A stretch of 39,444 bases of DNA. Origin: Planctomycetota bacterium (GTDB lineage Bacteria > Planctomycetota > Planctomycetia > Planctomycetales > Planctomycetaceae). Where the stretch lies: positions 1 to 39,444 of the forward strand of contig JAFEBR010000747.1 in assembly GCA_018242565.1 (NCBI GenBank), given 5' to 3'. The notes under the pieces were generated by a model, which saw only the letters and a program-made list of their open reading frames with translations, was not told the DNA's origin and searched no databases. The stretch's first letter is position 1. Every line of letters begins with the position of its first letter. This document shows positions 1-39,444 of this stretch, one piece after another. Both the position numbers and the translations under genes were made by a program.

Positions 1-111
1 CCGTACCCGGGTGGCAAATCGGGGTTCGAAAGGCGTGATAATTCGCTTGCGTTCCCTGCCGGCAGGCATCACGATACAGGCTTCCTCTGCACCTCATTTC
101 GGGAAGACAGC

Positions 112-1170
112 ATGACAGAAGCAGGCGCTCAGCATTCGTCGCGGCGGTCGTTTTTAGGGCATCTGGCGGGGGCCGGATTGGGGGCCACGGCTCTGATCGC
201 CGGGTGCCAGTCGGAGACTCCCCAGGGCGCGGCCGGAGGGGGCAGCGGTCGCCGCAAACTGCGCGCGGCGTTTTCGAATGCTGGCCTGCAGAGTTCCTGG
301 TGTGCGCTGGGGAAGACGACTGCCGAGTTGTGGGGCCAACTGCTCGATGTGCAGGTCGAGTGGTTCGATGGCGAGTTCGATTCCGAGAAACAGCGCAACA
401 AGATCGACAATATCGTCTACGAAGACTGGGATTTCTGTGCCTTCCAGGCGGTGCAGATTGATTCGCTCGCGCCCTCGGTTCGCAAGTTGAAGGAACGTAA
501 TATTCCCGTCATCTCGATGGACACGCTGCTGGTGTCGATGGACAAGATGCGCGACACCGGGGTGTGGTGCGAGGTGACGCCCAACCAGGTGTTCATGGGT
601 GAGAGCAGCAGTCGCTACCTGTTCGAGAAAATCGGCGGCAAGGGCAAAGTGATTCACATCGGCGGTCTGAGCGCCCACAGCGGGGCGCAGGGACGCCGCG
701 AAGGATTTGAAAAGCTGCTCAAGGATTATCCCAACGTGCAGGTCATCGGCGGGGGTGTCCGCTGGTGTGACTGGGATAAAGAAAAAGCCCGCAACACGTT
801 CGAGTCGCTGCTGAGCCAGGAAAAAGAACCGATTGCCGGTGCGTTTTTCCACAGCGACGATATGGCTCTGGCGTGTCTGCCAGCGTTGAAGGACACGATC
901 CACAGTCAGATGGTCGTCACGGCGGTGGATGGACAGAAAGAAGGGTTGCAGTCGATTCGTGACGGCAAGCTGGCCGCCACGACGGTCAATCCTGTGTGCC
1001 TGATTCACAAGACGGCGCTGGTCGTAGGGCAGTTCATCGTCCGCAACAAAGAGACGATCGACAAGGTGCCGATGGAGATCATCACTCCCGGACCCCTGGT
1101 GTCGCTCGAGTTGCCCAACGTGCTGGATTCGATGTTCTTTCTGGCGGATCCGGCCCACTGCATGGTGTGA
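112..1170 (+). CDS. Sugar ABC transporter substrate-binding lipoprotein (RbsB-like)
   Basis: Extracytoplasmic binding component of a ribose/galactose-type ABC importer, 352 aa. The N-terminus carries a twin-arginine motif (SRRSFLG, Arg11-Arg12), a short hydrophobic stretch and a lipobox (LIAGC, lipidation at Cys32), so it looks like a Tat-exported lipoprotein. The mature part follows the periplasmic-binding-protein type 1 pattern: a GKVIHIGG strand, an R-EGFEKLL helix, a KARNTFESLL segment, HSDDMALA, and a VDGQKEG block near the C-terminus. The ATG at 112 follows a purine-rich GGGAAGA and places the Tat signal at the N-terminus. The ATPase gene starts 5 bp after the stop and a permease follows, which fixes the role as ligand capture for this importer. 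The ligand cannot be read from sequence; a monosaccharide or polyol is likely by family. Tat export of such a protein is uncommon outside planctomycetes and relatives. Confidence 0.9.
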   Translation: MTEAGAQHSSRRSFLGHLAGAGLGATALIAGCQSETPQGAAGGGSGRRKLRAAFSNAGLQSSWCALGKTTAELWGQLLDVQVEWFDGEFDSEKQRNKIDNIVYEDWDFCAFQAVQIDSLAPSVRKLKERNIPVISMDTLLVSMDKMRDTGVWCEVTPNQVFMGESSSRYLFEKIGGKGKVIHIGGLSAHSGAQGRREGFEKLLKDYPNVQVIGGGVRWCDWDKEKARNTFESLLSQEKEPIAGAFFHSDDMALACLPALKDTIHSQMVVTAVDGQKEGLQSIRDGKLAATTVNPVCLIHKTALVVGQFIVRNKETIDKVPMEIITPGPLVSLELPNVLDSMFFLADPAHCMV

Positions 1171-1175
1171 GGGAG

Positions 1176-2693
1176 ATGATTCCGGTGACCGCGACCATCG
1201 ACAATGTCCCCCTGCTGGCCTGCCGGGGAATCGGAAAGCGTTTTGGCGGGGCCGTGGCGCTCGACGGGGTCGATTTCGACCTGCGCGCGGGAGAAGTCCA
1301 TGGGGTCGTCGGCAGCAACGGCGCGGGTAAGAGCACGTTGATGAAGATTCTGGCCGGGGCCCATCCCGACCATGAAGGGACCATTGAGTATCTCGGGCAG
1401 CGCGTCGCGCTGGATGGCCCGGCGGCGTCTCTGGCACATGGTATCGCCATGGTGTACCAGGAACTTTCGGGTGTCGGTCAACTTTCGGTCGCCGAGAATC
1501 TGTTTCTGGGACGCCAGTTGACCGGTCCGTGGGGCCGCGTGCAATGGTCGACGATGTATGAGCAGGCCCGCAAGTTTCTGGCGGAGATGGATGTCGAGAT
1601 CGACGTCCGGCAGCGACTGGATCGGTTTCCATTGGTCATTCGGCAGATGGTGGAGATCGCCCGCGGACTGCACAGCGGGGCCCGCGTGCTGATTCTCGAC
1701 GAGCCCACGAGTTCGTTGAGTCCGCCGGAAACTCGACGATTGTTTGCGCTGCTGGGGCAATTGAAAGCCCGCGGTGTGGCGATCGTGTTCATCAGCCATT
1801 TCATCGAAGATGTGCTGGAGATCTGCGACCGCGTGACCATTCTGAAAGATGGCCGGCACGTGGCCACCGAACGGTCGGTCGATCTCGACAAGCACCGCAT
1901 CATTGAGGCGATGCTGGGACGTGGTTTAGCCGGGCAGGAAATCGGATACGAACACGCCGTCACTCTGCCCCCGCCGACGACAGTGCCCCCCATTCTGAAG
2001 GTGAACAGCCTGTCTCGCGCCGGTCTGTTTCGGCAGATCAACCTGTCGTTGTCTCCCGGAGAATGCCTGGGGCTCTACGGGTTTGTCGGAGCGGGGCACC
2101 AGGAACTGGCGCATGCGATCGCTGGCGCCTTGCGTCCCGATCAGGGGACCGTGAGTTTGCTCGACCAGCCACTGCGCGGGGGCGACCTGCATCAGGCGGT
2201 GCAGCGAGGGATGGTCCTGGTGGCTGCGGATCGCGCGCAGACCCTCGTGCGGAGCAGTGAGATCTACAAGAATGTGACGCTCGCTCATCTGCAGGGGGCC
2301 ATTGGCAACTGGCTGACGGAACGGCGGGAGATGCAGTGCGTGCAGCCCCTGCTGGAACGCGTTTTGTGTCGCCCTGCCCGCCCCCGTTTGCTGGCGGGTA
2401 ACCTGTCGGGGGGCAATCAGCAGAAAGTGGTGCTGGCAAAATGGCTGCTGGGTGACATGCGCGTGCTGATCCTTGAAGAACCGACGCGCGGTATGGATGT
2501 CGGGGCCAAGGAAGAAATCATGCGGCTGGTGACCGATTTGAAGAACCAGGGGACGGCGGTGATACTGGCGACGACCGAACCTGAACTCGCCTTGTCGCAT
2601 GCCGACCGCATCATGACGTTTCGCCGAGGTGAAATCAGTGGCGAATTCGCCGGCCTTGGCCTGGATAAGCAGACCCTGATGAAAAGTGCCTGA
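1176..2693 (+). CDS. Sugar ABC transporter ATP-binding protein, two NBDs (RbsA-like)
   Basis: Cytoplasmic ATPase of the importer with two fused nucleotide-binding domains, 505 aa, the usual RbsA/MglA length. First domain: Walker A GSNGAGKST (about residues 46-54), a degenerate signature (VIRQMVEIARG) and Walker B VLILDEPTSSLSP. Second domain: the degenerate Walker A typical of this family (GFVGAGHQE), a full signature LSGGNQQKVVLAKWLL and Walker B VLILEEPTRGMDVG. One site per dimer is therefore probably the main catalytic one, as in the family generally. The frame is open further upstream, but the ATG at 1176 lies 5 bp after the binding-protein stop, directly behind a GAGGGAG, and gives the family's normal N-terminus. 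Translation is probably coupled to the upstream gene. Confidence 0.93.
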   Translation: MIPVTATIDNVPLLACRGIGKRFGGAVALDGVDFDLRAGEVHGVVGSNGAGKSTLMKILAGAHPDHEGTIEYLGQRVALDGPAASLAHGIAMVYQELSGVGQLSVAENLFLGRQLTGPWGRVQWSTMYEQARKFLAEMDVEIDVRQRLDRFPLVIRQMVEIARGLHSGARVLILDEPTSSLSPPETRRLFALLGQLKARGVAIVFISHFIEDVLEICDRVTILKDGRHVATERSVDLDKHRIIEAMLGRGLAGQEIGYEHAVTLPPPTTVPPILKVNSLSRAGLFRQINLSLSPGECLGLYGFVGAGHQELAHAIAGALRPDQGTVSLLDQPLRGGDLHQAVQRGMVLVAADRAQTLVRSSEIYKNVTLAHLQGAIGNWLTERREMQCVQPLLERVLCRPARPRLLAGNLSGGNQQKVVLAKWLLGDMRVLILEEPTRGMDVGAKEEIMRLVTDLKNQGTAVILATTEPELALSHADRIMTFRRGEISGEFAGLGLDKQTLMKSA

Positions 2694-2788
2694 CAGGCCG
2701 CGCAACGAATCGTCCCCGTGAATCGTGGTCGCCCGAGGCGGCCCGCCTTTTCTGCCAACAAACGAGCAATCGCCTGGAATTGATAACC

Positions 2789-3820
2789 ATGTCGACACCG
2801 TCGGACAAATTGCAGGAACAGCCCCGCTTTCGCTGGGATCTGGCCGACCTGGCGCCGCTGTTGACGCTGGCCGTGCTGATTGTCTTTTTCAGCCTGACTG
2901 GCCGATCGTTCTTTTACCCGGGCACCGTCACTCAGGTCCTGGAGCAAGGGGCGGTGATGGGGATTGTCGCCGCCGGGTTGACGTTCGTGCTGTTGTGTGG
3001 CGAAATCGACCTGTCGGTGGGCAACATGGCGTTGTGGACCGCGTGCCTGTGTGGTGTGATGTATGAGCTGCCCTGGGTGGCAGGCAAAGGGGGCGACAAG
3101 AATGTCCCCTCGGTGCTGGCCGTGGCGCTGGTCATTCTGTTGCCTTTGCTGAGTGCGATTGTGCTGGGCTGGCTGTCGGGGGTGCTCACGGTCTCGTCGC
3201 GATTGCCAAGTTTCATCATCACCCTGTCGATGATGTACATTGCCAGCGGGCTGGCGCTGTACCTGACGAAGAGCGAGCAGTTTCATATTCCCTGGATTAT
3301 CGAGCGCCTGGGCAACGGCGGCTTCTCGTTGTCGGCCAAGCTGAAGATTCCCTACAGCGCGCTGTTGGCCGGGGGCATCATGCTGCTCAGCCATCTGGTG
3401 CTGCAGTACACCCGGTTTGGCCGGTACGTGTACATGACTGGTGGAAATCGCGAGGCCACGCGACTGGCCGGGGTGCGAACCAGCCGAATTGTCATCGCCT
3501 GCCTGGCCTTGAGTGCCTGGACCGCCGGCCTGGGAGGCCTGGTGAATGCCGGCCGACTGGGCAGCATCACGCTTGATCAGAATGCCGACCTGCTCCTCAA
3601 CGCCGTGGCGTGTGTGGTGCTGGGGGGGACGAGCCTGTTCGGTGGCGAAGGGGGCATTCCGCGAACGATCGTTGGCGTGTTGACCCTCTCGGTTCTGCGG
3701 GTGGGACTCGACAAGATCGCCTGGATCGACAATTACCTGCGAACATTTCTGCTGGGAGTGGTGCTGCTGGGGGCGCTGGTCTTGAACGGCTTCCTGGCGC
3801 GACGCCGTCGTACCTCGTGA
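2789..3820 (+). CDS. Sugar ABC transporter permease (RbsC-like)
   Basis: Membrane component of the importer, 343 aa, close to the usual RbsC/XylH length. It has about nine or ten hydrophobic segments and a short cytoplasmic N-terminus. The conserved BPD_transp_2 cytoplasmic block is visible near the C-terminus (NADLLLNAVACVVLGGTS followed by LFGGEGG), as is the YMTGGNREATRLAGV loop that contacts the ATPase. I chose ATG 2789; a TTG nine bases upstream would add only three residues. It lies 95 bp after the ATPase stop, in the order binding protein-ATPase-permease. No second permease is present, so the protein presumably forms a homodimer. Confidence 0.92.
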   Translation: MSTPSDKLQEQPRFRWDLADLAPLLTLAVLIVFFSLTGRSFFYPGTVTQVLEQGAVMGIVAAGLTFVLLCGEIDLSVGNMALWTACLCGVMYELPWVAGKGGDKNVPSVLAVALVILLPLLSAIVLGWLSGVLTVSSRLPSFIITLSMMYIASGLALYLTKSEQFHIPWIIERLGNGGFSLSAKLKIPYSALLAGGIMLLSHLVLQYTRFGRYVYMTGGNREATRLAGVRTSRIVIACLALSAWTAGLGGLVNAGRLGSITLDQNADLLLNAVACVVLGGTSLFGGEGGIPRTIVGVLTLSVLRVGLDKIAWIDNYLRTFLLGVVLLGALVLNGFLARRRRTS

Positions 3821-3918
3821 CGTGACTGGCTGCGTCGAGGGAGCGTTCCGGTAAATCCCTGGGGACAGATGAAAACCGGGTGAGTGACCGTTACAACAGG
3901 AGTCACGACATCCGCCGT

Positions 3919-3935
3919 CAGCCCGGGACGGGCTG
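3919..3935 (+). other. Short GC-rich hairpin before the Fe-ADH gene
   Basis: A perfect 6-bp inverted repeat (CAGCCC / GGGCTG, 5-base loop) lies in the 153-bp gap between the importer permease and the dehydrogenase, 38 bp before the latter's ATG. No T-run follows, so an ordinary intrinsic terminator is not supported. It could be a weak pause site, an RNA-stabilising end or chance. The rest of the gap holds nothing I recognise. Confidence 0.3.
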
Positions 3936-3973
3936 CAGTACGACCGCACTGCCTCTTGAGTGACCACACGACC

Positions 3974-5188
3974 ATGAGCGCTCCTCGCACAACATTCACG
4001 TTTCATTCTGCCGGCCAACTCATTTTCGGACGGGGCGCCATCGCCCAATTGGGCGAGGTGGCACGTCGCTTGCGGGTCTCGCGGGTGCTGATCGTCACCG
4101 ACGGGCATCTGGTGCGTGCCGGAGTCGTCGAGCGGACCCGTGGGCCGTTGGTCGAGGCGGGTATCGCCTGCGAAGTTTTCGATGGCGGACTGCCGGAACC
4201 GCCGTTGTCGCTGGCCGAGGCGTGTGTCGCGCGGGCCCGCGATTTCCAAGCCGACGCAATCGTCGGTCTGGGGGGTGGCAGTAATCTCGACCTGGCCAAG
4301 ATTACGGCGGTCGTGTTGACGCATGGCAAGTCGGCGCGGGACTACATTGGTGATGATCAGATTCCAGGGCCCATTCTGCCGTTGATCTGTATCCCCACGA
4401 CGGCCGGCACCGGTTCGGAAGTGTCCGGAGCGTCGGTCCTGACGGATACGGAGCGGGCGATGAAAGTCGGCGTGCTTAGTAATTATCTGCGGCCGCGGGT
4501 GGCGCTGGTCGACCCGCTGTTGACGGTCAGTTGCCCTTCCAAGGTGACGGCCGACAGCGGCATCGATGCACTGACGCATGCCATCGAAGCCTACACCGCC
4601 GTGGACAACGAACATTTCCCGCTGCCCGAGGGAGAACGCACGATTTATCAGGGGCGCCACCCATTCGGCGACATGCTCGCCGAGAAGGCCATTTCACTGG
4701 TGGGGGCCAACCTGCGGCAGGCGGTCGCGCAGGGCGATGACCTGGCGGCTCGCGAAGCGATGGCACTGGCGGCGACTTTGGCGGGTTTGGCGTTTTCGAA
4801 TGTGGGGGTGGCAGTCGTTCACGCACTGGAATACCCGCTCGGAGGGGCCACCCATTGCTCGCATGGTGCCGGAAACGGGTTGCTGTTGCCGTTTGTGATG
4901 CGGTTCAACCTGCCGGCGCGAGTCAGTCAGTTTGCGCGGATTGCCGAGTTGCTGGGGGAGAATGTTGCTGGTCTCGACGAGCAGGCGGCCGCCGAGCGTT
5001 CGGTCGCCGCAGTCGAGCGGCTGAAAGCGGACATTGGCATTCCCGCACGGCTGCGCGATCTGGGGGTCACCCCCGCGCAGATTCCGGTGTTTGCGGAGAA
5101 AGCGTTCGCCGTCAAACGGATTCTGCGGGTCAACCCGCGGCCGGTGACGGCGCGCGATCTGGAGTCGATTCTCGAATCGGCTTACTAG
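3974..5188 (+). CDS. Iron-containing alcohol dehydrogenase, hydroxyacid-oxoacid transhydrogenase (ADHFE1)-like
   Basis: NAD-linked, metal-dependent dehydrogenase of the group III (iron) alcohol dehydrogenase fold, 404 aa, cytoplasmic. Visible features: nucleotide-binding GLGGGS (98-103), the IPTTAGTGSE loop (140-149), GIDALTHAIEAY with metal ligands Asp198 and His202, and the later ligands His283 and His297, spaced 14 residues apart as in FucO (263/277). The residue four after the first of these, His267 in FucO, is Tyr287 here (HALEYPLGG). Human ADHFE1/HOT also has Tyr at this place (HGMSYP), and this protein shares the HOT-type insertion ending in YQG-HP. A 4-hydroxybutyrate-type or other hydroxyacid substrate is therefore more likely than a simple alcohol, but this is inference. 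An upstream GTG at 3884 is open in frame; ATG 3974 matches the family N-terminus better. It follows the sugar importer and may act on the imported compound or its breakdown product. Confidence 0.85.
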   Translation: MSAPRTTFTFHSAGQLIFGRGAIAQLGEVARRLRVSRVLIVTDGHLVRAGVVERTRGPLVEAGIACEVFDGGLPEPPLSLAEACVARARDFQADAIVGLGGGSNLDLAKITAVVLTHGKSARDYIGDDQIPGPILPLICIPTTAGTGSEVSGASVLTDTERAMKVGVLSNYLRPRVALVDPLLTVSCPSKVTADSGIDALTHAIEAYTAVDNEHFPLPEGERTIYQGRHPFGDMLAEKAISLVGANLRQAVAQGDDLAAREAMALAATLAGLAFSNVGVAVVHALEYPLGGATHCSHGAGNGLLLPFVMRFNLPARVSQFARIAELLGENVAGLDEQAAAERSVAAVERLKADIGIPARLRDLGVTPAQIPVFAEKAFAVKRILRVNPRPVTARDLESILESAY

Positions 5189-5222
5189 CCCGGCTGGCGT
5201 GTGCCCTGACGGGAGCCTGGCT

Positions 5223-5993
5223 TCAGGGGTGGTGGCTGGCGGCGTAGAGTTGTTCGACGACGCCATCGAGAAAGGTCGCCAGTCGCTCGGCCGCGATGGT
5301 GCCCTGTTCGCGGAGTCGCCAGAGATCCTGGATACTGCCAAACCGGTTGAAAATCGCCCCGGCCACGGCGCCCCAGCGCACTTTGCCCGACGAATTGACC
5401 ACGTGCAGAACTTCTTTGGGGAGGTCGGCGGACAGGTCGTCGCTGATGACCCGCACGGCCAGAAACTTGATCCTGGCCGCGCGGCAGATCTGGGCGACGA
5501 CGTGGCTTTCCATATCGACGGCGATCGCCTGGAACTGCTGATGCAGCGCCTGTTTTTCGACGACCGTGGGGACCATGCGGTCAAGCATCAGCAGGCGGCC
5601 GACGTAGAGTCCGGCTTCGGGATTGGCGGGCATCTTCAGGTCGATGGACAATTCGGTGCCGGCGGCATCCACGATGGAACTGGCCACGACGATATCGCCC
5701 ACCTTCATGTCGGGGGTCAGCGCGCCGGAGTAGCCGGCCGAAACGATCCACGCTGGCGAATGGCCATCAATCAGGCACTGGGTGGCAATGCGGGCCTGTT
5801 TCGGTCCGATGCCCGATTCGGCGAGTGCCACGCGGATTTTTCCCAAGAGACCGCCCCGAAAGGTGTAATCGCCCCCCGTGTACTTGCGGACCCGGTCGCA
5901 ACGCGCCAGGAAGGGATCGATTTCCATGGCGGTGGCATGGACGATCCCCACATCGGCGTGGGCGAGGTCAGGCTGGGGCGTTGTGGCGGCCAT
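5223..5993 (-). CDS. Nucleoside phosphorylase-fold nucleosidase (MTA/SAH nucleosidase-like)
   Basis: Predicted cytoplasmic N-glycosidase of the PNP/UDP phosphorylase superfamily, 256 aa. Three positions matching the catalytic residues of E. coli MTA/SAH nucleosidase are present: Glu24 in ATAMEID (Glu12 there), Glu162 in AVDMESHVVA (Glu174) and Asp185 in VRVISDD (Asp197). The glycine-rich SAGYSGAL segment (85-92) also fits. This favours hydrolysis of a nucleoside such as S-adenosylhomocysteine, methylthioadenosine or futalosine over phosphorolysis; the exact substrate is uncertain. The ATG at 5993 begins 6 bp after the serC stop; a TTG at 5999 is possible. Same strand and tight spacing imply co-transcription with serC. 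It converges with the dehydrogenase gene, leaving a 34-bp gap with no clear terminator. Confidence 0.8.
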   Translation of the reverse strand: MAATTPQPDLAHADVGIVHATAMEIDPFLARCDRVRKYTGGDYTFRGGLLGKIRVALAESGIGPKQARIATQCLIDGHSPAWIVSAGYSGALTPDMKVGDIVVASSIVDAAGTELSIDLKMPANPEAGLYVGRLLMLDRMVPTVVEKQALHQQFQAIAVDMESHVVAQICRAARIKFLAVRVISDDLSADLPKEVLHVVNSSGKVRWGAVAGAIFNRFGSIQDLWRLREQGTIAAERLATFLDGVVEQLYAASHHP

Positions 5994-5999
5994 GGTCAA

Positions 6000-7082
6000 T
6001 CACGAGGCCTGCTGTTCAAAATCGCGCATGACATTCAGCAGGGCGTCGACGCCCGCGGCGGGGAACGCGTTGTAAATGCTGGCACGCATCCCGCCGACGC
6101 TGCGGTGGCCTTTCAGGCCGTCGAGTCCGGCTTTCTTCGCGGTGGCGATGAACTTCTCGTCGAGAGCGGCGTCGCCGGTGACGAACGTGATGTTCATCAA
6201 GGACCGGCTGCCGGGTTCGGCGGTCGCCCGGAACCGCTGGCTCTGGTCGAGGTACTGGTACAGACGCGCGGCCTTTTCGCGATTCAGTCGCTCGACGCCC
6301 GCCAGCCCTCCCTGCTGCTTGATCCATTTGAAGACCAGCCCCATGATGTAGATCCCGAACGTGGGGGGCGTGTTGTACAGCGAGTGGTCTTCGGCGAAGG
6401 TGCGGTACTGCAGCATGGTCCCCAGATCGCGCGACCCGGCTTCGACCAGATCTTTGCGGATGATCACGAGCGTCACACCGGATGGTCCCAGGTTCTTCTG
6501 GGCTCCGGCGTAGATCAGACCATACCGTTGAATGGGCAGCGGGCGGCTGAAAATGTCGCTGCTGGCATCGCAGATCAGCGGGACGCCCGCTGGGGTCTCT
6601 GGTTCGGCGGCGAACTGGGTGCCGAAAATCGTATTGTTCGACGTGAAATGGACGTACGCCGGGTGTGTACTGAACTGACACTGGCTGGGGATGTACGAGA
6701 AGCTGCGGTCCTGGCTGCTGCAGGCCACGTGGACCTGACCGCAGCGCTGGGCCTCGGCGACCGCTTTCTGCGACCAGACACCGGTAACGAGATAGTCAGC
6801 CGTGGCGCCGGGACGCAGCAGATTCATCGGCACCATCGAAAACTGCAGTGACGCGCCCCCTTGCAGAAACAGCACGTGGTAATCGTCGGGAATGCCGGCC
6901 AGTTCACGGCACAGAGCTTCGGCCTCTTCGTGCACCGCCATGTAGGCCTTTCCGCGGTGCGAATGTTCCATGATGCCAATGCCGGTGTTCCCCAGGCTGA
7001 GCAGGTTATCACGAGCCTCTTCGAGGACTTCGACAGGCAGCACGGCCGGGCCGGCTGAGAAATTAAAGATCCGCTGAGTCAT
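6000..7082 (-). CDS. serC: Phosphoserine aminotransferase
   Basis: PLP-dependent transamination of 3-phosphohydroxypyruvate with glutamate to give phosphoserine, the second step of serine biosynthesis; cytoplasmic. The protein is 360 aa, the standard SerC length. It opens with the family hallmark [11 protein letters not shown], and has GIMEHSHRG (36-44), the FLQGGAS phosphate-binding loop (72-78), a cofactor Asp in CDASSDIFS, and the Schiff-base Lys196 in [12 protein letters not shown] conserved [14 protein letters not shown] block lies near the C-terminus. The ATG at 7082 is the natural start. A plausible promoter lies about 70 bp upstream and a nucleosidase gene follows within 6 bp. Confidence 0.96.
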
Positions 7083-7150
7083 ATCTGCATGTTTCCCGTA
7101 AACGTCGCGATGGGCAGGCGGCCCGTTACTCGCCGCGAGCCTCTGAGCCT

Positions 7151-7180
7151 GCTATACAATCTCCCTGTCGGTCGCGTCAA
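7151..7180 (-). promoter_or_regulatory. Candidate sigma-70-type promoter for serC
   Basis: On the minus strand TTGACG (7175-7180, 5/6 to the -35 consensus) is separated by 18 bp from TATAGC (7151-7156, 4/6 to the -10 consensus), about 70 bp upstream of the serC ATG. It sits in the 249-bp divergent region between serC and the HAD gene. On the plus strand the same stretch contains TACAAT (7155-7160) but no convincing -35. The rest of the gap shows nothing else I recognise. Confidence 0.4.
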
Positions 7181-7331
7181 TCGAGTGGAGTACGCAGCCG
7201 AGTGTGTTGATGCGTTTCCTGATCGGTTCTGACCGCGTCTCTGTCGCGCCCGCTGGCCGCGCGTGCCAGACCGGGCCTTCGGGTGTCGGCCGTCAAGCGT
7301 CTTGTCTGTACCTGCTTTTGAGTCGAGTGTG

Positions 7332-8018
7332 ATGACTATGGTTGCGTCTGTTCCGCGTGCCGTCATTTTTGACATGGATGGCGTTCTTGTCGACTCGTAT
7401 CAAGCGCACTGGCAGAGTTGGCATTTCATGGCTGACGAGCTGGGGCGCGGGCTGACCGAAGAGCAGTTCCTGACGACGTTTGGCCGAACCAGTCGTGAGA
7501 TCATCGCCGAACACTGGGGGGCCGATGCCCTGACGCCGGCACAGATCGCCGATTTCGATCAGCGGAAAGAAGCGTTGTATCGGGAACTGGTCGACAAAGA
7601 CTTTCCGGCGATGGACGGGGCCCGGGAACTGCTGCAGGCGCTGTCGCAGGCGGGCTTTCGGTTAGCCGTGGGCTCGTCGGGACCGCCCGCCAACGTGGCG
7701 CTGACCGTCGAACGGCTCGGAGCGCAAGCGTATTTCCACGCACTGGTGAATGGCAAAGACGTCAAACGCGGCAAGCCCGATCCCGAGGTGTTTCTCACGG
7801 CGGCCGCACGTCTGGGGGTGGAACCCGCATACTGTGCCGTGGTTGAAGACGCGCCCGTGGGTATTGCCGCGGCCAATGCGGCCGGCATGACAAGCATTGC
7901 TCTGCTGAGCACCGGCCACACGCTGGAGAGTGTTGCCGCGGCGAAGCATGTGGTGAAATCGCTGCGGGAGTTGACTCCCGAGCGGATTGCCAATTGGATC
8001 GACCAGAGCCGGGCGTAA
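7332..8018 (+). CDS. HAD-superfamily hydrolase, beta-phosphoglucomutase-like (subfamily IA)
   Basis: Predicted cytoplasmic phosphatase or phosphomutase acting on a small phosphorylated metabolite, 228 aa. All four HAD motifs are visible: I, FDMDGVLVDS with nucleophile Asp14 and general acid/base Asp16; II, GSSGPP; III, the Lys in KRGKPDPEVF; IV, VVEDAPVGIAAANAAGM. A helical cap domain lies between motifs I and II, as in beta-phosphoglucomutase and the sugar-phosphate phosphatases. The frame is open back to 7263, but ATG 7332 gives the normal N-terminus (a second ATG follows six bases later). The substrate is not determinable. The gene stands alone, divergent from serC and convergent with the esterase (23-bp gap). 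Confidence 0.85.
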   Translation: MTMVASVPRAVIFDMDGVLVDSYQAHWQSWHFMADELGRGLTEEQFLTTFGRTSREIIAEHWGADALTPAQIADFDQRKEALYRELVDKDFPAMDGARELLQALSQAGFRLAVGSSGPPANVALTVERLGAQAYFHALVNGKDVKRGKPDPEVFLTAAARLGVEPAYCAVVEDAPVGIAAANAAGMTSIALLSTGHTLESVAAAKHVVKSLRELTPERIANWIDQSRA

Positions 8019-8041
8019 TTTTCCCGGTTCGTGGGGGTCGG

Positions 8042-9199
8042 CTAGCCAACTCCCAGATAGGTCTCCAGCCATTGCGTGAGGCGCACGAGCGTCGCGTCGG
8101 AGATGGTGTGCCCTTCGTGGTGGTTGTAGAGGCCCAGTCGGGCGGGGGTTCGGTACAGTCGGTAGACCGGCAAGGCCGCCTCGAGATAAGGCCAGCTGCG
8201 GTCTCCGTCGGCAGCCCCCGGGCCCGTTTCGCCACCCAGAATCAAAAACGGGCGTGGAGCGATCAGCGCCAGCAGTTCGTGATGATTGCGCGGAAAGTCG
8301 GGGGCCTTAATTCCCGGGCCGAGATACCAGGGTGCATCCCAGTTGGTGGCAGGGAACCCAATTCCACCTTCGCTGGCGACGGCCGCCGCGATGCGATCGT
8401 CGAAGGCGGCCAGATACAGGGCCTCTTTGGCACCCAGCGAATGGCCTACGGCACCAATTCGTTGTGGATCCACTTCGCGCGACAACGAGGCGAGAACATC
8501 CACGCCGCGTTGTGCGTCCCACAACATTTTATGCATTCCCAGTGTCCCCGGATGTCGGCGGGAAAAGGTCTCCACGGCTTCCTGAAAGCTGGTGACCGAT
8601 TGCCATAGAAAGCAGCGCGGGCAGAACACCACAAAACCACGCTGCATCAATTTCAGGCCCAGGTGCTGGGCTGGCGGTCCCTGCACCCCGGCGATTTCTT
8701 CGATCGTGCTGTGGCTGGTCTGATGGAGTGCCACCAGGCCGGCACGCAGAGTCGACCGGCGATCTCGCCCGCGAATCTCGGCACCCGGACGCAGCAGGTA
8801 GCCTTCCACGGGCAGGTCGATTTCCGAGTGATACCGCACCAACTGTCTGGTGCCACCGGGACAAGATTCTTCCCGCAAGACTTCTAACTGGAGCGGCGGG
8901 CGTTCCGCCGGCATCGGACCCAGAAAATCGAGCCACTGCTGACGCAACCGACGACGTTCGACCTGCCAGTCGGCCAAGGTGGTGATGGACTGTCCCTGAC
9001 TGCCGGTCAGCAAGGAGGAGAGACGTGGCGTCTCGGGCGGGAGCTTGGCCGGGGGTTGCTGCACATCGGCGAGCCAGGAGACTTCATCGGCAGCGGCAGA
9101 CGAGGTGGGCCAGTGAAATCCCAGTGCGGCGCAGGCGGCGGCCTGCATCAGTTTTCGACGGGTGATGCCGGGCATGGGAGTGCTCGCAGTGTTTGCCAT
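8042..9199 (-). CDS. Tat-exported alpha/beta-hydrolase (dienelactone hydrolase/acetyl-xylan-esterase-like)
   Basis: Predicted exported esterase, 385 aa. The N-terminus holds a twin-arginine motif (TRRKLMQAA, Arg14-Arg15) and a hydrophobic stretch ending near SSAAADE, so export through Tat with cleavage is likely. The hydrolase domain begins around residue 110. The nucleophile elbow is GHSLG with Ser254, and a likely catalytic His sits in NHHEGHTIS near the C-terminus; the acid is probably in the segment after FLILGGE. The arrangement resembles planctomycete proteins annotated as dienelactone hydrolase or acetyl-xylan esterase, commonly linked to polysaccharide de-esterification, but the substrate is inferred. 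The ATG at 9199 is preferred to a TTG at 9214. It is transcribed divergently from yqgE. Confidence 0.78.
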   Translation of the reverse strand: MANTASTPMPGITRRKLMQAAACAALGFHWPTSSAAADEVSWLADVQQPPAKLPPETPRLSSLLTGSQGQSITTLADWQVERRRLRQQWLDFLGPMPAERPPLQLEVLREESCPGGTRQLVRYHSEIDLPVEGYLLRPGAEIRGRDRRSTLRAGLVALHQTSHSTIEEIAGVQGPPAQHLGLKLMQRGFVVFCPRCFLWQSVTSFQEAVETFSRRHPGTLGMHKMLWDAQRGVDVLASLSREVDPQRIGAVGHSLGAKEALYLAAFDDRIAAAVASEGGIGFPATNWDAPWYLGPGIKAPDFPRNHHELLALIAPRPFLILGGETGPGAADGDRSWPYLEAALPVYRLYRTPARLGLYNHHEGHTISDATLVRLTQWLETYLGVG

Positions 9200-9272
9200 T
9201 CGGTCGGCCGTCAATCCAAGATTTGCAATTCCGGCAGACGGCCGATTGTAGCACGGGGTGGCGCCGTCGCAC

Positions 9273-9278
9273 TATAAT
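9273..9278 (+). promoter_or_regulatory. Consensus -10 element upstream of yqgE
   Basis: A perfect TATAAT lies 40 bp before the yqgE ATG in the short divergent region shared with the esterase. The nearest -35-like hexamer, TTGTAG at 9246-9251, is 21 bp away, longer than usual, so only the -10 is convincing. The implied transcript leader would be about 35 nt. Confidence 0.4.
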
Positions 9279-9318
9279 TCAAGAATTGGTGTTTGTTGAT
9301 TTGGGCTTTCGATGCATT

Positions 9319-9885
9319 ATGGCAGATTCATTACGCGGACAATTCCTGCTGGCCGGTCGCAATCTACACGATCCCAATTTCTTGAAGACGGTCGTGTTGA
9401 TAGTGGAACATGGCGAAGACGGAGCGATGGGAGTCGTCGTCAATCGCCCCTCGGGGGTGACGGTCGCCGATGCCCTGAAAAAGCATTTTGACCTGCCTGA
9501 AACGGGTGAAATGGTCTACATCGGCGGTCCGGTCGAGCGCAACGCGTTGTTCATTCTACATAATGCTGCTGATGTCGATGAATCGGAAACCGCGGTGATC
9601 GATGGCATTTTTGTGGGGAGCAGTCCCGAGACGTTTGAAGCGATCGTCCGCCGCGCCGCCGACGGTGACGACGAGATCAAATTCCGCGTGTACTTCGGCT
9701 GTGCCGGGTGGGGCCCTTCGCAACTGGAGGGCGAAATGTCGCGCGCCGACTGGATGGTCTGCCCGGCAACACCCGAGTCGGTCTTTTATGCAGACCCCTA
9801 CGAACTCTGGGACACGCTGGTGGCCGAGTGGGACAAAGCCCATTCGCCGCTTCCGGGGGTCCCGGGAGATTTCCGGCTGAATTAA
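9319..9885 (+). CDS. yqgE: YqgE/AlgH family protein (UPF0301)
   Basis: Small cytoplasmic protein of 188 aa, the usual length of the UPF0301/YqgE/AlgH family. The family signature is clear: GQFLLAGRNLHDPNF followed by KTVVLIVEH and GAMGVVVNRP, then YIGGPV, and CAGWGPSQLEGE near the C-terminus, where family members have GYAGWGPGQLE. AlgH was named for a regulatory effect on alginate synthesis in Pseudomonas, but the biochemical role is unsettled. ATG 9319 begins exactly at the conserved N-terminus; no good Shine-Dalgarno precedes it. A different-frame ATG at 9312 is ignored. It is followed at 146 bp by the uracil-DNA glycosylase gene on the same strand. Confidence 0.92.
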   Translation: MADSLRGQFLLAGRNLHDPNFLKTVVLIVEHGEDGAMGVVVNRPSGVTVADALKKHFDLPETGEMVYIGGPVERNALFILHNAADVDESETAVIDGIFVGSSPETFEAIVRRAADGDDEIKFRVYFGCAGWGPSQLEGEMSRADWMVCPATPESVFYADPYELWDTLVAEWDKAHSPLPGVPGDFRLN

Positions 9886-10031
9886 ACGGAGACCGGCGAT
9901 CGAACCAGATCGGGTGGCGCGAATTTCGATAACCCTCCGCGCGAATTCGGTGCGTACGGTCGAGGGAACTCCGCCGGGCACGAATACAAGCGGCAGGCGT
10001 TGGGACAACGATCAACGAGGGGAGACGCAGG

Positions 10032-10721
10032 GTGAAATCGTGGGGCCGATTGAACGAACAGATCATTCAGTGTGAAGCCTGTCCGCGATTGCGTTCGTAT
10101 TGTCAGGAAGTGGCGACCCAGAAGAAACGGGCCTACGTGAACTGGGAGTATTGGGGGCGGCCAGTCCCGAATTTTGGCGACCCCCAGGCACGACTCTTGA
10201 TCGTCGGTCTGGCCCCCGCGGCACACGGAGCCAATCGCACCGGAAGAATGTTCACCGGTGATCGCAGCGGGGAATGGTTGTATCGGGCTCTGTTCAAGGC
10301 GGGCTTTGCGAATCAACCACACGCCGAGCATCGTGACGACGGGCTGGAATTGATCGATTGCGCGATCACCGCCACGTGCCATTGTGCCCCGCCCGACAAT
10401 CGGCCCCTGCCTGCAGAAATTGCCTCGTGTCAGGCCTGGTTTCAACAAACCGTCGACCTGCTGCCGGCACGGGTATTTTTGGCGCTGGGGCAGATTGCCT
10501 GGCGCACCGTCGTTGATGAATTATGGCGTCGGCAGTGGTTGTCGGGCAGGCTGCCAAAGTTTGGACATGGGGCCGTCGTGTCGATTGCCGACGAGCGCGT
10601 TTTGATTGGCAGTTATCACCCCAGTCAGCAGAACACGTTTACCGGCCGGCTTACCGAGGAGATGCTGGATCAAGTCTTCACACGGGCCCGCGAGAGCCTG
10701 CCTGCGAAGAATTCGCGGTAA
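10032..10721 (+). CDS. Family 5 uracil-DNA glycosylase (UdgB-like, Fe-S)
   Basis: DNA repair enzyme predicted to excise uracil and other deaminated bases from DNA, 229 aa. Motif A is GLAPAAHGANRTGR (59-72) followed by FTGDRSG, which is diagnostic of family 5 (UdgB); the Asp/Asn catalytic position of families 1 and 4 is absent, as is normal there. Motif B is GSYHPSQQNT (His196). Likely 4Fe-4S ligands are the CEAC pair (Cys14, Cys17) plus Cys118 and Cys133. The start is GTG at 10032, chosen because a strong GAGGGGAG lies about 8 bp upstream and because the Cys pair then sits at the usual distance from the N-terminus. It converges with the ABC-2 permease gene; the 127-bp gap shows no clear terminator. 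Confidence 0.9.
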   Translation: MKSWGRLNEQIIQCEACPRLRSYCQEVATQKKRAYVNWEYWGRPVPNFGDPQARLLIVGLAPAAHGANRTGRMFTGDRSGEWLYRALFKAGFANQPHAEHRDDGLELIDCAITATCHCAPPDNRPLPAEIASCQAWFQQTVDLLPARVFLALGQIAWRTVVDELWRRQWLSGRLPKFGHGAVVSIADERVLIGSYHPSQQNTFTGRLTEEMLDQVFTRARESLPAKNSR

Positions 10722-10848
10722 GACCGGCTCAATGCCTGGTGCGCCAACACCCGACTGGCGGTTGCGAGGCTCGGGACAGGGCTGCACTGATGGAAAACCG
10801 GTGGCTGCTCATTCAGCGCGACTTCGCCGTTTGATCTGGCGCGGGTCT

Positions 10849-12417
10849 TTATTGGGCCGAGGCGATTTCGATGCGGCGGCGGACGTCGTATTGCAGGCCG
10901 AGAATGAGCGTGAGCACGACGGCGTCGACCATCAGGAACCCCATTTCGAACGAGGTGCCCTGTTGCTGCGCTGTCGAGAGCATCATGATGACGGGTGACC
11001 CACAGCAACTGCTGAAGAACATCCCGGCGGCCATGACGGTCGCTGCGAGAGGGAGCGATCCCCAGCGCACAATCATCGAGAAAAACGCCGTCAGGGTCAT
11101 GAATAATAACAGCAACAATCCATAGAACCAGCGGCTGGGTAAGATCAGACAGAGCCCCAGTTCCGAAAGGCCCGCGGGCCAGATAACACAGCCGGCAAAC
11201 AGCCAGAACAATGCGGGCAGCAACGCGGGCAGGCAGCCGAGCAGTTTGCCGGCGATCATGCGGGAAGGTTTTCCCGGAACCATCGCCAGCAGTGGCAGTG
11301 TGTGTTCGCGCCATTCATCATGAAAGACACGCGACGCATACAGGCAGGCTTCGAACGTCAGCAAGCCGAGCATGCCGAGTGCCACGAATTTCCCGGAATC
11401 AGCCAGCGTGTAGCTGTAGTAACGATCGGCGGCCCACAAGGTCAGCAGGACCAGGATTCCATAGACGACAAACTTCAGAATCTGCGTCTGCAGGCCACCG
11501 GCGACGAAATGGAATTCTTTCCAGGCCAACGGATAGCGGACGGGGCGCGATCGACGATGACGTCCGAGTCCGATGAACCGGGCCGTCAGGTCGGCGCGTG
11601 GTCCCCGCTGGTCTCCCGAATGGCGTGTGAACCGACGAAACCCGATCCATGCCAGGAAAAACAGCACCGCCGCCGTTCCCGTGCAGGTCAGGACTTGAAA
11701 CCCGAAGATATGTCCCGCGAAACCGGTACGCATGATTTCCGAAACTTGCGTCAGAATCGATGCCTGTTGTAATCCGTCGTGAAATGCCTGGATCTGCAGA
11801 TCGACATTCGATTTGGGCTGCACCAGTCCGCTGTTCTGCAGACCGATCTGTGTGACCCAGACGAGAATCGGAGACGCCAGGTACAGGCCAATCAGCACCA
11901 GAGTAATGAATGAAGCTGACCCGCCGCGGCGGCAGATGACCGAGGCCAGCACTCCCATGTTGGCCACAAGCAGCAGATACGCGGCAAGTGACGTGTACGC
12001 GGCCAGGACCTGGTTGACGGTCACGCCACCCAACGTGATAGCCAGCAACGTGAAGGGGATCTGGACCAGCAATAGCAACAGCGTACTTACGAGCCGACTG
12101 GTGGATTTGCCGAACAGAATGCCCAGCGGGTTGATGCCGGCGAGCATGAGCAGACCGAGCGTGTCTTCTTCTTTTTCTTCGGTGATCGCCGTGGCGAAAA
12201 AGCTGACGCCGGCCAGGCTGATCAGTACGACATTCAGGTAGGTCATCGTGGAGAACATCTTGAGGCCCGGCGCGCCCACGAGTCCCCCGACCAGAATCGT
12301 GTAGACCAGGCTGGCAAACACCAGCAGCGCGAAACCGGCCCTGAACAAGTGCGCCCGCAATAGGCGCGCGTCGAGTCGCAGGGCGCGAACCAGCATGGCC
12401 AGGGTTCCGGTCAGCAC
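10849..12417 (-). CDS. ABC-2 type transporter permease, internally duplicated (second module)
   Basis: Integral membrane subunit of an ABC-2 transporter, 522 aa, with about twelve hydrophobic segments. Two coupling-helix-type motifs are present: ITEEKEEDTLGLL (about 79-90) and HDEWREHTLPLLAMVPGK (about 367-383), each followed by a lysine and a hydrophobic segment. The second half opens with YPLAWKEF (about 295-302), which looks like a second ABC-2 N-terminus. The protein therefore appears to be two ABC-2 halves in one chain, able to act as a complete membrane domain. The GTG start overlaps the ATPase stop by one base (TAGTG), implying translational coupling. It is the last gene of the long minus-strand run. 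Transported substrate unknown. Confidence 0.8.
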   Translation of the reverse strand: MLTGTLAMLVRALRLDARLLRAHLFRAGFALLVFASLVYTILVGGLVGAPGLKMFSTMTYLNVVLISLAGVSFFATAITEEKEEDTLGLLMLAGINPLGILFGKSTSRLVSTLLLLLVQIPFTLLAITLGGVTVNQVLAAYTSLAAYLLLVANMGVLASVICRRGGSASFITLVLIGLYLASPILVWVTQIGLQNSGLVQPKSNVDLQIQAFHDGLQQASILTQVSEIMRTGFAGHIFGFQVLTCTGTAAVLFFLAWIGFRRFTRHSGDQRGPRADLTARFIGLGRHRRSRPVRYPLAWKEFHFVAGGLQTQILKFVVYGILVLLTLWAADRYYSYTLADSGKFVALGMLGLLTFEACLYASRVFHDEWREHTLPLLAMVPGKPSRMIAGKLLGCLPALLPALFWLFAGCVIWPAGLSELGLCLILPSRWFYGLLLLLFMTLTAFFSMIVRWGSLPLAATVMAAGMFFSSCCGSPVIMMLSTAQQQGTSFEMGFLMVDAVVLTLILGLQYDVRRRIEIASAQ

Positions 12418-13382
12418 TATTCGAGGCCTCCGTGCGTCAGATCCATGAAGGCCTCGTTGAGATGTCTCCGTTCTTCGGCGAACGATTCAATCGGCACGCC
12501 CAGATCGAGCACCTCGCGTAACAACTGATTGGTATCGGTCGCATCACCGTCAAACGAGACGCGGTATTGGGCTACATCTGAAAGGCGTTCCACCTTGACC
12601 ACGCCGGTCAATGCGCCCAGTCGGCGGTCGAGTTCCGGATACTCCCCGCGGAACCCCACGCGATAGGTAGGGTGTTCGTGAGTATGCGCGAGCAGACCGC
12701 GCATGGAGCCTGTGAACTTGATGCGACCTCCGTCAATGATCGTGACGCTGTCGCAGAGTTCGGCCAGTTCCGAAAGAATGTGCGAGCTGATAAAGATGGT
12801 TTTGCCCATCCGCTGCAGTTCTTTGAGGATCTCCATCAGTTCGATGCGGGCCCGCGGATCGAGTCCCGAGGCGGGTTCGTCGAGCAACAGCAGGTCGGGA
12901 TCACTGACCAGTACCCGCGCCAGGCTCACGCGCTGCTGCATGCCCCGCGACAGGCCGCCGATCAGGTCGTTGGTGCGCGACAGCATGTCGGTAATCACCA
13001 GGACTTCCTGAATGACCCGGTCGCGCTGGGCCGTCGTCATCCCGTAGGCGGACCCGAAGAAATCGAGATACTCATAAACCGACATGCGGCGATACATGCT
13101 GAAATGATCGGGCATAAACCCGATCCGCCGGCGGACCTCCTGGGTCTTCAGCAACACGTCCTGGCCGAAGACTCGAACGCTTCCGGCTTGTGGTTCCAGC
13201 AGCGTGCAGACGATTTTCAGAGTCGTCGTTTTGCCGGCGCCATTCGGCCCGACAAACCCGTGCAGTGAACCGGCCGCAACCTCAAAGCTGGCATTGCGGA
13301 CAGCCCAGCGCTCGCCGAACGACTGGCTCAAATTTCGAATTTCGACGGCAGGGACGTTTGCCGAGGGGGTGGTGTCGTTCAT
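12417..13382 (-). CDS. ABC-2 transporter ATP-binding protein (second module)
   Basis: Cytoplasmic ATPase of the CcmA/NatA type, 321 aa. Walker A is GPNGAGKT (45-52), signature GLSRGMQQRVSLARVL, Walker B LLLLDEPASGLDP, H-loop FISSHIL. The Q-loop position reads FMPDHFSMY, with Asp92 where Gln is usual. A C-terminal extension of about 90 residues follows the ATPase core, as in many drug/polysaccharide-type ABC-2 ATPases. Its ATG overlaps the stop of the upstream 647-aa gene (ATGA) and its stop overlaps the permease start, so the three genes form a coupled unit. It is a paralogue of the ATPase at 21489-22421 (same domain layout and same PD Q-loop). Confidence 0.9.
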   Translation of the reverse strand: MNDTTPSANVPAVEIRNLSQSFGERWAVRNASFEVAAGSLHGFVGPNGAGKTTTLKIVCTLLEPQAGSVRVFGQDVLLKTQEVRRRIGFMPDHFSMYRRMSVYEYLDFFGSAYGMTTAQRDRVIQEVLVITDMLSRTNDLIGGLSRGMQQRVSLARVLVSDPDLLLLDEPASGLDPRARIELMEILKELQRMGKTIFISSHILSELAELCDSVTIIDGGRIKFTGSMRGLLAHTHEHPTYRVGFRGEYPELDRRLGALTGVVKVERLSDVAQYRVSFDGDATDTNQLLREVLDLGVPIESFAEERRHLNEAFMDLTHGGLE

Positions 13383-15322
13383 TTGGTTTCTGCAGGAAAG
13401 ATGTCCAGGCTGTACAGGGTGTATCCGACCTGCTGGCCAAATTGAGTGCTGACGGCCTGCATGTTCGCCGGCATCGGGGCGTAACCCAGCAGACGTATGC
13501 GATCCGGAGGCAGAACGAAGAGTTGCACTTCATTGCCATCCTTCAAATCGAGCGATCGGGCCAGAAGCGCGTAAAAGGTGTCCTTCCAGACGTCGGCTGG
13601 TTTTTCATCGAATGAGTTTCGTCCGAACATGCTGGGAGTCGTGCGGGATTTCTGAAACATCTTCGACTCTTCGTAAAAGCGGTCGACCTGGATGATGGCA
13701 TGCAGCGGACCTTCTTCTTTGACGAGTTCAATCGTCGAACCGCGATCGGCCAGTTTGTACAACCTGCGCCCGCAGACGGCATACAGGTCGGTGAAGTTGG
13801 TGGCGAACTCGCTGCCCTTTTGCAACTTAAGAGCCGTTAAGGCGCGCGCCGGCCGGGGGGTCAGTGCGGTTTCCAGATCGCGCGTTGTGGTGGAAATGAC
13901 CGAGCTCTGGTCGGCAGCGGTCTGGAAGTCTGCGACGGTGACATCGAGGGGACGGCCGGGCAGGATCGACCGATGGGCAAATGGCCGTGATGAAAAGGGA
14001 GGCATATCGACAATCAGGTGCGCATCGGCACCGTTGCGGATCTCGCCATTCACTTTTTCATCGATCTGGCAGGTGGAGTAGATCCGCCCGCTGCCCGGAT
14101 GATTGATGGTATAGTCGCCTCCGTCGACGGCAAACGCGTTGGACCATTGAGTCACATCGAGGGTCGAACCATCCGGCTGCTGACGGGCAATGGCCACCGA
14201 GTGGATGACGGTGACTTCATTGTAACCCCGGCGGCCCACGACCAGGAAAATCACGCTGAACAGACCGATCGCGCCCAGCAGGCTGCCGAACGTGATGCGA
14301 AAATCGCCACCAAACTTATACGCCACGAAGTAGCTGCCTGGAAAAACCGCCGCCAGATAGATCAGACCAAGCAGGAAAATCAGGGCCCAACTGTGTTCGG
14401 GGCTGGACTGGTCCTGCATGCGCTTCAAGAGGGTCCGTTCGGGATCCCACGAAATATGACCGAACTGCATCATGTAGGCATTGTTCATCGGATCGGCACT
14501 GGAGGCTGCGGCTTCGGCCTGTGCTTTTTTGTATTCCAGACGTTCGTCATCGGGGATGTTGCGGACCGTATCGACTTGAATCTTCTGAACAAACGGTTCA
14601 TCGAGTTGTTTGCGCGTGCGTGCGACCCGGGTGATTTCGCCCGACCCCACGCGCTGCACATCGGCCGTTCCATTCAGGACCTCGAGTTCGCCCGTGAATT
14701 CGAAGCCTTTTCCGTCAGGCGTTTTGAGCAGATAGGCACGTCCGCCCCGTTTCAGCCAGTCAAGAAAGGCACGCTGGCGTGCGGCTTCCCAGCGGGGCAC
14801 ATGGTCAAGCACCGCCACCGAGAGGGCATCGGTCGCCGTGCCAAAGGGGGGAAATAGATTCTCGGGAAACCGCTTGATCGCGGTGATGCCGCCAAGTGGT
14901 ACGAGATTGTCGGCGTCGTCATACAGCACCGCCGAGCGCTTGCCGTGTCTCGGGGTAGTAATCTCGGTGCGGTTGGAGCGTCCTTCGCCCCAGGAGACTT
15001 GCCAGGTCTCCCAGTCGGAATTGACGTAGGGGTAGAACTGTATCCAGCGGCTGGTGTATTGCGAGAGGTAGAGTCGTTCCGACAGAACCGTATCGACCTG
15101 TTTTCCCCCCACGAATTTCATCAGACGGACTTCGCCATCAAATGCCGAGGATGTCGGATTATCGATCAACAGGGAAACGATATTGAAGTGCTGCGGCACG
15201 ACCTGGCCATCGAACCCCCAGACGGTCTGCCGGATTTCTACAGCGCCGACCGTTCCCGGTGTGCAGGTGACTGCCAGGGACATCACAGTCAGCAGGAGTG
15301 GAATGCTGCCGCGGGTGGTCAT
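13379..15322 (-). CDS. Secreted/membrane protein of ABC-2 module, GldG-like in position, unknown function
   Basis: Not assigned to a named family. The 647-aa product begins with a signal peptide (hydrophobic to about residue 25, probable cleavage near VGA). It continues with an extracytoplasmic beta-rich region, a segment around 170-200 reading AFLDWLKRGGRAYLL that resembles the end of a class-I amidotransferase-like fold, and two membrane segments at about 311-335 and 343-363, then a further soluble region of about 280 residues. The same layout occurs in the 772-aa protein at 22422-24740, which also immediately precedes an ABC-2 ATPase gene; the two are probably distant paralogues. The position recalls GldG-type auxiliary proteins of GldA/GldF transporters, but I cannot show homology. 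The ATG at 15322 lacks a clear Shine-Dalgarno. Confidence 0.72.
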   Translation of the reverse strand: MTTRGSIPLLLTVMSLAVTCTPGTVGAVEIRQTVWGFDGQVVPQHFNIVSLLIDNPTSSAFDGEVRLMKFVGGKQVDTVLSERLYLSQYTSRWIQFYPYVNSDWETWQVSWGEGRSNRTEITTPRHGKRSAVLYDDADNLVPLGGITAIKRFPENLFPPFGTATDALSVAVLDHVPRWEAARQRAFLDWLKRGGRAYLLKTPDGKGFEFTGELEVLNGTADVQRVGSGEITRVARTRKQLDEPFVQKIQVDTVRNIPDDERLEYKKAQAEAAASSADPMNNAYMMQFGHISWDPERTLLKRMQDQSSPEHSWALIFLLGLIYLAAVFPGSYFVAYKFGGDFRITFGSLLGAIGLFSVIFLVVGRRGYNEVTVIHSVAIARQQPDGSTLDVTQWSNAFAVDGGDYTINHPGSGRIYSTCQIDEKVNGEIRNGADAHLIVDMPPFSSRPFAHRSILPGRPLDVTVADFQTAADQSSVISTTTRDLETALTPRPARALTALKLQKGSEFATNFTDLYAVCGRRLYKLADRGSTIELVKEEGPLHAIIQVDRFYEESKMFQKSRTTPSMFGRNSFDEKPADVWKDTFYALLARSLDLKDGNEVQLFVLPPDRIRLLGYAPMPANMQAVSTQFGQQVGYTLYSLDIFPAETK

Positions 15323-15652
15323 GAGTCATCGAGTGCCAGGAGGGATCTGATTGGATTCGTGTTGCCGGGGGAGATGTCAGGTGATGGCCGTATTCGACAC
15401 CGGAAGCCGGTCATTGGCCGGCCCACCACCCTGCTGCATGATACGGGCTGACGACACGACATCCAACGGCTCAAGAGCAGATCGTGCCCATGGCCGCGCC
15501 GCAGGGGCCCCGGGCACTCGGTCGCTGAGGGAGCCGGTCTGGGAATGGGCGAATCTGGGAATTGACATAAAGTATTTGATCGATCGAGGCTCGGAATTTG
15601 TTTGGCCGGGCCAGGTGCAATACGAATCGAGCGAGTCGGTGACAGGGAACGG
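15323..15652. other. 330-bp gap between the two ABC-2 modules, no gene seen
   Basis: No open frame here has recognisable coding character, and I see no tRNA or hairpin-plus-T-run terminator. The one AT-rich patch is at 15561-15585; on the plus strand it contains TTGACA but no matching -10, and on the minus strand only weak -10-like hexamers. As the only sizeable gap inside the 26-kb run, it is the most likely place for the second module's own promoter, but none can be named. Confidence 0.5.
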
Positions 15653-17509
15653 TCAGGTTTCCCGGGCTTGCGCGGCGGGAAAGATCGGACCATTCGACGG
15701 TTCCAGATCCGAAATCGGGTCGTCAGGCTGGTCGATCGCGCCATCGCGAAAGAAGGCCTTGGGGGCCGCCTGTTTGACCCACCAGCGCAACAGGCCCAGT
15801 GCCGTGCCGTAGAGGACGCAGTTGACAGTGAGCGGGATCCAGGTTTCAAAGATATTGGGCGGTGCTCCCACTTCATTGATGGCAATCAAGGCGAGTGGGC
15901 TGGTGATCATGATGATGGCGGCATCCTGATAAAACTGGGTTCCGCGGCTCAGGGCTTCAATCGGCAGGATGCAGGACAGGATGGGGAGCAAACACCAGCC
16001 TACGATCGCGGCTAAGGATCCCACGATGGCGCGTCCCGGGGATTTCGTTTTCAGCCCGATCAAGAAAGACAGCCAGGCAAACATCGGCAGGTAAATCAGG
16101 GTGGTTGATAATGAAGTTGCCAGGTACAGCGCGACGGCCTGGAAACTGGACTCATTGGGGCCACGTGTGTCGACCATCCCCAGGGCTCTCAGCCAGGTTT
16201 CGAACACAATCAGGGTAAACATGGGAATCATCAGCACACCGATCAGGCGCCAGATGCTGCGGAATTTCTGGCGAACGATTTCATCAGCCGTCAGGGGGGT
16301 GGTACACAGAACTTCCAGGGTCTGGTGTGACCGTTCTCTGGCGACGAGGTTGCTGGCGTGGACAGCCACCATCAACACAGAAATTCCCCAAGTCACAAAA
16401 ACGGCGAGGAGCAGCAGTCCGTGTTGCCGGCCCAGCGAATCGCCGAGCATCATCGCCACGCACAAAAGAGCGATCGGGATCTCCAGTAACAGCAGGAGTC
16501 GCAGCAGGTAGTGAAACTGTCCGAGTGAGCGCTTGGCCGTTTCGCGCCAGGCAATCGGTTCCAGATCGGGAAGTGAGGTCGTATCGCTGATCAGGACGAC
16601 GCCGCGGGTCCAGCGGTTTTTGTTCCAACTGTGAAAGAGACGATCGAGTGCCGCGAAAATCTCGCGCAGTTGGTTGCGCGGCGGCACAAACGCCCGGGGG
16701 ATGAAGTAATACCGAGACAGTCCGAGAAAGACGGCGATGGAAAACAGGATGGGGACCGTCCCCGCCACGGCTGCGAGCAGCGGGTGAGATACTCCCCCGA
16801 CGGCCACGGTCCATTGTCCCGATTCGAAAAACTGCATGGCACCGAAGAAGGGGTAGGCCAGGATCCCGGGAGGGGGGCCGGTGTGGTGTCCCAGCAGCAA
16901 CCAGAGGGCCGCAGGACCAAATAACAACAGCACCCCCAGGAGATACGAGGCGATGAAGGCGCTGGCCGTCGTGCGGAAATAGACCGAGCACATCAGGCCC
17001 AGGGTGGCCATCTGGATGACCGAGATGAACAGCATCCAGATGCCAAACGCCAGGTACTCGGGCGAGATGCCCCCCAGGGTGTAAGAAAAACCGAGCAACG
17101 GCAACGACAACAACAGAAACCCGAATGCCGGGATCAGGCGACTGAGGAGCTTTTCAAAGAGAATCGTCCATGAGCCCAGACGGGTCAGGATCAGTAAGTG
17201 CAGCGAGTCCCGTTCTTTTTCCTGGGTGATGGTACTGCACGTCAGGGCCGGGACGAACGTGTAGATTCCGATAAACTGCAAAGTGGCCAGGGCGTGAAAC
17301 AGGCGTCGCCCCTGCCCCAGGGCGGCGAGAGATTGCGTGTTTACCACCGTGAGTAAATCGCGAAACATCATGATGGCGGCAATAAACAGCAGTGACGCGT
17401 AGACCGTACGGATCACGTACGTGCGTTTCCGGGCCGCCTGTTCGATCAGTTCCTTTTCGAGCAGTGGCAGTCCCCAGCCACGCAGAGTATTGCGGAGGCC
17501 GCTGGTCAT
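15653..17509 (-). CDS. ABC-2 type transporter permease, internally duplicated (tandem copy 3)
   Basis: Integral membrane protein of 618 aa, third in transcription order of three tandem paralogues. It begins with the shared N-terminal block (GLPLLEKELIEQAARKRTY, then VIRTVYASLLF). The first coupling motif is TQEKERDSLHLLILTRLG (about 95-112) and the second ARERSHQTLEVLCTTPLT in the C-terminal half, with an intervening PIAWRETAKRSLGQ that looks like the start of a second ABC-2 half. About twelve hydrophobic segments are visible. The ATG overlaps the preceding gene's stop (ATGA). No ATPase lies directly next to it; the ATPase three genes upstream is the likely partner. It is followed by a 330-bp gap. 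Confidence 0.83.
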   Translation of the reverse strand: MTSGLRNTLRGWGLPLLEKELIEQAARKRTYVIRTVYASLLFIAAIMMFRDLLTVVNTQSLAALGQGRRLFHALATLQFIGIYTFVPALTCSTITQEKERDSLHLLILTRLGSWTILFEKLLSRLIPAFGFLLLSLPLLGFSYTLGGISPEYLAFGIWMLFISVIQMATLGLMCSVYFRTTASAFIASYLLGVLLLFGPAALWLLLGHHTGPPPGILAYPFFGAMQFFESGQWTVAVGGVSHPLLAAVAGTVPILFSIAVFLGLSRYYFIPRAFVPPRNQLREIFAALDRLFHSWNKNRWTRGVVLISDTTSLPDLEPIAWRETAKRSLGQFHYLLRLLLLLEIPIALLCVAMMLGDSLGRQHGLLLLAVFVTWGISVLMVAVHASNLVARERSHQTLEVLCTTPLTADEIVRQKFRSIWRLIGVLMIPMFTLIVFETWLRALGMVDTRGPNESSFQAVALYLATSLSTTLIYLPMFAWLSFLIGLKTKSPGRAIVGSLAAIVGWCLLPILSCILPIEALSRGTQFYQDAAIIMITSPLALIAINEVGAPPNIFETWIPLTVNCVLYGTALGLLRWWVKQAAPKAFFRDGAIDQPDDPISDLEPSNGPIFPAAQARET

Positions 17510-19377
17510 GTCTGCGAATACTCCGGGGAACTCGTCAGGTGAAATTCAGACTTTGTCTGGGGCAGGTCGGTGCCAGGTCGGTCTGTTTGCGGGCATTCCA
17601 GGCGTCCCAGAATGCGTTCGGCCTGAGCATAGGCCAGCCAGCGGAAGAACAGTGTCCAGCCGGCATACCAGGTGAAGTTCAGAATCATGGCCACCCAGGG
17701 GAGATTCGAATAGTAATGCCATTCGTTGGATTCGTTGAGGGCCACGATCGAAGCGGGTGACAACAGGTTGCAGAAAAACCACGGACTGGAAAACGGTGGG
17801 CGGAACAGGATCTCGATAGGCAGCATCACAAAAATCAACGGTCCGATACAGAATCCCAGGATGGTCGCCAGCGACGTGGCGATCGCCCGAGCCTGCGTTT
17901 TCATTCGCAGGCCGATGTAGAACGACAGCCAGGCCAACAGCGGGAGGTAGACCGCAATCGACAACAGCGAACAGGTGAGGTAAACGGCGAGGTCAAAGTC
18001 CACGGGATGGTAGCCCAGCCATTGGGCGCGGGGGTCGGGCATGTGCCAGCGCATCGCGGCAGAAAAACCGAAGAGCGTCACGAAGGGAATGGCCATGACG
18101 GCTACCAGCCGCCAGACCGAGCGGATTTTCTGGCGAATCACTTCATGCGCCGTCAGGGGGGTCGAGGCCAGCACATCCAGAGTCTGGTGTGATCGCTCTC
18201 CGGCGATCAGGCTTGCGGCCTGCACCGAAATCACCAGAATCGCCACGATCCAGACAACCAGCAATAACAACAGCGACCATTCGAAATCAGTGGTGGCGAA
18301 CATCAACATGACGCACAGGGCCGTCATCGGCAGCTCGACCCCCATGAACAACCGGGCCAGATAACGTGTCTGCCCCAGCGATCTCTTGGCCGTTTCCCGC
18401 CAGGCCACGGGCTCCGTATCCGGAAGTCCTGATTCCGTCCCTCCCAGAACGATGCCGCGTGTCATAGGGTTATTGTTCCAGCGTGCAAATACCTGATCCA
18501 GCCGCTGAAAGAATCTCAAGAGAAAATTGCGAGGTTGTACGAAAGCCCGCTTCAGCAGGAACACTCGTGCCAGAATCAGACAGATACCGCACTGAAACAG
18601 GACCAGCACGCTATGGATCGCAACGGGCCAGTAGCTCGTCGTCAGCCCTGTTTCGGTCGCCGAAACAAACTGGCCCAGGCCGAACAGTGGCATCTGGAAT
18701 TCGGCCAGCAGTTCCATACGTGAGGTGGGAAAGGACGCCAACTGATTGATGTCGAAGCCGGTGATAGTCCACAGCAGCAACCATCCGAGTGGCGGGCCCA
18801 GAAACATTACGAGGGTCAGCAGATAAGTCGCAATGAAGGCCGCCACACTGGTGCGGCAGTACGCCGAGCAGCACAAGGCCAGCGCCCCCATCTGCAGGAC
18901 GGCCAGCGTCAGCAGCCAGACCCCCAGAGCGAGTGACGGCAAAGTCAGGCCACCCAGAGTATAAGAAAATGCCAGCAGGGGGAGCGACAGCAGCAGGAAA
19001 TACAGCATCGGAATGACCCGACTGGCCAGCTTTTCGAACAGGATCGTCCACGGTCCCAGGCGGGTCAAGAACAGCAATTGCAGCGAGGCCCGTTCTTTTT
19101 CATGCGTGATGACTCCCGATGTCATCGCCGGCATGAAAAAGTAGATGCCCATAAACTGCAGGCAGCAGAGCATGACAAACAGTTCGCGGCCTTTGCCCAG
19201 CGTGGCCAGCGGGCTCGTGATTCCGGCCGTGAGGGTTTCGTAGAACAGCAGATAGGCCGTGAAGAACAGCAGTGAAGCGTAAACCGTTCGGATGATAAAT
19301 GTGCGTCGACGAGCCGACTGCTCGAGCAGTTCTTTCGCCAGCAGCGGCAGACCGAACTGGTTTAACACGCGTGGCAT
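17506..19377 (-). CDS. ABC-2 type transporter permease, internally duplicated (tandem copy 2)
   Basis: Integral membrane protein of 623 aa. The frame is open to 19611, but the ATG at 19377 aligns with the N-termini of the two sister permeases and removes a hydrophilic leader that lacks their similarity. First coupling motif THEKERASLQLLFLTRLG (about 91-108), second GERSHQTLDVLASTPLT (about 393-409), with PVAWRETAKRSLGQ at about 323-336 marking the second half. Hydrophobic segments surround both motifs. The stop overlaps the next start by ATGA, while 73 bp separate it from the preceding copy. Whether the three copies assemble together or serve different substrates with one ATPase cannot be told from sequence. 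Confidence 0.83.
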   Translation of the reverse strand: MPRVLNQFGLPLLAKELLEQSARRRTFIIRTVYASLLFFTAYLLFYETLTAGITSPLATLGKGRELFVMLCCLQFMGIYFFMPAMTSGVITHEKERASLQLLFLTRLGPWTILFEKLASRVIPMLYFLLLSLPLLAFSYTLGGLTLPSLALGVWLLTLAVLQMGALALCCSAYCRTSVAAFIATYLLTLVMFLGPPLGWLLLWTITGFDINQLASFPTSRMELLAEFQMPLFGLGQFVSATETGLTTSYWPVAIHSVLVLFQCGICLILARVFLLKRAFVQPRNFLLRFFQRLDQVFARWNNNPMTRGIVLGGTESGLPDTEPVAWRETAKRSLGQTRYLARLFMGVELPMTALCVMLMFATTDFEWSLLLLLVVWIVAILVISVQAASLIAGERSHQTLDVLASTPLTAHEVIRQKIRSVWRLVAVMAIPFVTLFGFSAAMRWHMPDPRAQWLGYHPVDFDLAVYLTCSLLSIAVYLPLLAWLSFYIGLRMKTQARAIATSLATILGFCIGPLIFVMLPIEILFRPPFSSPWFFCNLLSPASIVALNESNEWHYYSNLPWVAMILNFTWYAGWTLFFRWLAYAQAERILGRLECPQTDRPGTDLPQTKSEFHLTSSPEYSQT

Positions 19378-19450
19378 CGTGCAGGTAACTCGTTTCGTGA
19401 GGCAGGTCACGACGTGACAGGCCAGCTGTCGACCGTCGTGGCCGGGAACT

Positions 19451-21400
19451 TCAAGGGGCGGCTGATTCCTCGGGCGAATCGGCCAACGGTTCGGGCTGTC
19501 CCTCGGGGGCCAGGGCGAGATCTCCTCGGCGCTCCCCGTTTTCCAGGCGGCCCAGAGAACGATCAATGTGGGACCGGCACAGGTGTCGAACGGCCACCAG
19601 GCAGAGTCCATAGAACGTGAAGTTGAGACTGATGATCAGCCAGGACGGAATCGACCACTCGCGGTACAGGTTCACTTCGTTGACGAACACGATGGTCGCC
19701 GGGCTCAGCAGGGTCGACAGTTCCAGGATGACCTCTCGATCGGGATTACGGCCCGGACCATCCAGGATGATGGCGAGGGGCAGCGAAACCAGGATTAAGG
19801 GGGCAATACACCAGGCGACGACGGCTCCCATGGCACCGATGATGGCCCGTGCTTGAGTCCGCAGTCGCAAGCCGACATAAAACGACACCCAGGCCACCAA
19901 AGGTAAAAATATGGCCATCGAGAGCAACTGGCAGACGAGATACATGCCCGGCTCGAATTTTTCGAACGGGGAGCCTCGATTCGAATACACGACGACCGAA
20001 AGCCGCCAGGCTTTGTACACGAAGATGGTCAGAAAGGGCACAGCCAGCACCAGAATCAGGCGCCACACGCCCACCATTTTTTCGGTCAGGATTTCGCGGC
20101 CCGTCATGGGCGTCGTACAGAGGACATCGAGCGTCTGGTGCGAGCGTTCTCCGGCGATCAGATTTGAGGATTTCACGGAGACCACCAGGATGGCGATCAG
20201 CCACAGCATGCCATGCATGGGGATGCTCACCATTTCGACGAGGTCGTCGATGGAATAGCGTCGCGCATAAATCTCGGCCAGTGCCAACAAGCCACAGACG
20301 GCAATGGTGGGCAGTTCGACAATCAGGAACACACGTTTCAGTCCCGACCAGTTTCCCAGCCAGTGTTTTTCCGTTTCCCGCCAGACGATCGGCCGGTCTT
20401 TGGGCAGGTGTTCATCGTCCGAATGCTGCAGTTCGACGGTTTCGGGACCGAATTCCAGGGGGGTCGCCTCGACGCGCCGACTACGAAAGCGCGGGAGTGA
20501 CGTCGACAGCAGGCCCCGCGCCGGCACAAAGGCGCGGCTGACGAGAAAGCGTTTGGCCAAGGCCAGAAAACCCGCACTCAAACCCAGATTGATGACCGCA
20601 TGGGTCGTGATCGCCACGGTTCCAAAAAAACCGGGCAATTGCGACTGAATGAAATACAACGGCAGCCCGAAACAGGGAAAGACACAGAAATACATTATGC
20701 CGATGGAACCCGGGCCGGCCATACCCCGGAAAATCTGGTCCGGACTGATATCCAGCAGATAGCCAACAATCAGCATCAGCATGAATAGAAAATAAGGACC
20801 GAAATACAGCACAAACATCAACACGTACGACATGACGAACGCGACGACGGTTGAGCGGAAAAAGGCCGACCACATGACGGCGATCGAGCCCGTCTGAATG
20901 ACCGCGACCACCAGCATGAAGACGGCGCTCCAGAGCATCTGCCGCGTGACGCCGCCCAGCACGTAAGCAATGGCCAGTGCCGGCAATGACAAAAGCAGGA
21001 ACCCCAGCATGGGCACAATGCGGCTGAGCAGTTTCTCAAACACAATGGTCCATGGACCCAGGCGTGTCAGAAACAAAAGCTGCAGGCTGTCGCGTTCTTT
21101 TTCCTGGGTAATGACGCTGCAGGTGATCGCCGGCATGAACAGGTAGATGCCGATGAACTGGACCACGACGAGCGTCAACAGGATCTTCTCACCCTGGCCC
21201 AGCACGGCCAGCGGGCTGCGCGAAGTCGCCGAGAATATCTCGAAGAAGAACAGAAACGTAATCAGGAACAGGATGGTCGCGTAGACCACGCGCAAAACGT
21301 AGGTTCGCTTCCGGGCCGACTGCTCGGTCAACTCTTTGGACAACAGCGGCAGACCGCCGTCGCGCAGGGCCTGAACGATTTTCTGGAAGAAGCGGCGCAT
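19451..21400 (-). CDS. ABC-2 type transporter permease, internally duplicated (tandem copy 1)
   Basis: Integral membrane protein of 649 aa, first of the three tandem paralogues and nearest the ATPase gene. ATG 21400 gives MRRFFQKIV and then GLPLLSKELTEQSARKRTY, aligning with the sister proteins; a TTG at 21466 would add 22 residues. First coupling motif TQEKERDSLQLLFLTRLG (about 98-115), second GERSHQTLDVLCTTPMT in the second half, and PIVWRETEKHWLGN marking that half's start. It is slightly longer than the others because of a charged insert between the halves (around VEATPLEFGPETVELQ). The C-terminal tail is Glu/Pro-rich and probably cytoplasmic. Distance to the ATPase stop is 88 bp. Confidence 0.83.
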   Translation of the reverse strand: MRRFFQKIVQALRDGGLPLLSKELTEQSARKRTYVLRVVYATILFLITFLFFFEIFSATSRSPLAVLGQGEKILLTLVVVQFIGIYLFMPAITCSVITQEKERDSLQLLFLTRLGPWTIVFEKLLSRIVPMLGFLLLSLPALAIAYVLGGVTRQMLWSAVFMLVVAVIQTGSIAVMWSAFFRSTVVAFVMSYVLMFVLYFGPYFLFMLMLIVGYLLDISPDQIFRGMAGPGSIGIMYFCVFPCFGLPLYFIQSQLPGFFGTVAITTHAVINLGLSAGFLALAKRFLVSRAFVPARGLLSTSLPRFRSRRVEATPLEFGPETVELQHSDDEHLPKDRPIVWRETEKHWLGNWSGLKRVFLIVELPTIAVCGLLALAEIYARRYSIDDLVEMVSIPMHGMLWLIAILVVSVKSSNLIAGERSHQTLDVLCTTPMTGREILTEKMVGVWRLILVLAVPFLTIFVYKAWRLSVVVYSNRGSPFEKFEPGMYLVCQLLSMAIFLPLVAWVSFYVGLRLRTQARAIIGAMGAVVAWCIAPLILVSLPLAIILDGPGRNPDREVILELSTLLSPATIVFVNEVNLYREWSIPSWLIISLNFTFYGLCLVAVRHLCRSHIDRSLGRLENGERRGDLALAPEGQPEPLADSPEESAAP

Positions 21401-21488
21401 GGAACCCGGGGGGTGAACTGCAGGTGAGATCGAAACCGCGCTGGTTTCGTGAAGCTTCAAACGCAAATCGAGTGTCTGGCAGATGCCG

Positions 21489-22421
21489 TCAGGCGGTCTT
21501 GCCTTCCGTGAGTTTCATGAAGGCCGTTTCCATATCCATGGCCTCGGGCTGGAACATGCGAATGCGTGCCCCGGCCGCCACGAGATGTCCGTGCAGATCT
21601 TCAATTGACGTCTGGTCTTCGTGCAGACGGATCGCGAGGCGATCCACCTGTTCTTCCACTGAGTTGACACCGGGGACCGATTTCAGCCGGGCGACGAGTT
21701 CCGCGGACATGTCGACGACCTGCACATGCACGATGCGCAGCAGGCCCAGATGACGGTAAATGTCAGTCACCGAACCCTGGGCCACCATCTTACCGGCTTC
21801 GACAATGCCAATGCGTGTACACAGTTGCGACAACTCGTGCAGAATATGGCTGGAAATGAGAATGGTCTTACCCATTTCCTTGAGCGCTTTCAGGAGTTCC
21901 CGCATTTCGATGCGGGCACGCGGATCCAGCCCCGAAGCCGGTTCGTCCAGGAGCAGCAGGTCCGGGTCGTGCAGCAGCACGCGCGCCAGCGACAGACGCT
22001 GTTTCATACCACGCGAGAGGGCATCGACCGGAGCGTGCAGTTTGTGGCTGAGGTCGGTCAGTTCCAACACGTCGGTGATGATTGGTTTACGCCGGCTTCT
22101 GTCGATGCGGTAAGCCGCTGCGAAGAAATGCAGGTATTCCTCGACCGTCAGATCTTCATAGACTCCGAAGAAGTCTGGTACGTAACCGATTTTCTCTCGC
22201 ACGGCCTGCGGGTTGTACAGGACGTCGCGCCCAGTCACTTTGACTTTGCCCGTGAAATCGCGCAACAGGGTGGCCAGGACCTTGATCGTTGATGACTTTC
22301 CGGCGCCGTTGGGACCGATGAATCCGAAGACCTCCCCCCGCGGGATCTGCAGTGAAATGCCGCGTACGGCGGCCAGTTGTCCATAACGGACCCACAGGTT
22401 TTCGACATCGACGACAAGCAT
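21489..22421 (-). CDS. ABC-2 transporter ATP-binding protein (first module)
   Basis: Cytoplasmic ATPase, 310 aa, predicted to energise the tandem ABC-2 permeases downstream. Walker A GPNGAGKS (36-43), signature ALSRGMKQRLSLARVLL, Walker B LLLLDEPASGLDP, H-loop LISSHIL. As in its paralogue at 12417-13382, the Q-loop reads VPDFFGVY, with Asp83 in place of Gln. A C-terminal domain of about 90 residues follows the core. The ATG at 22421 abuts the stop of the 772-aa gene with no gap, so translation is probably coupled. Only one ATPase gene serves three permease genes here. Confidence 0.92.
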   Translation of the reverse strand: MLVVDVENLWVRYGQLAAVRGISLQIPRGEVFGFIGPNGAGKSSTIKVLATLLRDFTGKVKVTGRDVLYNPQAVREKIGYVPDFFGVYEDLTVEEYLHFFAAAYRIDRSRRKPIITDVLELTDLSHKLHAPVDALSRGMKQRLSLARVLLHDPDLLLLDEPASGLDPRARIEMRELLKALKEMGKTILISSHILHELSQLCTRIGIVEAGKMVAQGSVTDIYRHLGLLRIVHVQVVDMSAELVARLKSVPGVNSVEEQVDRLAIRLHEDQTSIEDLHGHLVAAGARIRMFQPEAMDMETAFMKLTEGKTA

Positions 22422-24740
22422 TTATTCACCTTTATGATAGAGTTTGCGGTAGATGTCGACGTCGTCGCGGTCCGCGACGCCAATGACCAGCAGCCACTGA
22501 TCGGGATCGGATGGATCGGCCAGCGACAGGTCTTCGAAGTCCCGGCCGCCGTTCGGCGACGACTGGGAACCCACGGAAAACAGCCCGCCGTGCGGGGCCA
22601 TGCTGATGTCATCGAGAAAACTGGGACGGTTCGGATTTGAATATCCCAGGTACATCCGTTGGGCCGAGATGGGGGAACCGTTGGCATCGACGCCATAGAC
22701 ATCTTCGGCTTGCAGAAAGTCAAAGTTCCTTTGGAGTAAGGCACGCTTTCCGTTGTGATAGATCGCGACATGGGTCTGTGCCCCGAAGAACTGGCTGATG
22801 TCGTTCAGCAGCGTTTGCCGTCCGGGATCCTGCGGGTTGTTGGCCATGTCGTCCGGACGATACGTGGCGGAGTCCGCGTATTTGTTCCAGTCGAACTGGG
22901 GCCCGGCTGGTTCGGTCTCGGTGTTGGCTTTGGAGCGGGGAATGGTGAACCGACGGTTGAGTTGCGGCGTCCACTGTGAGATGAACTGGGTCACGGCATA
23001 TTGCCCCGGAATGCGACCTGTATATCGGGCCATCTGCAGGTTGAGGGGGCGTTCGGCCTGCCCCTGCATCCGCCGGATCTGGGTGTTCTGCCAGAAAGCA
23101 GAACTGAACCGTTGCAGATTCATGTCGGCAAACAGTTCCCGATTCAGTTGTGTGGTCACATCGCGCTCGGAACCCTGAAACAGGACTTCAAAACGGTTGA
23201 GTCTCGCGACCTGGTTGTCGACGCCCATGTCCTGGATCGTGAATGTCCGCCGACGGTCGGTGACCTGCATATACCATTCTGCGAGCCAGACCGTGAATAA
23301 CGTGACGGCGATGGTGACAAAGGGAAATGTGAACCAGGTCCACTTCCGGCGCCTGATCGCACCCAGGGCCAGCCAATCGGTGGGGCCGATCAGGATCACG
23401 TAACCGAACAGGATCAGGCCAATCAGAGACAACGGGACAATCTTCAGCCCCTCGGGCATCAGCCGGGCCACTAATTGATCGCCCGACCGCAAAGGCAAGG
23501 TCGCCAGGGGCATCGCGGTCGGACGTAGCTTGTCATATTCGTCGATATCGGCGGGATTGAATCCGTAGGGTTGACCGGGAGTCGGCGGATTGCCGGCCGC
23601 GGCCGGATCGGCCGCCGGTTTTTTGACCGCCAGCTGAAACTGACCCGTAGCCAGGAACTCATCGCGACGATCGCGCCGCATTTTCCAGAGGTATCCGGCC
23701 GCTTGTCGCAACTCGGTCACCCGAGTGTCTGAAAGGTCGGCCAAGGTTCCCCGAAAGATGGCGACGCGTCCCAGCCCAAAGTGTTTCAGCAGCACGCCGG
23801 GGGCCTCGGCGTCGTACGCATTGCCGGTCAGGCGCCCCGCAGCATCGAGTACAAACCGGGGTTGATCGGGCGGGGCTTGCGCGATCTGGTTGAGAGCGGC
23901 CACATGGTAGTCTTTCAGGACGGCCGTTCCGGGGATCGCACAGAAGCTGCCTCCCGCAGCCACCCAGTCGAGCAGGGCGCGAAGCTGACGTTCGCGCAAG
24001 TCGGCAAAGGCTTCCGCGGCTGTTACGACCATGTCGAAGCCGCAATACCCCAGGGGGTCTTCGGGCAATTCGGCTGTGGCGATGCGTGCGGGAAAGGTCG
24101 TGATCGTGCGGTCTTCGTCGTTGGTGTTCCAGCTTTCCATGCGGAGCTGGTCCAGCAACTTGCTGGCTCCGGGGGGCAGAGAGCTCGACCAGGCGTCACA
24201 AAACGCCACGATGTGGCGCCGCTGAAACTGTTTGATGGAACCATTGGGAATGCCGATACGCCAGGCTCCGATCGATTTGCCATCAACCAGCAGATGGATT
24301 TGGCATTCCGGAGTATCGAAATGTCCCTGGGGATCGATCGGCGGCAGAACTGTGCGAATGAGTTGAGAGCCGGGAGTGATGATGACTCCGTCGACAATGC
24401 CGGTAATCGGTGTATCGCCGTCGAACAAGCCCACCGACAATTGTCCGGTAATGGGAGTCGGAGCTTCGGACTCGACCCGCCAGACGAATGTCATGGGGGC
24501 ATTGGTGCGGATGGGGGGCGATTGGGACGACAGGTCGAGCTTGACCTGTGAGCTCTGGGCCACAGCCCAGGGGCACACGCCGAGCGTCAAGATCAGCGCC
24601 CAGAACACACTGGCCAGGTGCCTCTTCAACGCGGGACGGACCAGGCGGGTGGCAGTCAAAGTCTGCCGGGTGCAGCGGCGGACAAGAGGCCGGTGCCAGC
24701 CTGCGGGGGCCCCGGGTTGGAAACGCAGAAACAGGGACAT
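22422..24740 (-). CDS. Large secreted/membrane protein of ABC-2 module, amidotransferase-like segment, unknown function
   Basis: Not assigned to a named family; 772 aa. A long basic N-region is followed by a hydrophobic core and a probable signal cleavage after AVA (about residue 61). The extracytoplasmic part includes a beta-sandwich-like region (65-170) and, around 235-335, a stretch with RALLDWVAAGGSFCAIPG and FGLGRVAIFRGT that resembles the class-I glutamine-amidotransferase-like fold common in planctomycete membrane proteins; no catalytic Cys-His pair is evident. Two membrane segments lie at about 433-452 and 468-489, with IGPTDWLALGAIRRRKWTW between them. About 280 residues follow, rich in Asn, Gln and Pro. 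Layout and gene position match the 647-aa protein of the second module. It lies 54 bp after the BatA-like gene. Function is inferred only as an accessory to the exporter. Confidence 0.72.
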   Translation of the reverse strand: MSLFLRFQPGAPAGWHRPLVRRCTRQTLTATRLVRPALKRHLASVFWALILTLGVCPWAVAQSSQVKLDLSSQSPPIRTNAPMTFVWRVESEAPTPITGQLSVGLFDGDTPITGIVDGVIITPGSQLIRTVLPPIDPQGHFDTPECQIHLLVDGKSIGAWRIGIPNGSIKQFQRRHIVAFCDAWSSSLPPGASKLLDQLRMESWNTNDEDRTITTFPARIATAELPEDPLGYCGFDMVVTAAEAFADLRERQLRALLDWVAAGGSFCAIPGTAVLKDYHVAALNQIAQAPPDQPRFVLDAAGRLTGNAYDAEAPGVLLKHFGLGRVAIFRGTLADLSDTRVTELRQAAGYLWKMRRDRRDEFLATGQFQLAVKKPAADPAAAGNPPTPGQPYGFNPADIDEYDKLRPTAMPLATLPLRSGDQLVARLMPEGLKIVPLSLIGLILFGYVILIGPTDWLALGAIRRRKWTWFTFPFVTIAVTLFTVWLAEWYMQVTDRRRTFTIQDMGVDNQVARLNRFEVLFQGSERDVTTQLNRELFADMNLQRFSSAFWQNTQIRRMQGQAERPLNLQMARYTGRIPGQYAVTQFISQWTPQLNRRFTIPRSKANTETEPAGPQFDWNKYADSATYRPDDMANNPQDPGRQTLLNDISQFFGAQTHVAIYHNGKRALLQRNFDFLQAEDVYGVDANGSPISAQRMYLGYSNPNRPSFLDDISMAPHGGLFSVGSQSSPNGGRDFEDLSLADPSDPDQWLLVIGVADRDDVDIYRKLYHKGE

Positions 24741-24794
24741 GGAACCTCGATCAGTAGAGCCCGACTCACTGCGAATCGGCAGGACGATATCTGG

Positions 24795-26690
24795 TCAGGT
24801 GGCCAGAATGCCTCCGGGACGACGCTGAAAATACCACCATTCCGCCAAGAGTAAGACAAACCCCACGACCGCGAACCAATGCCAGATCGGTCGATCGCTT
24901 TTGAGTAACGTCGACGCGGCGCCGACTTTCAGTTCGCGAAACTGCAACTGGTCAACGGTGCCCAGCGAAGATTCTGCGACCGACAGCAGGCTGACCCCGA
25001 CCGAGGCCAGTTCCGTTCCGCCATCCCGGATGGAGTATCGGCCATTGAGCGGGGCCGAGATGCCGGACAGGGTTCCGTCCACGCTGGATCGCACCTTCGA
25101 CACATTGCCATCAGGTCCCTGCACCTGGTACTCCTTCTCGGGCTGCAAATGCAGCGGAGGGAGAATTCCGGTCTGGTTCGCAATGACTTCCGACAACCCG
25201 GCTCGCTGCTGGGCGAGTTGCACGGAGTTTGAAACCAGAATCGGAAATCCCACGCGAAACGGCAGCGTGGAATGATCGGTATGGAACAGGAAATAATAGA
25301 GCGCCCGCTCGCCCGCTTCTTTGCGGACCAGCAGCGGGCCCGACCGGCCCTGTATCAGGATCTCGTATCCCAGTTCTTCAAAATCGCGATCGCGCACTCC
25401 CTCCAGCGAGACGGGACGATCGGCCAATTGCAGGTCCGTCAGCAGGACATGCTGCAGCAACGGGGCGTTTCGCTGCCAGTCAATCACTTGTCCCACGGCA
25501 TCATCGACGCGGATCAGTTTGGACAAATCATCAGGAACGACACCGATAAAAATAAACGTCTCGGCTTCCAGGTCCAGGTCGGTCTTGGAATCGGTCAGGA
25601 CCAGATCGTAGCTGGCAGCTTTGGAGTCGTCGTCGTCAGAGGGGTACAGCAGGACGTCTTTGATTCCCCGCAGGGCGTGCCGGTACGATTCCAGTTCGGT
25701 CGCGCAATACACCGCCAGAGGTCGGCCCGCCGGCAGGTCGAGCGATGCGACGTTGTCCATGGCGAGGGCATCAAAATCCAGGGGTTTCAATTGAACTTCC
25801 AGGCGTCGGGCGCCCTCGCCTTCGATCGGGAAGACGATTCGTTGCGATTGCCCTGGAGTCAATGAGATCGATTCACTGACCGGATCGCGCCCCGCGGTCT
25901 GCAAAATGACCTCGGCGTTGATCGGCGTTTCGTCGGTATCGCTCTCGCCTTTCGAGCCTTCGATGCGGACAAACACATCCCAGCGGTCGTTGACCCGTCG
26001 GGCGTTGACCGCCGTGATTCCAATGTTGCGACCGGCCGGATCGAGTTTCTGGTAGTTGAGCTGAAACGGGAGTTCAAAATCTATTTCCGGCGGAACATTG
26101 CCGTCGGTGTACAGAACGGCCGTCTCGATGGGAAAGGTGCGGGCCAGCGCCTGCGTCATTCGCAGGGCGTCATCGAGTCGACTGCTGACCTGCGACACCT
26201 GTACCTGCTCGAGGGCATCTCGCAATACCCGCTGATTGTCGGTGAAGTCGGTCAACTGACGGGCGGTTGACGAGACAGAGATCAGGCACAGTCGCTGTTC
26301 AGGCAGCAGGTTATCGATCAGTCGGCGAATTTCTTCTTTCGCCAGATCGAGGCGCGATTTTCCGCCATGGTCGACGGCGGCCATGCTGGCCGAGGTGTCG
26401 ATGAGGACCGGCAGATACTTGGCCCGGTCGGCCCCGCTGGGGAAAAAGGGCTGCATGGCGGCAACCACCAGGCAGAACAGCAGCAGCAGTTGCAGCAGCA
26501 ACAGCAGGTTGCGTTTGAATTTTTGAAACGGTGAGTTGACCCGCTGGTCGTTCAACACGCTGCGCCACAGCGCCAGCGAGGGAATGACATGCCGGGGCCG
26601 CTTCAACTTCAGGAAGTAGAAGATGATCAGTGGGATGAACAGCAGAAACAGCCAGGCCCATTGGCTGGCGATAAACGGCCACCAGGTCAT
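24795..26690 (-). CDS. BatA-like membrane protein with von Willebrand factor A domain
   Basis: Membrane-anchored VWA protein, 631 aa. The N-terminus matches the BatA domain: a first membrane segment (about 9-27), a cytoplasmic LKLKRPRHVIPSLALW stretch, and a second segment (about 61-80). The VWA domain follows at once with a full MIDAS, DTSASM (Asp98, Ser100, Ser102), and VLYTDGN further on. A long extracytoplasmic part leads to a C-terminal membrane segment (IWHWFAVVGFVLLLAEWW). BatA-type proteins work with MoxR ATPases and DUF58 proteins; the precise task is not established. ATG 26690 overlaps the DUF58 stop (ATGA), which decides between it and an in-frame GTG at 26699. The MoxR-DUF58-BatA order is the classical one. 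Confidence 0.87.
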   Translation of the reverse strand: MTWWPFIASQWAWLFLLFIPLIIFYFLKLKRPRHVIPSLALWRSVLNDQRVNSPFQKFKRNLLLLLQLLLLFCLVVAAMQPFFPSGADRAKYLPVLIDTSASMAAVDHGGKSRLDLAKEEIRRLIDNLLPEQRLCLISVSSTARQLTDFTDNQRVLRDALEQVQVSQVSSRLDDALRMTQALARTFPIETAVLYTDGNVPPEIDFELPFQLNYQKLDPAGRNIGITAVNARRVNDRWDVFVRIEGSKGESDTDETPINAEVILQTAGRDPVSESISLTPGQSQRIVFPIEGEGARRLEVQLKPLDFDALAMDNVASLDLPAGRPLAVYCATELESYRHALRGIKDVLLYPSDDDDSKAASYDLVLTDSKTDLDLEAETFIFIGVVPDDLSKLIRVDDAVGQVIDWQRNAPLLQHVLLTDLQLADRPVSLEGVRDRDFEELGYEILIQGRSGPLLVRKEAGERALYYFLFHTDHSTLPFRVGFPILVSNSVQLAQQRAGLSEVIANQTGILPPLHLQPEKEYQVQGPDGNVSKVRSSVDGTLSGISAPLNGRYSIRDGGTELASVGVSLLSVAESSLGTVDQLQFRELKVGAASTLLKSDRPIWHWFAVVGFVLLLAEWWYFQRRPGGILAT

Positions 26691-27592
26691 CGTACCCACC
26701 CCTTTCGGCGGAGCAGGTCAAACAACACCCAGTCCAGCGAGTCTTGCGAGGAGATCGACAAGAACCGGCCGGAACGCTGTCGACACAGAATCCCCAGTTC
26801 TTCTTCGAGCGCCAGGCGGTGCTCCTGGTACAGGCCCAGCAGGTCACCGGCTGATGTCACGTCGACGGCATGCCCGGATTCACAATCCACGAGCCGAATG
26901 TCACCATTGACGTCCGGGTGAATTTCCGAGGGACCCAGGATCTGGATGGCGAACACTTCCAGGCCGTTGCTGTACAGCCGATTCATGCATTTTTCGAGAT
27001 TGCCGAACGTCAGAAAATCGGACAGCAGCACGGCGATGCCCCGGCCCCGATGCCGGCGGAGCACCGCTTCGACGGCCTGCTCGATCGGAAAATCGCCACC
27101 GCCTTCGACATGTTCCAGAAAATCGAAGAGTCGTTTCCGGCTCACGCGCCCTGAACAGGGAGGCAGAAATACCGGATCTTTGCCCTTGTGATTACAGGAA
27201 AACACGCTGACGCGCTCGAGGTTCAGCAGGCCCATCAAGCCAAATGCGGCGGCCAGTTGGCGGGCGCGCTCGAATTTCCCTTCGAACTGCATCGAAGAGG
27301 AGGCATCGACAATCGAAACCACGTGCAATTCTTCTTCGTGTCGATACAACTTGACGTAAGGGCGCTCGAGTCGGGCGAAAATGTTCCAGTCGACATTGCG
27401 CACGTCATCGCCAGCGACGTAGTCGCGATAGTCGGCGAATTCTGTACTCGTTCCCCCCTTGGAGGAATGGTGCTCGCCCCGGGTGCGGTTTGTCAGCCGT
27501 CGTCGCGGCAACAGTCGCATTTTTTCGAGACGTGCCAGCGTCTCGTTCTCGAGCAGCGTGGTGAATCGAGCCTGAGGATTGAGCAGATTCAT
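26687..27592 (-). CDS. DUF58 family protein
   Basis: Cytoplasmic partner of MoxR-type ATPases, 301 aa. The DUF58 hallmark is plain: TEFADYRDYVAGDDVRNVDW (about 50-69), then NIFARLERPYVKLY. It runs into a VWA-like domain with MIDAS sequence DASSSM (Asp96, Ser98, Ser100). Many DUF58 proteins carry N-terminal membrane helices; this one has none, so it is of the short soluble class. It lies between moxR (112-bp gap upstream) and the BatA-like gene (4-bp overlap). Biochemical function is unknown for the family; metal-dependent protein binding through the VWA fold is likely. Confidence 0.92.
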   Translation of the reverse strand: MNLLNPQARFTTLLENETLARLEKMRLLPRRRLTNRTRGEHHSSKGGTSTEFADYRDYVAGDDVRNVDWNIFARLERPYVKLYRHEEELHVVSIVDASSSMQFEGKFERARQLAAAFGLMGLLNLERVSVFSCNHKGKDPVFLPPCSGRVSRKRLFDFLEHVEGGGDFPIEQAVEAVLRRHRGRGIAVLLSDFLTFGNLEKCMNRLYSNGLEVFAIQILGPSEIHPDVNGDIRLVDCESGHAVDVTSAGDLLGLYQEHRLALEEELGILCRQRSGRFLSISSQDSLDWVLFDLLRRKGWVR

Positions 27593-27704
27593 AAAGGCTG
27601 GTGATCAGACAGGGTGGACGGTTGTAGCGGGTGTGGGGCACCGGGTGAGCATGTTTCAGGCGGTGACCGGCCGTCGCGGGTCGGGCCGGGCCGCAGACGC
27701 GAAT

Positions 27705-28736
27705 TCAGTTCCAGTTGCTGCCACCGTCTTCATTCAGGCTCCGCAGGCATTCCTGAATGAGATCGGGGCCGCGCATGTTCTCGGCCTGGCCGTCATAATT
27801 CAGCAGAATGCGGTGCTGCAAAACTTCGTTGGCGTAATGGCGGATGTCTTCGTAGGCGACATGCGCCCGGCCGTCGGCCAGTGCCCGCACGCGTGCCGCG
27901 CGAATCAGCGCCTGGGCCGCCCGGGGGCTGGCGCCCCAGCGCACATACTGCTTCACCCGCTCGGTGGCGAATTCCGAGGTGGGGTGGGTGGACAGCACCA
28001 GTCGCACGGCGAAGTCACGGATCGGGTCGGCGACCACCACCTTTTCCAGGACGCTGCGCAATTCCATGATCCGGGCGCCGTCGATGATTTTGTCGAGTTC
28101 GGCGCCCTTCTTCAAAATGGTGCGGCTGACGACTTCGTTCATTTCAGCGCGGGACAGAAACGGTACTTCGACCTTGAACATGAAGCGGTCGAGCTGCGCT
28201 TCCGGCAGGGGATACGTGCCCTCCTGTTCGATCGGATTCTGGGTGGCGAGCACGAAGAAGGGCTGTTCCAGGTGGTAAATCGTGCCCCCCGTCGTCACCG
28301 AGCCCTCCTGCATTGTTTCCAGCAGCGCCGATTGTGTTTTCGGGGAGGCGCGGTTGATTTCATCGGCCAGCAGCAACTGAGTGAAGATCGGTCCTTTGCG
28401 GAATTCGAACCGGTAACGCCCCATTTCGTCACTCGACATGATGTTCGTGCCGACGATGTCGGCGGGCATCAGGTCCGGGGTGAATTGAATCCGCCGGAAT
28501 TCCAGGTCGAGGACCCGCGACAGCGCTTTGACCAGTTCGGTTTTGCCGAGTCCCGGCACCCCTTCCAGCAGCACGTTACCGCCACAGAAGATGGCCGTCA
28601 GGGCGGCTTCGACCACCCGTGACTGGCCGACGATCACGCGTCCGACAGCCTCGCGGACGGTGGCAAATTCCTTTTTGAAATGTTCTGCCTCGGCCTGTAA
28701 CAAAGTCGGGTCGACGGTCAAGGGAATGGCGCTCAT
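27705..28736 (-). CDS. MoxR-family AAA+ ATPase
   Basis: Cytoplasmic AAA+ ATPase, 343 aa, the normal MoxR length. Walker A GVPGLGKT (59-66), Walker B LLLADEINRA (121-130), the SPKTQSALLEAMQE-like segment with Thr in this copy, sensor 1 ATQNPIEQEGTYPLPEAQLD (164-183) and arginine finger Arg184 in LDRF. MoxR proteins act as chaperone-like ATPases that mature or activate VWA-containing client complexes; the DUF58, BatA-like and double-VWA proteins encoded alongside are the obvious clients. ATG 28736 is used; no strong Shine-Dalgarno is seen. Confidence 0.96.
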   Translation of the reverse strand: MSAIPLTVDPTLLQAEAEHFKKEFATVREAVGRVIVGQSRVVEAALTAIFCGGNVLLEGVPGLGKTELVKALSRVLDLEFRRIQFTPDLMPADIVGTNIMSSDEMGRYRFEFRKGPIFTQLLLADEINRASPKTQSALLETMQEGSVTTGGTIYHLEQPFFVLATQNPIEQEGTYPLPEAQLDRFMFKVEVPFLSRAEMNEVVSRTILKKGAELDKIIDGARIMELRSVLEKVVVADPIRDFAVRLVLSTHPTSEFATERVKQYVRWGASPRAAQALIRAARVRALADGRAHVAYEDIRHYANEVLQHRILLNYDGQAENMRGPDLIQECLRSLNEDGGSNWN

Positions 28737-28823
28737 GAGGTGCTCGCTGGGAAATTCGGTCGTAAGATTCGAGTGTTCGGGGGTCTATCGGGTCCTGGTC
28801 ATTCGTCGCCGGCCAGCAGATCT

Positions 28824-31800
28824 TCAGGACGAATCCTGCTGCCGCTTGCGTTTCAGATGCAGCAACCTCTCGGTCGTCGTCGTGGGATCGTCTGGCCGGG
28901 GTTGTTGCGGGGAGGGGGGCACATTCGGACCCGGTGTCGGTTTTTGCTCGCCGGAGGGCCGGGATTGTGGTTTCGTCAGTTTGCGCAGGGCCTCGGTGGG
29001 CAACGGGGTGTCGCCCCGGCGGGCTTCAATCTGGCTTCCCACGGCCTGTTTTCGTTCGAGAAGCGCGCCCATGGTGGCCGTTGAAACGGCTTTTCCGGGG
29101 CCCATTCCGAGCCACGATTTGATCATGCCGAAATCGATCTGCACCCGACGAATGGCGACATCCAGGGGAATCAGGCAGGCCAGCAGCACGAGGATCCAGT
29201 CGAAGATCGGCTTCGAACTGCGTTTGGGTTGACGATCGGTGTTGAAGATTTCGTCGGCTGTCGAATCGGCCGACAATTCGATGCCGCCGGTTCCCTTTTC
29301 AATATCGCGCAGGATCAACGGGTTCGAGCGGAAGCGCAGATATTCGGGTGAATAGGGAATGATGATGCCGCCAAAGGCCCGCTCATCTTTTCGCTCTTCT
29401 CCCGCTGCCGCGGCGACGATGTGGTACCGCCCCTTCCCCCATAAGGGGATCGAGGCCTGATACCGGCGCGGGCCGACTTGCTTCAATGGCAAGCGTTCGG
29501 AACGATCATGCGGCCCGGAAACACGGGCTTCGATCTCCAGGAAGGAGTCCTGTTCAGAGAAGTCTTCGACCACCACGACCCCTTCGTTTCCGGATGTGTA
29601 AGTCCACATCCGCAATTTGCCCGCTTTCTGCACCCGGGAAATCTCGGTGAAAAGCTGGTGGACGAAAGCCGAGTATTTGTCCCAGCCGATCCATTCGCCG
29701 CCCCAGTTGGGCGAGAGATCGGACGTGAAAGCGGCGGTCTTCCCTAACCCGTAACGTGTGATCGCGAGGATCGGATCAATATCGCCATCTTCTTCGGTCT
29801 GGTCTTCGGGGACCTGCAGCATCGTTTCGGCCGGCCGGCCTTTGGCCGTTGTAATCACATATCCCGTCAGCGGTGGCAGGCCTTCAATTCCCTTGAGGAC
29901 GCCGGGTTCTCCCACGACGTTGGGAGTGATGGTCTTATTTTGAATCATGCTGCGCTTCAGCGTTTTCGATTCTTTGATGAAAATCGAAGGCAACTGATTG
30001 GGATCTGACGGGAAGTAGTAGCGACCACCCGTCGCTTCGGACACGCGTCGCATCAGGCCGATTTCATTGCCGCCGTGGGGGAAGATGGCCACGGTCGACA
30101 CACTGATTTTGTTGTCGATGTATTCCTGGATCAGCGTGGGGGGCGGAGGCAGCGGGTCGCCATCGGAAATGATGATCATGTGCTTGGTGGCTGCGTCGCT
30201 CTTCTTCAGACCGGCCAGGCCTTTCTGCATGGTGCCGGTGAAGGTGGGCATATCGCCCGGTTCCGCGGCCTGAATCTTGACAGCAATCTTGTCGTATTCG
30301 GCGGCCGGGGTCAGTTCGACGGTCCATTTTTCAGTGCCGTTCTCGAAGCAGATCACCCCCACTTCATCCTGGGCACCCAGCACCTTGACGGCCTGTTTGG
30401 TGATGCGCTTGGCCCAGGTGTTCCCCTCGGCGAATTCGCAGGTGTGCAGAATGATGACGAGTGCGCCTTTGGGGAGCACCTTCTTCTGGCTGATGTCCAT
30501 CGTGACCGGCAGGGCTTCTTCCACGACCGTCCGGTGGTAGCCCCCTGGTCCGAAGCTGTTCGCGCCACCCACCATGATGAAGCCGCAACCGAAGTTGAAC
30601 ACGGCGTCACGCATGGCGTTCAGTTGAATCTGGTCGAAGGCATCAGCCGGCGCATTCACAAACGCGATGCAGTCGTAAGGCAGCAGCGAGGCCGAATCGC
30701 GCGGGAATTCATAGGCATTGCGAACTTCGACGGCGTGCTTGGTCTCTTTGAGCGCCTGGGCGATGGACTTCCAGTCGCGATCATCGCCCGACGGATCGGT
30801 CACCAGCAGAACTTTTCCTTCGCCTTCGAGGAACAGCGAATTCACCACGCGATTGTTTTTGTCGATGCTGTCTTTATCGCGGGGGACTTCGATGCGCGCC
30901 GTGTATTCATAGTAGCCGGCCGAACGGAGTTGCAGCGGAAACGCGTAGCGGTTTTTGCCCGCCTGAAACTTGACCGGTTCCTCGGCGATCTTTTCGCCGT
31001 TCTCTTCGATCACGAGTTTCCCTTCCCCGGCACTCAGCGATGACAGCACAATGCCGGCTTCGTAACTCTCGCCGATTTTGACGAACTGGGGCAGTTCCAG
31101 GCGTTCCAGCCAGACTTCTTCATTGATGTTGAATTGAATGGGCAGGACATCGACCGAAATGCCACGGGCTTTCAGGTCACCCAGGATTTTGGACAAGTCC
31201 CCTTCGGTCTGCATGCCGTCGCTGATGAGGACGATCCGGCCCTGGTTGTCTTCCGGCAGCATGGCGGCCGAGAGGGCCAGGGCCTGCGAAATGTTGGTGG
31301 CTTCTTTATCGATCAAGGAGTAGATCGGCAGGTTATTGTCTTCCAGCGGGATGCGCCGGTCGGCTTTGAACTCGACCGCGGCATTCTTCCCGAAGATGAC
31401 CAGCCCGACCTGATCGTTTTCGGGCTTTTTCGACGCGGTCTTGGCCAGGAATTCGAGTGCCTTGCCGGTCGAACCTTCGCTGATCGAATCCGAGACGTCG
31501 ATCGCGTAAATGACCGACAGATCTTCGCTGGTCCGGACGGCACGCGGCTCGGCCAGCAGGGCCACAAACAGCCCGGCCAGAATCAGTCGCAGTTCGAGTG
31601 CGATCAGCGAACGCGTGAAACCCAGGCCGGCATAACCCGCCAGATGCATCCACCAGATCCAGACGGTGAAGACCATCAGCCCGAAGGCGGCAGGCCGGGC
31701 GAAGAGTAAAACGTGACTCGATTCGAGATAAATGCACACTCCCAGAAACAGTGTCAAAAAGACACCCAGGGGGAGCGCGTCGGTCCACGTCAGCCGCTGT

Positions 31801-31847
31801 TTCGGCGGCGGGAACAGAGATTTCAGAATTCGTTGAGCGAGATTCAC
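28824..31847 (-). CDS. Large membrane protein with two VWA-like domains and an amidotransferase-like domain
   Basis: Membrane protein of 1007 aa. It has two or three N-terminal membrane segments (within about 25-105), a first VWA domain with intact MIDAS (AIDVSDSIS), and a segment (KVLLVTDPSGDDRDW through FIMVGGANSFGPGGYH) with the class-I amidotransferase-like fold seen in related planctomycete proteins. A second VWA-like domain starts at ALVIILHTCEF, where the usual DxSxS is lost, but retains IIISDGDPLP. A C-terminal membrane segment (IFDWILVLLACLIPLDVAI) precedes a basic, Pro-rich cytoplasmic tail of about 110 residues. The start is GTG 31847, supported by AGGGA 9 bp upstream (31857-31861). 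It lies directly upstream of moxR, so it is a probable MoxR client; its actual role is unknown. Confidence 0.85.
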   Translation of the reverse strand: MNLAQRILKSLFPPPKQRLTWTDALPLGVFLTLFLGVCIYLESSHVLLFARPAAFGLMVFTVWIWWMHLAGYAGLGFTRSLIALELRLILAGLFVALLAEPRAVRTSEDLSVIYAIDVSDSISEGSTGKALEFLAKTASKKPENDQVGLVIFGKNAAVEFKADRRIPLEDNNLPIYSLIDKEATNISQALALSAAMLPEDNQGRIVLISDGMQTEGDLSKILGDLKARGISVDVLPIQFNINEEVWLERLELPQFVKIGESYEAGIVLSSLSAGEGKLVIEENGEKIAEEPVKFQAGKNRYAFPLQLRSAGYYEYTARIEVPRDKDSIDKNNRVVNSLFLEGEGKVLLVTDPSGDDRDWKSIAQALKETKHAVEVRNAYEFPRDSASLLPYDCIAFVNAPADAFDQIQLNAMRDAVFNFGCGFIMVGGANSFGPGGYHRTVVEEALPVTMDISQKKVLPKGALVIILHTCEFAEGNTWAKRITKQAVKVLGAQDEVGVICFENGTEKWTVELTPAAEYDKIAVKIQAAEPGDMPTFTGTMQKGLAGLKKSDAATKHMIIISDGDPLPPPPTLIQEYIDNKISVSTVAIFPHGGNEIGLMRRVSEATGGRYYFPSDPNQLPSIFIKESKTLKRSMIQNKTITPNVVGEPGVLKGIEGLPPLTGYVITTAKGRPAETMLQVPEDQTEEDGDIDPILAITRYGLGKTAAFTSDLSPNWGGEWIGWDKYSAFVHQLFTEISRVQKAGKLRMWTYTSGNEGVVVVEDFSEQDSFLEIEARVSGPHDRSERLPLKQVGPRRYQASIPLWGKGRYHIVAAAAGEERKDERAFGGIIIPYSPEYLRFRSNPLILRDIEKGTGGIELSADSTADEIFNTDRQPKRSSKPIFDWILVLLACLIPLDVAIRRVQIDFGMIKSWLGMGPGKAVSTATMGALLERKQAVGSQIEARRGDTPLPTEALRKLTKPQSRPSGEQKPTPGPNVPPSPQQPRPDDPTTTTERLLHLKRKRQQDSS

Positions 31848-31869
31848 CGGCTAATTTCCCTGGGATCGA

Positions 31870-33708
31870 CTAAAACTCAACCGCCACCACTCGGCGGTTG
31901 CCGGTGTCTGCGACAAATACAACCGACTTGCCATCATGCGCGATACCCCACGGGGTAAAAAACTGGTCCGCATGGCTTCCGGTCGATCCATGTCGACCGA
32001 GTAATCGTCCGTGAATGTCGAATTTCGAGATCCGCCCTCCCGAATATTCCGCGACGAACAACTCCTTCTGGGAGTTGGCCACAATATCATACGGATAACT
32101 GAGCGCACTGGCAGCATCCCCTTCCGCCAGAACTTCCAGGAATTCGCCGGTTTCGGCAAAAACTTGAATGCGACTGTTGAAGGCATCGACGACATAGAGT
32201 TTGTGGTCGAGCCAGACCATGCCGCTGGGACGCTGAAACTGCCCTGGTCCGGTGCCGACGCTGCCGATCTGCAGCAGAAAGTTGCCGTCTTTGTCGAATT
32301 TCTGAATCCGGTCGTTTTCACCATATTCGCCGACGTAGTAGTTGCCTTCCGGATCTTCGACGATGGCCACAGGGTAGATGAACTCGCCCGGTCCGTGCCC
32401 CAGGCTGCCGTGCATCGACAGCACGGTCCCCTGGTCGTCGAAGAAGATCACGCGATGATAATGCGTGTCGGCGACCCCGAGTCGGCCGCTCTGAAACTGA
32501 AAGATCTTCTCGGGTTTGCCAACGGAATAGTCGGGCATCCACCACTGACGCAGGAGCTTGCCGTTCAGATCGTAGACCAGGACCCGACCGGCGTTGTCGA
32601 TGACAAACAACTCTTCGTGCAATCCGACATGAATGGCCCGGGGTGCGGGAATTTTCGCACCTTCCGCCGGGAGCATCCAGTTCTGAGTATGGCGCACGGA
32701 AAGTTTGGGCTCGGCGGAGGCCTGTGAGCAGCCACTCACAAAACATGCGAGCAGCACAAGGGCGAGCACATGCAAGATGACCCGTTGCCCTGCCTGCAGC
32801 AGGCTGGAGGTCGGACGGTGATACACGCGGCGACACTCTCCTGAGCGTTCGTCGCGGATTTCCAATTCGCCGATCGAACCCGCAAAGGTCGAGGTCTGCA
32901 CGACCAGCGGGCTGTTCGGGGCCGGTTCGGCGTCGAGTTCTTCGGGGCGATAGCAGCGCCGGGTACTGGGGCCGCCAGTCATCCAGCGCGCCTGTTCGTC
33001 GGCTTCAACCCAATTGGCCGGCCCCAGGGCCCACGCCAGGTCGGCCGTGGGGGGATTATAGTAAAGTTCTGGCACACTTCCGGAATACACGGCACGTCCT
33101 TCGGCCAGGCAAATCACCTGTTCCGCCTCTCGCAGTACCACCTCAGGTGAATGTGTCGAAAAAACCAGAGACGTGCTCGACGGTTCCCCCACCAGGGTTC
33201 GCAGGCGATCCCAATATCTTCGCGAAGCCGCCGGATCCACGTGGACCAGCGGTTCATCCAGTACCAGAATCTGGGCTCCACTGGCGATGGCGCGCGCCAC
33301 CGCCAGGCGCGTACATTCTCCCTGGGAAAGTTGATCGGGATAGGCCCCGAATTTGTCTGCAAAATCAAAGGCCGCCAATAATTCTGCGACCCGGCGGTCG
33401 GCCAGGTGGTTTTCGGGAATTACCGTCTGCAGGTGTTGCGCGACAGTCAGATGGGGCCACAAGCCGTTGCCTGGAGGGCTCCAGAAGACCGGCAGGCGTT
33501 GGGGGTCGCTGCTCGGACTGGGACTCAGAGTGCCCGCATCGGGTTGCTCAAAACCCGCCAGCAGATTCAGCAACGATGTTTTACCGGCCCCAGAATGGCC
33601 GAGGACCGCCGTCCGTCCGGGTTTGATCTCTAATGAAACGGCTGCCAGTCGCGGACGCAGATTGCCGCGCAGAGTCACCTGATCCAGTTTCCAGAGCGGT
33701 GCCGTCAT
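31870..33708 (-). CDS. ABC ATPase fused in frame to a six-bladed NHL propeller with lipoprotein-type anchor
   Basis: A single open frame of 612 aa. Residues 1-215 are an ABC ATPase of the Fe3+/thiamine/molybdate importer class: Walker A GHSGAGKT (37-44), signature LSQGE (127-131), Walker B ILVLDEP (147-153), H-loop His186. The Q-loop region reads PVFWSPPG, with Trp76 where Gln is expected. A TOBE-like domain (about 250-312) ends in LQAGQRVILHVL. This runs directly into a hydrophobic stretch (309-325) ending in a lipobox, VSGC, with Cys327. Six NHL blades follow to the C-terminus (for example FVIDNAGRVLVYD, YYVGEYGENDRIQKFD, FVADTGNRRVVAVEF). Read as one protein, the ATPase is cytoplasmic and the propeller outside. 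Alternatively a separate lipoprotein of 318 aa starts at GTG 32826. ATG 33708 overlaps the permease stop (ATGA). Confidence 0.85.
   Translation of the reverse strand: MTAPLWKLDQVTLRGNLRPRLAAVSLEIKPGRTAVLGHSGAGKTSLLNLLAGFEQPDAGTLSPSPSSDPQRLPVFWSPPGNGLWPHLTVAQHLQTVIPENHLADRRVAELLAAFDFADKFGAYPDQLSQGECTRLAVARAIASGAQILVLDEPLVHVDPAASRRYWDRLRTLVGEPSSTSLVFSTHSPEVVLREAEQVICLAEGRAVYSGSVPELYYNPPTADLAWALGPANWVEADEQARWMTGGPSTRRCYRPEELDAEPAPNSPLVVQTSTFAGSIGELEIRDERSGECRRVYHRPTSSLLQAGQRVILHVLALVLLACFVSGCSQASAEPKLSVRHTQNWMLPAEGAKIPAPRAIHVGLHEELFVIDNAGRVLVYDLNGKLLRQWWMPDYSVGKPEKIFQFQSGRLGVADTHYHRVIFFDDQGTVLSMHGSLGHGPGEFIYPVAIVEDPEGNYYVGEYGENDRIQKFDKDGNFLLQIGSVGTGPGQFQRPSGMVWLDHKLYVVDAFNSRIQVFAETGEFLEVLAEGDAASALSYPYDIVANSQKELFVAEYSGGRISKFDIHGRLLGRHGSTGSHADQFFTPWGIAHDGKSVVFVADTGNRRVVAVEF
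32824..32842 (-). promoter_or_regulatory. Internal Shine-Dalgarno and GTG inside the ATPase-NHL gene
   Basis: Minus-strand AGGAGAG (32836-32842) is followed after 9 bases by an in-frame GTG (32824-32826, codon 295 of the fusion). Initiation here would give a protein starting VYHRPTSSLLQAGQRV, with a hydrophobic core and lipobox VSGC at residue 33, a normal lipoprotein signal peptide, leading into the NHL propeller. This Shine-Dalgarno is better than those of most genes in the window. Whether it is used is unknown. Confidence 0.5.
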
Positions 33709-35306
33709 CGCCAGAGCCAAACCGAGAGGAATCGTCGAGACCAGCCTGCGACCGCGAAGATCCCGAGCGGGATGAGGACGGTCAGCAGAACCAGCGCAGA
33801 GAGAGTTGCGTTCTTGCCGAAGTGCATTTGATTGTAGAGCATCACGGGGGCCGAGACTATCGTGACCGGCGCCAACAACGAGGCTGTGGTCAGGTCAAAA
33901 AAGGCCCAGTACGCCAGGACGACGACACCCCAGAATTCCCTCCGCCAGCGCAGTTTCCAGAGGAGTTCACCCGCGGCCCCCCGCACCCTGGGCGCGGGGG
34001 CAACCGACAGCAGGCGCGCCAGGTGGCTGCCTTGTGTGGGAGTCGAGTTTTGCAGCAGGGCACGTAACAGGAAGCCACGCGGCAGCAACCACAGCACGAG
34101 GCCCAGCAGCAGTGAGACGGGTGTTTTATAAATCAGCCGCAGTCCAGGCTCCTGCAACAGGCGAATCAATGCCAGTCCGGTCACCAAAGGTCCGATCAGC
34201 CCCGGGCCAGAGCACAGACACAGGCTGATCGTGCCCCAGCGCGTGCTTTGGGCGCGGCGCCATAAGATCGCCACGGCGAAGGTCGTCAACCCGGCCGCCG
34301 TCAGGGAGTAAACCAGCCCCGCTCCGATTTCCGAGAGTAGCGTGCGGAATTGCGAGGGGCTTTGCACGACTCGCCACAAACCATTCCAGGTGTCGCGCCC
34401 GACGTGTAATGCCGGCAGGCCGATCAGGAAGAGCAGTCCGAGACCAATGGCCAGCCAGGAAACGAGGCTGGTGTACCAGTGCCGGGGCGCTGGCTCGCAG
34501 GCGTTGGTTGTTGCCGAGGCTCGCTGCCGAAAGGCCCAGATCATTAATGGCAAAAGCACCGTGGCCTGACAGAGCACAGGCAGAAGTGTTTTCCGTAATG
34601 ACTCAGTGAGCGCCAGGCCACCCACTTGAGCATCGAACAGCCAGACGGTCCAGGCGGGGCGGCCCAGCAATGAAGCCAGTTCAAATTCCTGAAACGTCAC
34701 TAGTGTCATGAGTGCCCAGGCGGGCCACCGTGCTCCCTGCCGTTCCAGCCAGAATTGCAGAGACGCGCGCCACCGGTTGTATCGCGGGTTCCCGGTCTGT
34801 TCCCGTGTGCTGGTGTCGCGAGGGCTCAATTCGGCAGGACCTGCCTGATCGCCCGCCGTGCGAACGGGAGTGTGCATGATTCGGGCCGTCGGGGACGTCG
34901 CTTGTTGCCAGCAATACCAGGCAGCGCGAGAAACTCTGGGCGGAGGGGCGAAGTAGAGTGCCAGCGTTCCCACGGGGATCGCCCGAAACAGCAACAGCAG
35001 GTCGAGGAGCACCTCATCGACCAGGGCATCGCGCCCCAGGATGGCGAGTGGTTGCCGGGTGCCCGTTCCCGCCGCCGACGGCCAGAGCCCCATGCCGGTC
35101 AGCCGGGCTGCAAAGCCCGACCAGGCGTAGCCCGTCCACAACTCGGGGCACAAGAACGGCAGGAAGACGAGCCACCAGGCCCAGGCACGACGGCGGTCGG
35201 AGAGACTTCGCAGCCAATTGGTCTGAACTCGGCACAGGGGCCAGGCGACGAGACCCACGACCAGGCTGCGTGCGAGACTGTAAACGCAGGCCTCTGTCAT
35301 CGTCAT
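33705..35306 (-). CDS. ABC transporter permease, binding-protein-dependent type (FbpB/ThiP-like)
   Basis: Integral membrane protein of 533 aa with about ten to twelve hydrophobic segments, the size of double-length FbpB/ThiP/AfuB-type permeases. The second half has an EAA-like cytoplasmic loop (GAAGELLWKLRWRREFWG) followed by a hydrophobic stretch reaching APVTIVSAPVMLYNQMHFG, as in iron(III)/thiamine permeases; the first-half loop (NRWRASLQFWLERQGARW) is degenerate. A hydrophilic, low-complexity insert of about 50 residues (around 145-195) is probably cytoplasmic. ATG 35306 begins MTMTEA. The gene overlaps the ATPase-NHL gene (ATGA), so the two form a transporter pair. No binding-protein gene lies nearby, so substrate and even direction of transport are uncertain. 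Confidence 0.75.
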   Translation of the reverse strand: MTMTEACVYSLARSLVVGLVAWPLCRVQTNWLRSLSDRRRAWAWWLVFLPFLCPELWTGYAWSGFAARLTGMGLWPSAAGTGTRQPLAILGRDALVDEVLLDLLLLFRAIPVGTLALYFAPPPRVSRAAWYCWQQATSPTARIMHTPVRTAGDQAGPAELSPRDTSTREQTGNPRYNRWRASLQFWLERQGARWPAWALMTLVTFQEFELASLLGRPAWTVWLFDAQVGGLALTESLRKTLLPVLCQATVLLPLMIWAFRQRASATTNACEPAPRHWYTSLVSWLAIGLGLLFLIGLPALHVGRDTWNGLWRVVQSPSQFRTLLSEIGAGLVYSLTAAGLTTFAVAILWRRAQSTRWGTISLCLCSGPGLIGPLVTGLALIRLLQEPGLRLIYKTPVSLLLGLVLWLLPRGFLLRALLQNSTPTQGSHLARLLSVAPAPRVRGAAGELLWKLRWRREFWGVVVLAYWAFFDLTTASLLAPVTIVSAPVMLYNQMHFGKNATLSALVLLTVLIPLGIFAVAGWSRRFLSVWLWR

Positions 35307-35452
35307 CGGGGAGGCTCCTGCGAATGACCGGTCAGCCCGCGAGCGACAGGCACGACTTGCATGGGGATGCCACCCATCAGCCCGCGCCCTGGGCGATGTG
35401 ATTATTCGCCGGGACGTGAGTCGTCTGCCACGATCTGGTGGATCGACCGCCC

Positions 35453-37123
35453 TTACTTGTTGTCAGGGGACTCATTTTTCACAGGTGCTGCCGACTTGCT
35501 GTCCTTCTTCCCTGTCTTTTCGAAGTTGTCGAAATAGCTCTTGATGCCATCGTGGTAGCCGGGGGGGACCTGTTCCTGCAGAATGGCTTCGCTGTACCCC
35601 TGTTTTACGGCCTGTATGGCCGATTTGTACTGCTTGCTGGCGTCACCCTTGTCACTCAATCCCTTGGTCTTGACCGACAAGAGCACTTTGCCCGCCGTGA
35701 CGGGCGATTTGGATTGTTCCGGCTTGAAATCGGTGGCAATGGAATCGTCTTCCGGGACCTTGCCCCCTTCCCCCATGCCTTCGCCGCCCGTGCCCTCGCC
35801 ATCCCCTTCGCCGTCTTGAGAACCCGACATGCCCAGGTCGGCCAGAAGCTGTTCATAGAACTCGGCGTATTCTTCCATCGTTGTTGCGCCTTCGGCTTCG
35901 CCATCGAGCTTTTCGGCGTCGTTCAACTGCTTCGCCATCTGGGCCACTTTCAAAGCTTCTTCCAGGGCCTTGAGGTCCTTCGCCGACTGGGCGATTTCCT
36001 TCAATTCCATTTTCGTCAGGTCGAGCGATTTCTCGGCGGCTTCCAGGGCTTCCTGGTCCATGCCTTCCATGCGGGACATTTCCATCTGTTTCATGGCCCG
36101 TTGCAGCGCGGCTGTCAGCGGTTTCGAGTTGACTTTTTCGCTCGCGAAATCAGAGAGCTCTTTCATGCGTTTCTTGATCTGCTTCTCGAGATCGGCCTTT
36201 TTGGCCGGATCGTCGGTTTTTGCCAGCTGCTCAAGATCTTTTTTGATCTCTTCCAGTTCCTGTTGGAGGGCCTTGGTGGACCCTTCCTGAAGTTCCTTGG
36301 TCCATTTCTCGAGCTTGTCTTTATTCTGGGAACCGAACTGCTGACCCTGCTGTGCCTGTGTCAGCAGTTGTTTCAGCTTTTCGCTGCTCAGTTTTTTCCA
36401 CTTGTCACCCAGAAACTTCTGCTGGCCGACGAGTTCCTTGAGGTTATCGGCCTTCTCTTCGGGCTTCATCTTGTTGAGAGCCGTCTTGAGATTTTCGATG
36501 GCTTTCTTGGTGTCTTCCGACAGTGGACCTTCGGTTTCTTCTTTCTGCAGCATGGCCAGTTTGGCATCGGTCGCCTTGGCCGACTCGACCAGTTCTTTCT
36601 TCCGCTCGTTGACCTGCTTCGCGGCCTGGACTTTGCCGAACGGATCGAACTGGGGGAGCCAGAGCACCGCGGCCAGAACCAGGGCGCTCACAAACCCGGC
36701 ACGGACCAGTCGCCGAGACCATTGAAAGGGAATGATCGCAACCGGCTGCACCTTCTCGGCGCATTTTTCGGCCGCGTCGGCGACCAGAGGCTGGTAGGCA
36801 CCGGCCGTCTTTTCAATCAGCGCGACGGTTAGGAACAGATCTTTTGTTCCCTGGCGTGAATCGACGGCTCGTGCCGCGTCCACGGGGGTCGGGCGTTTAT
36901 GCCACAAGACACTGACCAGCAGTGCCACCAGGGGAATCGCGACCAGAGTGGTCGGTTCAACCCACTCGGACCAGAGGCCTGCCAGACGGCTGGCTAACAG
37001 AAACGCGGCGTAGAGTCCGCAGCAGGCCAGAAACGTCACATACAGGCGACTGCCAATCGAGGCCATCCGCAATCGGAACGCCACGCGGCGCAGTAACTGT
37101 GATGAGCGAGGTAATTCAAACAT
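35453..37123 (-). CDS. Membrane-anchored coiled-coil protein, DUF4175-like, unknown function
   Basis: A 556-aa protein with three N-terminal membrane segments (about 27-46, 59-74 and 139-155). A very long Lys/Glu/Gln-rich helical region follows (about 165-415) with heptad-like patterning (for example KALQQELEEIKKDLEQLA), then a Gly/Glu low-complexity linker (about 430-455) and a charged tail ending in a Lys/Asp-rich stretch. The layout resembles DUF4175-type proteins, but I would not assign it firmly. A good GGGAGAG lies 7 bp before ATG 37123 and a plausible promoter just beyond, so this may be the first gene of the 26-kb minus-strand run. A structural or scaffold role extending from the membrane is inferred from shape only. 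Confidence 0.75.
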   Translation of the reverse strand: MFELPRSSQLLRRVAFRLRMASIGSRLYVTFLACCGLYAAFLLASRLAGLWSEWVEPTTLVAIPLVALLVSVLWHKRPTPVDAARAVDSRQGTKDLFLTVALIEKTAGAYQPLVADAAEKCAEKVQPVAIIPFQWSRRLVRAGFVSALVLAAVLWLPQFDPFGKVQAAKQVNERKKELVESAKATDAKLAMLQKEETEGPLSEDTKKAIENLKTALNKMKPEEKADNLKELVGQQKFLGDKWKKLSSEKLKQLLTQAQQGQQFGSQNKDKLEKWTKELQEGSTKALQQELEEIKKDLEQLAKTDDPAKKADLEKQIKKRMKELSDFASEKVNSKPLTAALQRAMKQMEMSRMEGMDQEALEAAEKSLDLTKMELKEIAQSAKDLKALEEALKVAQMAKQLNDAEKLDGEAEGATTMEEYAEFYEQLLADLGMSGSQDGEGDGEGTGGEGMGEGGKVPEDDSIATDFKPEQSKSPVTAGKVLLSVKTKGLSDKGDASKQYKSAIQAVKQGYSEAILQEQVPPGYHDGIKSYFDNFEKTGKKDSKSAAPVKNESPDNK

Positions 37124-37496
37124 CGAGCCACTCTCCCAGACGCGGGATTTCTAGACGAAACGTCTTATGCAGTGTACTACCGCAGATCTGACAAATCAAT
37201 AACGGCCGAGAATGGCTCGTTATTATCAGTGATCGCACAAGCCTCGCAATTTGTTTAGCAACGGGTACTGAAACGGGCACCGCCATGCCCTGCGGACCGG
37301 ATGCGCGGGAGCTCCGGAACATCTTCTTTAATCGTTCGTAGTACGACAGGATTCGGCAGGGGCGAATCAGCGGCTGCCGGGTCTGTCCATTAGCTGTAAA
37401 CTACTAAACGGTAGTGTTTTGTGGCATTTCGGACAGGTTTGCGCTGGCCGAGGATTTCGGACGGGAATTTCAGCTGGGCACGAATTCGAGCAGGTC
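37124..37496. other. 373-bp intergenic region between the sulfatase and the 26-kb minus-strand run
   Basis: No coding frame or RNA gene is evident. It holds the candidate promoter and Shine-Dalgarno for the coiled-coil gene at its left end. A weak 5-bp hairpin at about 37398-37413 (ACTAC / GTAGT) lies about 100 bp past the sulfatase stop and is too poor to call a terminator. Base composition is more AT-rich than the flanking genes. Confidence 0.5.
37171..37199 (-). promoter_or_regulatory. Candidate sigma-70-type promoter for the minus-strand run
   Basis: On the minus strand TTGATT (37194-37199, 4/6 to -35) and TACACT (37171-37176, 4/6 to -10) are separated by exactly 17 bp. The site ends 47 bp upstream of ATG 37123, which has its own Shine-Dalgarno. 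It is the best candidate for driving the coiled-coil gene and perhaps genes downstream. Confidence 0.4.
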
Positions 37497-38852
37497 TCAG
37501 TGCAGGGCGTCCCACCAGTCATTGATGCGGTTCTTCAGTGTTTTCACCCGATCCGGTTGCTCGGGGGCCTGATTCCGCTCTTCGAACGGGTCGGTGGAGA
37601 CGTTGAACAATTCCACCCGCTGGGGGTCTGCTTCGAAAGAAATCAGTTTCCAGTCTCCGGCACGGACCCAGCGATGGGTCAGATTCAGCGCCGGCTTATC
37701 GATATCGACGGCGGTGTGGACGAAGATCTCTCCGAACACGGCATCACGATCCAGTCGGCCTTTACCGGCGGCGACGTCGAGCAACGACAAACCGGGCATC
37801 TCTGGCGGTTTGTCGATTCCGCTGGCAGCCAGCATTGTGGGGACGAGATCGATCGTAGACACGAGGTCGGTATGACGGCCCGGTTGGGTATGGCCCGGCC
37901 AGCGGAGCATCACCGGGGTTCGCAAACCACCGTCGTAGGGCGAGAGTTTGCTTTTCGGCGCGAAATTGCCTCGGGTGGTGCGAACTTCGCCTGTCTCCTG
38001 GATCCAGCCATTGTCGACGACAAAGACGACGAAAGTGTTTTCGCGGAGCTGGTGCTCATCGAGCCATTTCAGCAGTTCCCCACAGGTTTCGTCGAACCAT
38101 TCACACATCGCAAAGTACTTCGCGAGTTTCAGGTTCCGATCCGGAGTCGCGTATTTTTCGAGCAGTCTGGCCGGGGGATCGTGCGGTTCGTGAGGCAGCA
38201 TGGGGGCATACCACACGAAAAAGGGCTGATCCGGACGTTCGGTGATGAAGTCGTAGACGGGCTGCATGGTCTTGCGACCGATCACCAGTCCGTCGTCGCC
38301 ATGACGTCCCTTCATGGTCATGCCATCGGTGAAACCGGCATTGGAAAAATGCCCTTCCCAGAACTTGCCGGTCTGCAGGCTGCGATAACCTCGGTGTTTG
38401 CCGAGCAGTCTGGGGAGCGCGGGGGCCTGCTGGATAAAAGGATGCATCTGTGTGCGATCCACGCCATCGGGCGGGTCGTTGCAGCAGATTTTGTGCTGAT
38501 GCGCGAACATGCCGGTCATCAAGGTCGCCAGGCTGGCGCGGCAGAGACTCGTCGGGACATATCCATTCGGAAAGACGGCGCTCTCGGAAGCGAGGCGATC
38601 GAGGTGTGGTGTCTGGATCACCTTGTGGCCCATGAATCCGAAATCGGTCCATCCCTGGTCGTCCGCCACGATCATCACGATGTTGGGGGGGCGTTCCGGT
38701 TCGGCTCGCAAGGTCTGGGGCGTGGCCAGGACGGCCAGGCAACCAATCGCCCAGGCCAGCTTCGGGCTGGCGCAGCGTGGGGTGAATCGATGTGACCTTT
38801 TGGCGAATCCGCGCGGGCAACGCGTGGTGGAATTTCGACACCCCTCGGACAT
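37497..38852 (-). CDS. Secreted sulfatase (formylglycine-type)
   Basis: Predicted exported sulfatase of the alkaline-phosphatase superfamily, 451 aa, hydrolysing a sulfate ester, probably of a polysaccharide. A basic N-region and hydrophobic stretch end at a likely cleavage near TLRAEP (about residue 52). The catalytic domain opens with NIVMIVADDQGWTDFG, whose Asp-Asp pair binds the metal. The active-site block is TSLCRASLATLMTG, where the Cys would become formylglycine; the position after CxAS is Leu instead of the classical Arg. A later VVDNGWIQETGEVRTTRGN block supplies metal and sulfate contacts (the classical DHG is DNG here). ATG 38852 is preferred over longer starts (frame open to 38936) because of AAAGGTGG just upstream and a reasonable signal peptide. 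It stands alone, divergent from trpD. A maturase or anti-sigma partner is not in the window. Confidence 0.88.
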   Translation of the reverse strand: MSEGCRNSTTRCPRGFAKRSHRFTPRCASPKLAWAIGCLAVLATPQTLRAEPERPPNIVMIVADDQGWTDFGFMGHKVIQTPHLDRLASESAVFPNGYVPTSLCRASLATLMTGMFAHQHKICCNDPPDGVDRTQMHPFIQQAPALPRLLGKHRGYRSLQTGKFWEGHFSNAGFTDGMTMKGRHGDDGLVIGRKTMQPVYDFITERPDQPFFVWYAPMLPHEPHDPPARLLEKYATPDRNLKLAKYFAMCEWFDETCGELLKWLDEHQLRENTFVVFVVDNGWIQETGEVRTTRGNFAPKSKLSPYDGGLRTPVMLRWPGHTQPGRHTDLVSTIDLVPTMLAASGIDKPPEMPGLSLLDVAAGKGRLDRDAVFGEIFVHTAVDIDKPALNLTHRWVRAGDWKLISFEADPQRVELFNVSTDPFEERNQAPEQPDRVKTLKNRINDWWDALH

Positions 38853-38907
38853 AGGCCACCTTTCGATCGTGACGACCCAATTTCGGAAGCAGGACGACTT
38901 TGTTAGC

Positions 38908-38913
38908 ATCATA
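38908..38913 (-). promoter_or_regulatory. -10-like element upstream of the sulfatase
   Basis: Minus-strand TATGAT (5/6 to the -10 consensus) lies about 55 bp before the sulfatase ATG in the 114-bp divergent region with trpD. No convincing -35 is found at 16-18 bp, so the call is weak. No trpD promoter is recognised here. Confidence 0.25.
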
Positions 38914-38966
38914 TCGCGGGGCAGACGTCGCGACATTCTCGACTTTACCTTTTTCCGAAGAGACTC

Positions 38967-39444
38967 ATGGTGTCACTGCGTGGTTTTCTGGAACGACTTG
39001 TGGTGGGTGAGGACCTCTCGGCTGAGGATGCGCACGGCGTATTTGCGGCGATCATGCAAGGGGAAGTGCATGACATTGAGATGGCCGCGCTGCTGACGGC
39101 CTTGCGCGTGAAGGGGGAATCAGTCAGTGAAATTGTCGGCGCGGCCCGTGCCATGCAGGAGCGCGCGACGCCCATTCCCACTCGTCGGCGTCAACTGCTG
39201 GATACCTGTGGTACTGGTGGGGATCGGCTGCGAACATTCAATATCAGCACGGCGACGGCTTTCGTGCTGGCGGCCTGCGGCGTGCCGGTGGCGAAACACG
39301 GGAATCGGAGTGTTTCGAGCAGCAGTGGTTCGGCCGATGTTCTGGAGCAACTGGGGGTCCACATCACCCTGACGCCAGAACAGGTGGCGCGGTGCATCGA
39401 TGAACTGGGGATCGGCTTTTGTTTTGCTCCACTCTTTCACGGCG
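38967..39444 (+). CDS. trpD: Anthranilate phosphoribosyltransferase, 5' part (runs off the window)
   Basis: Tryptophan biosynthesis enzyme transferring phosphoribose from PRPP to anthranilate. The first 159 codons are present, about half of a normal 340-aa TrpD, and the frame is open at the window edge. Visible motifs: the N-terminal helical domain (ALLTALRVKGES), the PRPP-binding loop DTCGTGGD, FNISTATAFV, the KHGNRSVSSSSGSADVLEQL anthranilate/PRPP block, and GFCFAPLFH at the cut. ATG 38967 follows a weak GAAGAGA. Truncation is due only to the window end. It is divergent from the sulfatase and no other trp gene is visible. Confidence 0.95.
   Translation, partial: MVSLRGFLERLVVGEDLSAEDAHGVFAAIMQGEVHDIEMAALLTALRVKGESVSEIVGAARAMQERATPIPTRRRQLLDTCGTGGDRLRTFNISTATAFVLAACGVPVAKHGNRSVSSSSGSADVLEQLGVHITLTPEQVARCIDELGIGFCFAPLFHG

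Follow-up and report, generated by a model that had tools for sequence, protein, structure and literature searches.

Two ABC-2 exporter modules stand side by side in this planctomycete DNA, each headed by a large protein with an N-terminal hydrophobic segment, and the question that they raise is whether these two leading proteins belong to one family of exporter accessory subunits and how such a family would relate to GldG. The window, by which we mean the whole analysed stretch of 39,444 nucleotides, encodes all eight exporter ORFs at the positions given in the original prediction, all on the minus strand, and in both modules the lead gene comes first, followed by the ATPase and the permease or permeases (Table 1). 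Further upstream of lead A, the gene for the vWA/GATase1-like protein precedes the MoxR gene in a conserved run.

Table 1. Exporter genes of modules A and B and the genes upstream of module A, with window coordinates and the basis of each assignment
Feature	Position	Strand	Basis and remarks
1007-aa vWA protein with GATase1-like domain	31847-28824	-	Pfam VWA, GATase1_like; gene order conserved
MoxR-type AAA+ ATPase	28736-27705	-	Pfam AAA_3 2.1e-62, bpMoxR 1.4e-8; gene order conserved
DUF58 protein	27592-26687	-	Pfam DUF58 9.9e-32; gene order conserved
BatA/vWA protein	26699-24795	-	Pfam BatA and VWA_2
Lead A, 772 aa	24740-22422	-	ORF list
ATPase A, ABC-2 type, Q-loop GYVPD	22421-21489	-	Pfam ABC_tran 1.7e-29
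Permease A1, ~12 TM	21466-19451	-	Pfam ABC2_membrane_2 8.5e-13; TM count from hydrophobicity
Permease A2	19611-17506	-	ABC2_membrane matches under Pfam cut-off; 46% identity to A1
Permease A3	17509-15653	-	ABC2_membrane matches under Pfam cut-off; 49% identity to A2
Lead B, 647 aa	15322-13379	-	ORF list
ATPase B, Q-loop GFMPD	13382-12417	-	Pfam ABC_tran 3.6e-30; 44% identity to ATPase A
Permease B, ~11 TM	12417-10849	-	Pfam ABC2_membrane_4 2.7e-9; separate subfamily

The two modules were expected to share the same kinds of gene overlap, which is roughly right, but the spacings differ: lead A and ATPase A abut with 0 bp between them, whereas lead B and ATPase B overlap by 4 bp, and a 22-bp gap between ATPase A and permease A1 stands against a 1-bp overlap of ATPase B and permease B. 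Permeases A2 and A3 overlap by 4 bp, and 330 bp separate module A from module B. The 161-bp overlap of A1 and A2 arises because ORF 19611 is given a far-upstream start; the true start of A2 likely lies further in, at a later ATG (MPRVLNQF..., picked by eye), which would abolish the overlap. Permease A1 reads as two fused ABC-2 halves, and the three permeases of module A share 43-49% mutual identity; module B has one permease of another subfamily, 28% identical to permease A3 over 387 residues. Whether one module is a recent tandem copy of the other was considered and rejected, because separate sets of relatives exist for A and for B throughout the family and the two ATPases are 44% identical.

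Both leads have the predicted common layout, with an N-terminal hydrophobic segment (residues 42-60 in A, 7-25 in B) and two mid-chain helices (434-452 and 469-487 in A, 315-333 and 343-361 in B). Direct BLASTP of A against B aligned only an 11-residue stretch (E 0.32) and gave nothing usable, and the HMMER models of the two families gave no direct cross-match (0/20 and 0/13 ORFs). The profile comparison that had been proposed as the test of relationship nevertheless came out positive: the lead A and lead B family profiles match in hhalign with 97% (E 1.2e-10) over 324-358 colinear columns. The match runs through the N-terminal part and, more weakly, the membrane hairpin, which alone reaches 58%; the C-terminal parts give no profile match. 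With only 7 B sequences (window and named loci) the match to A weakens to 73.4% (E 3e-5), and 30 B against 19 A sequences (the latter from the window and named loci) give 95.6%. As a control, 11 further gene families from the same region yielded 0.1-4.1%. Because hhalign has a rare short-column artefact, seen when six column shuffles out of 300 reached scores of 133-210 and probabilities of 98.5-99.6% over only 9-25 columns, scores and probabilities have to be read together with the column count.

The failed BLASTP and HMMER comparisons, together with two shuffles of B against A, out of 60 and both among the six artefact cases, that scored above the true pair on alignments of 9 and 25 columns, would fit a likeness made up only of common membrane helices and low-complexity composition. 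We consider this account very improbable, as it is contradicted by the ectodomain, which matches at 95.8% (E 8e-9, 165 columns) once the signal segment and helices are removed; the reversed ectodomain profile gives 0.1%, and the best of 20 ectodomain shuffles scores 16.5 against 67.1 for the real pair. Two further lead types that match both A and B also argue against it. A third set, which comes from other families of planctomycetes, connects the two leads (by profile 99.8% with A, 98.7% with B), and HMMER alone chains A to the third type and the third type to B: the lead A model matches 14/14 third-type ORFs (25-103 bits), the lead B model 6/14 (19-32 bits), and the third-type model 3/20 lead B ORFs (20-30 bits). 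Common ancestry of the N-terminal regions of A and B is demonstrated computationally, that of the hairpin more weakly.

The proposed survey of genes upstream of related ATPases uncovered the fourth type. Among 12 regions, 10 carry an upstream ORF (L283 and L285 have none), and six ORFs picked by position match A at 96.8%, B at 95.0% and the third set at 93.7%; this set leaves out L286 and L287, which are clear lead A matches, the 526-aa L284 ORF with its widely spaced helices, and the 151-aa L288 ORF. Three of the six (L277, L279, L282) have weak HMM matches of 11-19 bits and three (L278, L280, L281) have none, and Pfam named none of the six beyond one chance match (ExsD_C, 0.039). The ORF before the C747 ATPase of the window's own genome, a contig-end fragment compared as a single sequence, matches A at only 6.1%. 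The module predicted to occur twice does so in the window as two related modules, but overall there are at least four lead types, with several related modules per genome.

Structural models add a second line of evidence. Lead A is modelled as an Ig-like sandwich (63-169), a GIFT/GATase-like domain (176-354), a TM hairpin (437-491) and a beta-rich C-terminal part, and lead B as an Ig-like domain (27-128), a TM hairpin (312-366) and a beta-rich C-terminal part. The middle region of B has pLDDT mostly below 50, and its GATase-like region is assigned by the profile match to lead A. Different folds had been named as grounds for refutation; the usable parts of both models, compared without superposition, agree in Ig domain, hairpin and order of elements, which leaves the middle region of B outside this agreement. 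Residues 176-354 of lead A match the N-terminal domain of IFT52 (5fms_A; Z 9.5, rmsd 3.5, 155 aligned), and modelling with structure comparison thus demonstrates a predicted GIFT-like fold in lead A. The match is middling and two bacterial chains tie with it (3soz_A, Z 9.7; 2gk3_A, Z 9.3), so that the GIFT label is not exclusive. GIFT domains are named after GldG, and sugar binding has been proposed for them; IFT52 itself is a ciliary protein not known to have an ABC partner. PF09822 structures are absent from the VIA match lists, an absence that is uninformative, and a PDB sequence search with the A and B profiles found nothing at E up to 1.

The tie to the exporter holds across many genomes. 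The next gene encodes the ATPase in 26/34 distinct lead A genes, 26/36 lead B genes and 16/16 genes of the third type, while no module gene directly follows the lead in 8/34 and 4/36 lead A and B genes, respectively, and linkage is therefore not obligatory. Six genomes have lead A and ATPase A at separate places, and each of them still encodes an ATPase A orthologue, with 68-74% identity. The lead-module ATPases form one clade (SH-aLRT 99, IQ-TREE) whose subclades follow lead type (99 for lead A, 100 for lead B); the partner ATPases of PF09822 proteins fall into another clade (99), except for L201, one of four of a second PF09822 type, which lies outside. FastTree places lead-module and GldA-type ATPases as sisters (0.997), but the quick IQ-TREE run does not resolve this relation, and we therefore do not claim it. 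The leads are genetically linked to one ABC ATPase clade, which supports the expectation of an undescribed accessory family bound to this ABC-2 type.

A position comparable to that of GldG, a protein of bacterial gliding systems, had also been suggested, and in part this is apt: like GldG and other PF09822 proteins, the leads have ABC-2 ATPase and permease partners and a predicted anchored, extracytoplasmic GIFT-type domain, which for lead A rests on the IFT52 match. The order differs, since the leads precede their ATPase, whereas PF09822 proteins in these genomes look permease-fused and follow theirs (15/15 loci), and the partner ATPases of the leads are not GldA-type but form a separate clade. 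Against 30 PF09822 proteins from the same phylum, including two partial at the locus end (L087, L104), full-length profiles gave 5.9% for A (44 columns) and 0.5% each for B and the third set; lead A profiles against planctomycete PF09822 proteins ranged over 6-12% across 44 columns, with B below 1%. Given that a full-length match is absent and that PF09822 proteins are encoded elsewhere in the window's own genome, the leads, judged by their sequences, are not GldG proper.

Known families come closer for A than for B. Pfam searches of the window leads found no match to PF09822 or DUF4350 at E up to 1 and none to DUF7408, and Pfam and NCBIfam (the latter run on the window leads only) returned nothing credible; matches to VKOR (0.019), MFAP1 (0.14) and pheromone_ipd (0.032) were taken as chance. 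Weak matches appear among relatives: DUF4350 in 9/25 A relatives (best 7.8e-6) and 4/30 B relatives (best 0.013), ABC_transp_aux in 2/25 (best 0.007) and 0/30, IFT52_GIFT in 1/25 A relatives, and DUF7408 in 0/25 and 0/30 at E up to 0.1; the third set reaches DUF7408 at best with 4.4e-4, its member L026 scoring 17.9 bits, under the Pfam cut-off of 27. The profile check against DUF4350 (PF14258) matched the A ectodomain at 73.8% and the third set at 84.8%, but the fourth set at 20.9% and B at 3.2%. Planctomycete DUF7408-like (PF24157) profiles, from eight loci (L246 left out, L239 cut at the locus end), match the third set at 92-93.5% and A at 81-87%, but neither B nor the fourth set; B gave 1.4-4.7% with DUF4350 or DUF7408-like proteins. 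In this comparison set, 5 of 21 cases, all full-length, had a top score of 130-137 among their 10 shuffles, values of the kind traced to the short-column artefact; for four of them the ectodomain comparison has a normal control, the exception being the fourth set against DUF4350. The nearest families therefore appear to be DUF4350 and DUF7408 rather than PF09822, and for B not even those. DUF4350/arCOG01314 proteins have a flavodoxin-like domain that they may share with the leads and, like module A, have MoxR and vWA neighbours, but arCOG01314 has a single C-terminal TM, whereas the leads carry two mid-chain helices followed by more than 280 residues. One study (PMC5898192) reports that archaeal DUF4350 proteins adjoin MoxR and vWA genes and that DUF4350/arCOG01314 has an HHpred link to GldG. 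A proper DUF4350 gene lies elsewhere in the window's own genome (C89).

We favour, with some confidence, the view that leads A and B are ancient paralogues within one family of ABC-2 exporter accessory subunits in Planctomycetota. The signal peptide would be cleaved and the lead would stay anchored through its hairpin, which would place its Ig and GIFT portion as well as its C-terminal part on the outer side (as hydrophobicity suggests) and turn the short inter-helix loop towards the ATPase. Docked on the permease, the lead might hold or recognise the exported material and couple ATP-driven export to envelope steps, which in module A would be run jointly with the MoxR/DUF58/BatA-vWA proteins. 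Through the divergence of the C-terminal parts, cargo or partner could differ from one exporter to the next; that the cargo is a glycoconjugate or a surface protein is a guess.

It might instead be that the lead mainly belongs to the MoxR/DUF58/vWA machine, acting in envelope assembly or chaperoning, with the exporter as a mere operon neighbour. The tie of lead A to BatA/vWA is as close as that to the ATPase, with a BatA/vWA gene directly before lead A in 26/31 distinct genes; in L109, L110 and L114 lead A even stays beside BatA with ATPase A elsewhere, and the archaeal DUF4350 neighbourhoods point the same way. MoxR and vWA genes, however, accompany mainly module A: BatA directly precedes lead B in 2/36 and the third type in 0/14 genes, yet these keep their ABC partners, and five distinct lead B genes are directly followed by the permease and not by an ATPase. 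We hold this alternative to be rather unlikely, and less likely still that the leads are receptors or enzymes whose GATase-like domain would have catalytic activity or bind a soluble ligand to which the pump responds. The weak GATase1_like matches of the third set (2/5, best 0.0041) would suit such a role, as would the structure matches of the Ig domain, which are mostly glycoside hydrolases, but the latter cover the sandwich domain and not the catalytic barrel, and the columns that never vary within the A and B sets hold mainly Gly, Pro and Trp, with few polar residues. Whole-protein Foldseek matches (dextranase, GH2 enzymes, ERAP2, COPI) were rejected as indications of enzyme function, because single sandwich domains account for them (TM-scores at most ~0.3).

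Beyond the accessory-subunit reading, we tentatively put forward a broader idea, which may well prove wrong: an undescribed planctomycete class of ABC-2 exporters, recognisable by Asp in the ATPase Q-loop, by fused permeases and by an accessory protein of Ig-GIFT-hairpin-beta layout, present as several paralogues per cell, one of them within a MoxR/DUF58/vWA machine, which would unite the archaeal DUF4350-MoxR-vWA and GldAFG systems. If true, Planctomycetota would have a new system for envelope export or assembly. In the open-licence literature, represented mostly by titles and abstract openings, no description of the planctomycete lead family was recognised, and the family, widespread in Planctomycetota, is named by neither Pfam nor (for the window leads) NCBIfam. 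GldG/DUF4350-type proteins, whose role has been obscure, are now connected to an exporter module and an ATPase clade, and the several systems per genome with their diverged C-terminal parts offer a direct way to test the role of GIFT-type accessory proteins in ABC-2 export.

The two leading proteins of the window, lead A (772 aa) and lead B (647 aa), belong to a real, conserved and apparently undescribed family of exporter-linked anchored proteins. Their homology is well supported. BLASTP between the two aligned only RALLDWVAAGG with RAFLDWLKRGG (E 0.32), and HMMER never found a direct A-B link. Profile-profile comparison upheld the original prediction that the two are alike: profiles of 25 A and 30 B relatives matched colinearly at 97% (E ~1e-10, 324-358 columns), and a B profile built from only 7 sequences gave 73.4%. 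The ectodomains, with signal and helices removed, matched at 95.8% (E 8e-9, 165 columns; score 67.1) vs 0.1% for a reversed profile and a best score of 16.5 among 20 shuffles. The hairpin alone reached 58% over 52 columns (score 24.7 vs 14.5 for the best shuffle). The C-terminal parts of A and B gave no profile match (score 16.4, equal to the best shuffle), and those of B and a third set matched at 41%. For this third set, five proteins of the same class but from different families, the match was 99.8% to A and 98.7% to B; HMMER without hhalign linked 14/14 third-type ORFs to A (25-103 bits) and 6/14 to B (19-32 bits). Eleven other gene families of the region matched A and B at 0.1-4.1%. A rare hhalign artefact on shuffled alignments (6/300 shuffles, including two for A-B, scoring 133-210) extended over 9-25 columns vs 165-480 for real matches, the hairpin alone excepted.

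In the predicted structure of lead A (19 sequences, pLDDT 75, pTM 0.79), residues 63-169 align structurally with Ig-like sandwich domains from glycoside hydrolases (Z 11.5, rmsd 2.3, 100 aligned) and residues 176-354 with the N-terminal domain of IFT52 (5fms_A; Z 9.5, rmsd 3.5, 155 aligned; tied with 3soz_A, Z 9.7, and 2gk3_A, Z 9.3), followed by helices at 437-461 and 465-491 and a beta-rich tail. The IFT52 domain is termed GIFT (PMC10191852); the name derives from GldG and IFT52, and sugar binding has been proposed for the domain (PMC7226087). The lead B model, built from only 7 sequences (pLDDT 61, pTM 0.47; most of 141-290 under pLDDT 50), repeats the order of elements, with an Ig-like domain at 27-128 (Z 10.8, rmsd 2.7, 95 aligned), a hairpin at 312-366 and a beta-rich tail. 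By simple hydrophobicity, an N-terminal hydrophobic segment is present in 19/25 A, 23/30 B and 4/5 third-set proteins, and exactly two internal segments in 17/25, 23/30 and 5/5; of the other 15 members, 14 have one at the threshold used and one B has three. This topology would place both large parts outside.

Features of the window around the exporter modules
Feature	Position	Strand	Source
ORF, 533 aa	33705-35306	-	
ORF, 616 aa, ABC ATPase domain (26-158) fused with C-terminal NHL / 6-bladed propeller region (458-521)	31870-33720	-	
vWA protein, 1007 aa, with GATase1-like domain	28824-31847	-	
MoxR-type AAA+ protein	27705-28736	-	Pfam
DUF58 protein	26687-27592	-	Pfam
BatA/vWA protein	24795-26699	-	Pfam
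Lead A	22422-24740	-	
Three tandem fused permeases	15653-21466	-	
Lead B	13379-15322	-	

Linkage of the leads to the exporter is likewise well supported. Among the loci used for this count, with duplicates merged and three lead A and one lead B genes dropped for <600 bp downstream, the ATPase is the next gene after lead A in 26/34, after lead B in 26/36 (one row is a fragment left by a broken frame, with the remainder of that gene coming next) and after the third type in 16/16 cases; a permease directly follows lead B in five further genes. BatA/vWA directly precedes lead A in 26/31 (six dropped, <900 bp upstream), lead B is directly preceded by a module A permease in 16/36 and by BatA in 2/36 (one dropped), and module genes directly precede the third type in 0/14 (two dropped). 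In the window, BatA/vWA is followed by module A (lead A, ATPase A and its three permeases) and then by module B (lead B, ATPase B and permease B). The run vWA-MoxR-DUF58-BatA-leadA-ATPaseA-permease(s)-leadB-ATPaseB-permeaseB recurs, with some truncation at locus ends, at ten other loci (L063, L067, L069, on the same contig as L146, L077, L078, L111, L112, L113, L127 and L128); in L130 and L131 the B module directly follows BatA. Where lead A lacks an ATPase neighbour, an ATPase A orthologue (68-74% identity) lies elsewhere in 6/6 genomes (G002, G005, G028, G034, G032, G011), a count that leaves aside two other unlinked genes, L076 and an own-genome fragment. Lead B genes lacking their own ATPase are accompanied by an ATPase B orthologue (58-62%) in 8/8 genomes (G005, G011, G015, G017, G019, G027, G028, G036).

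In G002 (L109, L129), lead A sits beside DUF58-BatA, and ATPase A with its permease lies before the B module, distant on the same contig. At L141 (G005), the B module is back to back with a third-type lead and its ATPase, divergently transcribed. L179, on contig C579 of the window's own genome, holds a further lead A-like fragment, a C-terminal part of 398 aa that is truncated at the start of the contig and followed by none of the module genes.

In both ATPases of the window, Asp replaces the usual Q-loop Gln, as it does in 42/46 ATPases of the A-model and 33/36 of the B-model class, classes defined by best match and including some without a lead. Among 19 aligned own-genome paralogues, the residue is Q in 7, E in 6, D in 5 and G in 1, the window ATPases being two of the five. 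In a quick IQ-TREE tree of 73 rows (lead-module ATPases sampled at random, together with PF09822 partners and paralogues from the own genome), lead-module ATPases and that of own contig C747 form one clade (99), which contains a lead A subclade (99), a lead B subclade (100) and a third-type group (99); PF09822 partners, L201 excepted, form a separate clade (99). Because the lead-module clade splits by lead type, lead and ATPase types appear to be inherited together.

That the leads are tied to this ABC-2 type was borne out by the genes preceding the 34 ATPases most like ATPase A (four from the own genome, 30 from ten others, several picked for an unlinked lead A). Lead A precedes 5 of them, the third type 9 and lead B 6; the remainder have HMM-silent hairpin ORFs (5) and other or none (9, six being unlinked ATPase A genes). 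Taken at full length, six such hairpin ORFs (L277-L282, five genomes) gave profile matches of 96.8% to A, 95.0% to B and 93.7% to the third set, spanning 375-466 columns, vs 0.2-0.9% to five other families, PF09822 proteins included. Since they precede related ATPases and match all three groups, they represent a fourth lead type found by position. The own genome (9.3 Mb, 1252 contigs) also holds a third-type module on C588, with its lead truncated where the contig ends, and on C747 a same-clade ATPase with a permease after and a hairpin ORF before it; this ORF, likewise truncated, matches A at only 6.1%.

Lead A occurs in 48/59 genomes, in many outside the family matched only via the hairpin region, and lead B in 28/59, all of the same family. 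In a sample of 294 genomes of the phylum, 124 are matched by the third-type profile and 51 by that of lead B; six of these 51 lie outside the family and match strongly (E < 1e-90). The 18 named relatives are planctomycete assemblies (Planctomycetaceae, Gimesia, Schlesneria, unplaced), one labelled only 'bacterium'.

The suggested relation to GldG and DUF4350 held in part. PF09822 matches occur in 59/59 genomes searched (57 above cut-off; own contigs C1057 and C154). The long proteins (~900 aa) look like permease-GldG fusions, match the window permeases at 52% and are preceded by an ATPase gene at 15/15 loci fetched for this purpose (L186-L200), whereas the window leads stand before their ATPase. 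Lead profiles met these proteins only in 44 columns at the GATase core (A 5.9%, A ectodomain 11.7%, B <1%). Two other families are nearer: the A ectodomain matches DUF4350 at 73.8% and planctomycete DUF7408-like proteins at 87.2%, and the third set matches them at 84.8% and 93.5%, respectively; lead B has no profile match to either. Given the missing full-length match, these nearer families and the uniformly weak Pfam matches among lead relatives, we file the leads outside PF09822. Archaeal DUF4350 proteins, as described in one source, have an HHpred link to GldG, lie beside MoxR and vWA genes and led to the prediction of a secretion system (PMC5898192). The leads probably serve the exporter as GldG-type accessory proteins.

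The MoxR-type protein also scores above cut-off (34.6 vs 27 bits) with Pfam bpMoxR, which covers the MoxR component in ternary systems of MoxR, vWA and beta-propeller proteins. The 533-aa ORF, without a Pfam match, adjoins the 616-aa ORF; this pairing is kept in L063, L067, L069 and L078, where ORFs with weak ATPase matches hold the equivalent place ahead of the run. One ATPase serves the three tandem permeases, which are 43-49% identical; relatives mostly have one permease, with two in L069 (=L146) and three in L064 (=L145).
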